Below are positions 1 through 64,000 of a stretch of 64,000 nucleotides of DNA, one piece after another. Under the pieces are notes generated by a model, which had not been told where the DNA came from, searched no databases, and worked only from the letters and a program-made list of their open reading frames with translations. The number at the start of each line of letters is the position of its first letter. The first letter of the stretch is position 1. This stretch comes from Planctomycetota bacterium (GTDB taxonomy: Bacteria; Planctomycetota; UBA1135; GCA-002686595): assembly GCA_029259635.1 (NCBI GenBank), contig JAJDEU010000037.1, positions 124,001 to 188,000 on the forward strand, given 5' to 3'. A program made the translations under genes and the position numbers.

Positions 1-1
1 T

Positions 2-199
2 TTGGCCGGCGATACCTTCCTCACGCTGATCGATCGCGACACCGGATCGAAACGCGGCGACTACGTCCTTTCGAGGACCCTGGGAAACGCCGATGATCTT
101 GAATTGATCGGATTGGGCGACGCGCTCTACATCATGAGTAACAACAGCCACATTCGCGACCAGGAGTATCCCATGGAGATTTGGGTGACACGCCGATGA
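2..199 (+). CDS. C-terminal end of a protein of unknown function (partial)
   Basis: An open frame runs in from the left edge and ends with TGA at 197-199. The visible 65 residues alternate short hydrophobic strands and turns (for example TFLTLIDRDTGSKRGD and LYIMSNNSH), which would fit the last blade of a beta-propeller, but no family can be named from so little. Its stop overlaps the start of the next gene (ATGA at 196-199), so the two are probably translationally coupled and this is the upstream member of the operon that runs to 8455. Confidence 0.6.
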   Translation: MAGDTFLTLIDRDTGSKRGDYVLSRTLGNADDLELIGLGDALYIMSNNSHIRDQEYPMEIWVTRR

Positions 200-1341
200 G
201 CAAGATGAATCTATCAAGAGCGGCAAGAATCGCCGTGGCGATGCTCTGCCTGTGCGTGAGTTCAAGACCGCTCACCGCCCAAGCCGACCGGCTGAGCTCA
301 CAGAGCTCCGTCGTCGTAACGCCCGAGCAAGATGCTGCCGTCAAAGCCGGGCTCCAGTGGCTGGCCGATCACCAGAACGCCGACGGAAGCTGGACGGCTT
401 CCGTCGGCTACAAGCTGAACACCGACTACGAGTACACCAAGACGACCGGTCACGTCGGCGTCACGTCGCTGGCCTGCATCGCTTTTCTGGCCGGCGGTTA
501 CCTCCCCGGACGTGGGACCTACGGTCGCGCGGTCGAACGCGGTCTCAACTTTGTGCTCTCCTGCACCAAGGAAGACGGCTACATCACGTGGAGCGATACG
601 CGCATGTATAGCCATGCCTTCGCCACCTTGTTCCTCGCCGAGATCTACGGCATGACCCATCGCGAGGATGTCCGGCAAAAGCTCCAGAAGGCCGTCGACA
701 TCATCGTGTCGTGTCAGAACGCCGAGGGCGGCTGGCGCTATGAGCCCTTCGCGCCCGAGTCGGACATGTCGATCGTCGTCTGTCAGGTCCTCGCCTTGCG
801 CGCCGCGCGAAACATCGGAATTCGCGTACCCAAATCCACCGTCGATCGCGCAGCGCAATACGTCGTCGACTCGGCCATCACCCGCGACGAGATCTCCATG
901 CGTTTCCGTCGCAATATGTTCAGCGACGACGCCGGTGCCTTCCACTACCAGAAGGGTTCGAGCTCGCGGTCCTCCTTCCCGCTTACCGCCGCCGGAGTTA
1001 CCGCACTGCACGGTGTGGGAATCTACTCGGACGAGGCCATTCAAGACGGGCTGCGCTACCTGATGCGCAATCTCGACGCCTTCAATGAGTTCTACGGCAA
1101 GAGAGAGCGCGGGCACTACTTCTTCTGGTACGGCCACTACTACGGCGTTCAAGCGATGTACACCGCGGGCAGCGCGCAGTGGGAGACCTACTTCGAAAAG
1201 GTCCGCGAGCTCCTGCTCGACCTGCAGGAACCGAGCGGTGCCTTCCCCAACCGCACCGGCCCGGGCGAAGCCTTCAGCACGGCAATGGGAGTTCTGATCC
1301 TCGAAATCCCCTACCGCTTCCTCCCCATCTTCCAACGCTGA
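196..1341 (+). CDS. Secreted squalene-cyclase-like repeat protein (paralogue A)
   Basis: This 381-aa protein starts at ATG 196, inside the stop of the preceding gene; that start gives a clean Sec signal peptide ending near LTAQA. The mature part carries at least four repeats typical of the prenyltransferase/squalene oxidase repeat fold (alpha/alpha toroid), such as GLQWLADHQNADGSW, SCQNAEGGWRYEP and LDLQEPSGAFPN. Catalytic Asp clusters of true cyclases are not evident, so a binding or structural role in the periplasm is more likely than isoprenoid chemistry. It is related to the gene at 7271-8455: both have the ALRAAR(N/D)(I/A)GIR and LTAAGV segments and both end in LPIFQR. Proteins of this kind are common in Planctomycetes next to DUF4175-type genes, as here. 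The exact function is unknown. Confidence 0.85.
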   Translation: MSKMNLSRAARIAVAMLCLCVSSRPLTAQADRLSSQSSVVVTPEQDAAVKAGLQWLADHQNADGSWTASVGYKLNTDYEYTKTTGHVGVTSLACIAFLAGGYLPGRGTYGRAVERGLNFVLSCTKEDGYITWSDTRMYSHAFATLFLAEIYGMTHREDVRQKLQKAVDIIVSCQNAEGGWRYEPFAPESDMSIVVCQVLALRAARNIGIRVPKSTVDRAAQYVVDSAITRDEISMRFRRNMFSDDAGAFHYQKGSSSRSSFPLTAAGVTALHGVGIYSDEAIQDGLRYLMRNLDAFNEFYGKRERGHYFFWYGHYYGVQAMYTAGSAQWETYFEKVRELLLDLQEPSGAFPNRTGPGEAFSTAMGVLILEIPYRFLPIFQR

Positions 1342-1372
1342 TCTGGCCCCCTCGCCTCTGATCCCCCAAGCC

Positions 1373-3688
1373 ATGGATTCGCCCCTCAAAGAGACTCCGA
1401 CCCTCGAACGCGCACTCGCGCGCCTGCGTTCGAGAATCGCGATGCTCATCTTCGTCCACGGCATGGGCACCGTCCTCGCGGTGGCATCGGCCTGGCTCGT
1501 GTTCGCCTTTCTCGCCGACTGGGGACTGCACGTGCCGCGCGCCGTCCGCCTGCTTCACTCCGCCGTTCTCGTACTCCTGCCGGCCTACTTCATTTGGCGC
1601 GAGCTATTCCGTCCTCTGCGCCGCGTTCCCGACCGCCCCGGCTTGGCGCTCTTGCTCGAACGCGAAGACCCCGAGCTGGACGAGCTCCTGGTCAGCGCCA
1701 CCGAGTTCCAACTGGAGACGGGCACACCGAGTGGAGACCCCGCTCTCATCCGAGCGGTCTGTCGCGAAGCCGAAGAGCGCGTCTCGACGCTCTCATTCAA
1801 AGGCATTCTCGATCCTGGCCCACCGGCGTTGCGCATGTTCGCCGGTCTCACCTCGGCGGCCATCACCATCGCTCTGTTCGTCAAGATTCCCGAGCACGCC
1901 GGGATCTTCTTCGACCGCCTCATCGGTCGCCAGGTGGCCTGGCCCCAGCGCACTCAACTCGAGATCGACTTCCCGAGCCTCGCGGACGTCACTCGCAAAG
2001 ATGGAGTCATCGACGTTCGCCTGGCCCATGGCAGCGACGTCCCGATCCTCATTCGAGCGCGCGGCGTCGCGCCGGAAGAAGTTCGCCTAGAGATGGGAGA
2101 CGGCGGCGAGGTCATCCTCCCGCAAGGCAATTCCGCGCTCTATCGACACGTCTTCCCCGCGCTCACCCATGACCTCGAGTTCACTTTCACAGGTGGCGAT
2201 GACAAGGACGGTGACCCGCGGATCCTCCTCACGGTCTTGCAGCCGCCCGACATCGAGGGCATCGCCGTGCGCACGACACCGCCTGCTTACACCGGGCTCT
2301 CGGAGCGCATCGATTTCAACCGCGACGTCGAAGTGCTGGCCAACTCGAGAGTCGAGGTCTTCATGCTCCCGAATCCGCCCAGTGCTCGCGGCATCGCCCG
2401 ACTATTGCCGGAGAGTCGCGAGATCGAACTCCAGTCCGCGGACTATCCCCTGACCGCGGAGCAGTTGCGCCTTCCACAATCGGAGCGCGATGTCCCCTCG
2501 CCGGGACTCGCCTTTTCTTTCGACGCCGATCGAAGCCTCCGCTTCCGATTCGAGCTCACCGACGACACCGGTCTCAGCAATCCCGATCCGGGGCTCTACG
2601 CGATCTCCGTCATCGAAGATGGTGCACCCAGTGTTCAGCTCTACGCGCCAGGACGAACCGACGTCGAGACGATTGCGGGTGGAGCTATCCCCTTGCGAGT
2701 TCTCGCGACGGACGATTTCGGATTGGTCTCGCTCTGGTGGAAGGTCACCGAAGCTCGCGACGAGACGGAGCTTCGCCGTGGCGAGTTGGAAATGATGCCG
2801 GCACCCGGTGAAGAGTGGACACCGAACCGTCCCCCGCTCTCCGCCCTCGCGCATCAACGCTTGAACATTGCCGACTTCGCGGGCGAAGAAGGCACGAGCG
2901 CGGGAGCGACCTACTCTCTCGAAGTTCAAGCCTCCGATAATCGCGCGCCGGAACCCAACCTCGGAACCTCCACGACCGTGCGCATACGCGTCGTCTCCAC
3001 CGATGAGTTGATGCGTCGCGTGCGTGACCGACTCGCTCGCGTGCGCACCCAGGCGGGCAAGCTCGCCGGCATGCAGAGCGAGAAGAGGCAGCGCGTAGAG
3101 GAGCTGCTCGGTGGCCTGACCAGCGGCGAGCTGCTCGAGTCCGGCGATCGCCGCGAACTTGCCAGCGCGCTCAACGGGGAACGCCTCGTCCACGGCGACG
3201 CCAACTCACTTGCACAAGAGCTCGCGAACATTGTCGAGACCATCCTGTACGCGCGACTTGACGAGCAAGCCGAGCTCCTGCTCGACGCCCTCGACTTTCG
3301 AATGCTCGCCGCCTCGAACCGCAGCTTCCAAGTCGAGATCTGGCGCAAGCTGGTCACCGATTACGAGCGAGGAGCTCTGGGAACCGCAGGGCTCGCGGGC
3401 AACCTCACCGCGATCCTCGGCGTCGCGTTCACGATCAGCGAAGACCATACCGCCGGTGCTAGCGACGCGCTCGAACGCGCCCAGGATGCGACCGATGCAT
3501 CCACTCTGCGGGCCCAGCTCGAAATTGCGAAACGCGAACAGGGACAGGCGCTAGAACGCATCGAGGACCTACTCGAGCGCTTATCCGAGTGGGATAGTTT
3601 TCAATCCGTTCTGGTTTTGACGCGCGACATTCTCGAGCGGCAGAGCAACCTCAGACAGCGCACTCAAAAGTTCGCCACGGAGAAGTGA
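1373..3688 (+). CDS. DUF4175-like membrane protein with large periplasmic part
   Basis: This 771-aa protein has an N-terminal membrane domain with hydrophobic segments near residues 24-45, 52-72 and about 150-168, with the conserved stretch LLEREDPELDELLVSATEFQLE between them, as in DUF4175 proteins. A long beta-rich region follows (about 190-530, with repeated Ig-like strands such as GIAVRTTPPAYTGLSE), then an alpha-helical coiled-coil C-terminus from about 540. The gene ends 1 bp before the next ATG, so it is cotranscribed and probably translationally coupled with the coiled-coil protein. The likely role is a structural or assembly factor of the cell envelope. The family assignment is by motif memory; no catalytic residues were seen. 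Confidence 0.75.
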   Translation: MDSPLKETPTLERALARLRSRIAMLIFVHGMGTVLAVASAWLVFAFLADWGLHVPRAVRLLHSAVLVLLPAYFIWRELFRPLRRVPDRPGLALLLEREDPELDELLVSATEFQLETGTPSGDPALIRAVCREAEERVSTLSFKGILDPGPPALRMFAGLTSAAITIALFVKIPEHAGIFFDRLIGRQVAWPQRTQLEIDFPSLADVTRKDGVIDVRLAHGSDVPILIRARGVAPEEVRLEMGDGGEVILPQGNSALYRHVFPALTHDLEFTFTGGDDKDGDPRILLTVLQPPDIEGIAVRTTPPAYTGLSERIDFNRDVEVLANSRVEVFMLPNPPSARGIARLLPESREIELQSADYPLTAEQLRLPQSERDVPSPGLAFSFDADRSLRFRFELTDDTGLSNPDPGLYAISVIEDGAPSVQLYAPGRTDVETIAGGAIPLRVLATDDFGLVSLWWKVTEARDETELRRGELEMMPAPGEEWTPNRPPLSALAHQRLNIADFAGEEGTSAGATYSLEVQASDNRAPEPNLGTSTTVRIRVVSTDELMRRVRDRLARVRTQAGKLAGMQSEKRQRVEELLGGLTSGELLESGDRRELASALNGERLVHGDANSLAQELANIVETILYARLDEQAELLLDALDFRMLAASNRSFQVEIWRKLVTDYERGALGTAGLAGNLTAILGVAFTISEDHTAGASDALERAQDATDASTLRAQLEIAKREQGQALERIEDLLERLSEWDSFQSVLVLTRDILERQSNLRQRTQKFATEK

Positions 3689-3689
3689 C

Positions 3690-6485
3690 ATGCTAATTCC
3701 GTTCATCCTATCGCTCGCGCTCGCCGCTCCCCTCGTAACGAGCCGCACCGATGACGCGCTGACCAGCCGCGAGCTGGCCGGCATCTCGGACGAGCAAGCT
3801 CTGCTCTCCCGACAGCTCGGACGACTTCGCCAGACGATGGAAGTGCTCGCCCTGCGACTCGAAGCGGAAGGTCGAACCCACGCGGTCAAGCTGCTCCGCG
3901 ATGGTCTCGAGCTGCTCAACGACCGCACGACGGAGACCCAGTCGCTCACTCTCGAAGAGTCGATGGAAGATGCGCGTGAGCGCATGCAAAACGGCCAAAT
4001 TGTTCAGTCGCTTGAGCGGCAAGCTCGAGTGATTGAGGGATTGACCGAGCTGCTCGCCGTTCTCATGGAGCGCGGCAATCTCGACAACATCGAAGAGAAG
4101 CTCGATCGCATCCGCGAGATGAAGGAGTCGATCCAGGAGCTCAGCACGAGGCAAGCGGAGAACCAGGACAAGACGCGCGAGCTGCGCGAGGACAGCACCA
4201 GCGATGCCCAGCGTGACCTCGAAGCGCGCATAGCCGAGGCACAAGCTGCGCAGCGCGAGTTGCTCGAAGCCACCGAGCGCGCGGGACGTGAGTCAGGTGC
4301 GCTCGAGCTGGAACAAATCGAGGCCGCACTGAATCAGCTGCAAGCGGATCTGGAAAAAGACCGCGCGGTGACCTCGGCTTGGAAGCCGTCGGAGGCCGAG
4401 CAGCTCCAGGCAACCAGTGGCAACCTGGAAAAGGCGCGCCGCGCCGAGGATCGCGCACAGCGGCTCGATGAAGCGGCGCAATTCCTAAGCGCAACCGCCG
4501 GTGCAACCGGACCGGAGGCTGCCGCCGAAGAGACCGAGCAAGCCCTCGCCGAACTCGAGAAACGCACCGAGCGCGCCGAGCGACATGCGCGCGCATCCGG
4601 AGACGAAGTTGCGGGCCAAGTCGCCGAGGCGATGAAGGCGACCCTTGAGGCGATGCGTGCTTCGGCCGGCGAAAACGGCGAAGGCTCGGAAGACTCCGCG
4701 GCGAAAGAGCAAGCCTCCCAGTCGAGTGCCCGCTTGAGCGAGTCCGCTGCGCAGCAGCGCAGTACCGCTGGAGAAGAGCGTCGAAGAGCGCTCGACGAGC
4801 TCAGCGATTTGTCCGAGTCGAAGACCGTGGGTGGACTGATCGCCGAAGAAGTCAGCGAGCTCTTAGAGGCTGCGGAAGCTGCCGCCGCGGAGAACGGAGA
4901 TTCTGCGCGACGGGAGGCGGCTCAGCGAACGGACGAGGCTGCCGGGGCGCTGAAGCGAGGCCTCGATGAGGAAAAGCGGATGGCCGAAAACATCGCGGGC
5001 TCCGAAGAGGAACTCGCGGAAGTCGCAAAGCGGTTGGAGCGCGGAGTCGAGACTCTGGAAGTCGGAGACTCGAGCGAAGGGCGCGAAGCGCGAAAGCAAT
5101 TGAACGCTGCAGCGGAATCGATGCGCGCGGCCGCCGAAGCTGCGCGCGGCAAACGTCCGATCCCCGCGCAGAGCTCGATGATGGAGGCGGAGGCCGCTCT
5201 TGAACAAGCCAGTGCCGCGCTCTCGAAGTCGCGCGAGCAGGCCGATAGCGCGGGCGCAGAGGCGCGTGCCGACGCACAACGGGAGCTGGCGGCATCGGTG
5301 AGTCAACTGAAGAGCGAGGCCGCGAAGGGCAGCATGAGCGCCGAGGCGGAAGCCGCGACGGAGCAGGCGCTCGGTGAAGCCGAGGCGGCAATGAATGAAG
5401 CGGCGAAGGAGCTCGACGCGAATCGAGGCGCTGCTGCGGCGGAAGCCCAGCGCGAAGCGAGTCGAGCACTCTCGAAGGCCCAGCGGTCCGCGGAAGGCGG
5501 AATGGAGCCGCAGACCGAGGAGCAGCGCGAGCGCGCGGCGGAAGCGTCCGACGTGCAGGAGCAAATCAAGGAGGATATCCTTCAGCTCGCAACGCGCGAC
5601 GACGAGAAGCGAAACCCGGCCGCGACCGAGAAATTGCAGCAAGCCAGCGAGTCGGCGGGCGAAGCCGGTGAGCAGCTCGACCGCGGTGAGCTCGACGATG
5701 CCGAGCAGTCCGAAGAGGACGTCCAAAAAGAGCTGGAGCAGGCGGTTAAGAAGCTCGAGGAGGAAGAGGAGAAGTACGAGCAGCTTCGGCAAGAAGAGCT
5801 CTTGTTCAAGATCATCGAAGAGGTGCAGTCCGCTACCGATAACCATGCCACTCAGATGGCGGCAACGCGTGAAGTGAACGAGCTCATCGCGGATCGCGAC
5901 TCACCCAGCCGCTCGCAGAAAATTCGACTGCGCAAGATTGCCCGCGAAGAGGAAGCGATTGCCGAGCGGATCGACGAGCTCGCGAATGCACTCGAGGAAG
6001 AGCGGAGTATGGTCTTTGCGGTTCTCTTGCGTCAGGCGCGAGACGACCTGAACGATATCGCGCTCGACCTCGGTGCGACGGGCGACTTCGATACGGGAAT
6101 TCGCACCCAGTCGCGGCAACAGGATGTTGAGGAAGCGCTCGAGTGGTTGCTCGAAGCGCTCCATCAGGAGCAACAGCGACGTGAAGAGGAAGCGAAGCAG
6201 GAAGAGGAGCAGCAGCAGCAGGAGCAAGAGGAGAGCGAGAATCGACTCGTTCCCGATGCCGCCGAACTGAAGTTACTGAGGAGGATGGAGGTCGACATTC
6301 AGTCCTCGGTGGAGCGATTAATCGTGCTGTATCCGGAGCTCTCCGAAATGGCGCCCGACGAGATCAATCCGCTCATTCTGGAAGACATCAATCGCCTGGC
6401 ACTCAAACATGAGCGCACCAGCGAGTTGTTCACGATATTCCGAGCGCGGCTTGGCATTCCCGATCCCGACCCGGAGTCCAACTAA
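3690..6485 (+). CDS. Giant secreted coiled-coil protein
   Basis: This 931-aa protein begins with a short signal peptide (MLIPFILSLALAAPLVTS) and then is almost entirely Ala/Glu/Arg-rich helix: nearly 700 residues of heptad-like coiled coil, followed by a poly-Glu/Gln stretch near residue 830 and a more ordered C-terminus (about 850-931, ending GIPDPDPESN). It begins 1 bp after the stop of the DUF4175-like gene, and the same gene order is usual in planctomycete genomes. The composition (E, A, R, Q) suggests a long rod in the periplasm, perhaps tethering or spacing. No enzymatic motif is seen. The frame is unquestionable despite many antisense ORFs, because the signal peptide, the composition and the operon spacing agree. 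Confidence 0.8.
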   Translation: MLIPFILSLALAAPLVTSRTDDALTSRELAGISDEQALLSRQLGRLRQTMEVLALRLEAEGRTHAVKLLRDGLELLNDRTTETQSLTLEESMEDARERMQNGQIVQSLERQARVIEGLTELLAVLMERGNLDNIEEKLDRIREMKESIQELSTRQAENQDKTRELREDSTSDAQRDLEARIAEAQAAQRELLEATERAGRESGALELEQIEAALNQLQADLEKDRAVTSAWKPSEAEQLQATSGNLEKARRAEDRAQRLDEAAQFLSATAGATGPEAAAEETEQALAELEKRTERAERHARASGDEVAGQVAEAMKATLEAMRASAGENGEGSEDSAAKEQASQSSARLSESAAQQRSTAGEERRRALDELSDLSESKTVGGLIAEEVSELLEAAEAAAAENGDSARREAAQRTDEAAGALKRGLDEEKRMAENIAGSEEELAEVAKRLERGVETLEVGDSSEGREARKQLNAAAESMRAAAEAARGKRPIPAQSSMMEAEAALEQASAALSKSREQADSAGAEARADAQRELAASVSQLKSEAAKGSMSAEAEAATEQALGEAEAAMNEAAKELDANRGAAAAEAQREASRALSKAQRSAEGGMEPQTEEQRERAAEASDVQEQIKEDILQLATRDDEKRNPAATEKLQQASESAGEAGEQLDRGELDDAEQSEEDVQKELEQAVKKLEEEEEKYEQLRQEELLFKIIEEVQSATDNHATQMAATREVNELIADRDSPSRSQKIRLRKIAREEEAIAERIDELANALEEERSMVFAVLLRQARDDLNDIALDLGATGDFDTGIRTQSRQQDVEEALEWLLEALHQEQQRREEEAKQEEEQQQQEQEESENRLVPDAAELKLLRRMEVDIQSSVERLIVLYPELSEMAPDEINPLILEDINRLALKHERTSELFTIFRARLGIPDPDPESN

Positions 6486-6489
6486 GCCC

Positions 6490-7257
6490 ATGAGCTACAA
6501 AAACACAGAGAAGCGGAGCCGTATGGCGATGAGCAGGAGCTTTAATCCGGGGCGAGTGGCGACGCTTGCCTTCAGCCTACTCGCGCTCACCTCCAATCCG
6601 ATCTTCGCGCAAGACGTTCCCGAGCGGCCGCCGCTACTGGGCGAACTGCCGGAGCCCAAGGATTCGCAACAAGAGATCTTGGACCTGTTCGCGAAGGTCG
6701 AACGCAACCTGAAACGCATCGACCGGATTCTCTCCGACGCGGCCGCGGGTGAGATTCCGCTCGATCAACCGGAAGAGAGCGGGCTGGCGGATTTGCTCCG
6801 TGAGACTCAGAAGGCGAACCAGAGCAACATCGACGACATCGATCGCATTCTCGAGATCTCCCAGAACTCGAAGTCGTCGAGCCAAGGTCAACAGGGCCAG
6901 CCCGACTCTCCACCGCAAGAGGGCGACAGTCCGCTCGACAAGCCGCGTGATGGAACGCCGCAAGAACAGGAACAGACTCCGGAGACGCCCGACAACCAGT
7001 CGGAACCCGACTCGGAACCTTCCGAGCCGGAGGACAGTGGCGAAGATCCCGAGACGGAGAGCGAGAACGAGAAGAACGCACCGCCGACTCCCACCGAACC
7101 GGGCTCCCCTTCCGGAGTGAGTCCGGACGGCGAGCGCTGGGGCGAGCTGCCGCCGCGCGTTCGCGAGGTCTTCCGCAGTCAAGGCGGCGGCGACCTGCCC
7201 ACGCAATATCGCGACTGGATTGACTCCTACTACCGTCGGCTCAATCAGCGCCCGTAA
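6490..7257 (+). CDS. Small secreted protein with acidic linker and conserved C-terminal motif
   Basis: The ATG at 6490 was chosen although the frame is open from 6409, because it follows the previous stop by 4 bp and gives a signal peptide (hydrophobic core ATLAFSLLALTSNPIFAQ). The 255-aa product has a helical segment (about 45-125), a Pro/Glu/Gln/Ser-rich linker of low complexity (about 130-215), and a compact C-terminus, GERWGELPPRVREVF, then a PTQYRDWIDSYYRRLN stretch. That ending recurs in planctomycete proteins of these loci and is probably the functional contact site. It sits between the coiled-coil gene and the second squalene-cyclase-like gene and should act with them in the envelope. 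Its precise function is unknown. Confidence 0.75.
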   Translation: MSYKNTEKRSRMAMSRSFNPGRVATLAFSLLALTSNPIFAQDVPERPPLLGELPEPKDSQQEILDLFAKVERNLKRIDRILSDAAAGEIPLDQPEESGLADLLRETQKANQSNIDDIDRILEISQNSKSSSQGQQGQPDSPPQEGDSPLDKPRDGTPQEQEQTPETPDNQSEPDSEPSEPEDSGEDPETESENEKNAPPTPTEPGSPSGVSPDGERWGELPPRVREVFRSQGGGDLPTQYRDWIDSYYRRLNQRP

Positions 7258-7270
7258 TCCGCCTCCACCC

Positions 7271-8455
7271 ATGCCCTCTCTCGCCCCGAGCCCTTCGCCT
7301 GCGACCCGGTTTCCGACCGCCCTCGCCTTCGGCCTGTGCGTTCTCGCTTTACCGGTCTTCGCGCTGGACTCCATGGCCGCGCTGGCACCGCTCGACGAAG
7401 ACTCGCGAGCGCTCTCGGCCGGAGCGCTCCCGGACGACTCCCAGCGAGCCTCCGATCCCCTCGAACGAGCCCTCGATGATTCGATTCAGCGCGGCCTCGC
7501 CTGGCTCGTCAAAGGCCAAGCGAAAAACCTCGACGGATCGATGGCCGTCGGTGCACGCGATCAAACGCCGGTGCCCATCGCATCCACAGCTCTGGGAGCG
7601 CTCGCGCTCATGGCCGGCGGGAACAGCTACAACCGCGGCCTCTACGGAGCCGAGGTCGCCCGGGCGGTTGACTACTTGCTCGCGCATTGCGATTTAGATC
7701 CGGCCAGCCCGTCTTTCGGTTACATCGGTCGCGAGGGTGCACCGGAAGCCGTTCGCATGCACAGCCACGGCTTCGCAACTCTCGCCTTGGCGCAGGCCTT
7801 CAGCACCTCCCACCGAACCGCGAACGGCAAACAACTCAAGCGAGCGCTCGAAGCCGCCGTGCGACGGATCGAGCGCAGCCAAGGCCGCGAAGGCGGCTGG
7901 TTCTACAACCCGATTCGGAACACACGCCACGAAGGGTCGGTCACGATCTGTCTCGTCCAAGCGTTGCGCGCCGCTCGCGATGCGGGCATTCGCGTGGACC
8001 CGAGTTGCGTCCAGCGCGCCGAAGCTTATGTCGTCCAGTCACAAAAAGAAGACGGACTCTTCGCCTACGAGATCTACAACCCCGACGCCCACACCAGCGT
8101 CGCGCTGACCGCCGCCGGAGTTTCAACGCTCTACTCTCTCGGCGAATATGCCGGCAAGGTTGTGGAGAGCGGCATGACGGCCATTTGGCGCGAGCTCGAG
8201 CTGCGCGAAAGCGGCGAAGGTAAATCCGCGCGCTTCCCCTACTACGAGCGGCTCTATCTCTCGCAGGCCATGTGGCAGCACTCCGAACTGGAGAATTTCG
8301 AGCGTTGGTCGGATCGTGAGTTCAAGCGCATGCTCGCGAACCAACAGACCGACGGCCACTGGTCCGACGACCGGTACGGAGACTCCTACGCGACGGCGAT
8401 CAACTGCTTGGTTCTCGGAATGAGCCAGGAGCTCTTGCCGATCTTCCAGCGCTGA
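7271..8455 (+). CDS. Secreted squalene-cyclase-like repeat protein (paralogue B)
   Basis: This 394-aa product starts at ATG 7271, 13 bp after the preceding stop; the frame is open from 7220 but the later start gives the shorter signal sequence (hydrophobic core ALAFGLCVLALPVFALDS). Repeats include GLAWLVKGQAKNLDGSM, RSQGREGGWFYNP-like, VQSQKEDGLFAYE and LANQQTDGHWSDDRYG, the (Q)W-type repeats of the alpha/alpha-barrel prenyltransferase/squalene oxidase fold. Its relation to the gene at 196-1341 and their shared LPIFQR ending point to an old duplication that now brackets the operon. It is the last gene on this strand before the convergent larE, whose stop lies 3 bp away. Confidence 0.85.
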   Translation: MPSLAPSPSPATRFPTALAFGLCVLALPVFALDSMAALAPLDEDSRALSAGALPDDSQRASDPLERALDDSIQRGLAWLVKGQAKNLDGSMAVGARDQTPVPIASTALGALALMAGGNSYNRGLYGAEVARAVDYLLAHCDLDPASPSFGYIGREGAPEAVRMHSHGFATLALAQAFSTSHRTANGKQLKRALEAAVRRIERSQGREGGWFYNPIRNTRHEGSVTICLVQALRAARDAGIRVDPSCVQRAEAYVVQSQKEDGLFAYEIYNPDAHTSVALTAAGVSTLYSLGEYAGKVVESGMTAIWRELELRESGEGKSARFPYYERLYLSQAMWQHSELENFERWSDREFKRMLANQQTDGHWSDDRYGDSYATAINCLVLGMSQELLPIFQR

Positions 8456-8458
8456 CGA

Positions 8459-9265
8459 CTAGGCCTGCAGAACGCGCGAGCCGTACACGGATAGAATGAC
8501 TTCGAGAAAGTCGTGTTTCGCGAGCCGCGCCTCGATCTCCGCGAGCCTGGAGCGAGCATGCGCAAGCTCGCCCTCGCCCACTTCGACTCTCGCCGCGTCG
8601 CCGAGGTTGCGCACTCGAAGCACGCGAAAGCCCAGCTCGGCGAGCGAGGCCTCGGCGCGTTCCACCCGCTTGAGCCCCGTCAGGCTGACCTCGGTCCCAA
8701 CGGGAATCCGCGAGGCCAAACAAGCTGAAGCGGGCTTCTCGGCGACCGACAGATCGAAGCGACGCGCGTAGTCCCGCACATCGTTCTTTGTGAATCCACA
8801 GGCGGCGAGCGGCGCGACCACTCCGCGCTCGGCGGCCGCTCTTGCACCGGGCCGATCATCCAAGTGGTCGTCCGTGATTTCGCCGAAGGCCAGGGCGCTG
8901 AGCTCGAGCTCCGTCGCCACCAGCTGCATCGCGTCGAACAAGGCCTCCTTGCAGAAGTAGCAGCGGTCGCCGCGATTGGCGACGTAGTTCTTGTTCGCGA
9001 GCTCCTCCGTCGCGACTACTCGCAGCCGCGCACCCATGGATGCGGCCAGAGTCTGTGCGGCCGCCAGCTCCGCACGCGGAAGAGACGGTGAGTCCGCGAT
9101 GACACCGATCGCTCGGTCACCGAGCGCGCGCCCGGCAGCATGCAGAAGCACGCTCGAGTCCACACCCCCGGAGAAGGCCACGGCCACGCTTCCGAGAGAC
9201 CGAAGGAACGCTAGGAGGCACGCGTCGCGCTCGGCAAATTCCTCGACGGCGTTGCGCTCAGACAC
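8459..9265 (-). CDS. larE: LarE-type ATP-dependent sacrificial sulfur transferase
   Basis: LarE adenylates and then sulfurises the nicotinic-acid-derived precursor of the nickel-pincer nucleotide (the lactate racemase cofactor), giving up a cysteine sulfur. This 268-aa protein has the PP-loop SGGVDSS at residues 32-38, the motif RGDRCYFCK (about 97-105) typical of LarE, and a Cys at 181 in SACLASRIPVG that by position matches the sacrificial Cys176 of the Lactobacillus enzyme. It starts with GTG at 9265 and overlaps the end of the nucleotidyltransferase gene by 8 bp. No larB, larC or larA lies in the window, so the cofactor pathway, if present, is completed elsewhere. The protein is often annotated only as a PP-loop or asparagine-synthase-like protein. 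Confidence 0.88.
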   Translation of the reverse strand: MSERNAVEEFAERDACLLAFLRSLGSVAVAFSGGVDSSVLLHAAGRALGDRAIGVIADSPSLPRAELAAAQTLAASMGARLRVVATEELANKNYVANRGDRCYFCKEALFDAMQLVATELELSALAFGEITDDHLDDRPGARAAAERGVVAPLAACGFTKNDVRDYARRFDLSVAEKPASACLASRIPVGTEVSLTGLKRVERAEASLAELGFRVLRVRNLGDAARVEVGEGELAHARSRLAEIEARLAKHDFLEVILSVYGSRVLQA

Positions 9266-10202
9266 ACGTAATCTCGTGCCCGTGCATGAAGATCTTGCGG
9301 TGGTGTCGCCCCGAAGGCGCCGTCTCCCCCGGCATGACCAGACACTCCTCGAGCTTGGCTCCCGCCGCGACCTGGGCTCCCGACATGACGACCACCGAAT
9401 TCAGCTCGGCGCCCGCGTCGACTCGCGCGGATTCGGCAATCCAATTGTCATGACCCGCGCGCTTCATCACGTGCAGGTTGATGTCCAAGAGATCGCGGCC
9501 GGTAGACAGATTGAGATCACTCTGAACAACGGGAGCGGGAACAACGCCCGCACCTCCGTCGACAAAAATCTGAACCGATTCGGTCAACTCGTACTCGTCG
9601 CGAAAGGCCGTCCTAGGTGTGCGGCGAATCGCATCGAAAATCGAGTTGTCGAAGAGATAGAGCCCACAGCCCTTGAGGTCGGTCGTCGGGTTCAGCGGCT
9701 TCTCGATCACGCGCTCGACGAAACCGCGCTCGTCCAAGGTCACGGTGAAGTTCTTGCGAATCGCCGCAACGTCGGACTCCCGCTTGACCGCGAGCACTCC
9801 ACCAACATTCTCGGGCTCGAACAGCTTGACCATCGTGGACAGGTCGTCGGTCTCGAAGAAAATGTCACCGAGAAAGAGCAGGAACGGGCGGTCGATATAG
9901 GGCGTGAGCTGAGCGACGGCGTGCGCGATTCCGAGCATCTCGACTTGCTCGACGTAGGTGATGTTCACGCCGAGTTCGTTCCCTTTGCCGAGCGCCTTCA
10001 CCACGTGGTGCCCGAGGTGGCCGATCACAATCACGATGTCGCGAATTCCGAGACCGCGCATCTCTTCGATTTGCCAAACGAGAAGCGGCTTATCGAGAAT
10101 CGGCAAGAGCGGCTTCGGCAGGTGCTCGCTGAGCGGCTGAATGCGAGTCCCTTTGCCGGCGGCGAGGATGACGCCTTGCAGTGCTGAGCTCTCTTCTTTC
10201 AT
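9258..10202 (-). CDS. Sugar-phosphate nucleotidyltransferase (glucose-1-phosphate thymidylyl/uridylyltransferase-like)
   Basis: This 314-aa enzyme joins a sugar 1-phosphate to an NTP to give an NDP-sugar for glycan synthesis. The N-terminal Rossmann-like domain shows the signature LAAGKGTR (residues 13-20), the K in PKPLLPILDKP, and FLLFLGDIFF as the Mg-binding strand. The C-terminal part (about 255-300) has short hexapeptide-like repeats (SARVDAGAELNSVVVMSG), so it has a small left-handed beta-helix as in many RmlA2/GlmU-like enzymes. It overlaps the downstream larE by 8 bp, implying coupled translation, though the two functions are not obviously related. The sugar and nucleotide cannot be decided from sequence alone. 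Confidence 0.85.
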   Translation of the reverse strand: MKEESSALQGVILAAGKGTRIQPLSEHLPKPLLPILDKPLLVWQIEEMRGLGIRDIVIVIGHLGHHVVKALGKGNELGVNITYVEQVEMLGIAHAVAQLTPYIDRPFLLFLGDIFFETDDLSTMVKLFEPENVGGVLAVKRESDVAAIRKNFTVTLDERGFVERVIEKPLNPTTDLKGCGLYLFDNSIFDAIRRTPRTAFRDEYELTESVQIFVDGGAGVVPAPVVQSDLNLSTGRDLLDINLHVMKRAGHDNWIAESARVDAGAELNSVVVMSGAQVAAGAKLEECLVMPGETAPSGRHHRKIFMHGHEITCV

Positions 10203-10240
10203 AGCGATGGGAAGTTACTGGGGATGCGGGTAAGTAGCAA

Positions 10241-10270
10241 CGCGGCGGCCCCCACAAGAGGACCGCCGCG
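10241..10270 (-). terminator. Hairpin after the FG-GAP gene
   Basis: A perfect 8-bp inverted repeat (CGCGGCGG at 10241-10248, CCGCCGCG at 10263-10270) lies 23 bp downstream of the FG-GAP lipoprotein stop. On the minus strand it is followed by TTGCTACTTA, so the U-tract is weak. It may be a terminator or an mRNA 3' end stabiliser. Confidence 0.45.
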
Positions 10271-10293
10271 TCGAATTCGTGTCGAAGGCCTCG

Positions 10294-12558
10294 TTAGAAG
10301 CTCGTGCCGTCGTTGAGAGCGACCCACAAGTGCGGTGTTGCCGGTGAGACCATGAGAAGGTCGGGCAAGCCGTCGCCGTTGACGTCGGCGAAAGCCGAGG
10401 TCGAGATGTTGCCCGGAGCCGGGAATTGCTCCCCAGCGGGCGGGAGGATCGTCGGGAACTGACCGGTACCGTCGCCGAGCGCGAGCACCAACTCGCCATC
10501 GCCGAGCGGGACAACCAGGTCCAAGTGAGTGTCTTGGTTGACGTCGAAGACTTCCAGCGTGCCCATACGGAAGCCGAGCTTCAAGCGCTGAAGATCGAAG
10601 CTGAAGTTACCGTTGTTTTGAAGGACGAGAACTTCGTCAGACTGAACTTGCGGCTGAGAGGCAGCCAAGTCGATCAGGCCGTCTTCGTTGAAGTCGCCGC
10701 TCTGAAGAACGGTAGAGAGTTGCGGGAGCACCTGCTCGCCTTCGAAGGCCAGGTTACCGGCGCCGTCGCCCGCGTAGATCAAGAGACGCGTGTCGGTACC
10801 GTCTGCTTCACCGGTGAGAACGGCGACATCGAGATCACCGTCGGCGTTCCAGTCACCGATCAACGGAACGAGCGGGCGAGCGGGCGCGCCGACCGCGCCA
10901 CGAGCGCTGAACGTACCGTCGCCGCCGCCGATGAGGACTTGAATCGTGTTATCACCCGAGTTTGCAACAACGGTATCCAAGTGCCCGTCACCGTTCAGGT
11001 CACCGGCATCAAAGCCCAGCGGGCTGGACCCAACCGTTGTTGAATCGCCGGCTAGCGGAGTGTCGAGCGGCAAGTTGCCCGCATTGCGAATCAAGCGGAA
11101 CTCTCCGGTGCTGTTGATTGTCGTCGCGACGTCCGGCTGACCATCTTCGTTGAAGTCGTGGATCTGCAAGTAGCCGGCAATCGCCGTGGTCGAGGGATCG
11201 AGCGGAACCTGGCCCATGTTGGTGAAGGTGCCATCGCCGACACCTTTCATGAAGACGACTTTGTTTTGAAACTGATCGATGCTGACGATATCGATGATCC
11301 CATCGTCGTCCATGTCGACCGTGCGAACGAACTGCGGCTCGTCACCAACCGGGAAGCCCTTGGCCGCGCGGAAGCTGCCGGAGCTGTCGCCGTGCAGAAT
11401 CGAGACATCACCGCGGTTGGAGCAGAACAGGTCCACATCGGAGTCTTTTCCGAAGACACCGATAGCGGCCGCGCGGGGCAAGCTGCCCACGTTGTAGATT
11501 TCCGCAGGACCGAAGACGGCCTGGGATGTTGCCAAGCGGACAGCGAGGGCCTTTTCGTCCAAGAGAGTGGCCGTAACGTCCTTCAGGCCGTCGTCGTTCA
11601 GATCGGCGAAGAGAACGGAAGAGACGAGTCCGGTGAACTGAAGCTCCATCGCACCGCCTAGGCCGCCCGTGCTGCCGAGGAAGAACATCGCGCGATCGCT
11701 CTCGAGCTGAGCAACACTCAGGTCGTCGATCAGGTCTCCGTTGATGTCGCCGGCGTTGTTGATGAGAGGATAGCTCGCGAGCGGAGTGAGAACGATCGGC
11801 GCAGCGAATCCGCCCGTGCCGTCCGAAATCGTGGCAGCGATGCGGTCAGAGTCCGAGCCGTCGTAGCTGATTTCCCCCACTGCCAAGTCGTTGATCGAAT
11901 CCCCGTCAACATCGATGACCGCCATGGAGATCGGGCCGAACTCGTCCACGGAGCTCGAGGGGAAGCTGCCGATTTGGTTGAGTGAGCTCGGACCGGAGAA
12001 CTCGAAGCGCGCGACCTCCGCCGTGCCGGGAAGCGCGACAAGGATGCTCTCAAGGGCTGAGCCCGCAAGGAAACCGGAGCGAAGGGCAATCGGATCCGAT
12101 GAGAAGATCACGGTTGAGTCCTGGACGAAGGAGCCGTCGCCTTGACCGCGGTAGACCGTCAATGACGGCAAGCCGCCGTTGCTGGAGTGGCAGGCAACCG
12201 CCATGTCGTCATTTCCATCACCGTCGTAGTCCGCGATGTGAAGGTCCCACGGTGAGCTGGGCGTCGTCAGTCGGAAGAGCGGAGTGAAGCTGCCGTCGGG
12301 GTTACCGAGCGCGGCGCTAATGGTCTTGTCGAAGAACTCAACCTCGACGATGTCGTCGATGCCATCTCCATTCAGGTCCACGACTTCGGCGTCCATGACG
12401 TTTCCGTTGTTGAGGCGGACGTCTTGGCGAAGCGTGAAGGCCGGGCTGAAGGAGCTGATGACTCCGCGATCCTGGCCGTTTCCGCTACCTCCGCAAGCAG
12501 CGGCTAACACGCTGAGACCGAGTGCGGCGGTTGCGAGTTCAAAGCGGATGAGTTTCAT
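10294..12558 (-). CDS. FG-GAP/VCBS-repeat lipoprotein
   Basis: This 754-aa protein is exported and probably lipid-anchored: the signal peptide ends in LSVLAAAC, with Cys22 as the lipobox cysteine. The rest is a run of about 13 FG-GAP/VCBS repeats, each marked by a calcium-binding DxDxDG-like loop such as DLNGDGIDDI, DYDGDGNDDM, DMDDDGIIDI, DFNEDGQPDV, DWNADGDLDV and DVNGDGLPDL. Repeats of this kind fold into beta-propeller blades; 13 repeats would make two seven-bladed propellers or one propeller plus extensions. Related planctomycete proteins are abundant surface proteins with presumed adhesion or carbohydrate-binding roles. It stands alone, with 348 bp of non-coding sequence upstream and a hairpin downstream. 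Confidence 0.9.
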   Translation of the reverse strand: MKLIRFELATAALGLSVLAAACGGSGNGQDRGVISSFSPAFTLRQDVRLNNGNVMDAEVVDLNGDGIDDIVEVEFFDKTISAALGNPDGSFTPLFRLTTPSSPWDLHIADYDGDGNDDMAVACHSSNGGLPSLTVYRGQGDGSFVQDSTVIFSSDPIALRSGFLAGSALESILVALPGTAEVARFEFSGPSSLNQIGSFPSSSVDEFGPISMAVIDVDGDSINDLAVGEISYDGSDSDRIAATISDGTGGFAAPIVLTPLASYPLINNAGDINGDLIDDLSVAQLESDRAMFFLGSTGGLGGAMELQFTGLVSSVLFADLNDDGLKDVTATLLDEKALAVRLATSQAVFGPAEIYNVGSLPRAAAIGVFGKDSDVDLFCSNRGDVSILHGDSSGSFRAAKGFPVGDEPQFVRTVDMDDDGIIDIVSIDQFQNKVVFMKGVGDGTFTNMGQVPLDPSTTAIAGYLQIHDFNEDGQPDVATTINSTGEFRLIRNAGNLPLDTPLAGDSTTVGSSPLGFDAGDLNGDGHLDTVVANSGDNTIQVLIGGGDGTFSARGAVGAPARPLVPLIGDWNADGDLDVAVLTGEADGTDTRLLIYAGDGAGNLAFEGEQVLPQLSTVLQSGDFNEDGLIDLAASQPQVQSDEVLVLQNNGNFSFDLQRLKLGFRMGTLEVFDVNQDTHLDLVVPLGDGELVLALGDGTGQFPTILPPAGEQFPAPGNISTSAFADVNGDGLPDLLMVSPATPHLWVALNDGTSF

Positions 12559-12906
12559 GGTCGTGCCTATCTAGTGCGGTGCGGTTGGTGTGCGAGTCGA
12601 GCGGTGTCGTCTCGGAGATCCGGCCCTCCATCCCCATGGCAGCGTGGTCCTCGGATAAAAGCTATCCCGAGTCTCCGGCGCGGTCGGAGCTTTGATTTCC
12701 TCACCCACGCGTCCGGATTTACGGCGATTCGACCGCTCGCCCAAAGGCCTTCAACGGTCCTTATTCCGCCAATACACTCAACTTAGGACGTCGAGAATCC
12801 TTTTCGCTGCGACGTAAGTCCAGACCGACTTTCTCGCGGAAAGATTCAAGTGGACGGCTTCGGCCTCGACACGTCCCCGGAAACCCGGAAGAGAATTCCG
12901 ACTCGG
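12559..12906. other. Long intergenic region upstream of the FG-GAP gene
   Basis: These 348 bp separate the gamma carbonic anhydrase stop from the FG-GAP lipoprotein start, both on the minus strand. No ORF with coding character or tRNA was seen. It should hold the FG-GAP promoter and leader. One imperfect hairpin is present: CTCGGATA (12650-12657) pairs with TATCCCGAG (12663-12671) with one bulged base. No known riboswitch was recognised. Confidence 0.5.
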
Positions 12907-13416
12907 TTATTCCGGCAAGTACAGGCGCAGCTTCTTCACGTAGCCGTCCGCGCTCTTTCGAATCGACTCGGTCTCTTCGTCACTCACCGCTCGAATGATC
13001 TTGGCGGGAACCCCCGCGACCATCGTTCGCGGCGGCACGACAAAGTTTTCACGCACGACACTTCCCGCAGCGACGATCGCTCCCTCTCCGATCACCGACC
13101 CGCTCAGCAAGACCGCCCCCATCCCGATCAAGCAGCGATCCCCCACCTCGGTTCCGTGCAGAACACAACCGTGACCGACCGTGACCTCGCTCCCGATGAC
13201 GTTCGGGACATCAATATCCGCGTGGATCATCGTAAGGTCCTGAATGTTGGTTCGCGCTCCCACCGAGAGCTTGGCGTCGTCGCCGCGCACGACGCAGCCG
13301 AACCAGATGCTGACGTCTTGTGCGAGCTCGACGTCACCGGTGACGATCGCGTTCTCGGCGCGATACGCTCCGTCTTCCAGCGGGACGAACAATCCTTTGG
13401 ACGGGTAGTGACTCAT
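12907..13416 (-). CDS. Gamma-class carbonic anhydrase-like hexapeptide-repeat protein
   Basis: This 169-aa protein is a left-handed parallel beta-helix of the gamma carbonic anhydrase/YrdA family. Three His that would bind the metal across the trimer interface are present: H65 (in MIHADID), H82 (VGHGCVLHG) and H87. The hexapeptide pattern (V-x-G-x-x-x) runs through residues 20-140 and a C-terminal helix closes the helix end. Many YrdA-like members show no carbonic anhydrase activity, so activity is not assured. Its start overlaps the CPBP protease stop by 4 bp, placing it last in the operon that begins with the methyltransferase at 16531. Confidence 0.88.
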   Translation of the reverse strand: MSHYPSKGLFVPLEDGAYRAENAIVTGDVELAQDVSIWFGCVVRGDDAKLSVGARTNIQDLTMIHADIDVPNVIGSEVTVGHGCVLHGTEVGDRCLIGMGAVLLSGSVIGEGAIVAAGSVVRENFVVPPRTMVAGVPAKIIRAVSDEETESIRKSADGYVKKLRLYLPE

Positions 13417-14264
13417 AATCCCGAAGTTCCTTCGGCGGTTTCGGCGTAGGTCGCGAGAACCATCGCCGTTGCATTGTTGAGCGCGTGAACGAGCCAGGCT
13501 GCCGAGAGGCGCTGCGTTCGAAGCATGACGGCACCGATCACCAGGCTCAAGACGAACACAGGCAGAAAGGCCGAGCTACCGTGCATGAGCGCGAACAAGA
13601 TCGAGGTCGCGATGACACCGCCGCGATCCGACAGGTTCTGGACCAGTAGAGGCTGAAGAAAGCCCCGAAAGAGAACCTCCTCCAGGAAAGGCTGGATCGC
13701 AATGGCAATCAGAAGCCCCACGACTACCTCGAAGCTCGCTAGCTCAAACAGGGTCGTCATGACCGCCTGCGCCTCGAACTCTTGTCCCAGGAATTCCAAG
13801 AGATAAGGCCAGATGGTGAGCAGTCCCAAGAGCACGGGGAGGATGAAGACATAGGCGATGGTTGCCGCCGACAGCGCCTGTAGATCGCGGCCACCGGGGA
13901 AACCGAGCGCTCTCCAACCGATGACTTCACAACGTTCGGCGACCCTCCAGACGAGCAGGCAGGGCACGAGCAAGGTCGCGGAGTTTAAGAGGAGCTGTCC
14001 GAGCGCACTGATATCGTCCTCTGCTTGAATGCCCAAGAGGCGGAAGGCGAGCCCGAGCGCGAGCAGCGTTGAGAACCACGCAAAGACGGCGAGGACGACA
14101 TGCGAGAAGCCCCAGCGAGCGAAGAACACGCGACGCTCGGGAACGAGGGTTCGAACGGCGTGCGTCGCCACCGGCAGCAGCGCGATCCCCGTTGCTACGA
14201 GGAGCAGACCGACCCAGGGAAACCCACCCACTTCTGTCAGAGCAAGCGCGTCACTCTCCGGCAA
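13413..14264 (-). CDS. CPBP family intramembrane metalloprotease
   Basis: This 283-aa polytopic membrane protein carries the CPBP (Abi, CAAX-protease-like) signature: EE at 195-196 with R200 in [13 protein letters not shown]228 in LFALMHGS, and H260/N264 in VHALNNA. These residues form the active site in Rce1-type enzymes. About seven hydrophobic segments are seen, the first at residues 15-35. Its start overlaps thiG by 14 bp and its end overlaps the carbonic anhydrase by 4 bp, so it is translated from the same message as the thiamine genes. Bacterial CPBP proteins process diverse or unknown substrates; no link to thiamine is established. Confidence 0.88.
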
Positions 14265-15081
14265 TGCCCTGATCGGAACTCAGTTCCGCTCCCTCAATGG
14301 TTCCTTCGGTCGGCGAAGAGGCGGTCGCGTAGAGTCGCTTCGGAATACGTCCGGCCAAGAAAGCTTGCCGGCCAGCGCGAGTCGCGTCGCGCATCGCCGC
14401 CGCCATCCGGAGCGGATCCTTCGCCAGCGCGATGCCCGAGTTGAGCAGTACGCCCTCCACGCCGAGCTCCATAGCCATCGCAACATCGCTCGCCGTACCG
14501 ACGCCCGCGTCGACAATGACAGGCACGTCGACCAACTCGCGAATGATGCGAATGCTGTTCGGATTCAAAACTCCCTGACCGGAGCCGATCGGCGAGCCAG
14601 CCGGCATCACACTCGCGACACCCAACTCGGCCAGGTGTACGGCAAGTCGCGGATCGTCGGAGGTGTAGACCAGTACCGAGAAGCCGTCATCGACGAGAGC
14701 CTTGGCCGCTTCCAGCGTTCCGACGGGATCGGGCAACAAGGTCTTCGTGTCGCCGAGAACCTCGAGCTTGACCAGGTTCGTGTCGAGCAGCTCGCGCGAG
14801 AGCTGCGCTGTCCGAATCGCGGAGTCCGCGTCAAAGCAACCGGCGGTGTTCGGCAGAATCGTGTAGCGCTCGCTATCGACATAGTCGAGGAGCGACTCAC
14901 CCTTGGAGGGATCCAAATTCACGCGGCGAACAGCGACGGTCACGCACTCCGTACCGGAGAGCTCGAGCGCCCTTCGCATCTCCTCGAAGGTCGCGTACTT
15001 GCCCGTCCCCACGAACAGGCGCGAAGTAAAGCTGTGGTCCCCTACTTTGAGAGGAACGTCAATCGGATCTTCGGGTTTCAC
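14251..15081 (-). CDS. thiG: Thiazole synthase ThiG
   Basis: ThiG forms the thiazole phosphate ring of thiamine from 1-deoxyxylulose 5-phosphate, dehydroglycine and the ThiS thiocarboxylate. This 276-aa protein shows the conserved opening [14 protein letters not shown] (about 22-35), the Schiff-base lysine K105 in VKLEVLGD, and the phosphate-binding [15 protein letters not shown] near 200, all in the right order for a TIM barrel of usual length. thiS lies 58 bp upstream on the same strand. No thiH, thiO, thiF or thiC is in the window, so the iminoglycine source is encoded elsewhere. Confidence 0.96.
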
Positions 15082-15139
15082 TTAGATAGGGGGTTGCGGG
15101 GTAAAAGGCTCGATTGGGTAGGCGCGCAGCAAAGCTGAC

Positions 15140-15340
15140 TCATCCTCCGCCAACGAGCGTCACGATTTCGATTCGGTCACCTTCGGTCAGCAGCGTCTCC
15201 GCGTGATCCTTTCGAACCACCAGGTTGCGATTCAATTCGAGAGCCACCTTCACCGTGTCGAGCTTCAGCTCGACCAAGAGATCGGAGAGGCGTGTGCCCT
15301 CCGCGAGCTCATAAGCTTTTCCGTTGACCGCTACTTGCAT
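15140..15340 (-). CDS. thiS: Sulfur carrier protein ThiS
   Basis: This 66-aa ubiquitin-like protein ends in VTLVGGG, the C-terminal Gly-Gly that is adenylated and thiocarboxylated to deliver sulfur to ThiG. The N-terminal pattern MQVAVNGKAYEL is the usual ThiS first hairpin, and length is normal. It begins 12 bp after the stop of the RlmI-like methyltransferase gene and is followed by thiG, so the three are likely cotranscribed. One more Gly than the usual GG end is present, which is also seen in other ThiS sequences. Confidence 0.95.
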   Translation of the reverse strand: MQVAVNGKAYELAEGTRLSDLLVELKLDTVKVALELNRNLVVRKDHAETLLTEGDRIEIVTLVGGG

Positions 15341-15352
15341 TACGCCTTGGTC

Positions 15353-16531
15353 TCAATCGAGTCGCAGGAACGCGCACTTCAGGTAAGCGGTCTCGGGTAG
15401 GTTGAGCCGTTGAGGATGGTCGGGCGAAGCGCCGGTGTAGTGCTCCAACCAACCGATCCGCCCGGCTTCGCGAACCGCGGCCGCCAGGTGATCTTGAAAC
15501 TCATCGCGACGAACAGCATACGAGCACGAAGAAGAGACCATGTGGCCCTCCGCCTCGGTCAGCGAAGCCGCTCGGCGATTCAATTCCAGGTAACCGCGCG
15601 CGGCGCCCTTTGCCTCGCGCTTGTTCCGCGCAAAGGCCGGAGGGTCAACCATCACGAGCCCGAATTTCTCTTCCGCGATCGCTCGTCGTCGCAGGTCCGT
15701 CATCGCGTCGACCTTTTCGACCGTCACGCGATCTTCGACCCCGTTCAGCTTCGCGTTGCGAAGTAACCGCTCAATCGACGTCGCCGATTGCTCCAAACAC
15801 ACCACGGACTCGGCGCCCGCCAGCGCCGCGCGAATTCCAAAAAGTCCGTCGTAAGCGAACGCGTCGAGAGCGCGCACGCCATCGGCATGCGAAGCCGCCA
15901 ACAAGCGGTTCTCGCGTTGATCCAAATAGTGGCCGGTCTTGTGCCCCCCGATAACGTCGACCTCGTACTGAAGGTCGCCCTCTTTTACGAGCACCGTCTC
16001 GCGCGGCGTTCCGTCGATCCACTCCGTGTGTTTCTCCAGGTTCTCGAGCTTGCGAACTCCCGTATCCGACCGGTCGAGGACCGCCGTCATGGGAATGTCG
16101 ATCACTTCGCGAACGAGGTCGAGCAGAAAGTCGCGCATGCGATCCGAGGCCTGGCAGCCGCTCTGCACCACGAACACGTCGGCATAGCGATCCAGGACGA
16201 AGCCCGGCAGCCCATCGGCGTCGCCGGCAAGGAGACGGCAGGCGCCTTCCGCATCGAGATAGCCGGCGCGTTTCCGCGCTCGAATGGCGCGCTCGACGAC
16301 TTTGAGCCAGAACTCGCGATTGGGCTGGTCCGCCGAACGGGTGACCATGCGCACACAGATCTTGGAGTGCGTGCTGAACACGCCCCATCCCAGCGGACGG
16401 TTATCCGGAGCGTGAACCGGAACCAGCTCTCCCGCTTCGCCTTCCCCAGCCGCGACATCGTCACCATAAATCCAGGGATGTCCGCCCTCGACCCACCGCC
16501 GACCTTTTCCCGATAGCACTACCTTGCCCAT
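15353..16531 (-). CDS. Class I SAM-dependent rRNA methyltransferase (RlmI-like)
   Basis: This 392-aa protein resembles RlmI, which makes m5C1962 in 23S rRNA. It has an N-terminal PUA domain (residues 1-70, GGHPWIYGDDV), a middle EEHD-like domain (about 75-190), the conserved GGHKTGHYLDQREN at 195-208, a SAM-binding strand ALDAFAYDGLFG (221-232) and the catalytic-loop motif VDPPAF (295-300). The ATG at 16531 was chosen: the frame stays open to 16780, but the family begins here (MGKVVLSGKGRRW) and the extension would run into the divergent glycosyltransferase gene. It is the promoter-proximal gene of the thiS-thiG operon. The exact target base is not provable from sequence. Confidence 0.9.
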   Translation of the reverse strand: MGKVVLSGKGRRWVEGGHPWIYGDDVAAGEGEAGELVPVHAPDNRPLGWGVFSTHSKICVRMVTRSADQPNREFWLKVVERAIRARKRAGYLDAEGACRLLAGDADGLPGFVLDRYADVFVVQSGCQASDRMRDFLLDLVREVIDIPMTAVLDRSDTGVRKLENLEKHTEWIDGTPRETVLVKEGDLQYEVDVIGGHKTGHYLDQRENRLLAASHADGVRALDAFAYDGLFGIRAALAGAESVVCLEQSATSIERLLRNAKLNGVEDRVTVEKVDAMTDLRRRAIAEEKFGLVMVDPPAFARNKREAKGAARGYLELNRRAASLTEAEGHMVSSSCSYAVRRDEFQDHLAAAVREAGRIGWLEHYTGASPDHPQRLNLPETAYLKCAFLRLD

Positions 16532-16655
16532 GGGCGGATTGTAGTCATCAAATGGAAGCGGGAAGTCGGCGCCCTCCGTCTTTCTCGAAAGAAGCGCTCG
16601 GGGCTGTGAATCGAGTCCCGAGTGTGATGAGCTTCCCCTCCGACACCAGGCACGA

Positions 16656-17795
16656 ATGCAGGCAGCCCACTCAAAGTCAGAATCGATCGAGCGCGGAAGA
16701 GAGCGTCTGCGCGGAGCAACCGGCCCCAAGCGAATCCTCCTGCTCACCCCGCGTCTCGCCAACACCGGCGCCGGGCGCATGTGTACCGACCTCGCCCTGA
16801 GGCTGGACCGCGAACGATTCGAGCCCGTGGTCTGCTGCTATGCGAGCTGGGGCGAGCTAGCGCGAGAGCTTGAGGATGCCGGCGTCGAGATCTTCATCCT
16901 CCGCAGACGTCCGGGCCTGGACCTCACCTATATGTTCGCCCTGGCCCGAGAGATGCGGAATCGACGCATCGAAATGGTCCACAGCGTCAACGCGCGCAAG
17001 GCCTACGTGGTCGGAGTGCTCTCGGCTTTGCTCGCCGGAGTGAGGCAAGGCGTCGCGAGCTTCCACGACCGCCCCGCCGCCAGAAAGCCGCTGCTCTCGC
17101 GAGCGGGCCGGCTCTGCGGCGAGCTCGTCGGGCGGGTCGTGACCAGCTCGAAGGCCGTACGGGATTCGCTGCTGGAAGAGCGCTGGATTCCGCCGGGCAA
17201 GGCGGTCGTCATTCACGATGGCGTCGATCCCGCGCGCTTCAATCGGCCGGGCCAGCGCGAAGCCGCCCGAGCTCACTGGGGCTTTGGTCCAGAGGATCGC
17301 GTCATCGGCAGCGTGATCTCTCGCGAAGATCCCGTCGGCCTCGAGCGGCTGCTCAAGACTGTCCTCATCCTGAAGGAAGCCCGCGCCGACGTGCGCTTCC
17401 TAATCTCCGGCGTCCAGGGCGAAAACGACTCGCACACCACCTTTCTCGGCGCGCACTCCGACAGCCCGGCCTTCTTCTCCGCGATCGATCACCTGTGCTT
17501 ACCGCAAGCCGACCGCGTCGTCCCGCTGACTCTGATCGAAGCCTTGATCTCCAAAGTTCCGGTCACCGCAGCACGACACGCTAACGATCCGGACTCAGCG
17601 CCCGCGGGCCCCTGGGCCTTCGCCCAACGCACCGCTCCCAATGCCCAGGCTCTGGCCGCGGGAATCCTATCGCTCCTCGATGACGCTCGCGAAACCCTGA
17701 CGCTCACGACCGCCGGGAGCGAGTGCGCGCGCGAGCAATTCTCGATCGAGAAGCATGTCGATAGCATGCAAGCGCTCTACGATTCGCTGAATTAG
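16656..17795 (+). CDS. GT4-like glycosyltransferase
   Basis: This 379-aa protein has the two-Rossmann (GT-B) layout. The N-terminal half opens with KRILLLTPRLANTGAGRMCTDLALRL, the usual acceptor-side start of family 4 enzymes. The linker contains HDGVDPARFN (about 188-197), the hallmark of GT4 proteins. The donor-site EX7E motif is degenerate: in place of E(x)7E there is a VPLTLIEALISKVPV segment near 290. It probably transfers a sugar to a cell-surface glycan or lipid. It stands alone between divergent and convergent neighbours and its stop overlaps the stop of the opposite gene by 3 bases. The sugar substrate cannot be inferred. Confidence 0.85.
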   Translation: MQAAHSKSESIERGRERLRGATGPKRILLLTPRLANTGAGRMCTDLALRLDRERFEPVVCCYASWGELARELEDAGVEIFILRRRPGLDLTYMFALAREMRNRRIEMVHSVNARKAYVVGVLSALLAGVRQGVASFHDRPAARKPLLSRAGRLCGELVGRVVTSSKAVRDSLLEERWIPPGKAVVIHDGVDPARFNRPGQREAARAHWGFGPEDRVIGSVISREDPVGLERLLKTVLILKEARADVRFLISGVQGENDSHTTFLGAHSDSPAFFSAIDHLCLPQADRVVPLTLIEALISKVPVTAARHANDPDSAPAGPWAFAQRTAPNAQALAAGILSLLDDARETLTLTTAGSECAREQFSIEKHVDSMQALYDSLN

Positions 17796-20335
17796 CGAAC
17801 CTCGACAAGCGTCTGAAAACGCTTCAGCTCGCGAAGCGACTTCAGATCGGGATCATCACTCGCCCACATCTTTTGCCGGACGAGTGCGCCCGCGCTCTGT
17901 TGGTTCTCTTCAAAGTCGCGCTGCAAGAAATCCAGCGCCAGCTCCGGCTCACCCAACAGGGCATAGGTGCAGGCCATGTTGTAGTAGAGCGGCGGAGCGG
18001 GTGAGACTTCGCGCAACTGGATACGGGCTTCTTCCATCCGCCCGGATCGCGCGCGATAACACGCGAGGAGAGCGCGCATGAAGTCGCTCTTGTTCAGCTC
18101 GAACGCGCGATCGAAGTAAGCCAGTGCTTTTTCGCGATCGCCCATTCGAACATTGGCGTTCACCGCCAAGCTGACCAGGCAGTCCGAAAGGCGCAGCTCC
18201 GTGCGCCGGATCAGATCGTCGTAGGCTGCGGCAAGCTCGAGCTCGTTGTTCTCACGCGCCTTGTCGCGATCCTCTTCGAACTGAGTCACCGATGCTCCCA
18301 GTTCCTCCAAGACACCCAGCAACGTGGTTTCCGCGTTCTCCGGACGCCCCTCTTCCGTGAAGCTCGCCGCGACCACCAGCCCGATCTCCGACTCCAGCGC
18401 CGGGTAAATCAATCCGGACTCGCGCAGATCCTCGAGCAACCGCTCGGCGAGTTCGCGTGTCTCGATCGGCCGACCCTCAACGCGAAGGTCGCGCGCCAAC
18501 CAAAGCGCGAGCTGCGACGGATTGCGCTCGCGCGTGAGGTACGCATAAGCCTCCTCCCGCCGCTCGCCCTCCTCTACCTTGGCTTCTGCGGCCTGAACGT
18601 TTTGTTCGATCATCTGTCGCCGGATCCAGAGCTGTCGGCGCGCGCGCTCGGTGAGATCCATACGACGCCCCTCTTCCGACAACCTTCTCCGGAGAGCGAA
18701 TTGATAGTTCAGGAGCAGCGCGAATCGATCCGGATCGACGATCGGATTCGAGAGAGCGTCGAGCCTTCCTTCACTCACAAGTTCCGACGGATCGAGCTCG
18801 AGAGGCGCGAACCCCGGCATCTCGGTCCGTGCGACCGTTGCAAAAGCTTGCCCGATCGAGCGCATCAGCTCGATGCCCCGCTCGCGGCTCAGGTTGGGAT
18901 TCGTCGCGTTGTCATACATCAGTCGACGGGGTCCGAGATCGTGATCGAGGATCGCATCGAGATCACAGGCGTAGTCGACTCCGAGCCGAGTCGCCGTGAG
19001 CTGAGCGATCAAGAGACGCGCATGCGAATTGCGAACCGTCTCCAAGACCTCGAGGTCCTTCGCAGACTTGCCCGTGAGCAAGAGCGAAGCCGCGCGCATC
19101 AGCTCCACCAAGGCGCCCAGTCGCAAATATTCAGTAGCTTCACGAGCTCGCAAGTCGGAGGACTTCGACTCCTCGGGAAGTAAATCGACGCGAGCCGAAC
19201 TGAGCGCGTCGAGAATTGCGAGAGCGCGGTCGAGGTGCGGCTCGGCCAGATCCGGCCGGCCACTGGCCGCCAGTCCGACGGCTTCGAAGTATTGGCCAAA
19301 GAACCGGAACCGCGCCGCCTCTCGGCCGGGTTTCGATTTTGCCGACGCTTGAACTCGTCGCGCCGATTCGAGCGACTGTCCCGGTTCGGACGTAAACCTG
19401 AGCGCGAGCAACGCCCGTCGATACTCGAGGTCAAGCGTGTTCCAGCCGGCCGACTCCAAGCCGTCGAAGACGAGCGCTGTGCGCTCCGAAGTCGAAGTCT
19501 GTGAGACACGCGAAATCAGATTTTCCAGCCCGAGTCGCGCGCCCACTCGGACGCGATCATCCGCGTGCCGTGAGAGCACCACAATCGGCGTCAGGTCGGC
19601 GAGCACTTCACCGACGTTCGAAAGATCCGCAAGAGTCCGACCGTAGCCAGCAATTAAAACGGCCAAAACTTCCGCGGCCGGCTCCGCGGCTCCCGCGCGA
19701 AGGTCGCTGATGCGGCGGAGGATCGCCCGGCGTCCGACGGCCGTGTTAATCAGAGCCTCGGCGGCGGATGCCCGATAGACCTCCGGCAAATCATCGACGA
19801 GTCGGTCGAGCTCTTGTCCGGCGTCGGGATTTCTAAAAGCAGAGAGCGCTTCGATCGCGAAGGCCATCAACTCCGGCTCCGAATCTGCCCGTGCCACCTT
19901 CGCGAGAGCGGCGGCCCGCTCCTCGCCGAAGTCATCTGCCAAGTCGGTGCGAGCCAGAAATTCGATCAGAGTCCGGCGCACGTCCGCGTCGCCTTCTCTG
20001 GCGCCGAGCCAGTTCACCGCTCCGGGGACACACTCCGCACCTCCCACCCGGACGACGAGCAGAGCTCGGGCGCGGCGGGCTCGAACTCCCGCAGCCGAGG
20101 CCTCGACCAACGCCCGAAGAGCCGCCGAAGGACCGAGCTCGATCAGACGCTCGAAGGCTGCCGTGCGGAGCTCGCTCGACTCCGCCTCGAGCTGAACCAG
20201 CTCGGCATCGATGGAAGACAGGTCGCCCGACTCTTCGAAGCGAACCCGCTCGTTCTGGCTCGGCGAGCCTGCGCCAGCCTGTGGTGCGCCGGCGAGGAAA
20301 CCGAGAGCGACCGTGATGAGAAGACTCCGGATCAC
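17792..20335 (-). CDS. Secreted HEAT-/TPR-repeat protein
   Basis: This 847-aa protein starts with GTG at 20335 and a signal peptide (SLLITVALGFLAGAPQAGAG). Residues about 40-280 look like HEAT-type helical pairs (LRTAAFERLIELGPSAALRALVEAS and similar). Long helices fill the middle, and the C-terminus (about 720-830) reads as tetratricopeptide repeats, for example EKALAYFDRAFELNKSDF and YYNMACTYALLGEPELALDFL. No catalytic motif is seen; a scaffold or assembly role in the periplasm is likely. The start overlaps the sigma-54 activator stop by 4 bp (GTGA), so the two are translationally coupled, which is a useful hint of shared function. Confidence 0.78.
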   Translation of the reverse strand: MIRSLLITVALGFLAGAPQAGAGSPSQNERVRFEESGDLSSIDAELVQLEAESSELRTAAFERLIELGPSAALRALVEASAAGVRARRARALLVVRVGGAECVPGAVNWLGAREGDADVRRTLIEFLARTDLADDFGEERAAALAKVARADSEPELMAFAIEALSAFRNPDAGQELDRLVDDLPEVYRASAAEALINTAVGRRAILRRISDLRAGAAEPAAEVLAVLIAGYGRTLADLSNVGEVLADLTPIVVLSRHADDRVRVGARLGLENLISRVSQTSTSERTALVFDGLESAGWNTLDLEYRRALLALRFTSEPGQSLESARRVQASAKSKPGREAARFRFFGQYFEAVGLAASGRPDLAEPHLDRALAILDALSSARVDLLPEESKSSDLRAREATEYLRLGALVELMRAASLLLTGKSAKDLEVLETVRNSHARLLIAQLTATRLGVDYACDLDAILDHDLGPRRLMYDNATNPNLSRERGIELMRSIGQAFATVARTEMPGFAPLELDPSELVSEGRLDALSNPIVDPDRFALLLNYQFALRRRLSEEGRRMDLTERARRQLWIRRQMIEQNVQAAEAKVEEGERREEAYAYLTRERNPSQLALWLARDLRVEGRPIETRELAERLLEDLRESGLIYPALESEIGLVVAASFTEEGRPENAETTLLGVLEELGASVTQFEEDRDKARENNELELAAAYDDLIRRTELRLSDCLVSLAVNANVRMGDREKALAYFDRAFELNKSDFMRALLACYRARSGRMEEARIQLREVSPAPPLYYNMACTYALLGEPELALDFLQRDFEENQQSAGALVRQKMWASDDPDLKSLRELKRFQTLVEVR

Positions 20336-21321
20336 GCGGGCTCCTCGGCTCCATTCTGAGGCGGGTCCGGCTTGGGGAGCCGGTACTCGAAGGCTCGACG
20401 CGTCAAACCGATTTGGCGCGCTGCCGCGCTGATATTGCCCCGATGTTCGGTTAAAGCGGCCCGAATCATCGCTTTTTCGAGGTTTTCGAGATCGAGGCCA
20501 TGAGCCAGAGCGCGGGCCGCCAGCTCATCGGCAACGCCGCGGACGGCCTCCTCCAGAAATGCGAACTCCTTCGCGGCTACCGAACTCTCGAGGGACGAAG
20601 TGATCCCCATCACCGCCACTCGCTCCAGCGCGTTCTCAAGCTCACGGACATTGCCCGGCCAGGGGTGCTCGGCCAGCCGGGCGAGAGCTTCATCGGAGAC
20701 GGGGCGAGCTTCGATTCCCAATCGACGGGTGATACCGGCGGAGAGAGCGGTGATCAGATCCGGGAGATCCTCGAGGTGCGCCCGAAGCGGCGGAACCTCC
20801 AGCGGAACGACGGCCAGCCGGTAATAGAGGTCGCCGCGCAGACCACCGGAAGCCACCTCGGCGTCGAGATCGCCGCCGCTGGTGGCGAGGATCCGAACAT
20901 CCACGGGAATCGGCTGCTCCCCACCGAGGGGCTCGACCACGCGCTCTTGAAGAACCCGGAGCAGGGTCACCTGAGCCTCCGGCGGTAGAAGAGCGACCTC
21001 GTCCAGCACGAGAGTTCCGCCCTCGGCTCGTCGAAAGAAGCCCTTTCGCGCTCGGTCGGCACCCGTAAAGGCGCCCTTTTCGTGTCCGAAGAGCTCGGCC
21101 TCAATAAGAGTGGGCGAGACCGCCGCCAGGTTCACGACGACGAAGGGCTTGTCACTGCGGAGACTCTTGGCGTGGATCCGTTCCGCCGCAAAGCCCTTTC
21201 CGCTCCCACTCTCGCCGGAGAGCAGGACCGTAGCCTCGGTCCCGGCGACCTGATCGAGGCGTGCTAGGAAATCTCTATAGAGTTCACTGCCGCGGGAGGG
21301 TTTGGATTTGGAGGAGCTCAT
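20332..21321 (-). CDS. Sigma-54-dependent transcriptional activator (no receiver domain)
   Basis: This is a bacterial enhancer-binding protein that remodels RNA polymerase-sigma54. The AAA+ domain starts almost at once: Walker A GESGSGKG (36-43), the sigma-54-contact loop GAFTGA (83-88), Walker B LVLDEV (104-109) and the PWPGNVRELENALERV segment near 235. A Fis-type helix-turn-helix ends the protein (about 285-320, EHRGNISAAARQIGLTRRAFEYRL). There is no N-terminal receiver, GAF or PAS domain, so activity is not controlled by phosphorylation in cis. The ATG at 21321 was preferred; an in-frame ATG at 21420 would add 33 residues of low-complexity sequence. It is the first gene of a pair with the HEAT/TPR protein. 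Confidence 0.9.
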   Translation of the reverse strand: MSSSKSKPSRGSELYRDFLARLDQVAGTEATVLLSGESGSGKGFAAERIHAKSLRSDKPFVVVNLAAVSPTLIEAELFGHEKGAFTGADRARKGFFRRAEGGTLVLDEVALLPPEAQVTLLRVLQERVVEPLGGEQPIPVDVRILATSGGDLDAEVASGGLRGDLYYRLAVVPLEVPPLRAHLEDLPDLITALSAGITRRLGIEARPVSDEALARLAEHPWPGNVRELENALERVAVMGITSSLESSVAAKEFAFLEEAVRGVADELAARALAHGLDLENLEKAMIRAALTEHRGNISAAARQIGLTRRAFEYRLPKPDPPQNGAEEPA

Positions 21322-21578
21322 CGTGCGTTCAGCCGCTCGGAACCTACCACGATGAAGGCCTATCGAGGATCGTCCCCTTCCGGCGGCCACCTCCGGCGGA
21401 GGACCATCTTTGAAATTCATCGCGAGGATTAGGGGCTCCAGGCCCCCTAGATGTAGATATGCAGCGCCACTTGGTTTCTAATGGGGGCTTATACGCGACG
21501 CCGAGAGTGCGGAGAGTACGGTTCCCCGAGTCGGGTGCCGGCGCTTCATCAACCCCTGAGTTGGCTCTGCGCCCGTCT

Positions 21579-21600
21579 GCGGTGAGGTCAGCCTCGCTGC
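21579..21600 (+). promoter_or_regulatory. Hairpin in the nusA leader
   Basis: A 9-bp stem with two G-U pairs and loop TCAG (21579-21587 with 21592-21600) lies 70 bp before nusA and is followed by a G-rich stretch. The roughly 250 bp between the divergent sigma-54 activator and nusA should hold both promoters. NusA operons are often attenuated in the leader, but no terminator U-tract is seen here. Confidence 0.3.
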
Positions 21601-21669
21601 GGGGGGTGGTTTCGTGTCTACCCAATCCTCGAACTGCTCCCCGTACCTGCTCGCCCCCCCACTACCGCG

Positions 21670-22860
21670 ATGAACAAGGAAGACCTACTCCGAATGGTCG
21701 ATGTGATCCACCGAGACAAAGACATCTCGGTGGAGGTCATTTTCGACGCACTGGAGGAAGCCATTGCGGCCGCGATCAAGAAGCGCATCGGCGCTGGTGA
21801 TGATCTCATCGTTCGGCTCGACCGCACGACTGCTGAAGTCGAGGTGGAAGACGACGAGGGTGAGTACGAGTTCGAGCTCGACCAACTCGGGCGAATTGCA
21901 GCGCAGACCTTCAAGCAATCGTTTTTGCAAAAGCTGCGTGAAGCAGAGCGCGACGTACTCTACGACGAGTTCGAGATGCGCGTCGGCAGCCTCGTCAACG
22001 GAACCGTGCAGCGTTTCGACGGCGACAACTTGGTCGTCAACTTGGGCAAAACGGAGGCTTATCTTCCCCGCGACGAACGCGTTCGCGGTGAGACCTTCTC
22101 GCCGGGTGATCGCATTCGCGCGATTGTGCTCGAAGTCTCCAAGGACGGACCGCGAATCCGTATCACGGTCAGTCGCGCACACCCCGACCTGGTTCGCCGC
22201 CTGTTCGACCTTGAGGTTCCCGAAATCGCCGATTCGATCATCGAGATCAAACGCGTGGTTCGCGAACCCGGCTACCGCACGAAGATGGCCGTCATCTCGC
22301 AGGATCCGAAGATCGACTGCATCGGAGCCTGCGTCGGTGTACGCGGTTCGAGAATCAAAGCCGTGATCGACGAGCTGCGCGGCGAGCGCATCGACATCAT
22401 TCGCTGGAGCGACTCGCTCGAGACCTTGATTATGAATGGCTTGAAGCCGGCCGTAATCAATCTGGACAACATCTACGCCGACATCGACTCGCACTCGTCG
22501 GTCGTGATCGTGGACGAGGACCAGCAGTCCCTCGCTATCGGCAAGAAGGGCCAAAACGTACGCTTGGCCAGTCGCTTGTGTGGATGGGACATCGACATCA
22601 AGACGCGCGCCGAGTTTGAAGCCGAAGAATTTGGCGAGCTCTCGGAAGAAGGAGACCTTCAGGACGCTGGGGCCATCGACGAGCAGCAATCCACCCCATC
22701 AGAGGAAGTAGCCTCCACGACTGCGGCAAGTACCGAGTCTGCACCGGAGCCTTCCGCTCAAGAACCATCCGAGCAAGCCAGCTCAACCGCGGACGGCACC
22801 CCCGAGATTCCATCGGGATCCGTTTCCGCATCCACCACTGAGGCGCGGACGGATAGCTGA
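21670..22860 (+). CDS. nusA: Transcription termination/antitermination factor NusA
   Basis: NusA binds RNA polymerase and nascent RNA to control pausing, termination and antitermination. This 396-aa protein has the N-terminal RNAP-binding domain (1-100, MNKEDLLRMVDVIHRDKDIS), an S1 domain (about 105-170), and two KH domains (about 200-345) with the marker sequences IDCIGACVGVRGSRIKAV and IGKKGQNVRLASRLCGWDID. After residue 346 there is only an acidic/Ser-rich tail; the C-terminal acidic repeats of E. coli NusA are absent, as in many phyla. It leads the nusA-infB-rbfA cluster. The usual upstream rimP gene is missing. Confidence 0.97.
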   Translation: MNKEDLLRMVDVIHRDKDISVEVIFDALEEAIAAAIKKRIGAGDDLIVRLDRTTAEVEVEDDEGEYEFELDQLGRIAAQTFKQSFLQKLREAERDVLYDEFEMRVGSLVNGTVQRFDGDNLVVNLGKTEAYLPRDERVRGETFSPGDRIRAIVLEVSKDGPRIRITVSRAHPDLVRRLFDLEVPEIADSIIEIKRVVREPGYRTKMAVISQDPKIDCIGACVGVRGSRIKAVIDELRGERIDIIRWSDSLETLIMNGLKPAVINLDNIYADIDSHSSVVIVDEDQQSLAIGKKGQNVRLASRLCGWDIDIKTRAEFEAEEFGELSEEGDLQDAGAIDEQQSTPSEEVASTTAASTESAPEPSAQEPSEQASSTADGTPEIPSGSVSASTTEARTDS

Positions 22861-22949
22861 TCTTCAGCATTCCTCATCAGCCTTATCGAACACCCGGAGG
22901 AGAAGGCCGCACTTCTCCCCCAACCTAGGATTTAGAGAGCCTTTCCCAC

Positions 22950-25691
22950 GTGAGTAAGACCCGAGTCTACGATCTCGCCAAACAGTACGGCATGTCCGGT
23001 CAGGACCTCGCCGGGAAGCTTCGTGACTTGGGCTTTAGCCACATCAAGAGCCACATGAGCGCGCTAACGGATTTCGAAGTGATCGAAATCCAAGGCCGAC
23101 TGGAAGCCTACGGCATCGTCGGAGAGAGCAAGCCCGAGACCGTGGAGGAGAAACACGGTGGGCTCGTCATCAAGCGCAAGAAGAAAAAGAAGGTCGCCGA
23201 GCCCAAGCCCGTCGCCACTCCCGCGCCGATCGAAGACGAACCGGTCGCAGCAGAGGAGCCCGACGCTCCGGTTGTGGAATCCGTACAAGAAGCCGCGGCT
23301 ACCGAGGAGTCGATCCCGGAAGTTGCTGCTCAGGAACATGTAGAAGAGCCCGCTCCCAGCGCAGCGACAGAAACCGAGGCGCCGCTCGCCGAAATGAGCG
23401 AGCCGGAAGTAGCCGCTGTCGAAGAGAGCACAACGGAATCCGAAGTGGTCTCGGCAGCCGAGCAGCCTCCCGTCGAAGCCGACGAGGAATCGATCCCCGT
23501 CGAAGCTGAGTTGACCGAAGCCGCCAAGGCCGAGGCGACGGAGACCGAGAGCGCCGAGGCTGGCACGGAAGCGGCCAAGCCCACCAAAGAATCGCCCAAG
23601 CGCCGCGCGGGCAAAGTGGTCGGCTTCATCGACCTCTCAAAGATCCAACCGCGTCAGGCGGATCGTCCGCAATCGCGACGCCTCAGCTCGAGCGACGATG
23701 TTGCGCCGAACGTCCAACCGACCCTTGGGCACGATCGAAAGTCCGCTCTTCAGCGCGGCGATCACGGCACGCGAGGCGCACTCACCGCGGCTCAGCTACG
23801 CGAGCGCGAAAACAGTCGGTTCCTCAGGCGCCGTCCGGCTGCTGGGCGCGGACGCGGAGGCGGAGGCGGATCACGTGGTCCTCGCGCAACCGGATCGCCG
23901 TTCTCGGGGATGGAGGTCAAGGTCGCCGAGCCGGTGACGATGAGGAAGCTCGCCGAAGCGCTCGCGATCAAAGGCAACGACCTCTTGAAGACCGCATGGG
24001 CGGAGCTCGGTTTCGGCACGGTCAACATCAACTCGCTTCTGGACCAAGACACGGCGACCCTGCTCGCCAGCGAGTTCGAAGTCGATCTGAAGATCACTAA
24101 AGAAGTCGAAGCGGAAGAACGTTTGCTCACCGCACTCTCCGATCGCCGTGACGCGATCTCGGAAGAGAAGCTCGCGACGCGTCCGCCGAGCGTCTGCTTC
24201 CTCGGCCACGTCGACCACGGTAAGACCACGCTTGTGGACGGGATTCGCAAGACGCGCATCACGACTGGTGAGGCCGGCGGTATTACACAGCACATCGGCG
24301 CTTATCAGGTCACCACCGAGCACGGGCACACGCTCTGCATCTTGGACACGCCGGGCCATGCGGCCTTCACCGCCATGCGCGCCCGCGGTGCGCAGTCGGT
24401 GGATATCGCCGTCCTCGTCATCGCCGCCGACGACGGTGTCATGCCGCAGACCGAAGAGGCGATTCAGCACGCGAAGGCGGCCGGTACGCCGATCGTGGTC
24501 GCGCTGAATAAGATGGACAAGCCCGAAGCCAACGCCGAGCGCGTGAAGACCCAGCTCTCCGGCTTGGGGCTCCAACCGGAAGATTGGGGCGGCGACACGG
24601 CATTCATGGAGGTCTCGGCGCTCAACGGCACCGGTGTCGAGGATTTGCTCGAACGTCTGTTCCTCGAGAGCGAAGTTCTGGAGTTGACCTGTCACTTGGA
24701 CGGTGCCGCTTCCGGCGTTGTACTCGAAGCCGAGATCCACAAGGGCAAAGGCCAGATCGCTCACCTGCTCGTCCAGGACGGCACGCTCGCAAAAGGCGAC
24801 GTCATTCTCGCGGGTAAGGGCTACGGCAAGGTGCGTTCCATCACGAACGACCGCGGCAAGGTGATCAAAGAAGCCGGTCCCGGTACGCCCGTCGAAGTCA
24901 CGGGACTCAACGAGCTTCCGAGTGTCGGCGACACTTTCCACGTGGTGGACAATCTCGACCAGGCCAAGGAAGTGGCGTCCGAGCGCGGAACCAAGCTGCG
25001 CCAAGTCGAGCTTACCGAGCGCCGCAAGGTCACCTCGACCAACGTGCTTGAAGCGGTTGCCGAGCAGGACATCGACTCGATTAACCTGGTGCTCCGCGCC
25101 GACGTGCAGGGCTCGGTCGAAGTGCTCAAGCAGCAGCTCGCTGATGTCATGCACGACGAGGTGCGCGTCCAGCTGATCCTGACCGGAGTCGGAGAGGTCG
25201 TCGAAAGCGACATTGACCTCGCCGCAACTTCCGGCGCGACAGTCCTCGCTTTCCACGTCGGTACCAGCTCCAAAGCCCGCAAGGCCGCCGAGCGCCAACA
25301 CGTCGAAATCCGCAACTTCTCCGTCATCTACGAGTTGCTCGACTACGTGCACAAGCGGATGGAGTCTTCGCTCTCGCCCGAGTTCAACGAGGAGATCACC
25401 GGCCACGCCGAGATTCGACGGGTCTTCCCCTCCTCGCGCTTCGGCAGCATCGCGGGTTCCATGGTCCTCGACGGAACCATTGGCCGCGACAACAAGTGTC
25501 GCCTGCTTCGCGATGGCACCGTGGTTCACACCGGCGCTCTCTCCGGACTGCGCCGCGAGAAGGACGACGCCAAGAAGGTCCGCGAGGGCTTCGAGTGCGG
25601 AATCCTGATCAAGGACTACAACGACATCAAGCCCGGCGACGTCATCGAGACCTTCAAGGTCGTCGAGTCTCGCCGACTGCTTGAGATCTAG
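22950..25691 (+). CDS. infB: Translation initiation factor IF-2
   Basis: IF-2 is the GTPase that places initiator fMet-tRNA on the 30S subunit. The 913-aa protein starts with GTG ([20 protein letters not shown]), an IF2_N module, followed by a low-complexity Ala/Glu/Pro region (about 65-230), an Arg/Gly-rich stretch near 290-310, and a second IF2_N-like module (about 325-385). The G domain carries GHVDHGKT (419-426), DTPGHAAF (about 466) and NKMD (520-523); domains II-IV follow, including the fMet-tRNA-binding C2 domain. The length is typical of long IF-2 forms. It lies 89 bp after nusA and 6 bp before rbfA. Confidence 0.98.
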
Positions 25692-25697
25692 CAGCCC

Positions 25698-26126
25698 GTG
25701 GCCAACGATCGAACGATTGCGCGGCTCGAGGCGCGCATCAAAGAGCGAGCCGCCTACGCCGTCGAGTTTGAGCTCAACGATCCGCGCTCGTCGTTCATCA
25801 CGCTCACGCGTTGTGAGCTCGCTCGCGATTTAGCGTCGGTCAAGATCTTCTACTCCGTCCTCGGCAGCGAAGCGGATAAGAACAAGACCGCGCGCATGCT
25901 CGAATCCGCCGGTGGCTTCATCCAACGCCAGGTCGGTCGCGTGCTGCGGACCCGCCACACACCGCGCATCAGCTGGATCTTTGACGACACGATCGAAAAG
26001 ATCGATCGCATGGATAACCTCTTGAACGAGACCTTTAAGAGCGACCGCGAAATCAATCCGGACGCGCACGAGGGCTGGGTCGAAGACTCGGGTGCCGAGC
26101 AAGACCCGCTGCCGGGCGACAGCTGA
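25698..26126 (+). CDS. rbfA: Ribosome-binding factor A
   Basis: RbfA is a KH-type factor needed for late maturation of the 30S subunit and 16S rRNA 5' end. The 142-aa protein starts with GTG 6 bp after infB and shows the usual fold: helix (TIARLEARIKERAA), the FELNDPR strand start, the SSFITLTRCELARDLASVKIFYSVLG segment and the LRTRHTPRISWIFDDTIEKIDRMD segment. The C-terminal tail is acidic. In many bacteria truB follows rbfA; here the next gene is the convergent cysS. Confidence 0.95.
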   Translation: MANDRTIARLEARIKERAAYAVEFELNDPRSSFITLTRCELARDLASVKIFYSVLGSEADKNKTARMLESAGGFIQRQVGRVLRTRHTPRISWIFDDTIEKIDRMDNLLNETFKSDREINPDAHEGWVEDSGAEQDPLPGDS

Positions 26127-26187
26127 ACTGCGGAGTCGATCACGGCGTGAGCGCTGGAGCTCAGCTCCGTCGAGACCTGCCGAGCGC

Positions 26188-27621
26188 TTACCGCCTCCAG
26201 GTCACGCCGTCCGCCGAGTCCTCAAGAGTAATTCCCATCTCCAGTAGCTGATCGCGAATTCGATCGGCCCCGCCCCAGTCCTTCGCGTCGCGCGCCGCGG
26301 TACGAGCGGCGACCAATTTCTCGATCTCGGCGACCGTTCCACCATCGAGCTCATCGCGCTCGAACTCAAGGACACCCAGGACTCCGTGCACACGCTCTAA
26401 GAATGCCAGCGCGTCCGCCGCGGCCTCCGCTCCCAGCGGTTCCTTCTCGATGGCCGTACGGAACTCGAAGAGCGCAGCCAATGCCTGAGGCATCGCGAGG
26501 TCGTCGTTAAGCGCCGCCTCGAACTTGTCGCGGGCAGCATCCAAGATCTCTCGATCGCGACTTGTTGAGTCGGCGACTGACTCGCCGCCAGCTTCGACGG
26601 ACTCTTGAACTCGCACCACCAAGTCGTCGAGCTTTGCGAGCGCGGACTCGGACTCCTTCAGGATGCTCCAGGTGAAGTTGAGCGGCTGACGGTAGTGCCC
26701 CCGAATCAACGAGTAGCGCAGCGCTCGTTCCGAGAAGCCCCGCTCCTCGATGTCATCCAGGGTGTAGACGTTGCCCAAGCTCTTGGACATTTTCCCGCCG
26801 TCCACTTGGAGAAACTTCGCGTGCATCCAATAGCTCGCAAAGGTCTTCCCCGTGAAGGCCTCACTCTGGGCAATCTCGCACTCGTGGTGCGGAAAGACGT
26901 TGTCCTCACCGCCGGTGTGAATGTCGATCTGATCGCCCAGGTGCTTGCGCGCCATCGCCGAGCACTCGATGTGCCAACCGGGAAAGCCATCCGCGCCGAG
27001 CACGGTGTCCCACTTCATGAGGTGCTTCGGGTCGCACTTCCACAGCGCGAAATCCGCGGGGTGGCGCTTCTCCGTGTTGACCTCGATCCGCGCTCCCGCC
27101 TCCAAATCCTCGACCCGATTGCCGGAGAGCTCTCCGTACCGCTCGAACTTGGACACGTCGTAGTAGACGTTTCCGCCGACTTGGTAGGCATAGCCCTTCT
27201 CGATCAATGCCTGAATGATCTCCAGCATCTCGGGAATGTGATCCGTCGCACGCGGATAGATCTCCGCTTCGCGAAAGCCGAGCGCCTCCAGGTCCGCGAG
27301 AAAGTCGCGCGTGTAGCCCTCCGAGATCTGCTTGGGATCGGTCTCCTCCCGACGCGCCTGGGCCTCGATTTTGTCTTCACCCTCATCCGCATCGTGGAGC
27401 AGGTGCCCGACGTCCGTGATGTTCATCACCTGACGAACTTCATAGCCGAGGTACTCGAGCCAACGTCTTAAAATGTCCGCGAACAGGAACGAGCGAAAGT
27501 TCCCGATATGCTGGCGGTTGTAGACCGTCGGTCCGCAGTTATACATGCGAACCACACCATCCTCGATCGTCTCGAAGGGTTCTTTGGTGTGGCTTCTGGT
27601 GTTGTATACGACGAAGGTCAA
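26188..27621 (-). CDS. cysS: Cysteinyl-tRNA synthetase
   Basis: This class I synthetase charges tRNA-Cys. Zn-ligand Cys29 in MYNCGPTVYN, the HIGN signature (38-41), the second Zn-site segment GWHIECSAMA with HTGGEDNVFPHHECE, and KMSKS (277-281) are all present, and the DALR domain is followed by a short C-terminal domain with a DWGGADRIRDQL stretch. The TTG at 27621 was preferred over the longer TTG at 27651: it gives MTFVVYNTRSHTKEPF, the normal family N-terminus, and has GAGG 8 nt upstream. The product is 477 aa. It is convergent with rbfA and divergent from the kinase gene. Confidence 0.96.
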   Translation of the reverse strand: MTFVVYNTRSHTKEPFETIEDGVVRMYNCGPTVYNRQHIGNFRSFLFADILRRWLEYLGYEVRQVMNITDVGHLLHDADEGEDKIEAQARREETDPKQISEGYTRDFLADLEALGFREAEIYPRATDHIPEMLEIIQALIEKGYAYQVGGNVYYDVSKFERYGELSGNRVEDLEAGARIEVNTEKRHPADFALWKCDPKHLMKWDTVLGADGFPGWHIECSAMARKHLGDQIDIHTGGEDNVFPHHECEIAQSEAFTGKTFASYWMHAKFLQVDGGKMSKSLGNVYTLDDIEERGFSERALRYSLIRGHYRQPLNFTWSILKESESALAKLDDLVVRVQESVEAGGESVADSTSRDREILDAARDKFEAALNDDLAMPQALAALFEFRTAIEKEPLGAEAAADALAFLERVHGVLGVLEFERDELDGGTVAEIEKLVAARTAARDAKDWGGADRIRDQLLEMGITLEDSADGVTWRR

Positions 27622-27698
27622 AACTCTGTCCTCGGTCAGTTCGACGTGCAAAGATGCCGGCCGAGCGTGCGGCGAGCGCGCAATTATAGAGACACCCC

Positions 27699-30600
27699 GT
27701 GACTGGCCCTACCCCCATAGTGGATCGCGTGAAAATCCTCGGACGCGGAGCGACTTCCGTCGTGGAGCTCGGAGTGCTCCGGTCTGCCTACGGAGATTGG
27801 CCGGAGGGTACGGAGGTTGCGGTCAAGAGGCTGCTGCCCGAGCTGAGTGCGGACAAGCGCGCGCTCGCAGCTCTCGTAGAGGAGGCCGAGGCGCTGAGCG
27901 AGGCCGAGCATCCGTCGCTCGTCCGAGCGCTCTTCAGCGGATCGGATGACCACGGGTCCTTCCTCGCACTCGAGTTCGTGCCCGGCAAGAACCTCGATGA
28001 GGTGCTGGCGGACACCGGTCCCCTTCCGGAACCCCGGGTTCGGTCGGTTGGGGAACAACTCGCCGGTGCTCTGGCCGCCCTTCACGCGGCCGGCCGAGTC
28101 CACGGGGATCTCAAGCTGGAGAATGCCCGCCTCGATGATTCCGGTCGCGCGGTTCTGATCGATCTCGGTTTCTCGCGCCGATTCGAATGGACGAACCCCG
28201 ATCGCGAAGGCGAAGCACTGCCGGGAAATCTGCTCTTCCTGTCGCCCGAGACCGCGCGAGGCGCTGCACCCACGCCGGGTTCGGACGTTTTCGCGATTGG
28301 CATCCTGCTCTACTTCCTGGCGACCGGCGAACACCCCTTCATCGATTCGGAACAGCGAGGCGCCGACCTCGAATCCGGTGCGACTCAATTGCTCGAGCGC
28401 CTCGCCGACCTCCACCGCGATGGGTTGCAGCCCCCGTCCGCCTTCGTCGTCGAGCTCTCGCCTTTCTTCGATCAACTCATCGAGAGACTGCTGTCGCCCT
28501 ACCCGACCTTGCGGCCAACCGCGAAAGAGCTCGCGACCCTTCTGGAGAACGGCGAAACGCACCCCTGGTGGCGCGAGCGCGTGGCGCGTGGCGAGTCCGG
28601 TCGCGGAGCGACGGACCATCCGCGCGCGCACCTCACTCAGCTCGTCGGTCGCGAAGACGCTCTCGATACTCTCACTCTCGCGCACCGCTCTCTGAAACTC
28701 GCGACCGCTGAAGAGCCGGGCTCGGGTGCCGTGGTCTGGTGCTCTGCGCCCGCGGGCAGTGGTAAGTCACGCCTCGTCACCGAGTTCGCCGCTCGCATGC
28801 GAACGGCCACGCGTCCTCCGATGTATCTTTACGGCCGGGCTTCCGAGCGCCGCGAGTCACGCCCGCTCGGCACCTTACTCTCCCTGCTACGCCGCTGGCT
28901 CCAGCTTCCGCCGGGCGCGAACATCGGTCCCCGCGGAATTGATCGTCTGAACCGCACCGTCCCACCCCAAGACGCCGAAGCACTCGCGCTGGCGCTCGGT
29001 CCGGGGGGCGGCGAGTTCGCGCCCGCGCTTCCCGTGGCGGTGGTCGCCTGGCTGCGCGCTCTCGCCGAGACGCGGCGCTTGATCATTTTCATCGACGACT
29101 TGCATCACGCCGGCGGAGCCACCTTAGGAGCTCTGGGCGAATTGGCCCGCGAGCTCTTCACGACCGAAGCCTTGCTCGTGCTCGGCCTCCGATCCGATGC
29201 AAAGCACGCCTCGGCTGAAGCTCTACAGCGATTGAGGATCAAGCTCGAGGAGTTTGCGGAGCGCACCCGTGCGTTGCCGCTCTTCGACCTCTCCCTCGGC
29301 CCGCTCACAAAAGCTGCCGTCAGCGAGCTCGTCGCCGCGCGATTCGATCCGTCGGTTCCACGCGATCGACTCGCGCTCGTTCTATGGGAGCGCAGCTTGG
29401 GCAGCCCCGGCCTGATCTCCGAACTCTTGCGTGGACTGGAAGCGCGCGAAGATGCGGGCTCCATTAGTCCCGAAAACCCGCTGTGGCAGCTCGACATCGA
29501 ACCGGAGTCCCTGCCCTACCCGAGATCTCTTAAGCGCGCGATCGAAGATCGGATGAACGAGCTCGAACCGGCCGAGCGCATCTGGCTAGGTCGGCTCTCG
29601 GTCATCGGCGGACGCATTGCCAAGAACTTTGTCACGGATGCTTTTCCCGAAACTCCCTCCGGCGAACTCGATCGCGTTCTCGTCGCGCTGACGGCAGCCG
29701 ATTGGCTCACACCCGTCGCCGACCGTTATCGCTTCTCCAGGCCGGCACTGCGTGAAGCCATCTACAACCGACTGGGCATCACCGAGCGCCGAGAGATTCA
29801 CTCGCGAGTGGCCGACGCTCTCGCCACGGAGGATGGTGGCAACAACTGGGAGGGAATTTTCTACCGCGCGCACCACCTGAAACAGGCGGACCGAAGCAAG
29901 GCACTCTTTGAGCTGCTCCGGCCGTTGATTCCCAATATCCCCAAGAGCGGTCAGCCCGAGCGAGTCTTGACGCTCGCGCAGTGGGCGATCGAAGCCTGTC
30001 GACCAGCCCCCGAGATTTCGGCCGCTGAACTGATGGACCTGTACGAGATCGCCGTCGACGCGGCCAACGGGCTCGGGCGCCGCGACCTCGAGCGCGACCT
30101 CTTGGATCACATGATCGACCTCGATCTCAATTTGGAGGGCGACCCGAAAATCGCCGCACGCGTCTACCTCGCCCACGGACGCTTCTCGCTGGGCATTGGG
30201 CAGATGGGCTTGGCGCGTGGCTGGCTCTCGAACGCGATTCGATTCGCTCGCAGCGCCGATTCGAATGAACTTCTGTGCGACGGACTGCGACGACTCGCGA
30301 CCTTGCACGCATTCTCCGGCGACTTTGAGAGCGCGCGCTCGATGGTGACCGAGGCCGTTGAGATCGCTCCCGACTCGCGGCGGCGCGCCTTCGCTTCTCT
30401 CGCCAGCGCGCAGATTGCTGTCATTGAGAATCGCATCACCGACGCGCTAAAAGATGTGGCGACCGCCCGGGCCGAGCTCGCGGACAAAGACCCCGACGGA
30501 CTCGAGAGCGCTCACGCAGCGGTCGACATGTTGCGCGCGCGAATCTCGAGATCGATTGGCAGGCACGGACGCGCCTTGGCTTCCGCGAGTCGCGCGGTCC

Positions 30601-31217
30601 AGCGGGCTCGGCGTTCGGGTGACCGACGGCTCGAAGTGGAGGCGACGGCGAGGCTCGGCGGGCTCGAAATCGATCTGGGTCGATTCGACAGCGCAGCCGA
30701 GCGACTCCGAGATGCGCGCTCACTCGCGATCGAGATCGAGGACAAAGGCGGTCGCGCACTCGTCGAGATGTGGATGGCGATCCTGTCGTGGGAGCGGGAC
30801 GCGCCGGAGGCCGGACAGGTTTTGGAGCGCACGATTGAACTTGCGGCAGAGATCGGACACCACCGACTCCGCGCGCTTGCGCTGGCCATCCTCGCGCGTC
30901 AACGCGCGTCCGTAGGCGAGCTTGAAGCCGCGCTCAAGCTTGGAAAGCAGGCGGCGGAGCTGCTCGATCGGTACGGTGCCGAGCTCACGGATCGGATCGT
31001 GATTCGAGGAACGCTCGGACTCGTCGAGCGCCTGTCGGGAAACGAGAGCCGCGCACGTAGTGTTATCCGAAGGATTCGTCGGCGAATTCGGAGCGAGAGC
31101 CGAGCGCTCGATGACGAAGAATTGCGGAGCTCTCAACGGAGCTACGCCGAGCGCCTCCTGGAGGCCACGGTCACCGAAGAGGGTCCGCTCTACCCTCCCA
31201 TTCGACTGGACGACTGA
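27699..31217 (+). CDS. Ser/Thr protein kinase fused to AAA-type ATPase and TPR region
   Basis: This 1172-aa protein starts with GTG at 27699. Residues 10-280 are a Hanks-type kinase: glycine loop ILGRGATS (13-20), lysine K43 in VAVKRLL, catalytic loop HGDLKLEN (135-142, HGD in place of HRD) and IDLG (154-157, DLG in place of DFG). A conserved-ATPase region follows with Walker A PAGSGKS (351-357) and Walker B LIIFIDD (461-467), then a helical C-terminal half (about 620-1172) of TPR-like repeats. There is no transmembrane segment, so it is cytosolic. The layout is that of large signalling kinases of the PknK/AAA_16-TPR kind, abundant in Planctomycetes and myxobacteria. Targets are unknown. Confidence 0.87.
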   Translation: MTGPTPIVDRVKILGRGATSVVELGVLRSAYGDWPEGTEVAVKRLLPELSADKRALAALVEEAEALSEAEHPSLVRALFSGSDDHGSFLALEFVPGKNLDEVLADTGPLPEPRVRSVGEQLAGALAALHAAGRVHGDLKLENARLDDSGRAVLIDLGFSRRFEWTNPDREGEALPGNLLFLSPETARGAAPTPGSDVFAIGILLYFLATGEHPFIDSEQRGADLESGATQLLERLADLHRDGLQPPSAFVVELSPFFDQLIERLLSPYPTLRPTAKELATLLENGETHPWWRERVARGESGRGATDHPRAHLTQLVGREDALDTLTLAHRSLKLATAEEPGSGAVVWCSAPAGSGKSRLVTEFAARMRTATRPPMYLYGRASERRESRPLGTLLSLLRRWLQLPPGANIGPRGIDRLNRTVPPQDAEALALALGPGGGEFAPALPVAVVAWLRALAETRRLIIFIDDLHHAGGATLGALGELARELFTTEALLVLGLRSDAKHASAEALQRLRIKLEEFAERTRALPLFDLSLGPLTKAAVSELVAARFDPSVPRDRLALVLWERSLGSPGLISELLRGLEAREDAGSISPENPLWQLDIEPESLPYPRSLKRAIEDRMNELEPAERIWLGRLSVIGGRIAKNFVTDAFPETPSGELDRVLVALTAADWLTPVADRYRFSRPALREAIYNRLGITERREIHSRVADALATEDGGNNWEGIFYRAHHLKQADRSKALFELLRPLIPNIPKSGQPERVLTLAQWAIEACRPAPEISAAELMDLYEIAVDAANGLGRRDLERDLLDHMIDLDLNLEGDPKIAARVYLAHGRFSLGIGQMGLARGWLSNAIRFARSADSNELLCDGLRRLATLHAFSGDFESARSMVTEAVEIAPDSRRRAFASLASAQIAVIENRITDALKDVATARAELADKDPDGLESAHAAVDMLRARISRSIGRHGRALASASRAVQRARRSGDRRLEVEATARLGGLEIDLGRFDSAAERLRDARSLAIEIEDKGGRALVEMWMAILSWERDAPEAGQVLERTIELAAEIGHHRLRALALAILARQRASVGELEAALKLGKQAAELLDRYGAELTDRIVIRGTLGLVERLSGNESRARSVIRRIRRRIRSESRALDDEELRSSQRSYAERLLEATVTEEGPLYPPIRLDD

Positions 31218-31303
31218 CTCGATCGGGAGCGCGCAGCCGCGCCCTCTGGAATTGTCCAAGAAAAGCCAGCCGATGGCTTGCGCCCCGAGAACAGCGCTGT
31301 ACC

Positions 31304-31332
31304 TTGACCCCTTGTTGAGACTGATTCTCAAT
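31304..31332 (+). promoter_or_regulatory. Predicted promoter of the apbE operon
   Basis: TTGACC (31304-31309) and CTCAAT (31327-31332) with 17-bp spacing fit a sigma70-type promoter, with a weak -10 box. The -10 lies within the Fur-box-like palindrome, so a bound repressor would block polymerase. It lies 32 bp before the ATG of apbE. Confidence 0.4.
31315..31331 (+). promoter_or_regulatory. Fur-box-like palindrome upstream of apbE
   Basis: TTGAGACTGATTCTCAA is a perfect 6-bp inverted repeat (TTGAGA/TCTCAA) around CTGAT. Its 15-bp core TGAGACTGATTCTCA matches the 7-1-7 Fur consensus TGATAATnATTATCA at 11 of 14 positions. It overlaps the predicted -10 box. Regulation by iron through Fur is inferred from this match and from its position. 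Confidence 0.6.
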
Positions 31333-31364
31333 ACGAAACAGATCCGCAGCCTGTGCACTCCCCC

Positions 31365-32495
31365 ATGCGTCGCCCCCACAACCGCCTCCTTTCGCCGCTT
31401 TGCGCCGGAATATTGGCGCTTTGCGCCCAAACCTCAGTCGGGGCGCCACTCCCGCTACTCGACGACCTAACGGTCCAAGAGGCATCGCACAGCGAGCCCG
31501 GCGTCACAGTGGAACGCCAGCTCGGAATGATGGGCACCCTGCTCCGGCTCTCCGTCGAGCACGACGATCGAAGCGTCGCACTCGCCGCGAGCGAGGCGGC
31601 CGTGCAAGTACTCGAGACCACCGAGGCGCGGCTCTCCACCTGGCTCGAGAAGAGCGAGCTCTCCCAGCTCAACCGTTCTCCCCTCGGGGAGCCGTTCGCC
31701 ATTTCGGCCGATCTCCACGCCGACCTCTCTGCCGCTCGCAAGTACTGGACGCTCACTCATGGCGCCTTTGATCCCGCCGTCGGCGCGGCCGTTCAGGCCT
31801 GGGATATTCGAAACGCGGGCCGCATTCCAACTGCGGAAGAGCGCCGAGCAACGATCGTCGCCGATGGTTTCGCAGCGCTCGAGCTCAGCGCTCTCGAAGT
31901 CGAAGCTGCGGACGGCGCGCAGGGTCCCTGGGCGCTGCGACGTTCGGCCAATCTGCGCATCGACGAGGGCGGCTTCGGAAAAGGCCTTGGACTCGACCGA
32001 GCCATGGCCGCGCTTCGCAGCGCCGGTGCGCACTCCGCTCTCCTGGATTTGGGCGGACAGGTTGTCGTGTTCGGCCGCAGCGAATCGATTCCGCTCGCCG
32101 ACCCGCGCGACCGCTCGCGCGCCGTGCTCTCCATCACCCTGAACGACGGCTCTCTAGCGACCTCCGGGAACTCGGAGCGCGGCGTTCAAGTCGAGGGCGA
32201 GCGCATCGGTCACCTCTTCCATGCGCGCACGGGTGAACCGGCGCCGGACTTTGGCAGCCTGACCGTGATCGCAACGAGCGCCCTGGCCGCCGACGCACTC
32301 TCGACAGGCCTCTACGTCATGGGTCCCGCTCAAGCCCTGGCACTCGCAGAAAAAACTCCCGGTATAGAGGTTGTGATCCTCGATACGCGGCAAGCTCATC
32401 TTCGCCTCTTCGCCTCCAGCGGAATGCGCGACAAGCTCACTCATGTCGATTCGACCCTGATCGTCGAATGGAAAACCGAAACTCCAACGAAATAG
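31365..32495 (+). CDS. apbE: FAD:protein FMN transferase (ApbE family)
   Basis: ApbE attaches FMN covalently to a Thr/Ser of target proteins outside the cytoplasm, using FAD and Mg. The 376-aa protein has a signal peptide (LLSPLCAGILALCAQTSVGA) and the family landmarks: MGTLLRLSV near the start, LSTWLEKSELSQLNRS, the flavin-contacting EGGFGKGLGLDRAM and LLDLGGQVV, and GHLFHARTGEPA with TSALAADALSTGLYVMG near the end. The ATG at 31365 was used; a GTG lies at 31353. It is the first gene of a four-gene run with a porin, an FMN-binding protein that bears the ApbE target motif, and a small His-rich membrane protein, so its client is probably the neighbour at 33790. Confidence 0.92.
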   Translation: MRRPHNRLLSPLCAGILALCAQTSVGAPLPLLDDLTVQEASHSEPGVTVERQLGMMGTLLRLSVEHDDRSVALAASEAAVQVLETTEARLSTWLEKSELSQLNRSPLGEPFAISADLHADLSAARKYWTLTHGAFDPAVGAAVQAWDIRNAGRIPTAEERRATIVADGFAALELSALEVEAADGAQGPWALRRSANLRIDEGGFGKGLGLDRAMAALRSAGAHSALLDLGGQVVVFGRSESIPLADPRDRSRAVLSITLNDGSLATSGNSERGVQVEGERIGHLFHARTGEPAPDFGSLTVIATSALAADALSTGLYVMGPAQALALAEKTPGIEVVILDTRQAHLRLFASSGMRDKLTHVDSTLIVEWKTETPTK

Positions 32496-33778
32496 CAGCA
32501 CATCCCGTGAAAACTCCATCAAGCTCCACTCCCTCAAGGATCCTCACCGTTCTCCTTTTGCTGGCGGGCTTTGCCGGCTCGGCGAATGCCAACACGACGG
32601 ACCCCTCCGACTTGAGCGCGGACGACGAGCGCTATCAAAAGCTCGAAGCCAAGGTCGACATCCTCACGGAGGAGGTCTTGCTCCTGCGAAGCGGCGACCT
32701 CTCCAGCCCGATCGGAGCATCGGTCTCCGGTCTCGGAGCTGCCGCCTCGCGCGTGTTCGGAGCCCAAGGACTCTCGCTCGGCGGCTACGGCGAAGGGATC
32801 TATAACAACTTCCGGTCGGGAGGCGTCACCGATCAGGCCGACTTTCTGCGCGCCATCCTCTACGTCGGCTACAAGTTCAACTCGACCTGGGTGCTCAACA
32901 CCGAAATTGAGATCGAGCATGCCGACGAGATCTTTCTCGAGTTCGCAGCGCTGGACTACCTCTACCGGGAGGAGCTGAACTTTCGAGCCGGTCTCGTGTT
33001 GATCCCGATGGGCTTCTTGAACGAACAGCACGAGCCGACCTCCTTCTATCCCGTGCGCAGAACGGACATTGAGTCCTTTATCCTTCCGAGCACTTGGCGC
33101 GAAAACGGCGTCGGCATCTACGGCGAGTGCGATCAGTTCGCCTACCGTGCCTACGTCGTCAACGGCTTCGACGGGCAGAACTTCCGCGCCCAGGACGGTC
33201 TAAGGAAAGGTCGTCAGAAGGGCAGCAAGGCGAAAGCGAATGATCTCGCCGGTGTCGCGCGTCTGGACTACATCGGCCTGCCCGGCTTCCTCATCGGCGG
33301 TTCCTACTACGTCGGCCACTCTGCGCAAGACGTCGACGGCATCAACGGTAAGGTCTCGATCATGGAAGCCCACGCCGAGGTCAACTACCGTGGCTTTCGC
33401 GGTCGCGCTCTGTGGGCCGACGCCGAAGTCGAGGATGTCGCCGCGCTCGCGACGGCGAACGGTGCCATGCCAGCCGTTGGGGATGTCATCGGACAAAACC
33501 TGCAGGGCGGCTATCTGGAAGGCAGCTTCGACGTCTTTTCCCTGACGGAGCGCGAAGATCACCTGACACCGTTCATTCGCTGGGAGTCCTACGACTTGCA
33601 GCGGAATACGCCGATGGGCTTTATGGCAACCGGCGCCTTCGACGTGCGAGTCACTACCGTCGGCTTGGCTTGGCAACCGAATAAGAACCTGATTCTGAAA
33701 GCTGACTTTCAGAACTATGATTCACTGGATCACTCTCATCCGAATCAATTCAATCTCGGAATGGGCTACATCTTTTAG
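32468..33778 (+). CDS. Outer-membrane porin-like beta-barrel protein
   Basis: This protein of up to 436 aa has a signal peptide (SRILTVLLLLAGFAGSANA), a short coiled coil (about 55-75, YQKLEAKVDILTEEVLLL) often used for trimerisation or peptidoglycan contact, and a barrel of alternating strands (LGGYGEGIYNNF, RAILYVGYKFNSTWVLNTEIEIEHA and others) ending in the aromatic residue F of LGMGYIF. It resembles phosphate-selective-porin-like proteins of Gram-negative bacteria. The ATG at 32468 overlaps apbE by 28 bp; GTG at 32507 would give a more compact signal peptide (MKTPSSSTPSRILTV) and may be the real start. Position suggests that it lets the substrate of the redox module cross the outer membrane. 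Confidence 0.8.
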   Translation: MENRNSNEIAAHPVKTPSSSTPSRILTVLLLLAGFAGSANANTTDPSDLSADDERYQKLEAKVDILTEEVLLLRSGDLSSPIGASVSGLGAAASRVFGAQGLSLGGYGEGIYNNFRSGGVTDQADFLRAILYVGYKFNSTWVLNTEIEIEHADEIFLEFAALDYLYREELNFRAGLVLIPMGFLNEQHEPTSFYPVRRTDIESFILPSTWRENGVGIYGECDQFAYRAYVVNGFDGQNFRAQDGLRKGRQKGSKAKANDLAGVARLDYIGLPGFLIGGSYYVGHSAQDVDGINGKVSIMEAHAEVNYRGFRGRALWADAEVEDVAALATANGAMPAVGDVIGQNLQGGYLEGSFDVFSLTEREDHLTPFIRWESYDLQRNTPMGFMATGAFDVRVTTVGLAWQPNKNLILKADFQNYDSLDHSHPNQFNLGMGYIF

Positions 33779-33789
33779 ATTCCCCGCCC

Positions 33790-34362
33790 ATGCGTCACTT
33801 CCTCTTTCTCTGCCTACTCGTCGGACTAGCTCTTCCCGCCCTCGCATCAGTAAGGGTGAAGGAGTCGAAGTTTCTCTCCGTCGAGGAAGCCCTAGAGCTC
33901 GCCTACCCCGAGTGCCAGTTCGAGCGCGAGTCGATCTTTCTCACCGAGAAAGAGCAGAAGAGCGCGGAGAAGCTGGCCGGTCACAAGCTCCAGTCGAGGT
34001 TGTTGCTGCGCTACACGGCGATGCGTCAGAAGGAAGGCGAAGAGCCCAAACTCGCGGGTTGGGCTTATCTGGATACTCATAAGATTCGCGCCAAACGAGA
34101 GTCGCTCTTGATCGTGGTTAATCCCGACGACAGCATTCGCCGCATCGAAGTCTTAGCCTTCCTCGAGCCACGGGAGTACCTGCCGAGGGCCATCTGGTAC
34201 GCGCAGTTCAAGGGCAAGAAGCTCAACAAAGACCTGCGCATCAACCGCGATATTCGAGGCGTGTCCGGCGCGACGCTGACGGGCGAGGCGACAGTGATCG
34301 CCGTGCGTAAGATCCTCGCCGCCCACCAGATCACGATGCACCCGAAAGAGTCAAAGAAATGA
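33790..34362 (+). CDS. Secreted FMN-binding domain protein with SGAT flavinylation motif
   Basis: The 190-aa protein has a signal peptide (MRHFLFLCLLVGLALPALAS) and a single NqrC/RnfG-type FMN-binding domain. The segment DIRGVSGATLTGEA carries SGAT at 159-162, in which T162 is the residue to which ApbE links FMN. It therefore is the probable client of the ApbE encoded two genes upstream. It starts 11 bp after the porin stop and overlaps the next gene by 4 bp (ATGA), so a tight functional pair with the membrane protein is likely: the flavoprotein would accept electrons from the membrane and pass them on in the periplasm. Confidence 0.88.
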   Translation: MRHFLFLCLLVGLALPALASVRVKESKFLSVEEALELAYPECQFERESIFLTEKEQKSAEKLAGHKLQSRLLLRYTAMRQKEGEEPKLAGWAYLDTHKIRAKRESLLIVVNPDDSIRRIEVLAFLEPREYLPRAIWYAQFKGKKLNKDLRINRDIRGVSGATLTGEATVIAVRKILAAHQITMHPKESKK

Positions 34363-34838
34363 CGGGTCCCGAGCGCGCCTTTCACCATGCCGCAAACGCG
34401 CTCGTCGCGGGCACCGGCTTGGTCTACGCATGGATGATCTACGCCATCGAGCCCGAAGATCCGTTCGCCTTAGTCAATCATCCGTGGCAGGGCGAACTCC
34501 AGTCCCTCCACATCCTCTTCGCCCCGCTGCTCGTCTTCGCCGTTGGTCTGTCCTGGCAAACCCATGTGTGGATGCGACTCCGCTTCGGCTTTCCTCACAA
34601 GCGTCGGACAGGCCTCTGCCTCGTCGCGCTCTTTTTGCCGATGGTACTCTCGGGCTACGGCCTTCAAGTAGCGGTGAGCGAGTCAGCGCGAACGACTTGG
34701 CTGTGGACACACTGGATCAGCTCAGGCCTTTGGGTCCTCTGCTACGTCGTTCACCGCTTGCTGCCCGGTCCGGCCGACCTTGCCGATCTCCTCAACGATG
34801 ACTTCGACGAAGACCTCGCCCCTGAAGAGCGCGACTAG
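34359..34838 (+). CDS. Small His-rich four-helix membrane protein, possible b-type cytochrome
   Basis: The 159-aa product has four predicted membrane helices (about 12-30, 50-68, 85-103, 115-133). Histidines lie at or within helix ends: H9/H10, H51, H69, H118 and H132, a layout that could hold two b hemes across the membrane, as in DUF4405/cytochrome b561-like proteins. It overlaps the flavoprotein gene by 4 bp. In that setting it probably moves electrons from quinol or cytosolic donors through the membrane to the flavinylated protein. Heme binding is an inference from the His positions; the family was not recognised with certainty. Confidence 0.7.
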   Translation: MTGPERAFHHAANALVAGTGLVYAWMIYAIEPEDPFALVNHPWQGELQSLHILFAPLLVFAVGLSWQTHVWMRLRFGFPHKRRTGLCLVALFLPMVLSGYGLQVAVSESARTTWLWTHWISSGLWVLCYVVHRLLPGPADLADLLNDDFDEDLAPEERD

Positions 34839-34859
34839 AAGGCGCGCTCCAAAATAGAG

Positions 34860-35798
34860 CTACTGTCGAACGACCGCTTGGCCGTCTCGGGTTTCCGCAC
34901 CACCGCCGAAGAGTCGTTCGAGGAACCAGCCAAAAAGGTGCAGTGGAGTTCCGCGCTGGTGCTTAGTCTGAATCGCTCGCCAGTAGGACTTCCAGCATCT
35001 GCGATCGGGATCGTAGCCGCGCATAAATTGCGCGTAGTCCGCGCGGCTCAAGAACCGTTTTCCGCGCTTCTCTCTGCGCTGCACGGCACGGAAGAGCCTG
35101 CGCAAATTGTTCTGACGCTCGCTGTCCGACAAGTTCTCGACGAAGACCGAACTATCCAGGTCGAGCACCCAAGGTTCGGGGTTCGCGTTCTCCAAAGCCT
35201 CGCGCCGAACGAGCAGATTTCTCGGCGTGAGATCGGAGTGCAAGAACTGTGCGCTGTGCATCTGCCGAATCATCGCGCCCGCGGATCGCAAGAGTCTCGC
35301 GCGAGCAGCGGCTCCCACCTTTCCCTCGCGCATCCGCTCAAGCACCTCACCGAAGTCGAGCGCGTTCGAGATTCTTCGGCTGATCAACTCGAGGCGCCAG
35401 CCGGGATTGAAGGCGCCGATGGCTGCCGCGCTACCCCACCGGACCGCGCGCGCTCCGACAACTCGGGGAGTTCGAATGCCGCTGCGCGCGAGAGAGTCCG
35501 CGAGGATTAGCTCGCGAAACGGCCGCGCCGGGTCGAGGGAAGTGCGCGGATAGAACCACCGAAACAACCCGCCTCGGCAATAGCGCCGCACGACAAAACA
35601 CTCTCCATCGAGCTCGATCTGGAAGAGCGGCTTTCGGCCCGAAAGATCGGAGAGCTCCATGGGGCCGTCTTGGTCCGGCCCAAAGCCCGCTTCGTGCGCG
35701 GCACGTGCGATATCCACCGACAGGGCGAGAATTCCGAGCGGCGATTCATCGACGAAGAACCCACTGGGGAGCTCTTCGAGAATCGAGAGGGAAGCCAT
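34860..35798 (-). CDS. Kdo/heptose-kinase-like protein (KdkA/WaaP family)
   Basis: This 312-aa cytosolic protein has a minimal kinase fold: FVVRRYCRGGLFR with the conserved Arg-rich strand (68-80), RPFREL (helix C region, about 92-97), catalytic loop HSDLTPRN (187-194) and VLDLDSS (211-217) in place of DFG. These are the marks of the LPS core kinases KdkA and WaaP. It would phosphorylate Kdo or heptose of the lipid A core. The presence of such an enzyme supports an LPS-bearing outer membrane. It stands between the convergent redox module and the KptA-like gene. The sugar it modifies is not fixed by sequence. Confidence 0.82.
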   Translation of the reverse strand: MASLSILEELPSGFFVDESPLGILALSVDIARAAHEAGFGPDQDGPMELSDLSGRKPLFQIELDGECFVVRRYCRGGLFRWFYPRTSLDPARPFRELILADSLARSGIRTPRVVGARAVRWGSAAAIGAFNPGWRLELISRRISNALDFGEVLERMREGKVGAAARARLLRSAGAMIRQMHSAQFLHSDLTPRNLLVRREALENANPEPWVLDLDSSVFVENLSDSERQNNLRRLFRAVQRREKRGKRFLSRADYAQFMRGYDPDRRCWKSYWRAIQTKHQRGTPLHLFGWFLERLFGGGAETRDGQAVVRQ

Positions 35799-35868
35799 AG
35801 CTGGAGCCTACTCCGATCGACTCGGGAGATCGCCTGCGCAATGAGTCGATCCGCCCGGAAAAGGCGGA

Positions 35869-35891
35869 GGGCCGAACGAATCGTCCGGCCC
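35869..35891 (-). terminator. Hairpin terminator of the KptA-like gene
   Basis: GGGCCG (35869-35874) and CGGCCC (35886-35891) pair, and the interior ACGA/TCGT can extend the stem. It begins 11 bp after the KptA-like stop on the minus strand and is followed by TCCGCCTTTTCC in that direction. Confidence 0.55.
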
Positions 35892-35902
35892 CCTTCCTTG
35901 AA

Positions 35903-37108
35903 CTACAGCCCTGCGCCGAAGGACGAGGGCGGCTCTTGAGCCGAGGGTTCCGGCGCTGCGGGTTTCGGCTCGGGCTTGGCGCGTTCCGGCTTGGGAGCGC
36001 GTGCCTTCTTCGGCTTTGCCGGTTCGGACTGTTCCGCGAAGATGCCTTTACCGAATCCCGAATCAGCCTGCGTTGCTGCGGGCTTTTCCGTCACGCGTGC
36101 CGCCGGCTTCACCGAGTCCTGATCCGATCGCGGCGCACGTTCTTCGCGGCCGCTTCGCTCTGTCTGGCGTTCGCCTCCGCGCCCGCCGCCACTGGATCGA
36201 CTGCCACCGGATCGACTGCCGCCCGAACGGCCGCCGCCCGAACGACTGTCGCCACCACGGCTGCCTTCCGTCCGGCCGCCGCCGTCGCGTCCGCGACTCG
36301 AACGGCGCGGTGCTGATTCGCGTTGGGAGCTCGAGCGCTCGCGACGAGCTTCCCCTTCACCGGATGCTTCGACAGGAGCTGCTTCGCGATGGTCGGAGCT
36401 CGGCCGCTCTTCGCGTTCCGAGCTTCGGCCACCACGTCCGCGGCCGCGACCGCGTCCACGCCCATCGCCGCGCCCGTCACCGCGTCCACGGTCTCTTCCG
36501 CGATCTCGCCCACGGCCGCCACCAGAGCGCCCGCTGCGTTCCGCCGGATCCGTTCCGTCCGTGTGAACTGGACCGACTTCGAGCAAGTTCGTGGGAATCT
36601 CTTCAGCGAGGAAGAGCGATTTGCGGTCGTAAAAATTGATCCCGTCTTCCCAACCGTCGAGCGCGTAAATCGTGATGACGCTGTACTCGACGGCAGAGCG
36701 TCGGCCAGTCTCCATCGCGTCTTCCGAGGTGAGCGCGAGGTGCAAGAAGCGTCGCCTTCCACTTCGTAAGCCATTCTCAACGGCGCGCTCGGCCTCTCGT
36801 GCGGGCAAGCCCACATACAAGAGCTCCGGAGGCTGAGCCGGCTCGCCGGGTTCGACCGCGATCGAGTGCCCGTAGAGCGCTCGGATCTTGCCATTGACTA
36901 TTTCGTAGCGGGGACGGTTTCCCTCCTCGATCGCCTGTTTGAGATCCTCGGCTTCGAGGTCGTCGTCGACGCGCTCAGAGAGAGCGTCGAGAACATCCTC
37001 GATATCGGCATAGCCAAAAGCATCTACTTCGAGATCGAACTGCTCCGGTTGATGGCGGAGCATGAAGGCCAGAAGGCGCGTGACGCGCTCGGTGAGACTT
37101 TGATTCAT
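35903..37108 (-). CDS. RNA 2'-phosphotransferase (Tpt1/KptA)-like protein with RG-rich tail
   Basis: Tpt1/KptA enzymes remove a 2'-phosphate from RNA using NAD+. Residues 1-182 of this 401-aa protein match: winged-helix part with LLAFMLRHQPEQFDL (12-26) and FGYADIEDVL, then KIRALYGHSI (74-83, conserved R and H) and the ADP-ribose lobe. The usual NAD-contacting LYHGT is altered to LYVGL (97-101), so activity or substrate use may differ. From about 190 to 401 the protein is a disordered Arg/Gly/Ser-rich tail, then Lys/Pro/Ala-rich, unlike the roughly 180-aa bacterial enzymes; such tails usually bind RNA. No 2'-phosphate-forming splicing pathway is known in bacteria, so the natural substrate is open. 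Confidence 0.82.
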   Translation of the reverse strand: MNQSLTERVTRLLAFMLRHQPEQFDLEVDAFGYADIEDVLDALSERVDDDLEAEDLKQAIEEGNRPRYEIVNGKIRALYGHSIAVEPGEPAQPPELLYVGLPAREAERAVENGLRSGRRRFLHLALTSEDAMETGRRSAVEYSVITIYALDGWEDGINFYDRKSLFLAEEIPTNLLEVGPVHTDGTDPAERSGRSGGGRGRDRGRDRGRGDGRGDGRGRGRGRGRGGRSSEREERPSSDHREAAPVEASGEGEARRERSSSQRESAPRRSSRGRDGGGRTEGSRGGDSRSGGGRSGGSRSGGSRSSGGGRGGERQTERSGREERAPRSDQDSVKPAARVTEKPAATQADSGFGKGIFAEQSEPAKPKKARAPKPERAKPEPKPAAPEPSAQEPPSSFGAGL

Positions 37109-37149
37109 CGCGCGGAGATTCTAGAACGCAAAGTGCGAACCCGCGAGAG

Positions 37150-38019
37150 TTAGCCCAAGGCTTCGGACATCCAAAGTCCCCAAGCGGACGCCAGAAAGGG
37201 CTCCAAGAGGAGCGCGAATCCGACCAGCGCCGAGCCGATCAGCAACATGGGGCGCCGGACATCATCGAGTTCTCGCAGGGGAAAGAGTGGCCGACGATCC
37301 GCCAGAGGAGCCGTAATGAGCAGGAATCCCGCCATGGCGAGGGCATTGTGCGGCGGGATCCCGACGAAGCAGGCCCAGGCCGGGTCCAGTGACATCGCTC
37401 TCGTCGAGAACCACCCCGCTCCGGCGCCGATCGCGGAGACCGCGACGGCCAGGCCCGCGAGGCTGAGAATTCCGGCGCTCAAGCGGGCGATAAGTAGGAG
37501 AAAAAAACCTCCTGCGGCAGTCACCAGGGTGGCTCGCTCGGCGGCGGCCCGGTCTTCCCCGGCGAGCCAGGGCTGAAGCTGCCGGTCCCGAAAGCGCTCC
37601 GCGCCCGGTGAGACGGCCGCCACCGCCTCGAAGGAGGACTCCTGAACGGACCCCGCCGCCCCCCCGCCGATTCCCGCCAGCCAGCCGATCGAGATGAGGG
37701 CGGCTGCGAGGGTTCGTTCGCGCAGAATCATGACGCGGTAGAGCGGCGCGAAGCAAATCAAAGCGACCAGCGCCCCGGCGCCGGGCACTCCCATTTTTAT
37801 GCCAGCGGCCGAGCCGAGAAATCCCGCAAAGATGGCGATCGGCCACGCGATCTCCGGCTCGAGCCAGCGCGGCGCCGGAGGCTCGAGCTCTTCCGGCGAA
37901 CTCGATTCGGTGACCGGCTCCTCCGGCTTGGGCTTCAGAGGCGGGAGGGCCTCGTCCCACTCGAGGGCTCCGGGCGGAGAATCCGGGCGCTCTGCATCTT
38001 TGGAATCCAAGTCATTCAC
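37150..38019 (-). CDS. Polytopic membrane protein of unknown function
   Basis: The 289-aa protein starts best with GTG at 38019, overlapping the symporter stop by 8 bp (an ATG at 38064 would overlap it more). A Pro/Glu-rich cytosolic N-terminus of about 50 residues precedes about six hydrophobic segments, with Gly/Ala-rich stretches such as IAIFAGFLGSAAGIKMGVPG and GWLAGIGGGAAGS. A polar loop (VSPGAERFRDRQLQPWLAGED) lies in the middle. No family was recognised. Gene order suggests cotranscription with the dicarboxylate/amino-acid symporter. Confidence 0.65.
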   Translation of the reverse strand: MNDLDSKDAERPDSPPGALEWDEALPPLKPKPEEPVTESSSPEELEPPAPRWLEPEIAWPIAIFAGFLGSAAGIKMGVPGAGALVALICFAPLYRVMILRERTLAAALISIGWLAGIGGGAAGSVQESSFEAVAAVSPGAERFRDRQLQPWLAGEDRAAAERATLVTAAGGFFLLLIARLSAGILSLAGLAVAVSAIGAGAGWFSTRAMSLDPAWACFVGIPPHNALAMAGFLLITAPLADRRPLFPLRELDDVRRPMLLIGSALVGFALLLEPFLASAWGLWMSEALG

Positions 38020-39535
38020 TCTCGCCGGTGAGCGTCGGGCCGATCTCGCCTTCCGTCCGTGCAATCACGGCGGCCGCGCAGCTGTCCGACCAAACATTGA
38101 CCACGGTTCGCAACATGTCGAGCGGGCGATCGACGGCGAGTAGAAGGGCTGCGCCTTCGAGCGGCAAGCCGAGCGCGGCGAGAATCGTGAGCATCATCAC
38201 CAAACCGGCGGAAGGAATTCCGGCAGCTCCGATACTCGCCAGCAGCGCCATGAGAACGATCATGCCCTGCATCCCGAGAGTGAGCACGAACTCGGGCGTG
38301 CTCGCGGCGTAGTACTGCGCGAGGAAGATGACGCCGATGCATTCGTACAGGGCCGTTCCATCCATGTTGATGGTCGCGCCGAGCGGAAGAGTGAACGAGG
38401 TCACCTTGTTGCTGACCTTGCCGCGCTTCTCAACCGTCTCCAGCGTGACCGGAAGGGTCATCGACGACGAGCTCGTACTAAAGGCGGTCATCAAGGCCGG
38501 CGAGACTGCCTTGAACCAGCTGATGGGCGAGATGCCGCCGACCAGCTTCAGAATCAGCGGAAGAACCACGCAGGAGTGCAGAACGAGCGCCAGAGCAACC
38601 GTCCCCATATAGAGGAGCAGCGGCTCGAAGGCGACGAACCCCGTCTTCGCGACGACGCGGACCATGAGCGCAAAGACGCCGTAGGGCAGGAGGCTGAGGA
38701 CGCCCTGCGCCATCTTGAGCATGACCTCGAAAGCGCTCTCGAAGAACTGCGTGATGCGCTCGCGGTGTGGCGTTGGAGCCTGCGTCACGAAGAAGCCGAA
38801 CAGGAGCGCGAAGAAGATCACCTGCAACATCGCGCCGTTGCTTCCGAGCGACGCGAAGATGTTCTCGGGAATCATGCGCTTCAAGACGTCGATGAAGCTG
38901 GCTTCGGGCGCGAGGGATTCCGAGTCGAGGATCTGAAGGCCGAGGGTCGCTCCATCCCCAGGCCGAATAAGGTTGACCAAGAGTTGACCGAGCAGAATGG
39001 CGAGCAGGCTGGTGGCGACGTAATAGAGCGCCGTCTTGATCCCCATGCGGCGCAGGTCGGCCATCTGGCCCACGCTCGTCACGCCGGTGATGATTGACGT
39101 CAGGATGATCGGAACGATCAGCATCTTCAGCAGCGACATGAAGATGTCGGCGGCAAAGTCGAAGGGCGCGAGCCATTGCGAGCGCGCCGAGTCCGGATCC
39201 ATGGCGAGCGCGACCGGCAGCAGCTCGGAGTCACTCGTCTCCAACCACAAGACCTCGCCGTTATCCGCTTCGGCGAGGATGGATTTCAACTCGCCCTCTT
39301 TCTCGAGCGAAAGCTTCTGCTCTTCCGCCGATCCTCGTCCGGTCACCACCGCGACGATCTCGGTCCCCCCGGCAATCTTCTTGGTCGGGCCGGCCGTCTT
39401 GGTGAGGACGATCCCCGCCTCCGTTTTCGTCCAGCTCGCACCCGTCCACGCCGGTGCCTCGAGCGTAAGCTGCATCGCCATTCCGGCAACGGCCCCCGCG
39501 AGCATCCACAAGAGAACCTTCCAGTGAAACTTCAT
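38012..39535 (-). CDS. Dicarboxylate/amino acid:cation symporter (DAACS family)
   Basis: This 507-aa protein is a sodium- or proton-coupled carrier of the GltP/DctA family. The hairpin motif FSTSSSSMTLPVTLE, TLPLGATINMDGTALYE (TM7) and the SIGAAGIPSAGLVMML region of HP2 are all clear. It is longer than the usual 420-440 aa because about 90 residues are inserted between TM1 and TM2 (about 27-125: WTGASWTKTEAGIVL, then a Glu/Lys-rich soluble stretch), predicted to be outside the cytoplasm. Probable substrates are C4-dicarboxylates, aspartate or glutamate. It leads a two-gene operon. Confidence 0.93.
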   Translation of the reverse strand: MKFHWKVLLWMLAGAVAGMAMQLTLEAPAWTGASWTKTEAGIVLTKTAGPTKKIAGGTEIVAVVTGRGSAEEQKLSLEKEGELKSILAEADNGEVLWLETSDSELLPVALAMDPDSARSQWLAPFDFAADIFMSLLKMLIVPIILTSIITGVTSVGQMADLRRMGIKTALYYVATSLLAILLGQLLVNLIRPGDGATLGLQILDSESLAPEASFIDVLKRMIPENIFASLGSNGAMLQVIFFALLFGFFVTQAPTPHRERITQFFESAFEVMLKMAQGVLSLLPYGVFALMVRVVAKTGFVAFEPLLLYMGTVALALVLHSCVVLPLILKLVGGISPISWFKAVSPALMTAFSTSSSSMTLPVTLETVEKRGKVSNKVTSFTLPLGATINMDGTALYECIGVIFLAQYYAASTPEFVLTLGMQGMIVLMALLASIGAAGIPSAGLVMMLTILAALGLPLEGAALLLAVDRPLDMLRTVVNVWSDSCAAAVIARTEGEIGPTLTGESE

Positions 39536-39734
39536 GGCTAGACCCTAGCTAGCGGGTGGCGGGAGAGCCACAGCGATGATTTCGACGCACTAAAAATCGC
39601 CGTTGGGATCGGGTATCGTGGAAAACGGCGCAGTCACAACCCAACCGATCCCGACAGATCGGGTGCAAGTCAGAGCGCGCACTCCGGATTAGCACTCATC
39701 CATGAAGTACATTGCTCTTGGAACCCTCTCGTCT

Positions 39735-39753
39735 CACAGGCGGGACGCCTGTG
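39735..39753. repeat. Perfect short palindrome, REP-like
   Basis: CACAGGCG GGA CGCCTGTG is an 8-bp perfect stem with a 3-nt loop, flanked by GTCT and GAGCG. Such small GC-rich palindromes recur as dispersed units in several genomes, but recurrence cannot be tested in one window. Confidence 0.45.
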
Positions 39754-39812
39754 GAGCGTCGGGTTTCGCAAACCTTCGCGACTCCTCTACCCGAAGTCGT
39801 GGCAGAGTCGCC

Positions 39813-39828
39813 GGGGCGGAGTCGCCCC
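39813..39828. repeat. Short GC-rich hairpin
   Basis: GGGGCG GAGT CGCCCC forms a 6-bp stem with a 4-nt loop about 60 bp from the CACAGGCG palindrome and about 40 bp before the SGNH start. GAGTCGCC occurs twice in this stretch (39805-39812 and again across the loop). Confidence 0.4.
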
Positions 39829-39870
39829 ACAAGTCCGTTCACGAATGCCGGATCGAAACACCTCTGAATC

Positions 39871-41037
39871 ATGACGGCATCTAATCCCGAAGAACCGGCG
39901 ACATCGGAGAGCTCCGACGCCACCGAGCGACCGACATCCGGGCGACGACTGCGCGGCCTCCTCGTCAAGCTCGCACTCTCGCTGCTCTCTGCCGCGCTCT
40001 TGTTCGTGATCGCAGAAGGAGTCGCGAGCATCACTCTGCTCGTACGCGACCTCGACGAATCCGGAGTCACGCTCGCGGAGCACCGGCACACGACCTACGA
40101 CCCGCTGCTCGGTTGGGTCAACGAGCCCAACCAATCGATCCCCAACATGTACGGACCCGGCCTCGGGTTGCACACCAACTCGCTCGGCTTTCGCGCCACG
40201 CACGAGTTCTCGAAAAAAGTCCCCGCGGGAAAGATGAGGATCGTGTGCAGCGGCGATTCCTTCACGCTCGGCTACGGGGTCTCCGACCAAACCACCTGGG
40301 CCAGCCAACTGGAAGTTCTCGAGCCGAAGCTGGAGACGGTCAATATGGGCCAGGGCGGCTATGGCGCGGATCAAGCCTATCTCTGGTACAAGCGCGACGG
40401 TTCGGAGCTGGAGCACGACGTACAGCTGTTCGCCTTTATCACCGGCGACTTCATTCGCGCCGGACGCTCGACCAACTTTGGACTGCCCAAGCCCGTACTG
40501 ACTCTCAACGACGGTGAGCTCCAGACGACGGGCATTCCCGTATCGCGTTTGCCCTACCTCGTCCCCTACTTCGTTCACAACCGTCGCCGGTTCTCCGAGC
40601 TGAACATTCTGCAGCTTGTCAACGGCCCAGAGGTGCCGAACGCGCAGCGGGGCGTCGCGATGACGGAGATTCAATTGCGCGAGACCATGGTCGCGATGTT
40701 TCGAGAACTCAAGCGACTCAACGAAGAGCGCGGAAGCCGGCTGGTCGCTGTGCACCTGCCCGGCGAGAGAGACCTCACGAATGAAAAGTCCAAGAGTTGG
40801 GCCGAGTTCCTGACCGTCGAGCTCGAAAACATCGGCGTCCCCTATCTAAATTTAATCGAGGACCTCGGAGAGGTTCCCGAGCCTGCGATTCCGTCGCTCT
40901 TTATCCAGCCGGGTGAGATCGATCTCTCCGGCGCAGCGGGGCATTTCACCGTGAAAGGCAATCGCTGGGCCGCGACTCAAATCCTCAGGCGGCTGAGCGA
41001 GCTCCCGAACTTCGCTGAGGAGCTCGCCCATCGCTAG
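39871..41037 (+). CDS. Membrane-anchored SGNH/GDSL-like hydrolase
   Basis: The 388-aa protein has one membrane segment (about 33-52, LALSLLSAALLFVIAEGVAS) and a periplasmic SGNH domain. The block I nucleophile is S130 in IVCSGDSFTLGYG, an Asn/Gly block follows in NMGQGGYGADQA, and the block V His is H358 in GHFTVKGNRWAA. Family members are O-acetyl or other esterases acting on glycans and lipids. It precedes the three DUF3604 genes by 64 bp on the same strand and probably is the first gene of their operon, so ester removal and phosphoester or sulfate chemistry may be coupled at the surface. The exact acyl group is unknown. Confidence 0.82.
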   Translation: MTASNPEEPATSESSDATERPTSGRRLRGLLVKLALSLLSAALLFVIAEGVASITLLVRDLDESGVTLAEHRHTTYDPLLGWVNEPNQSIPNMYGPGLGLHTNSLGFRATHEFSKKVPAGKMRIVCSGDSFTLGYGVSDQTTWASQLEVLEPKLETVNMGQGGYGADQAYLWYKRDGSELEHDVQLFAFITGDFIRAGRSTNFGLPKPVLTLNDGELQTTGIPVSRLPYLVPYFVHNRRRFSELNILQLVNGPEVPNAQRGVAMTEIQLRETMVAMFRELKRLNEERGSRLVAVHLPGERDLTNEKSKSWAEFLTVELENIGVPYLNLIEDLGEVPEPAIPSLFIQPGEIDLSGAAGHFTVKGNRWAATQILRRLSELPNFAEELAHR

Positions 41038-41101
41038 CTCCGACGATCGAGCCCGCTGGAGACTCCTGACGACGAGAGAGTGGCTCCCGCGCGTTTCCAC
41101 A

Positions 41102-43909
41102 GTGGGCGGCCTCGTCCTCGCCTTGCTGGTCAGTACGAGCTGCGCGCCTTCGAAGGAACCCGCGTCGCCCTCCTCCGAACCCTCCGAGGCTTCGATTCGC
41201 TGGTGGTCTAAGCCCGGTCAAGTCGCGCTCGAGCCGAACGCCGTCCTCGATAATGAAGGACGCGTGTGGGCGACCTGGATCAACAAGGCCGGGAAGAGCG
41301 CCGAGCTGGTGCTCGCTTGTCGCGACGCTTCCGGCGAACTTGTTCAGTCCACCCTAGCGAACCCGGACGGATGGATAGCCGCGCCGGCCTTGGCGCCGAT
41401 GGCCGAGGGCGTCCTGTGCGTGTGGGAGACCGGGGACGATCGAGGCGAAGGGCGGCGGCTCCTCGCGCGCACAGCAACACTCAGCCCGGACGGAATTTTG
41501 GTCGGACCCGTGGAGGTGCCCTTCGCCCAGCCCGCATTGACACCCAAGTTGTGCCGAACGGGCGCCGATCGCGTCGAGCTCATCTGCGTGGCCGCCGAAA
41601 GCTCCGAAGCCGACCTCGCTCTCCTTCACCTGACGCGCAGCTCAACGGGCTGGTCCTCCCCTCGACCGATCCTCCCGTCACCCGGTGATACTTGGTCGCC
41701 CGTCTTGGCCGCGGACAAGCTCGGACGGCTTCACGTCGCCTGGGATTACTTCGATGGCACGACCTTTCGCGTCGAGTACGCCGTTCTCGACGGCGGTGCC
41801 GAGGTGGAACGAATCCCACTCGATAACGGCGCCGGCTATCAAGCTCATCCGGCCATCGCTCTCACCGACACCGGCGCGGCCTGGATTGCGTGGGAGGAAG
41901 CGGCGCTCTTTGGGCAGCTCGGCGGCTTGCGAAACGAGCGCAGCCTCGGGCTCGCGTTCGTCGACAAAGGCCAAGTGAGCTGGGCCGCAGAGTCGAGCTT
42001 GCCGTCGGCCCTCTTTCGCTCCGACTTTCCAAAACTCTCCTGGAGCCCAGAAGGCCTGCTGATAACCACGCGCGGGCTCGGTCCATCCTTCGCCACTTCC
42101 GCTCGCCGAACCAACGCGGCTGCCGGCTCGGATCCCGAGCGCGAGCACACACACTTTCGCGACCCGATCGCGCGAAGCCGCGTCTACAGGCACGAGCGCT
42201 GGCGCTTCTTCGCTGCGTGGTGGACGCGCGTGATGAGCTTTGATGACGCGGGCAACCCCACGCTCGTCGAGCTTCCGCAGACCGAAGGCGACAACCTCGC
42301 GACCGAGACTCTGCTCATGACCGAAGGCGGGCCGAAGCTGGTGTTCGCCACCGATCTCCGCAGCACGATTGTCCCCACACCAAATCCCTTCGAATCCTCC
42401 ATCGAAGCTCCCTGGCGAGTGGGCTCGATCGACCTGAATCCCGCCACGGGTTTTCCGAAGCTCGTCGAGGTTCCCCCGGACACCGAAGCCAAAGCCCCGC
42501 CGGCGACAACCGCGAGCGAGTTGCGCGCGAAAGTCACGGCAAAGAAGGGCGAGCCCAAGGTCTACTTCGGCGACCTTCACCGCCACACGCACCTCTCCCG
42601 TTGTGCGGGTTCGAAAGACGGCATCGCCACCGATGTCTATCGCTATGCCCGCGGTCCCGGTGCGCTCGACTTCGTCGCGATTACCGATCACTTTCAACAC
42701 CTGCAACCCTGGTCGTGGTGGCGCAATCAACGCGACGTCCATCGCTTTCACGCGCCGGGGCGCTTGGTTGTCTTTTCCGGCCTCGAACGTGCGAGCAAAG
42801 AGCGCGGACACCGCAACGACATCTTTCTCGACGCTTCCAACCTCAAGTTCACGCCCCGCGCTTGGAACGACTTTCCCGAAACGGGCTCGCGCTGGAAGTC
42901 GCCTCCCGTCGCGAACACGATCTCCATCCCGCACATGATGGGTCGCAGCGGAAGTCCCTGGCGGTGGCGTTGGATGAAGAGCGACCTGCACCGCCTCTTC
43001 GAGATCTATCAGGGCGCGCGCGGATCCTATGAAGGCCCTCATCAGCCGCTCGCCGCATTCGATCTCGATGTGCCGGAGGCCAGTGTCGGCAGCGGGTTGT
43101 CGAGAGGACACCTGTTCGGTTTCGTCGCCGCCTCGGATCACAGCGCCACCGCATCGGGCCTGGCTGGTGTTTGGGCCGACGAGTTCACGCGCGCCGCGAT
43201 CTTCTCCGCGCTGCAAGCCCGAAGCAGCTTTGCGACCACCGACTTCGCCCGCGCGGAGAGCGCCATCGGACCGCTCCACTCGGGAGCCGACGGAGCGGCC
43301 TCGGCTTCCGCTCCGCTGGTCATCCGTGCTCGCGGAAACGCACCGGTTGCCTCCGTCGAGGTCTTCAAGAATGGAGCCTCCTGGCGCAGGCTGGGCGGTC
43401 CCGCCGGCGCTCCCGAGCTGGTCGTGCTCACGGTACGGCGCTACGGACCGTATCCCGCCAAGCCCATGCACCTCGACCTTCAGAATGCCGAGCTCGCGAG
43501 CTGGCATGTACGTCGCCGAGGCGAGATCAGTACCGTGATTCAACGACTCACCCAAAGCTCCCTCTCGATCATCAAAGGCACCTTTGCTCTCGACCTCGTC
43601 TTTGAAGTCCAGCCGACGGCCGAGCCCGTCTCTCTCGACCTCACCTTCGGCGAGACGGAGTCCAAGACTCTGCTCTCGACAATCGCTCTCGACCGCACCG
43701 CCAACCTAGAGCCTCCCTTCCAGCGCGAACAGTTCTGGCGCATCGGCCCATCGCTGAACGCCGTGGAGTTGGATCAAGCCTTCCCGGACGAGGATCGCAA
43801 GCCCGGTGACACCTACTACGCGCGTGTCGTGTTCGAAGACGGAAACATCGCGTGGACGAGCCCCATTCGAGTGCGCGAGTTCGAAGCGGAAGCGGCGGAA
43901 GACCAGTGA
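41102..43909 (+). CDS. PHP-superfamily/DUF3604 lipoprotein 1
   Basis: The 935-aa product starts with GTG at 41102 and has a lipoprotein signal (LVLALLVSTSC). Residues about 35-480 form repeated Trp/Asp-rich blades (SIRWWSKPGQVALEPNAVLD, AWIAWEE), i.e. a beta-propeller. A PHP-type metal site follows: DLHRHTH (491-497), ITDH (D529, H530), IPHMM (H611) and SDH (D679, H680). A beta-sandwich C-terminus ends YYARVVFEDGNIAWTSPIRV. PHP hydrolases use two or three metals and often split phosphoesters, but DUF3604 substrates are unknown. It is the first of three related genes; the next starts inside its stop. Confidence 0.85.
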   Translation: MGGLVLALLVSTSCAPSKEPASPSSEPSEASIRWWSKPGQVALEPNAVLDNEGRVWATWINKAGKSAELVLACRDASGELVQSTLANPDGWIAAPALAPMAEGVLCVWETGDDRGEGRRLLARTATLSPDGILVGPVEVPFAQPALTPKLCRTGADRVELICVAAESSEADLALLHLTRSSTGWSSPRPILPSPGDTWSPVLAADKLGRLHVAWDYFDGTTFRVEYAVLDGGAEVERIPLDNGAGYQAHPAIALTDTGAAWIAWEEAALFGQLGGLRNERSLGLAFVDKGQVSWAAESSLPSALFRSDFPKLSWSPEGLLITTRGLGPSFATSARRTNAAAGSDPEREHTHFRDPIARSRVYRHERWRFFAAWWTRVMSFDDAGNPTLVELPQTEGDNLATETLLMTEGGPKLVFATDLRSTIVPTPNPFESSIEAPWRVGSIDLNPATGFPKLVEVPPDTEAKAPPATTASELRAKVTAKKGEPKVYFGDLHRHTHLSRCAGSKDGIATDVYRYARGPGALDFVAITDHFQHLQPWSWWRNQRDVHRFHAPGRLVVFSGLERASKERGHRNDIFLDASNLKFTPRAWNDFPETGSRWKSPPVANTISIPHMMGRSGSPWRWRWMKSDLHRLFEIYQGARGSYEGPHQPLAAFDLDVPEASVGSGLSRGHLFGFVAASDHSATASGLAGVWADEFTRAAIFSALQARSSFATTDFARAESAIGPLHSGADGAASASAPLVIRARGNAPVASVEVFKNGASWRRLGGPAGAPELVVLTVRRYGPYPAKPMHLDLQNAELASWHVRRRGEISTVIQRLTQSSLSIIKGTFALDLVFEVQPTAEPVSLDLTFGETESKTLLSTIALDRTANLEPPFQREQFWRIGPSLNAVELDQAFPDEDRKPGDTYYARVVFEDGNIAWTSPIRVREFEAEAAEDQ

Positions 43910-46680
43910 GACGATCGACATCGATCCACGTCGGCATAGCCATCGGCTTGCTCGCGACGGCAGGCCTTGTGAACTGCGGAACCGACGCTCCTCCGGCGCG
44001 TGAAGGCGCGCGGCGGGCAGCCACTCTTAATTCCTCCGCAACGCTCGAGCTGCCGACGAAGTGGTGGACGACAGCACAGCGCAGCTCGATCGAGCCGACC
44101 AGCGCACTCGACTCGAGCGGTCGATTGTGGACCGCCTACCTCGAGGTCAAGAGCACCCAAGCCGGAGAACAAGTCTCCCTCATCGCCAGCGTGCAAGAGC
44201 CGGATGGCAGGATGGTGACCATCCGTGTCGAGCCAAACTCTAGCCGTGCGCCTGCTGCCCCGAGCCTGTGCAGCTTTAATGACCAGGTGTACCTCGTCTG
44301 GGAAGCCGATCATGGCGAAGAGCGCGGCCTGTTCGCTCGAGCCCTCGGCGGCGGCCAAGGTGGATTCGAGCTCGGCTCCAAAAAAGTCATCGCCACCGGC
44401 CGAGTGCTGTTTCCCACCGTTCAAGAGACGAGCGACGGCATTCTTGAGGTGGTCTACCAAGCGTTAGCGGGCGAACAGTACGAGATTCGGCACGCGCGAC
44501 GCGGCATTGACGGGAGTTGGTCTTCGCCAACGCGACTGTTCGAAGCGCGCGGCGACTATTGGCGACCGCGCAGCGCCACCCGCGGAGACGGGGCGCTTCA
44601 CGTCGTCTGCGACTCCTTCGACGGAGATCGATTCGTGGTGGACTACGCGCTCCTCGAGAACGAAGAGCTCCCGGTTGTGATTCGCGTCGCGGAGACGGCG
44701 GGCTACCAAGGCATGCCGAGCCTGGCGCTCGATTCGCACGGGCGAACGTGGGTTGCTTGGGAAGAAGCCGATCAGTTCGGCGAGATCGGAGGCCTGCGAG
44801 CCGAGCGCCGGCTAAAGCTCGCCGCCATTGAGGGCACCCAGATCTTCAACGTTCCCGGCTCCGCACTGCGTCCCGGCGGCAACCGTCTCACGCGCGCCGA
44901 CTTTCCGCGTGTGGCTTGCGGCCCGAACGGCCTGCTCTTAACCACGCGAACCACGGGCGAGAGCTTCGTCCCCAAACACGCCAAGGAGTACTCGGAGTTC
45001 TACACCTCTTGGTTCACCCAAGTGCTCAGCTTCGATGCGAAGGGACGAGCCCAGCTCGGCGTGTTGCGAGCGACCGACGGCGACGGCGAGGCGACCGAAC
45101 AGCTGCTCGCCTCGCGCTCTGGCGATAAAATCCTCTGCGTGTTTTCCGCCGACGGGCGCAGCCGGCAACAACCGAAGCCCGCCGCGTTCGAGGCTCCCAT
45201 CGAGACGGACTGGCGAGTCGGCAAGGTCGAGCTACCCGCGCCGAGCGGCTTCCCCGAACTGGTCCCGCGCCAGAAACAGACGCCGCCCTACGCGCCGGCC
45301 ACGCACAGACCGACGAAACGCGCTCCCGGCGAACGCGCCCTATTCGGCGACCTGCACCGCCACACCCAACTCTCCCGATGCCAGGGCACTCTCGACGGGA
45401 CCAGCCTGGATGCCTATCGCTACGCGCGCGGTCCGGGCCAGCTCGACTTCATCTCGATTACCGACCACTACCAACACCTGACGGCGCTCAGCCACTGGCG
45501 CACGCTGCGCGATGTCGAGCGCTTTTATGCGCCGGGTAGCCTCGTCACTTTCCCTGGAGTCGAGCGCGCCCTGCGCGAACGCGCCCACGTCAACGAGATC
45601 TATCTCGATCCCGTTGAAGTTCCCGGGAGCATCGATTCCTTTCACCGCGAACCCGACGTGAAGGGGTCGGTTCCGATCGAGCACACGGTCGCGATTCCGC
45701 ACATGATGGGCATGAAGGCCGCGCCCTTTCCGTGGAAGTATTTCCGCAGCGACTTGCACCGCGTGATGGAGGTCTATCAGGGCCTGCGCGGCTCCTATGA
45801 AGGCGCGGGTCTGCCCTATGAAGCGATGAATCGCGAGCTGGACAGCTCGTCGATGTCCGAGGGTATTCGGCGCGGACTGCACTTCGGTTTTATCGCCTCG
45901 TCGGACCACCGTGCGAGCTCGACCGCTTATGCAGGTGTCTGGGCGACGGAGCTCACGCGCGAGTCCGTCTTCGAAGCGCTGCGCGCCCGGCGAACCTTTG
46001 GCGCGACCTCGCAGTTCGCCGCCGACCTCAAGCTCGGTTCGCTCGCGATGGGCGCGCGCGGCAGCGCGAGCGCCGAAGATCCGCTCTGGATTCGCGTGCA
46101 GAGTCCCGCGCCCATCGCGACTATCGAAGTCATCAAGAACGGCGAGACGCTAGAGTTTATACAGGGAGAGGGCCCCACCGAGCTCGTCGCGATCTCCTGT
46201 CGACGCTATCAAGCGCTGGGGACCGAGCCGCCCGACGAACTGAAGGTCAGCCTCAAGGGCGGCCGGATTCTGAAGGCGACGGAACGCATGCACGGCAGAA
46301 CGGGCGCAACGCTCGCGCTCGATTCGGGAACCGTGTCGCTGCGAAAGAAGATTCCGTGGATCGACTTTGTGCTTGAGATCGAGCCCACTCCCTCGGAGAG
46401 CGGTGGCCCGGTACTCGAGCTCCAACTCGGCGACTTGCGCGATTCCGTTCCGCTCAACGAGATCCCCGCCGGGCGCTCCATCAAGCACGCGAAGAACTTG
46501 GTTCGCGAATCGATTTGGCGCATCGGCAAGCCGTTCCTCCCTGCTGTAACCCTCTCGGGCTTTGAGATCGCCATCGAAGACCCGAACCGCGCTGCCGGTG
46601 ACTCTTACTATGCGCGCATCACCTTCACCGACGGCAACGTTGTCTGGACTAGTCCGATTCGCGTGACGAGCCTCGAATAA
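43906..46680 (+). CDS. PHP-superfamily/DUF3604 lipoprotein 2
   Basis: The GTG at 43906 (GTGA overlap with the previous stop) gives a lipoprotein signal peptide ending GLVNC, so it was preferred to the ORF start at 43852. The 924-aa product has the same architecture as its neighbours: propeller (TKWWTTAQRSSIEPTSALD; TWVAWEEADQFGEIGGLRAE), PHP core with GDLHRHTQLSRC, ITDH, IPHMMGMKAAP and SSDHRA, and the C-terminal sandwich ending YYARITFTDGNVVWTSPIRV. Metal ligands are kept. Sequence differs enough from copy 1 for the copies to have separate substrates. It is followed 4 bp later by copy 3. Confidence 0.85.
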   Translation: MRRSTSIHVGIAIGLLATAGLVNCGTDAPPAREGARRAATLNSSATLELPTKWWTTAQRSSIEPTSALDSSGRLWTAYLEVKSTQAGEQVSLIASVQEPDGRMVTIRVEPNSSRAPAAPSLCSFNDQVYLVWEADHGEERGLFARALGGGQGGFELGSKKVIATGRVLFPTVQETSDGILEVVYQALAGEQYEIRHARRGIDGSWSSPTRLFEARGDYWRPRSATRGDGALHVVCDSFDGDRFVVDYALLENEELPVVIRVAETAGYQGMPSLALDSHGRTWVAWEEADQFGEIGGLRAERRLKLAAIEGTQIFNVPGSALRPGGNRLTRADFPRVACGPNGLLLTTRTTGESFVPKHAKEYSEFYTSWFTQVLSFDAKGRAQLGVLRATDGDGEATEQLLASRSGDKILCVFSADGRSRQQPKPAAFEAPIETDWRVGKVELPAPSGFPELVPRQKQTPPYAPATHRPTKRAPGERALFGDLHRHTQLSRCQGTLDGTSLDAYRYARGPGQLDFISITDHYQHLTALSHWRTLRDVERFYAPGSLVTFPGVERALRERAHVNEIYLDPVEVPGSIDSFHREPDVKGSVPIEHTVAIPHMMGMKAAPFPWKYFRSDLHRVMEVYQGLRGSYEGAGLPYEAMNRELDSSSMSEGIRRGLHFGFIASSDHRASSTAYAGVWATELTRESVFEALRARRTFGATSQFAADLKLGSLAMGARGSASAEDPLWIRVQSPAPIATIEVIKNGETLEFIQGEGPTELVAISCRRYQALGTEPPDELKVSLKGGRILKATERMHGRTGATLALDSGTVSLRKKIPWIDFVLEIEPTPSESGGPVLELQLGDLRDSVPLNEIPAGRSIKHAKNLVRESIWRIGKPFLPAVTLSGFEIAIEDPNRAAGDSYYARITFTDGNVVWTSPIRVTSLE

Positions 46681-46684
46681 TTGA

Positions 46685-49402
46685 ATGAGCGCTCCCACAA
46701 AAACCACGACTCTCGGCGCCCGCGGACTCTGGCTGGTTGCGCTCTTGTCCTCGGCCATTCTGTTCTCACCCGAGACTCCGGAGAAACCGACCTGGGTCAG
46801 CGACCCCAAACAAGCGGCCTTCGAACCCACGGCTTGCATGGACAGCTCCGGCCATTTGTGGGCTCTGTGGATTTCAACGGGCCGCGCGAAAGAGACCACG
46901 GCGCGCATCGCCGGGACGGTCCGGCTCGGGAGCATTGCAGTTGCCGAGTTCACGATCGAAGACGCCGGCTTGTTTCCCGCTGCGCCACACCTCGCCGCTT
47001 GGAAGAGCGGTGCCTATCTCGTTTGGGAAGCGGGCGGCGATGGCGCGAGACAGCTCTTCGGTCGCGAGCTCACGCTTGCGGAGTCGAGAGACGAGGTCAT
47101 CCTCGGAGAGCTCGAGATCCTTCCGGCCGGGACGCCCCGCCCGCTCGTCCCGAGACTCGCCGCTCGCAAAGACTCGCTCGCGCTCGTCTATCAAGGACTG
47201 CGCGGGTCGAACTACGAGCTGTTCTTCGCGACACGTGATGCGTCGGGTTGGTCGGAGAGCCGAGCGCTCACCACGACCGACACAGACGAGTGGAACCCGC
47301 GCGTGGCGGTGGATGGCGCCGACGGTCTGCACCTGGTTTGGGATTTCTTCGACGGGGAGAGCTTCGAGGTCGCCTACGCTCGGATCGAAGGAGGAAAACT
47401 CGAAGCCCAGCGGCTCGTCGCGAGCGGCGCTCCATTTCAGGGTTATCCCGAGTTGGCGGTGGAGACGGATGGCACGGCGTGGATCGCGTGGGAAGCGGGT
47501 CCCCAGTTCGGAAAGCACGGCGGCCTGCGATCGGCTCGCAATCTCGGTTTGGCCAAGCTCTCGCGATCGGATGCGCCCGAAAACTCCGGCGCGCTCGCAC
47601 TCGAACGGCTCGCCCCCGGAAGCCTCATGGCCGACGTCAGCCAACGCGGATTTGCGCGCCCCACTCTCACCACGAACGGGCTGCTCCTCACCTACAACTT
47701 CCCCGTTCGCGCAAACCGCAAACGCGGCCACCTGTTCACCTCGTGGATGACCTCCGTCGTCGAGTTCGCGGATGGCCAATCGGTAGAACGGCGCGTTCCG
47801 ATGTCCGACGGAAACAGCGACCCCGACTCCGTTCTCGTCGCCGACCCGGCTGGCGGTGCCTGGCTCGTCTTCTCCTCCGATCGCCGCCGCGAACAATTCG
47901 ACCAGGTCTCGGCTTGGAGTGACTCGATCGAACGCCGCCCGCACGTCGCCATCCTCCGCGTGAACTCAGATGGCGGGTTCCCGCAACTCTTGGAGAGCAC
48001 TCCGCTCCCCCAGACGGAACCCAAAGAGAGCGTAAATCGCGCCGCGAAGCCCACCCCGGGCGTCTACTTCGGCGACCTCCACCGCCACACTCATCTGTCG
48101 CGCTGCGCTGGCGCCAAAGACGGAACGATTCTCGACGCCTACCGCTACGCGCGCGGACCGGGAGCTCTCGACTTCATCGCGATCACTGACCACTTCCAAC
48201 ACATGAAGCCCTGGTCTTGGTTCTGCTCCAAGCGCGACGCGATTCGTTATCACGCTCCGGGCAGTCTGGTCGTGTTGTCGGGCGTCGAGCGTGTGCGCGC
48301 GAAACGCGGACACTACAACGACATCTATTTTGATCCGGCCGAGGTCCCCTTTGACGTCGACAGTTGGATGCGGCCGCCCGCGCGCTTTGCACCGGCTCCG
48401 CCCCAACACGTGATCTCGATCCCGCACATGATGGCCGTCGACGATGGAACGGGATTCGACTGGGACGAGTTCGCCGAAGACCGCACGCGCCTGTTCGAGA
48501 TCTATCAAGGCAAGCGCGGCTCCTACGAAGGTCGGGGCTTGCCCTATGAAGCGGACGACCGCGTCGAGGAAGAGGTGGCTCTCGCGAGGGGGTTCGAGCG
48601 CGGCGCTCACTTCGGATTGATCGCCGCGAGCGATCACGCCTCCAGCTCGACTTCCTTCGCCGGGTTGTATGCCGAGGAGCTCACCCGAGAGTCCATCTTC
48701 AAGGCGCTGCAGAATCGCCGCTGTTTCGCCGCCACCGTCGCGCGCCCGCTCGACGCTTCGCTGGGAAATCTCGAGATGGGATCGAGCGGCGAACTGACCG
48801 AAGAGCCCATCTTTCGGGTCAGCGTGCCCGAGAACCCCGCCGCGAGCGTCGCCTACGTCGAGTTGGTCCGAGATGGCTTCACGCACGAGCGCTTGGCCGG
48901 CTCCGGTGACGTTGAGAACTGGATTCTCTCGCTGCGCAAACTCCCGCTAGCACACCGCGGCTTGTTAACCGTCGAAGTCGAAGGCGGCGAGTTCGAAGGC
49001 GTCCGGCCGCGGCGTCCCGACGCGCCGGGTGCCCGCATCCTCGCCCAGGAGAAACACCTGCTGAAGCTTCGCCGCGAGGACTTCATTCTGATCGACTTCA
49101 GCGTAGCGATTCGTTGGGACCCGGCGGCGGAGGTGCAGAGCGTGACCGTTCGATCTGGCGACCTCGAAGCCGAGGTGCCGCGAGCTTCCGTTGAGCTCGG
49201 GACTTCGCGTTCGCTTAAGCGAGGTGACCTGCGAGTGCAGGCTTGGCGGCAGGGCGCTCTTCTGGAACCTTCGAGCGACGAGTACAGCTTTCGCGTGAGC
49301 GGCGAACTTGGGCATAGTTATTACGCGCGTATCGCGTGGTCCGATGGCAATCTGGCCTGGACGAGCCCGATTCGAATTCGTTCGAATGAGGAGGACGAGT
49401 GA
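46685..49402 (+). CDS. PHP-superfamily/DUF3604 exported protein 3
   Basis: This 905-aa protein starts at ATG 46685, 4 bp after copy 2. The N-terminal hydrophobic stretch LWLVALLSSAILF serves as signal or anchor; unlike its neighbours it lacks a lipobox Cys. Propeller repeats (AWIAWEAGPQFGKHGGLRSA), the PHP motif FGDLHRHTHLSRC, ITDHFQH, IPHMM and ASDHASS, and the end YYARIAWSDGNLAWTSPIRI match copies 1 and 2. Membrane attachment therefore differs between the three, perhaps placing them in different compartments. It overlaps the sulfatase-like gene at the stop/start junction. Confidence 0.85.
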   Translation: MSAPTKTTTLGARGLWLVALLSSAILFSPETPEKPTWVSDPKQAAFEPTACMDSSGHLWALWISTGRAKETTARIAGTVRLGSIAVAEFTIEDAGLFPAAPHLAAWKSGAYLVWEAGGDGARQLFGRELTLAESRDEVILGELEILPAGTPRPLVPRLAARKDSLALVYQGLRGSNYELFFATRDASGWSESRALTTTDTDEWNPRVAVDGADGLHLVWDFFDGESFEVAYARIEGGKLEAQRLVASGAPFQGYPELAVETDGTAWIAWEAGPQFGKHGGLRSARNLGLAKLSRSDAPENSGALALERLAPGSLMADVSQRGFARPTLTTNGLLLTYNFPVRANRKRGHLFTSWMTSVVEFADGQSVERRVPMSDGNSDPDSVLVADPAGGAWLVFSSDRRREQFDQVSAWSDSIERRPHVAILRVNSDGGFPQLLESTPLPQTEPKESVNRAAKPTPGVYFGDLHRHTHLSRCAGAKDGTILDAYRYARGPGALDFIAITDHFQHMKPWSWFCSKRDAIRYHAPGSLVVLSGVERVRAKRGHYNDIYFDPAEVPFDVDSWMRPPARFAPAPPQHVISIPHMMAVDDGTGFDWDEFAEDRTRLFEIYQGKRGSYEGRGLPYEADDRVEEEVALARGFERGAHFGLIAASDHASSSTSFAGLYAEELTRESIFKALQNRRCFAATVARPLDASLGNLEMGSSGELTEEPIFRVSVPENPAASVAYVELVRDGFTHERLAGSGDVENWILSLRKLPLAHRGLLTVEVEGGEFEGVRPRRPDAPGARILAQEKHLLKLRREDFILIDFSVAIRWDPAAEVQSVTVRSGDLEAEVPRASVELGTSRSLKRGDLRVQAWRQGALLEPSSDEYSFRVSGELGHSYYARIAWSDGNLAWTSPIRIRSNEEDE

Positions 49403-50853
49403 TGCGTGCCGCAAAGAAACAGAACCAAGGGAGGCTCTCGCTCCGTCAGTTGCTCTTCGTGGGAGCGATCGCTCTTGCGGGCTGTGACAGCAAAGTCTCG
49501 GACTCCTCACCTCTTCCGGATGACCGTTCGGACTGGAATCTGGTGATCGTGTTGCTCGACGCCCTGCCCGCGTCGGGCGTGGGCGCGTGGGGTTATTCGC
49601 GCGACGTGACGCCCAATCTCGACGCCTTTGCAGAGAGCGGCGTGCGCTTTGACCAAGCTTACGCGGGCGCTTCCTACACGCTGGCCTCGGTCTCGTCCAT
49701 GTTCACGGGACTCTCGCCGGAAGCGCATCGCGTCGTCGGACTCTCGAGCAACGTCCTCGCCGCCAGACACGCAACTCTCGCGGAGGCCTTTCGCGATCGC
49801 GGCTTCGCGACCGGTGGATTCAGCTCGAACCCCCACATCACCGAGGCCGGCGGCTTTCACCAGGGCTTTGACGAGTTCCGTCACTACGGCCGCGATCAGC
49901 TCGACTATCACGGCATCTCCATGGGGTTGGAGGAAGACTCGCTGCGCTGGTGGAACGCCCATGCGGAAGAGCGTCGTCTGCTCTACGTGCACGTTCTTCC
50001 GCCACACCAGCCCTATGACGCCGCCGAACCTCACGCGAGCTTGTTCGGCGCGGACCTAACCAAGCGCGAGCTCGGCTTCACCGAGTATCTCGTCGAAGCG
50101 GACAAGGCGGGCACCGTCAAGCACGGAAGTAAACTGGCCGCCAAGATTCGCTCGCGCTATGACGCCGGCCTGCATCAAGCGGATGAGTTCCTCGGCAAAT
50201 ACCTTCAAGCCCTGAAGGACTCGCCGGGAGGCGAGCGCACCGTCTACGCGGTTCTTTCGGATCACGGCGAAGCCTTCGCCGAACACGGTCGCCTGCTTCA
50301 CGGCTCGACCGTCTATGACGAGATGACGCACGTGCCGCTCGTCATCTCGTGGCCCGGCGCGCAGCCGAGCGTAGTGGAGGAGCTTGTCAGTACCGTGAAT
50401 CTCGCGCCGACTTTGTGCGAGCTGTTCGACCTACCGTTCCCCCGCGGCGAGTCCTTTCTCAGCGCGGTCTGGACGGACTATGAATCGCCACCGGTGTTGT
50501 CACGCACGGTCGGCGACGCGCCGGTGTGGTCGCTGCGCACGCGAGAGTGGACCTTCCTGAAGCAAGCGAAGCAGAACATTCGCTTGCTCTATCATCGCGA
50601 GACCGATCGCGGCGAGACGAACGAGTTGTTGCTGCGAGATCAGAGTGCCGGTGGCGGTGAAGAACCGGGGCGTTCACAGGACGAGCTCGAGGGCATCGCA
50701 AAAGAGCTCTCGAAACGGATGAAGCAGGCGCTCGTTCGGGATCGCGGACTCGCGAGAGGGGTGCCGCGCGAGCGAAACGACGAGCATCGGTCGGCGGTCG
50801 AGGAGCTCGGGTACGGCGGCGACGACGAGCCGGATCCGGTGCAGGACGAATAG
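49402..50853 (+). CDS. Sulfatase-fold lipoprotein with non-canonical active site
   Basis: The 483-aa product begins at ATG 49402, whose A is the last base of the preceding TGA, and has a lipobox (IALAGC, Cys28). The alkaline phosphatase/sulfatase superfamily fold is shown by IVLLDAL (D53), GASYTLASVSSMFTGL (90-104), SDHGEAFAEHG (DH 287-288, H295) and HGSTVYDEMTH (H300, H310). At the formylglycine site the usual C/S-x-P-x-R is replaced: T93 lines up with Cys, A95 with Pro and V97 with Arg. Thr is the nucleophile in phosphodiesterase- and phosphoglycerol-transferase-type relatives, so it may be a phosphoesterase, not a sulfatase. It ends the DUF3604 operon. Confidence 0.82.
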   Translation: MRAAKKQNQGRLSLRQLLFVGAIALAGCDSKVSDSSPLPDDRSDWNLVIVLLDALPASGVGAWGYSRDVTPNLDAFAESGVRFDQAYAGASYTLASVSSMFTGLSPEAHRVVGLSSNVLAARHATLAEAFRDRGFATGGFSSNPHITEAGGFHQGFDEFRHYGRDQLDYHGISMGLEEDSLRWWNAHAEERRLLYVHVLPPHQPYDAAEPHASLFGADLTKRELGFTEYLVEADKAGTVKHGSKLAAKIRSRYDAGLHQADEFLGKYLQALKDSPGGERTVYAVLSDHGEAFAEHGRLLHGSTVYDEMTHVPLVISWPGAQPSVVEELVSTVNLAPTLCELFDLPFPRGESFLSAVWTDYESPPVLSRTVGDAPVWSLRTREWTFLKQAKQNIRLLYHRETDRGETNELLLRDQSAGGGEEPGRSQDELEGIAKELSKRMKQALVRDRGLARGVPRERNDEHRSAVEELGYGGDDEPDPVQDE

Positions 50854-50863
50854 AGCGGGGGCG

Positions 50864-50888
50864 AGAGCGGTGGCTGGCGCTCCGCTCT
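50864..50888 (+). terminator. Terminator of the SGNH-DUF3604-sulfatase operon
   Basis: AGAGCGG (50864-50870) pairs perfectly with CCGCTCT (50882-50888) 11 bp after the sulfatase-like stop, followed by ATTTCC. The rhodanese gene on the opposite strand ends at 50907, so the hairpin may serve both sides. Confidence 0.5.
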
Positions 50889-50906
50889 ATTTCCGCCCAG
50901 CCGCGC

Positions 50907-51224
50907 TCAATACCGAGCGAGACTCGCGTCCACTTCCGCCGCCCAGCGATCGATCCCGCCGGTCAGGTTGTGGACGTTCGTAAAATCATTCTGCTCGAGG
51001 AAGCCCGCGACGCTCGCACTGCGCATGCCGTGGTGGCACATGCAGACGATCGCCGCATCGGGGTCCAGTTCACTGAAGCGTGAAGTGATCTCCCCCATCG
51101 GAATGTGCACGATGCCCTCGACTCGAACGATCGCGAGCTCTTCGTGCTCGCGAACGTCGACGAGAATCAGTTCTTCGCCAGCGGCTCTCCGCTCGGCGAA
51201 CTCGGTGGGTGTGAGCTCTTTCAA
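50907..51224 (-). CDS. Rhodanese-like domain protein
   Basis: The 105-aa single-domain rhodanese has the catalytic Cys63 in the loop CHHGMRS (63-69), matching the CxxGxR-S pattern of active PspE/GlpE-type enzymes. DVREHEEL (23-30) and HIPMGEI are the usual cores. It would carry a persulfide sulfur between cytosolic donors and acceptors. No signal peptide was seen. Its start is 2 bp from the stop of the alkaline-phosphatase-superfamily gene, so both are on one transcript; the link between them is not evident. Confidence 0.92.
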   Translation of the reverse strand: MKELTPTEFAERRAAGEELILVDVREHEELAIVRVEGIVHIPMGEITSRFSELDPDAAIVCMCHHGMRSASVAGFLEQNDFTNVHNLTGGIDRWAAEVDASLARY

Positions 51225-51226
51225 GA

Positions 51227-53734
51227 TCAGTGACCCGCAATCTCAAGCGGAGCGAGATCCATCTCACTCGGAATCGGCACACCCAGGAGGTCGAGCGCCG
51301 TCGGCGCGATGTGCAAGAGGTTCGGACCATTCTCCGGCAGCGTCACCTTGCGGTTGCAGAAGAACAAGCCGCGGACGTGATCGCGAGCGACCGACGGGTG
51401 GCCGCCGGACCAGGGTGACTTGTTGTCGGTGTAGGTCGCACCGGAGACCACGTTAGCAAATTCATCCTCTTCGAGCCGCAATCCTCCGCCGGTCGTCGTC
51501 CAAGCGACGCGATAGCCGGGCGCGAAGCCGAGCACCATATCCGGGCCGATGCCCATGTAGTCACCGGAGTGCTCCTCGGTGAGGATGTAGCTCTCAAGCA
51601 CCGTGTTGACGTCGTACTCTTCGTCGCGCGCCAGCTTGAGCTTCTCTTGAATCTCTTTCAGGAGCGCCGGCTTCTCCTCGGCAGTCACAATGCCGAGGTC
51701 CGGGCGTTTCTTATTCGAGCTGCCGGAGTCGGTTCCATTGCCGAACATCGCGGATCCATCTCCGATTCGGTTGCTGTCTCCGATCTCGTTGATGTAGATG
51801 AATCCGAGCCCCACTGAATAGGCCTTCGTCTTCGACCAATCGACGGCCTTGAAGCCGCTCTTTTGTTTCGTCGTGGCGTCCTCCTTAAGGACCATGTAGC
51901 CGTTGTCGATCAGCCAGTTATTCACACTGACTTGGCGGCGGAAAGTTTGAAAGCCGTGGTCGGCGCAGAGCAGCAGCGTGTCACTCGGCTTCAAGAACTC
52001 ATCCATCACACGGCCGACGATGCGGTCCGCTTGGCGGTAGATCTCGGGGATCACGTCCTTGAGCGCGACTTGCTTCCCGAAGAAGGTCACCTCGCGGCTC
52101 GCCTCCTCTTCCTTGTACATCGGGTGCTTCTCGTCGTAGTACTGATACATCATGTGCTGCACGCGATCGGGCGTACTGAACACGGACATGAACAGCTCCC
52201 AGTCGCCGCGAGCGAGCTGCGCGTAGGTCACGCGCTCCCGCCACTTCATGGTGAACTCGATATCTTCGAGCAGGGTCTCGGATGAGATCTCGCCATCCTT
52301 GAACGGCATCGTCGTGCAGGCCCAGCCGTAGGTCTCAAAGGTTCCGTGAGAGGTCTCGACAAGCTCCTTGGAGAACTCGTGCGGCTGACTGATCGACTGC
52401 CAGAACGGGGGCGCTTCCGGATCGAGGTCGAGCGTGTTGATGAACAGCTTGAACTGCCCCTCGAGGGAGACGAGCTTGCAGCGCGTGACCGCATTCACCT
52501 TGAGGAGCGGATTGAGCACGAAGGTCAGGTGGTAGAAGTCCGACCACTCGCCGACCTTCAAGACCTGCTCGGTGCCGTCCATACTGATCGCTGCCGTATT
52601 CTCGCCGCGCTTCTCAATCACTAGCGGGACGGTGATGCGCTTGGACCTGACTTTCTTCAGCTCGGCATCGAGTTCGTCTTGGAGAGAATTCAGCTCTAGG
52701 GAGCGCGGGTAGCTGAGCGACGTATCTTTGCGCTCCTCTTTGATCGCATCGAGTTGCTGATCGATTCGCTCGCGATTCCAGAAATCCAGAGGTCCATAGA
52801 TCTCGGTCTCGATCTTGTCGTTCACGAAGTCGACGCGGAAGATCTGGCCCGCCGTCGAGCTGGTCTTGTACTTCGGCGGGCGGTCGGTCATGTCTTGATC
52901 ATCGGTGTAGATGAACCAAGTACCGATTCCACCGCGCGCATCCGGCACGCCGAGGCCCGCTAGCACGCGAGTTCCTTCAGGCGTGGGCATGTCGAAGGCC
53001 TGCGCGGCCTCAAGCACGATGCTCTTCACACCGGCGTCACCCGCATAGTCCCAAAAGTTGCGCGTCACGTTGACGTTGGACATGCGCTTGAACTTGGAGG
53101 GAAAGAAGCCGCTCGCTTCGAAGCCGGCATAGGCTCCCCCCGCTCCGAGGATCAGTGCGAGCGGTACCGCGACGACCATCTTCAAGCGCAGCAAGCCGGC
53201 GAAGATGATGATGAAGAAGACGAGCACGGCGCCGCCGACGGCTGCCCCCATCGTCGTCGGCTCCCACTGGGGCATCCAGACGTTGTCGAACTCCTCGATC
53301 CCCTTCTCGTCCGAGATATTGAGGAAGCCGAAGTCCGCCTTCGGGACTCCGCTACCCGTATAGGTGCGCTTCATGAATCCCGACACCGCGTTCTTCCCGG
53401 GGTTCTGTCCGGTGTTGAGGCTCGCCCACGATGTCGGCGACTCGTTGGGCACCGAGGTGCCCAGTCGCGCGAAGGTGCCCTGCTCGCGAAGGCGCTGCAT
53501 GTTGGGCAGCTCACCCGCGTCCATCATGTTCTCGACGGTGCGACCATCGCCGCCGTCGAAGCCGATCACGATGACGCGACCGTCTGGCTCTTCGCCAGCC
53601 GGGCTAACTGCCGAGTTGGCCTCTGAAAAGCCACTCACCGAAGCGAGCGCGAGCAGAGTGAGAATCGGCAGTCCGAAGCGGGCGCTTCTCAAGGATCGAA
53701 GAAGGCGGAAGGGGGACGTCACGTTTAACTTCAT
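51227..53734 (-). CDS. Alkaline phosphatase superfamily (nucleotide pyrophosphatase/phosphodiesterase-like) protein
   Basis: This 835-aa protein has a signal peptide (FGLPILTLLALASVSGFSEA) and metal/nucleophile residues of type I phosphodiesterases: IVIGFDGGDG (D60), SPTSWASLNTGQNPGKN with Thr101 as nucleophile, and LLLCADHGFQTF late in the chain. Two membrane helices (about 165-210, GAVLVFFIIIFAGLL and AVPLALILGAGGAYAGF) interrupt the domain after the nucleophile, an unusual place. A beta-rich insert (about 260-480) follows, then the remaining catalytic segments. It should act outside the cytoplasmic membrane on phosphodiester or phosphonate bonds; the substrate is unknown. It lies next to the DUF3604/sulfatase-like operon but on the other strand. 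Confidence 0.85.
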   Translation of the reverse strand: MKLNVTSPFRLLRSLRSARFGLPILTLLALASVSGFSEANSAVSPAGEEPDGRVIVIGFDGGDGRTVENMMDAGELPNMQRLREQGTFARLGTSVPNESPTSWASLNTGQNPGKNAVSGFMKRTYTGSGVPKADFGFLNISDEKGIEEFDNVWMPQWEPTTMGAAVGGAVLVFFIIIFAGLLRLKMVVAVPLALILGAGGAYAGFEASGFFPSKFKRMSNVNVTRNFWDYAGDAGVKSIVLEAAQAFDMPTPEGTRVLAGLGVPDARGGIGTWFIYTDDQDMTDRPPKYKTSSTAGQIFRVDFVNDKIETEIYGPLDFWNRERIDQQLDAIKEERKDTSLSYPRSLELNSLQDELDAELKKVRSKRITVPLVIEKRGENTAAISMDGTEQVLKVGEWSDFYHLTFVLNPLLKVNAVTRCKLVSLEGQFKLFINTLDLDPEAPPFWQSISQPHEFSKELVETSHGTFETYGWACTTMPFKDGEISSETLLEDIEFTMKWRERVTYAQLARGDWELFMSVFSTPDRVQHMMYQYYDEKHPMYKEEEASREVTFFGKQVALKDVIPEIYRQADRIVGRVMDEFLKPSDTLLLCADHGFQTFRRQVSVNNWLIDNGYMVLKEDATTKQKSGFKAVDWSKTKAYSVGLGFIYINEIGDSNRIGDGSAMFGNGTDSGSSNKKRPDLGIVTAEEKPALLKEIQEKLKLARDEEYDVNTVLESYILTEEHSGDYMGIGPDMVLGFAPGYRVAWTTTGGGLRLEEDEFANVVSGATYTDNKSPWSGGHPSVARDHVRGLFFCNRKVTLPENGPNLLHIAPTALDLLGVPIPSEMDLAPLEIAGH

Positions 53735-53822
53735 TGGGATTGGCTATCGCAGCGGGATGGAGTGCTATCGCAGCGGGATCGGGCCGGGTAGGATTCTCGC
53801 CCGCTCAAAGAGCTGGCGTTCG

Positions 53823-55046
53823 ATGGGGCGCCATGGGGCGCGCAAAATGTGTAAGAGACTGTCAGTTCAGGGCTTGGATGAGCCCAAACCTACCCTGGTG
53901 AGGGCGCAGCGTAGGGCGCCCAGCGGCGTTCTGTCAATTCCAACCGCTCTGCTAAGGGGAAAGCTACGGAGTCGCGAAGAGGCCGTTGGCGTCGGGTCCA
54001 GTCTTCGACCTCTGCCCCTCCTCTCCTGGTGCGCCGGCCAATCCGTACGCGGAGCGGCCAGCTGGTCCCTGCTCGCGATCGCGGTCGCCCTGATCGCCGG
54101 AGTCCTCTTTCTCCTCCTGAACGATGGAGCTCCCCCTCGGTCGACCTCGCCCGCCGACGCTCCCGAGACCCCAGCGGTGAACGCGGAGGCCGAACGGACC
54201 GAGCGGGGACTCCCTTCGACCTCGACGCGCACCGCTAGCCTTCCGACCGAAGGACGCATTCGCGGCAGCTTAAGCCTGGCTCCGGGGACGCCGGCACCGG
54301 CGCAGTGGGAGCTCCTGATTCGCCCGTCTCAGTTCTACGCGAAGGGCGATGCCGAAGAGCGCCGCATCCAATTCACGGGCGACCAGCTCGAGTTCGACGT
54401 GCAAGGCCTCGGCTTCGGCGGGTACGACCTGCACCCCGTCGCGGAGGGCATGAACTCGATGGCGCTCCCCCTGGAGCTCTCCCCCACGACCGCGGAAATC
54501 GTCGTCAACCTCGTGCTGAGTCCAGCCGGAAAACTGCACGGTACTCTCGAGCACGAAGACGGTCGGCCAGCGGAGGGCATCTTCGTTCAGATCGAACGAA
54601 CGAAGCTTCAAGACTTTGACGCGGACATTCTGCACGACACGACAACCGGGCTCGACGGCAGCTTTGTCTTCGAGAGTCTGCCCGACGGTGAATACGAGCT
54701 GCGATATGGCGAGGCCTTCAACCCGCTCTTGAAGCCGGAGAAGCTGACCTTCGTCGCGCCCGCCATGTACCTTCCGACTCGCAAGCTGATCGGCATTTCG
54801 GAGGTGACCATCGAGGTCTTCGATTTCGCGGGGAATCCGATTCCGGACGTGTCCATCACCGGAGCGGGCAGCAATGGCGGAACCCTCGATCACTTCACGG
54901 ACGCGAGCGGACGCTGTCGCCTCACCGGCATGCCCGTCGGGCACTATCGCCTGCGCACGGATCACCCCGGGTTTTCGAGCCAGGGCAAAGTGTTCGACAT
55001 CGAGCCGGCTGAGGGCTCGGTCCTTCGAATCACGTTGACCGAGTGA
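53823..55046 (+). CDS. Membrane-anchored protein with carboxypeptidase-regulatory-like domains
   Basis: The reading frame is open from 53364, but the part before about 53735 is the shadow of the opposite-strand phosphatase; ATG 53823 is a guess among several starts (ATG 53757, ATG 53847, GTG 53898). The 407-aa form has one membrane segment (SWSLLAIAVALIAGVLFLLL) and then three beta-sandwich repeats of the carboxypeptidase regulatory-like type: GRIRGSLSLAPGTPAPAQWEL, GKLHGTLEHEDGRPAEGIFV with TTGLDGSFVFESLPDGEYELRY, and VTIEVFDFAGNPIPDVSITG with TDASGRCRLTGMPVGHYRLR. It is probably a surface protein that binds another protein or glycan. No enzyme motif was seen. Confidence 0.68.
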   Translation: MGRHGARKMCKRLSVQGLDEPKPTLVRAQRRAPSGVLSIPTALLRGKLRSREEAVGVGSSLRPLPLLSWCAGQSVRGAASWSLLAIAVALIAGVLFLLLNDGAPPRSTSPADAPETPAVNAEAERTERGLPSTSTRTASLPTEGRIRGSLSLAPGTPAPAQWELLIRPSQFYAKGDAEERRIQFTGDQLEFDVQGLGFGGYDLHPVAEGMNSMALPLELSPTTAEIVVNLVLSPAGKLHGTLEHEDGRPAEGIFVQIERTKLQDFDADILHDTTTGLDGSFVFESLPDGEYELRYGEAFNPLLKPEKLTFVAPAMYLPTRKLIGISEVTIEVFDFAGNPIPDVSITGAGSNGGTLDHFTDASGRCRLTGMPVGHYRLRTDHPGFSSQGKVFDIEPAEGSVLRITLTE

Positions 55047-55148
55047 TGGACTCGCAAGCAAGCGGTCACGGGTTGTGTTGATTCCGGCGAGCTGTAGAAG
55101 CGAGCGCTGGATCCTCCACGGCGTCGTGCTTCGCTGTCGCGGTGACCG

Positions 55149-56546
55149 ATGAGTAGGAAGGCAGAGGTTCTCCGGCTCGCTTGGCCTGCCGTCGGATCCT
55201 ACATCCTCCACAACGCCTACCGGATCAACGACCAGTTCTGGATTCAGGGGCTCGGCCCGAGCGCACAAGCGGCAATCGGCACCTCCTTCTTCGTCATCAT
55301 CCTGAACTTCGCGGCGATCTTCCTCGCTGCCGGTGGAACTCTGTCGCTCGTCGCACGAGCGACCGGAGCGGGCGATCGAGAGGGCGCGCACTCCGTCACC
55401 CGCCACGCGGTGCTCTTCGGTATTGGGCTCGCGCTCGTGATCGGGGTCATCGGAACAAGCTTCACCGATACGATCGTCTCTGCGCTCGGCCTGCCGCCCG
55501 ACGCGTCGGCCTATGCCGTCGAGTATCTCGGAACGCTGTATATCTTCTTAACTCCGCTCGCGCTGGTTCCGGTCCTCGACAACGCGTTCATCGGTCGCGG
55601 TAAGACGGCGATACCGTTCGTCCTCGACTTCGCGGCGATCGGCATCAACTACTTTCTCAATCCGATCATGATCTACGGCGGGAGCGCCGCTCTCGAAATC
55701 GACCTCAACGGCGCCGCACCCTTTGGCGCGGAGTTCGCCGATTCGATCGCCACTACCCTCGGAATCGAGGGCTTTGGAATGCGCGGCGCAGCGCTCGCAA
55801 CCTGCCTCTCGCGCACGGCCACGATCCTCGCCGGCTTATTGATTCTGAAGTTCGGTTTCGGGATGGGTTTCTTCGGCAGCTGGAGACCCAAGCTCTCGCG
55901 CATACTCGCCATCGCCAAGATCTCCCTTCCGGTCTCCGGTTCGATTCTGATCTTCGCCAGCGTCTACCTCCTCATCCTGCGCCTGGTCCTCGAGCCGCTC
56001 TCCACGGAAGTCAAAGCGGGCCTCGGCATCGGCTTCCAAGTCTTTGAGGGCTTGGCCTTTCCGTGCTACCTCGGCGTCGGTATCGCCAGCGCATCGCTGG
56101 TCGGCCAAAAGCTCGGTGCCCACCAACCCGAGGCCGCGCTCCAAGTCGTTCACGCCGCGCGCTTCGTCGCTCGCTGTCTCGGCTTGATCATGACCGCTGT
56201 CTTCTTCTTTCTAGGCGCGCACATCGTTCCGATCTTCACTCAAGACCCGGGAGTCGAGCTCGAGACGCTGCGCTACGTCGGCATCTTGGCCTTCTCGCAG
56301 TACTTCGTCTCCGTCGAGACCGTCAACGAAAAGGTTCTTCTCGGCGCCGGACACACGCGCCCGATCTTTTGGATCGCCTTCCTCGGAAACGCGCTGCGAG
56401 TTCCCCTGGCCTGGCTGTTTGCCTCCCCGCTCGGCTTTGGCGCCGCCGGCGTCTGGTGGGCCATCAACCTGACCACCTACCTCAAAGCCGGACTCTTTTG
56501 GAAGACCGTCGAACGGGGCACTTGGCTCAAGCGCCTGGGTAGGTGA
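55149..56546 (+). CDS. MATE family efflux transporter
   Basis: The 465-aa protein has about twelve membrane helices in two halves and the usual MATE opening: LRLAWPAVGSYILHNAYRINDQFW, then LGPSAQAAIGTSFFVIIL, and in the second half KISLPVSGSILIFASVYLLIL and CYLGVGIASASLVGQKLGA. MATE carriers expel cationic drugs or metabolites in exchange for sodium or protons. It lies alone between the anchored protein and the enolase-superfamily gene, with which it shares 20 bp of convergent tail-to-tail overlap. The substrate cannot be inferred. Confidence 0.93.
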   Translation: MSRKAEVLRLAWPAVGSYILHNAYRINDQFWIQGLGPSAQAAIGTSFFVIILNFAAIFLAAGGTLSLVARATGAGDREGAHSVTRHAVLFGIGLALVIGVIGTSFTDTIVSALGLPPDASAYAVEYLGTLYIFLTPLALVPVLDNAFIGRGKTAIPFVLDFAAIGINYFLNPIMIYGGSAALEIDLNGAAPFGAEFADSIATTLGIEGFGMRGAALATCLSRTATILAGLLILKFGFGMGFFGSWRPKLSRILAIAKISLPVSGSILIFASVYLLILRLVLEPLSTEVKAGLGIGFQVFEGLAFPCYLGVGIASASLVGQKLGAHQPEAALQVVHAARFVARCLGLIMTAVFFFLGAHIVPIFTQDPGVELETLRYVGILAFSQYFVSVETVNEKVLLGAGHTRPIFWIAFLGNALRVPLAWLFASPLGFGAAGVWWAINLTTYLKAGLFWKTVERGTWLKRLGR

Positions 56547-57555
56547 GGCCCGCGTCGTCGATTGGGCGCTCGAGCTTCACGCGATTGAATTGAACGGGCG
56601 CGATGTCGTTCGGCGCATCGGGATGAAAGATACCCGCGAGCTGTTGAATCAACAGGCGCCCATCGGCCAGCTCAAACTGACCGCCGGCATACATCGCGAT
56701 CTTCTGTGACTCGCAGTAGTCGATCAGCTCGAAGTACTTCTCGAGTGTTCCACACCGCGACGGCTTGATGTTCAGCATGCGCGGCGCGTGAGCCAATGCG
56801 CGGACATCGTCCACCGAATGAATCGGCGCGTCCCAAGTCACGCGCTCCCAAAACCCTTCGAGCAATTCGAAAGCGGCCGGATCGCGATGCGGGTCTTCCA
56901 GCCAGACGTCGGGCAGGCCAGCCAGCACGCGACGGTAGAGATCCGCGTCCAGTTTTTGATCGACGATCGTGTTCGAGTAGGCGCCCTTGAAGTCGACGAC
57001 GTCAACGCGACCCAGCCGAGCGAGCTCTTCGATAAAGCCCGCGTCCCAACTGTTGTCGGTGTCGAGCTTGAACCGAAGGCGCGGCTCGAACTCGAGCAGT
57101 TCCTCGAGGCGCTGCGTACTGGCGGGATTGCCGAGACCGGTGGAGACGACAAAGCGTGCGGCGCGGTGATCGCGTCCGAGCAGCTCGGCGAGCGGTTTCC
57201 CCGCTTGAGCGACGGCGAGTTCGAGAGCGGCGCTCTCGTACGCCCAACGCCGATAGTCGAAGTACGTCGGGTGCTCCGGATGTTCAGGCCAGAGCTCGAG
57301 CGAATCCAAATGCTTTGAAAAGCTCGCCAGAGTGAACTCCCCCGCCAACTCGAGGATCGGTCCGGTGGCACGCAGGCGCTCTTGATCGCGCTTGGAGTAA
57401 GAGACGTCCTCTCCGCGACCGACAACGGAGCGTCCCTTAAGGCGAACCACGGTGGTCAGCCGCCGATAGCCTCCCGGATTATTCTGCTCGTGCGGTTCGT
57501 GCGAATAGCCGTCGATCACCAGGGGCAAATCCGCGATGGAAGAAAACAAACTCAT
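56527..57555 (-). CDS. Enolase-superfamily (mandelate racemase/OSBS-like) protein with altered catalytic residues
   Basis: The 342-aa form starts at ATG 57555, 7 bp downstream of the M3 peptidase stop; an upstream extension to 57729 would overlap that gene and lacks family similarity. The metal-binding strands fit the fold: LDTDNSWD (165-171), WLEDP (E220/D221), VTWDAPIHS (D242) and LNIKPSRCGTLEKYFE (K264). The strand that should carry the catalytic KxK instead reads FVVSTGLG (135-142), so the general-acid/base Lys pair appears to be missing. It may be a non-racemising or inactive member, or a dipeptide epimerase relative linked to peptide turnover by the M3 peptidase. Confidence 0.72.
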   Translation of the reverse strand: MSLFSSIADLPLVIDGYSHEPHEQNNPGGYRRLTTVVRLKGRSVVGRGEDVSYSKRDQERLRATGPILELAGEFTLASFSKHLDSLELWPEHPEHPTYFDYRRWAYESAALELAVAQAGKPLAELLGRDHRAARFVVSTGLGNPASTQRLEELLEFEPRLRFKLDTDNSWDAGFIEELARLGRVDVVDFKGAYSNTIVDQKLDADLYRRVLAGLPDVWLEDPHRDPAAFELLEGFWERVTWDAPIHSVDDVRALAHAPRMLNIKPSRCGTLEKYFELIDYCESQKIAMYAGGQFELADGRLLIQQLAGIFHPDAPNDIAPVQFNRVKLERPIDDAGLTYPGA

Positions 57556-57562
57556 CGGGCTG

Positions 57563-59437
57563 CTAAGCGTTCGCCGCCACTTTGGCCGCGATCCAGTTCT
57601 CGAAAGCGCCGCTAAAGGCGGAGAAGTCGCCGGAGGCGTAATCGGCCACGGTCTCGTTGCCGTGCGCCACGCGAATCGAAGCGCACAGGTCGACCTCCTC
57701 GCTGAACCGCGGCAGCTCGGCTTCCCCATCCCACGCCTTGCGCGAATCGGTGAGCGCCTGCTCCACCGTTCGATTGACGTGCTCCGCCAGGTGACGAGCC
57801 GTAACCGGTGCGCCGGTCAGGCTCTCGACGAAGACCTTGAAGGTGTGGCTATTGCCGGGCTTCCAATAGGCATCGCGCAGGTCCGGTCCGATCTTTGGAT
57901 TGTCGACCAAGAAGCCGTCGCGCTCCGTGAAGAAGGCACGCGTCTGGTACACCGCCATCTCGGCGAGGACATAGCCGTGGTAGGACGCGGAGGCGTCTCC
58001 TGATAAGAGGTGTGGAATCGAGAGCACCGGTCGCGGGCCGCCGTCCGGCAAGAAGAGCAACTCGCTCTCGACACGCCGAACTTCCGCGAGGACGCGCTCG
58101 GGAGTCAGCTCGTCGTCCGGGATCTCGTAGATCGCCTTCTCCGCGTAGCAGACGACGAGCAGGCTGCGCAGGGACCAGGCTGCGAAGGGCTGCGTCTGGT
58201 GAATGCTCTTCTCGAACAACTCCCACGGCATCGACTCGCCGGACAACGTTCGGGCATAGCGCGCGATCCAATCGGCATCGGACACCAGGCTGTCGAGGAA
58301 CATGCTCTGCGTCTCAGCCATCGAGGCCGAGGTCGGAGCGAACTCCTGACCGAAGCACGGCGCGGGCATATCGACGTTGGCGAAGTGAGCGGCGTGGCCG
58401 CCCTCGTGAAAGAGCGTCTCGAGCGCGCGCTTACCCGAACCCACCATCCCCGGAATTGCGTTTGCCGTGAAGTGAATCCGCGCGGGGTGAAACTCGCCGT
58501 TCTCGCGCCAAGCGATCTCCGGCCCGTGCATGAAGCCGTTCTCGTACTTGCCTTCGCGGTCGACCAGGTCGAGTACCAGCTTGGCGTTTCGATACTCGAT
58601 TCCGAGCGCGGCGAAAGACCGCCCCCAGCGCTCGATGGCTTTCTCAAACGGAAAGTAGGGGTCGAACTCGCGGGTGATGTCGCCGCTCTTCAGGTAGAGA
58701 ACATTGGAAGCCGTCACGAACTCGGCGCCGTGCTTTTCGATCAAGCCTTCGATCGCGCGCTTCGCGCTGTCCCGAGTCGCCACTTCGAGTTCGTCGAGCA
58801 AGTCGAAGATCTCGCGCTTGGAGAGCCCCTCTTCGCGCTTCGCCTTCCAATCGTAGTAGTCCTCGGCGCCCATCATGCGCGCCAAACGATTGCGTTTCTT
58901 GACAAGCTCGAGGTAACCATTGGCGAGCACAAAGTCCTCGATCGCGCGCAAGCCGTCATGCGCGGCCTTGCGCGAGCCCGCGTCCGGATCGCTGTTCAGC
59001 ATCACGCTCAACTTGACCGACGAAGCGCGCTGAAAGTCTCCATCGCCATCCACGTAGCCGGTCTCCATCCCGCCGCGTCGCTTCGCCAGCTCGCCTTCAT
59101 CACCGACGATCTCCTCCTCCAAGGCGCGCCCTTCTGCGCTCTCGATACCGTGGGCTTCAAAGGTCCGGAGCCAACCGCGCAGAGCCACCAGCTCGTCTTC
59201 CGTAATCCCGCTCGCAGCTTCCGCCTCCGCGAGAGCCTTGCGAACCGCGGCTTGCCGCTCTGGGTTCGAGAGAAAGCGCTTCCCCTCGATATCCTTCGCG
59301 TCCAAGTCCGCGCGTGCGGCGGCCGAGTCGTCGGCGAGGCCCATGAAGGCCACCCAAAAGGCGTCCTCCTTCGCAGTGTGAATTCGGACCGAGGTCTGGT
59401 TGAGATTGTCGAGGAATTGGGTCGTAGCGGATGACAT
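57563..59437 (-). CDS. M3 family zinc oligoendopeptidase
   Basis: The 624-aa protein is a cytosolic-type oligopeptidase of the M3 (thimet/PepF/Dcp) family. The zinc motif is HEGGH (344-348) in LETLFHEGGHAAHFANVD, followed by the Glu-bearing helix region EFAPTSASMAETQSMFLDS. Helical N-terminal residues (1-300) form the channel wall of this fold. No signal peptide is present. It degrades short peptides (roughly 5-20 residues), probably recycling protein fragments. The enolase-superfamily gene follows after 7 bp and should share its transcript. Confidence 0.93.
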   Translation of the reverse strand: MSSATTQFLDNLNQTSVRIHTAKEDAFWVAFMGLADDSAAARADLDAKDIEGKRFLSNPERQAAVRKALAEAEAASGITEDELVALRGWLRTFEAHGIESAEGRALEEEIVGDEGELAKRRGGMETGYVDGDGDFQRASSVKLSVMLNSDPDAGSRKAAHDGLRAIEDFVLANGYLELVKKRNRLARMMGAEDYYDWKAKREEGLSKREIFDLLDELEVATRDSAKRAIEGLIEKHGAEFVTASNVLYLKSGDITREFDPYFPFEKAIERWGRSFAALGIEYRNAKLVLDLVDREGKYENGFMHGPEIAWRENGEFHPARIHFTANAIPGMVGSGKRALETLFHEGGHAAHFANVDMPAPCFGQEFAPTSASMAETQSMFLDSLVSDADWIARYARTLSGESMPWELFEKSIHQTQPFAAWSLRSLLVVCYAEKAIYEIPDDELTPERVLAEVRRVESELLFLPDGGPRPVLSIPHLLSGDASASYHGYVLAEMAVYQTRAFFTERDGFLVDNPKIGPDLRDAYWKPGNSHTFKVFVESLTGAPVTARHLAEHVNRTVEQALTDSRKAWDGEAELPRFSEEVDLCASIRVAHGNETVADYASGDFSAFSGAFENWIAAKVAANA

Positions 59438-59591
59438 AGCGCCGAAGCTCCAAAAAGAAAGGCGGGACGACCGGGCGCGCCGCGCGAGGCCGGACGAATA
59501 GGTGCCGGCGAGTAGGTGCCGAAGAAGCGAGGTAGCCTAGCTATTCGCTCAACTTTGCGCCAAGTGAAGCCGTCGTTCTGGATTCCCGCCG

Positions 59592-60092
59592 ATGCCTGCC
59601 TACACTGCAGCCATGGCAAGCGAACCGATTATTGATTTTGATAGCGTCAACCTCACCGAAGACCTGTTCACCAAGGCCGATATCTTGGCCGTGCTCAAAC
59701 AGCGCGGGACCTTTGAGATGCTCGACGGCATTCTCCACATGGACTTCGAGAGCAACTTGATCATCGGCTATAAGGAGATTCAATCGACGGACTGGTGGGT
59801 TCCGGACCACATCCCCGGCCGTCCGCTCTTCCCCGGCGCTCTGATGGTGGAAGGCGCAGCCCAGCTGTGCAACTTCGACTATCTCAAGCGGCAGCCCGAC
59901 CGGGCCGACTTGTTCTTCGGTTTCGGAGGCCTCGACAACACGCGCTTTCGGTCGGCCGTTGAACCGGACTGCCGACTGATTATCGCGGCCAAAGTAGAAC
60001 GGATTCGCAGTCGAATGTTCATCTACTACACGCAGGGTTTCGTCGGCCAACAATTGGCGTTCGAGACCCAAATTCGCGGTGTAGTTGTTTAA
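59592..60092 (+). CDS. FabZ-like 3-hydroxyacyl-ACP dehydratase (hotdog fold)
   Basis: The 166-aa protein has the FabZ active-site helix: H73 in PDHIPGRPLFPGALMVEGAAQL and E87, separated by 14 residues as in FabZ. The start at ATG 59592 gives MPAYTAAMASE; ATG 59613 is a possible alternative. FabZ removes water from 3-hydroxyacyl-ACP in fatty acid elongation. The segment WWVPDHIPGRP differs from the usual FFxGHFPxxP, so substrate range may differ. It lies 22 bp before a secreted protein gene, a pairing that has no obvious functional reason. No other fatty acid gene is in the window. Confidence 0.85.
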   Translation: MPAYTAAMASEPIIDFDSVNLTEDLFTKADILAVLKQRGTFEMLDGILHMDFESNLIIGYKEIQSTDWWVPDHIPGRPLFPGALMVEGAAQLCNFDYLKRQPDRADLFFGFGGLDNTRFRSAVEPDCRLIIAAKVERIRSRMFIYYTQGFVGQQLAFETQIRGVVV

Positions 60093-60114
60093 TTACTTAG
60101 AACGAGAACTCGCT

Positions 60115-62214
60115 ATGACACTGTCCACGAAAACTGTGCTTCCCGTTGCGTTGTTCCTCTGCGCACCAGTCTCGATCGCGCAAGAAACGGATTCGCAAGA
60201 GGAGGTCGCTGCACCCGCCCCTACCGCCGACATCCTGTCTATCCGCTATAGCGGCATCGACTCGATGATGACCTCGCCGAAAGACCAGGCCTTCCTCGGT
60301 GCGCTCAAGATGCTCGTGACGCGCGCGAACGAGATGCCCGCGGAGTTCGGAGAGCAGAATCCGCTTCCGCCCGCTGCGCTTCCGCTGATCTCGCGTCTGG
60401 TCTACGGGCAAGTGGCCATGCGGGTGGGCGCGAACGATCCCGGCTCATCACCGTTCCCCTATTACGTGCGCCTCGAGATGGATGCAGAAGAGGGCTTCGA
60501 ACCCTTCAGCGTGCTCCTCACGAACCTCTTGACCGAAGTCGGAATGCCCCCCGGCGAGCCGGATATGGACGGGTACACCAGCCTCGAACTCCCGCTCCCC
60601 AATCGGTTCAAGGATACGGATGGGAACTTCGTGCTCGAGATCGGCGAGGTCCCCACCATGATGGCGAAGGAGCACCCGCTTCAGCTGCCGGAGGGAGCCT
60701 CCGAGCAGCTCTCGGCGAGCATCGACTATGGCGCCTTTTTGAACCTGATGCTCTCCCTCGCGGGGACGGACCCCGAGGCAGCGAAGCTCGGTGAACTCCT
60801 CGAGAGCTCGGGAGCTGCCGATCTCAAGATCGATTGGCTGACGGGCTCCGACGAGACGCGTTCCTATGGCAAGTACATCATGCGAGACTGGCTGCGCTCG
60901 GAGGCTTCGGAAGTCCTCTCGCGGACGCCGCTCACGACGGACGCCCTCAATCGCGTCCCCGCGGATTCCGAGTGGGCTGTGATGACGAGCCTGGATTTCT
61001 CGGGCGCGCTCGCCTTCTACGGCAACATGCTGGAGACGGCGATCGATGCCGAGGGCGAGTATCCCAAACTGTTCTCCGAAGCGACCGGCATTCCGGACTT
61101 CGAGCTCGAGCGCGACCTGACTCGCTATATGGGAACCGTCCAAGGAATGTACGCCTCGCCGAGTGCGGGTGGCGGGCTCTACTCCACCGTCGCGTTCTGC
61201 TCACTGACGAATGAGACGGCCTTCGCCGCGTCGCTCGTCCGTATCGAAGACCGAATCATGGAGCTGCTCGGCGAGCTGTCCCGCGGCTACGTTCGAATTC
61301 ACAAGGAGGAGTCCGACGGGGTTCAGATGACTTCCTTCCAGTACCCCGGCTTGCCTATTCCGCTCAATTTCAGCTACGCCATCGCGGACGGCTACTTCGT
61401 CGCGGGTCTCTCGAGCAGCGCCGTCGATGCAGCGGTCGCCCACGCGAGAAGCGGTCGCCCCGGACTCACCGACGCTCCGGGTTTCCTCGAGCAATCCGCT
61501 ACGAATCCCACCGCTGCTTCGTCGATCAACTACCTCAATACGCCCGCCGTCTTGCGCAGTGGTTTTTCGGCGATGGACATGATGGGAACGATGCTCGCCA
61601 ATACGGTAAGAACCCGTGCGGGAGCGGAAGGAGAAGCGCGCGATCCGGGACGCTTGGTACCGCCCCTGCTCGAACTCGAAAAGGATGTTCTGCCGATGGT
61701 CGCGCTCAGCTGGATCGACGGGGACAACTTCATGACCGAGTATCGGACGGACAAGTCAGCACTTGTCAACGCCACGGCGATCTTCCCCTACGTCAGCACG
61801 CTCTACGCCGGCTCCTTCCTCTTTGGTTTGGCGGCCAGTGGAGCGGAAAAGAGCATGAATAATTCCACGGGTGATCAGTTCCTGGCTCAAGCGGAGATCG
61901 AGGAGATTTGGTCCGCCCTAGAGAGCTTTGCCGTGATGAACGACGGGAAGTATCCAGAGACGCTTCAAGAGCTCATCGAAAAGACGGAAGCCGGCGATCA
62001 GTACCTCGTTCGCGACGAGCTTCCGATGGATCCGTGGGGACGCGTCTACCACTACGATGCGCCGAGCGAGACCGACAATAAGGCGCACCTCTATACCTTG
62101 GGAGCCGACGGAGCATGGGGCGGGAACGGCGCGAACCTCGATATCAATCGCAACACCGAGATCGGCCCTGCCTCGAATCCGATCGAAGAACTCCTCCGAG
62201 AGTTGTTCGAGTAG
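60115..62214 (+). CDS. Secreted protein with GspG-like C-terminal domain
   Basis: The ATG at 60115 gives a signal peptide (LPVALFLCAPVSIAQ) and was preferred to a TTG at 60085. The 699-aa product has a large unknown N-terminal part (about 25-590) with repeated alpha-beta stretches (for example SEWAVMTSLDFSGALAFYGNM), and a short C-terminal region (about 595-695) like the type II secretion pseudopilin GspG without its prepilin leader: QAEIEEIWSALESFAVMNDGKYPETLQEL, PMDPWGRVYHY and LYTLGADGAWGG. Such secreted GspG-like modules occur in Planctomycetes. Function of the long part is unknown. A strong hairpin follows. Confidence 0.75.
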   Translation: MTLSTKTVLPVALFLCAPVSIAQETDSQEEVAAPAPTADILSIRYSGIDSMMTSPKDQAFLGALKMLVTRANEMPAEFGEQNPLPPAALPLISRLVYGQVAMRVGANDPGSSPFPYYVRLEMDAEEGFEPFSVLLTNLLTEVGMPPGEPDMDGYTSLELPLPNRFKDTDGNFVLEIGEVPTMMAKEHPLQLPEGASEQLSASIDYGAFLNLMLSLAGTDPEAAKLGELLESSGAADLKIDWLTGSDETRSYGKYIMRDWLRSEASEVLSRTPLTTDALNRVPADSEWAVMTSLDFSGALAFYGNMLETAIDAEGEYPKLFSEATGIPDFELERDLTRYMGTVQGMYASPSAGGGLYSTVAFCSLTNETAFAASLVRIEDRIMELLGELSRGYVRIHKEESDGVQMTSFQYPGLPIPLNFSYAIADGYFVAGLSSSAVDAAVAHARSGRPGLTDAPGFLEQSATNPTAASSINYLNTPAVLRSGFSAMDMMGTMLANTVRTRAGAEGEARDPGRLVPPLLELEKDVLPMVALSWIDGDNFMTEYRTDKSALVNATAIFPYVSTLYAGSFLFGLAASGAEKSMNNSTGDQFLAQAEIEEIWSALESFAVMNDGKYPETLQELIEKTEAGDQYLVRDELPMDPWGRVYHYDAPSETDNKAHLYTLGADGAWGGNGANLDINRNTEIGPASNPIEELLRELFE

Positions 62215-62236
62215 AGCGCCTCAAGAGGCTCTAAAG

Positions 62237-62280
62237 CGCAAAGGGCGCTCGTTCCGGTATCGGAGCGAGCGCCCTTTGCG
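62237..62280. terminator. Strong bidirectional hairpin between converging genes
   Basis: CGCAAAGGGCGCTCG (62237-62251) pairs perfectly with CGAGCGCCCTTTGCG (62266-62280); a T-G pair and TCCG/CGGA extend it to about 20 bp with a GTAT loop. It sits between the GspG-like gene stop (62214) and the Pus10 stop (62343) on the opposite strand. A and T runs in the stem give TTTGCGTTGGG on one side and AGAGCC on the other. It fits a terminator for both genes. Confidence 0.75.
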
Positions 62281-62290
62281 TTGGGTTCAG

Positions 62291-62330
62291 CTGCTCGCCG
62301 AGATCCTGCTCGCCGAGATCCTGCTCGCCC
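62291..62330. repeat. 15-bp tandem repeat, about 2.6 copies
   Basis: CTGCTCGCCGAGATC occurs at 62291-62305 and 62306-62320, followed by a partial copy CTGCTCGCC at 62321-62329. It lies in the spacer between the hairpin and the Pus10 stop codon and is not coding. Confidence 0.7.
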
Positions 62331-62342
62331 GTCGTCGAGAGC

Positions 62343-63185
62343 CTAGACGCCCGAGCCAAAGGGCGGCGGGCCGCTCGGGACGACGATCTCCTCTTCGCCC
62401 TCTTCGTCGAGGATTCCGAGCACGTCGAGCTCGAGGCAGCGACAGGGCACGTCGAATAAGCCCGACAACGACGGAGTGGTCTTCCCGCCTTCTCCGGAGA
62501 GAACTTCCTTCACGTAGGTCCCGTGCTGCGTGCGCATTCTCACGCGCCACAGCTTTCCGCCGTTCTCCTCGTCATCGCCGAGCAGCTCGAACTCGAGAAA
62601 CTCGATCCAGCGTTTTCGATCCAAGTCCGCGCGACGGTGCGCCACGCGCTCGGGTGTGCGTTGAGAGATTTCGATCCGAGTTCCGATGAGCTCCTCGATC
62701 ACTTGCGGATCGACAGGTCCGTCCGAGTGAACGCGGGCCTCGTACTCCTTGGCGTGGTGCGTCTCCTTGATTACGCGCACGCGCGCTTTCTCGGAGTAGT
62801 GCAGTCCGACAATCTCGAGCCGACCGTCGTTGCGACGGTTCACTTCGGCTTCGAGTTCGGCCAGGTCCACGTCAAAGTTCTTGGGGCCGCACAGCTCAAA
62901 GACGAACGGGCGTCCGGTGCCGAGCATGCGAACATCGACATCTTCGCGACCGGCTCCGTGAAACTTGTGTCGGCGCGTCTGAAAGGCTTTGGCGACCACC
63001 CAGCCGAACAGCTCCTGAACGGAGTCGCGGGTCAGTTTGCCAAACCCTTCACAACGTTCGCACTTGCGGCGCCGGCGCGGGTGCCCCTTGCAGTCCGGGC
63101 AGAAGAAGACGGTCTGCGGCAGATCGCGAGTGAGCTTGCGATAGCGTGCCTCAACAAAGACATTGGCCTTAGGCGGCTGATTCAT
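62343..63185 (-). CDS. pus10: tRNA pseudouridine(54/55) synthase Pus10
   Basis: Pus10 makes pseudouridine at tRNA positions 54 and 55 in archaea. The 280-aa protein has a zinc-binding element with C29, C32, C42 and C45 (CPDCKG, CERC) and the family active-site sequence KFHGAGREDVDVRMLGTGRPF (74-94) in which D82 of GRED is the probable catalytic Asp by analogy with TruA GRTD. RTQHGTYVKE and GLFDVPCRCLELDVLGI near the C-terminus also fit. Archaeal Pus10 proteins are about 390 aa with an N-terminal THUMP domain, which is largely missing here. It is convergent with the GspG-like gene. Confidence 0.9.
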   Translation of the reverse strand: MNQPPKANVFVEARYRKLTRDLPQTVFFCPDCKGHPRRRRKCERCEGFGKLTRDSVQELFGWVVAKAFQTRRHKFHGAGREDVDVRMLGTGRPFVFELCGPKNFDVDLAELEAEVNRRNDGRLEIVGLHYSEKARVRVIKETHHAKEYEARVHSDGPVDPQVIEELIGTRIEISQRTPERVAHRRADLDRKRWIEFLEFELLGDDEENGGKLWRVRMRTQHGTYVKEVLSGEGGKTTPSLSGLFDVPCRCLELDVLGILDEEGEEEIVVPSGPPPFGSGV

Positions 63186-63417
63186 CGGTTAGAGCCTCGG
63201 GGTGTTCCCCGGAACGAATGGAACGTTCGAATGGGCCTCTCGTCCTCGGATGCCTTTCGCTCTGGAGCGAGCACCAGACGCGAAAAGCGTAAAGCGGGCG
63301 AAGAGCCTACCTCTCACCGGATAGGGATCAATCCCAAAGGCCCTCCGAATTCCCGATCCCGTGCGTCCGACGGTTGGCATCAGCGGCCGCAATTCGTAGT
63401 GTCCGGCACCGCGAGCC
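63186..63417. other. Divergent spacer between Pus10 and lgt
   Basis: These 232 bp should hold the promoters of both genes. A TTCGAATGGAACG-like stretch and GC-rich segments are present, but no clear boxes, hairpin or ORF with coding character was recognised. Confidence 0.35.
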
Positions 63418-64000
63418 ATGCACCCGATCCTCTACACCATCGAGTTTCTCGACTTCAAGCTGCCGATTCGCAGCTTTGGGGTGATGCTGGCCCTGGGCTT
63501 CGTGGTGGGAGCTCACCTCTGGTCCCGGCTGGCCGGAAAGTACGGAGACCATCCCGAAGAGGACCCGGCGCGCGTGTCCCAGCTGGTCCTGTGGACGTTG
63601 ATCGGGGTCGTCGGCGGCGCCCGCCTGATGTACATCGGGGTCGAGGTCGCCAAGCACCTCCTCGCCGAGAACCCGTCCCCCAACTCGCACGGCGCCAACT
63701 ATCTGGCCGACCCGCTCTCGATGTTGTTCATCTGGAAAGGCGGCCTGGTGATGTACGGCGGGATGCTCGGAGCCGCCGGGCTGGGGCTCTACAAAGCCCG
63801 CAAGTTCGGCCTGCGTCCGTTCGAGGTCCTCGACACAGCACTGGTCTCGGCCTTCGTCGGTCAGGCGATCGGACGCATCGGCTGCCTCTTGGTCGGCGAC
63901 GACTACGGCAGCATCGTCCCCGAGCGCTTTCGAGATCTGCCCTTTCCCATCACGATTCGCGTCCCCCCGCTCAGTGAGCTGAAGCCGGAGAGCCTGTTCC
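63418..64000 (+). CDS. lgt: Prolipoprotein diacylglyceryl transferase Lgt (N-terminal part, cut by window)
   Basis: The frame opens at ATG 63418 and runs off the right edge; 194 residues are visible. Lgt moves diacylglycerol from phosphatidylglycerol to the lipobox Cys of lipoproteins in the inner membrane. Landmarks: LDFKLPIRSFGVMLALGFVVG (TM), the GGARLMYIG segment (family Arg), WKGGLVMYGGMLGAA, and GQAIGRIGCLLVGDDYG with the GR.GC pattern of the Lgt signature. It has several predicted lipoprotein clients in this window (at 10294, 41102, 43906 and 49402). No upstream partner is seen in the spacer. Confidence 0.93.
   Translation, partial: MHPILYTIEFLDFKLPIRSFGVMLALGFVVGAHLWSRLAGKYGDHPEEDPARVSQLVLWTLIGVVGGARLMYIGVEVAKHLLAENPSPNSHGANYLADPLSMLFIWKGGLVMYGGMLGAAGLGLYKARKFGLRPFEVLDTALVSAFVGQAIGRIGCLLVGDDYGSIVPERFRDLPFPITIRVPPLSELKPESLF

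Follow-up and report, generated by a model that had tools for sequence, protein, structure and literature searches.

PHP enzymes include phosphoesterases, and phosphoethanolamine transferases of the EptA/MCR type use a threonine nucleophile. Within the PHP superfamily, DUF3604 (Pfam PF12228) was widespread among the loci found here (Planctomycetota, Acidobacteria, Actinomycetes, and others), and in the literature searched just one paper named it, in a table row only. In CehA, a PHP-type carbamate-ester hydrolase of a related family, four histidines with an HxH pair among them are needed (PMC8292978); because CehA hydrolyzes carbamate esters, a PHP fold does not imply phosphate chemistry. We analyzed a window of 64,000 nucleotides from a planctomycete genome of 5.5 Mb in 62 contigs, in which three DUF3604 genes (copies A, B, and C) stand in a row before a sulfatase-superfamily gene (SULF). 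The three copies share with DUF3604 proteins the metal motifs HxH, TDH, H, and SDH, and all three score above the Pfam cut-off (41.3, 36.6, and 34.8 bits; cut-off 20.4). The Pfam model covers only short PHP stretches, whereas these proteins of ~900 aa add an N-terminal propeller of ~400 aa and form a tandem triplet of conserved order. The PHP-type metal motif with its HxH pair is likewise common to the CehA/McbA carbaryl hydrolases; however, copy B, which matched the CehA/McbA model NF038032 weakly over the PHP region, is not a member by the curated cut-off (33.1 bits against 80), and copies A and C gave no match.

Gene Organization and Export Signals

The five open reading frames that the preliminary description had placed here were all recovered on the forward strand (table 1). 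The spacing of 4 bp or less attributed to the whole row held for A-B-C-SULF but not for the SGNH-hydrolase-like gene, which ends 64 bp before copy A, or 28 bp if copy A starts at the alternative CTG. Inspection of start codons placed the GTG of copy B within the stop of copy A (GTGA, a 4-bp overlap), left a 4-bp gap between B and C, and gave a 4-bp overlap between C and SULF; A-B-C-SULF is translationally coupled. The alternative CTG, which is preceded by GGAG, would give copy A its best signal peptide, a complete lipoprotein one. The hairpin reported behind the sulfatase-fold gene is present, with perfect 10-bp arms, a folding z-score of only -1.4, and a short T-tract. A sigma-70 promoter scan found no promoter, and the 64-kb window contained no tRNA or Rfam match.

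Table 1. Features of the DUF3604 operon and its surroundings (window coordinates)
Feature	Coordinates	Strand	Remarks
SGNH-hydrolase-like membrane-anchored protein	39871..41037	+	Neighbor, outside the conserved unit
Copy A, DUF3604/PHP, predicted lipoprotein	41102..43909	+	Alternative start CTG 41066; orthologs in G021 and G015
Copy B, DUF3604/PHP, predicted lipoprotein	43906..46680	+	ORF open from 43852; likelier start GTG 43906; orthologs present
Copy C, DUF3604/PHP	46685..49402	+	Signal peptide without Cys; propeller, PHP domain, C-terminal beta domain; orthologs present
PHP metal site of copy C: H466, H468, D502, H503, E535, H543, H581, E605, D650, H651	48080..48637	+	Invariant or nearly so
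SULF, sulfatase-superfamily lipoprotein, Thr94 at nucleophile position	49399..50853	+	Orthologs in G021, G015, and G042
Inverted repeat at operon end, between convergent genes; possible weak terminator	50849..50891		Perfect 10-bp arms

A lipobox had been noted in two copies and as absent from the third. In line with this, a cysteine follows the signal peptide in copy A (LVSTSC) and in copy B (LVNC, with a noncanonical N at -1) and is absent from copy C, and the orthologs in all three genera described below repeat this pattern.

The upstream SGNH gene had been counted as part of the operon, a proposal that did not hold. In two other genomes carrying the operon (G015 and G021), a symporter gene lies directly upstream of copy A in its place; a relative with 50% identity in G021 is on the operon's contig but ~14 kb away, beyond lgt, and a second relative (47%) is on another contig, two genes away from a sulfatase-like gene. 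We therefore rejected the SGNH gene as a member of the conserved unit. It shares the GDSF and GH(F/Y) blocks with the LA_2490-type SGNH esterases (NF047475) but scored only 50 bits in that model (cut-off 325); its GDSL score (21.7 bits) is below the Pfam cut-off of 32.9, and the Ser and His of its blocks are conserved while the catalytic Asp of the triad is not.

A Conserved Metal Site and Diverged Propellers

The metal ligands are intact in copies A, B, and C, as first reported, and nearly all of 133 homologs keep them. In the numbering of copy C, H466, H468, H503, E535, H581, and E605 were each found in at least 131 of the 133, followed by D650 (127), H651 (120), and H543 (119); position 502 is D in 121 and E in 11. 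H506 varies among homologs and is thus not a core ligand. Across nine A/B/C orthologs, invariant columns made up 64/230 of the PHP domain, 32/383 of the propeller, and 5/118 of the C-terminal part. Copy-specific active-site residues were rejected, since none of the PHP columns was copy-specific among these nine orthologs; the whole protein had only three copy-specific positions, little above the 0-2 of label-swapped controls. From this domain-wise conservation we infer that the three copies share the same chemistry and differ in recognition.

The AlphaFold model of copy C had a mean pLDDT of 79.5 and a pTM of 0.85. Its best PDB matches in Foldseek were beta-propellers, aligned to the N-terminal half, and included glycan-active as well as other propellers; in particular, the propeller resembles BT3686, a rhamnose-glucuronate lyase, and putative neuraminidases at ~10% identity. 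No PHP structure was among the 50 matches listed, and a sequence profile found no PDB match up to E = 1; the assignment of the PHP domain and C-terminal sandwich comes from Pfam, motifs in the sequence, and secondary-structure prediction.

A Sulfatase-Superfamily Lipoprotein with Threonine at the Nucleophile Position

SULF had been described as a noncanonical sulfatase-fold lipoprotein, which its lipobox (LAGC) and its whole-domain match to the Pfam Sulfatase family (153 bits, cut-off 25) bear out as far as superfamily and export are concerned. D54, T94, H203, D288, H289, and H301 were invariant in the set aligned, and D54, D288, H289, and H301 among them belong to the conserved catalytic D/H set of the sulfatase/alkaline-phosphatase superfamily. 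Compared with the formylglycine sulfatases (S1, PF00884), SULF thus keeps the catalytic D and H residues but has Thr for Cys/Ser and Val for Arg in the C/S-x-P-x-R motif: its TLASV aligns to SQPSR of PDB 5g2t, with Thr at the formylglycine position. The four SULF orthologs seen all have Thr at the nucleophile position and also lack the motif Arg. Given this substitution and the missing Arg, classical sulfatase chemistry is unlikely for SULF, and we rejected true sulfatase activity because there is no formylglycine motif. SULF has an SDHGE..H block similar to that of the phosphoethanolamine transferases, but it is a lipoprotein without a membrane domain, and at 36.7 bits it falls outside the general phosphoethanolamine transferase model (cut-off 500). 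Its structure model (pLDDT 63) was too poor for a fold search.

Origin and Age of the Triplet

A-B-C-SULF was found in identical order on a single contig in G021; in G015, the set is split between two contig ends, with A-B on one and C-SULF on the other. No further genome with such a triplet was found among 154 genomes of the class. Orthologs of the host genome (G000) and G021 are 45-48% identical, and paralogs within G000 are 35-39% identical; the SULF orthologs are 54-55% identical. In a maximum-likelihood tree of 15 sequences, clades A, B, and C were supported at 99/100, 98/98, and 98/97. Because each copy forms one clade across genera, the triplication is older than the split of these genera. 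The preliminary description had held that a recent lineage-specific expansion lacking conserved neighbors, or loss of the metal ligands in most homologs, would speak against one surface pathway. Neither was found: the ortholog tree rejects a recent tandem expansion, SULF is a conserved neighbor in three genera, and the ligands persist as given above. At least three genera have kept the four-gene set A-B-C-SULF together.

The tandem arrangement alone is not unique, because elsewhere, too, two distant DUF3604 genes overlap in tandem (L113:9428-15432). A fourth, C-type copy in the host genome (L042:6336-9026, on contig C53), which groups with C in the 15-sequence tree, adjoins a PMT_2-type glycosyltransferase gene. 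The DUF3604 matches in G105 and G106 (L167 and L169) contain single in-frame stops and are possible pseudogenes, assembly errors, or frame ends.

A Fixed Site in the Family Backbone

The operon occupies one fixed site in a gene block recognizable across the family, which runs lgt ... MATE transporter, phosphodiesterase, rhodanese, the site, SDF symporter, and KptA. The other genera examined have either different genes at this site or none. In G024 and G075, ~100 bp separate the phosphodiesterase and symporter genes, and the operon is absent between rhodanese and KptA in G062, G004, G084, and G019. In G042, the site carries a SULF ortholog with a GMC oxidoreductase and a 361-aa protein, and in G041 and G014 the latter two without SULF. 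The presence of SULF in G042 without DUF3604 at the site indicated that SULF and DUF3604 are not obligate partners. The GMC oxidoreductase and the ~361-aa protein, which has no Pfam match, span L197:9569-12361, L198:727-3533, and L199:246-3091 in G042, G041, and G014.

DUF3604 Neighborhoods and Probable Function

A sulfatase-superfamily gene was present within 6 kb at 11/19 closer-clade DUF3604 loci, from which duplicates between collections had been removed by hand, and at 11/70 loci of more distant DUF3604 proteins. Fisher's test gave p = 0.0005, or p = 0.004 when each genus was roughly reduced to a single locus, the only treatment of relatedness. The contrast may be somewhat inflated, since some of these neighbors went into the SULF profile used. 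In the closer clade, this neighbor is usually immediately adjacent. In another planctomycete, with a more distant DUF3604, a single ORF of 1744 aa (L098:8021-13255, JAJFFB010000132.1) joins an S1 sulfatase, a propeller-PHP DUF3604 protein, and a second S1 sulfatase, with the canonical motifs NCAPTR and VCAPSR. Some distant DUF3604 loci hold Wzy_C ligase or PMT_2 glycosyltransferases. At L160, a gene for an O-antigen ligase (Wzy_C) plus TPR protein lies between two sulfatase-superfamily genes (4819-7992) and adjoins an oppositely oriented DUF3604 gene.

A-B-C-SULF probably performs one chemistry at the cell surface. The substrate put forward in the preliminary description, a polymer with ester plus phosphate or sulfate groups, is hypothetical. 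Our preferred reading, which we hold tentatively and at somewhat less than even confidence, is an ancient operon of exported, metal-dependent hydrolases that modify the cell's own surface glycan. The products would be attached to the cell envelope or released from it. Copies A, B, and C would have a PHP metal chemistry in common, the hydrolysis of esters or phosphoesters; with propellers and C-terminal domains that have diverged, they would most likely act on the same type of bond in differing chemical or spatial contexts within a single class of glycan, extracellular or of the envelope. SULF would be an alkaline-phosphatase-superfamily enzyme with a Thr nucleophile, for which a phosphodiester or other phospho-substituent is a more likely substrate than sulfate. 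We infer the bond type, the common substrate, and the cell's own envelope rather than food as its place; an envelope or matrix glycan is suggested by the kind of propeller, the association with sulfatase-superfamily genes, and the glycosyltransferase and ligase neighborhoods, the last of which come from distant DUF3604 relatives.

It is possible, though rather unlikely, that the operon instead serves nutrition by breaking down an external polysaccharide that is sulfated or phosphorylated; the DUF3604 proteins would then take off ester groups in partnership with SULF. The glycan-type propeller, 13 FGE-sulfatase-domain matches in the host's own genome, and the L098 fusion are consistent with this; the canonical sulfatases of that fusion point to a sulfated glycan, possibly to its degradation, and so weigh against our preferred reading. 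However, the annotated neighbors include no glycoside hydrolase, lyase, or SusCD/TonB-type transporter, SULF has no formylglycine motif, and the operon is located in a family-wide gene backbone; modification of the cell's own surface glycan was favored over food degradation. Small-molecule ester or carbamate hydrolysis, in CehA-like detoxification or nutrient scavenging with SULF nearby by chance, is improbable: the subthreshold CehA_McbA match of copy B and the histidine requirement of CehA agree with it, but a ~400-aa propeller and a conserved three-copy order with SULF fit a single small substrate poorly. That the copies are redundant and adjacent only through the syntenic backbone is least credible, since, although the PHP domain has no copy-specific residues, orthologs are more alike than paralogs and the lipoprotein pattern is kept in three genera.

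Returning to the surface-glycan reading, we suggest, with considerable doubt, that the Planctomycetota family of the host, which also contains Poly30 (which we take to be the strain called Saltatorellus ferox), may have a dedicated surface-glycan system, in which three propeller-PHP enzymes of one chemistry and different recognition act with a Thr-type sulfatase-superfamily enzyme on an undescribed phospho- or acyl-substituted polymer. The old, order-conserved triplet, its constant partner, and the L098 fusion narrow the search for DUF3604 substrates to the chemistry of extracellular glycans, and A, B, C, and SULF provide a defined four-protein set for assay.

Genes Flanking the Operon

On the reverse strand, the window encodes a KptA/Tpt1-type RNA 2'-phosphotransferase whose C-terminal tail is long and RG-rich (35903-37108); many genera of the family keep its homolog close to the operon site. 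Also on the reverse strand, positions 51227-53734 encode a member of the Type I phosphodiesterase family into which a membrane segment appears to be inserted; homologs of this protein were found in 74/81 family genomes.
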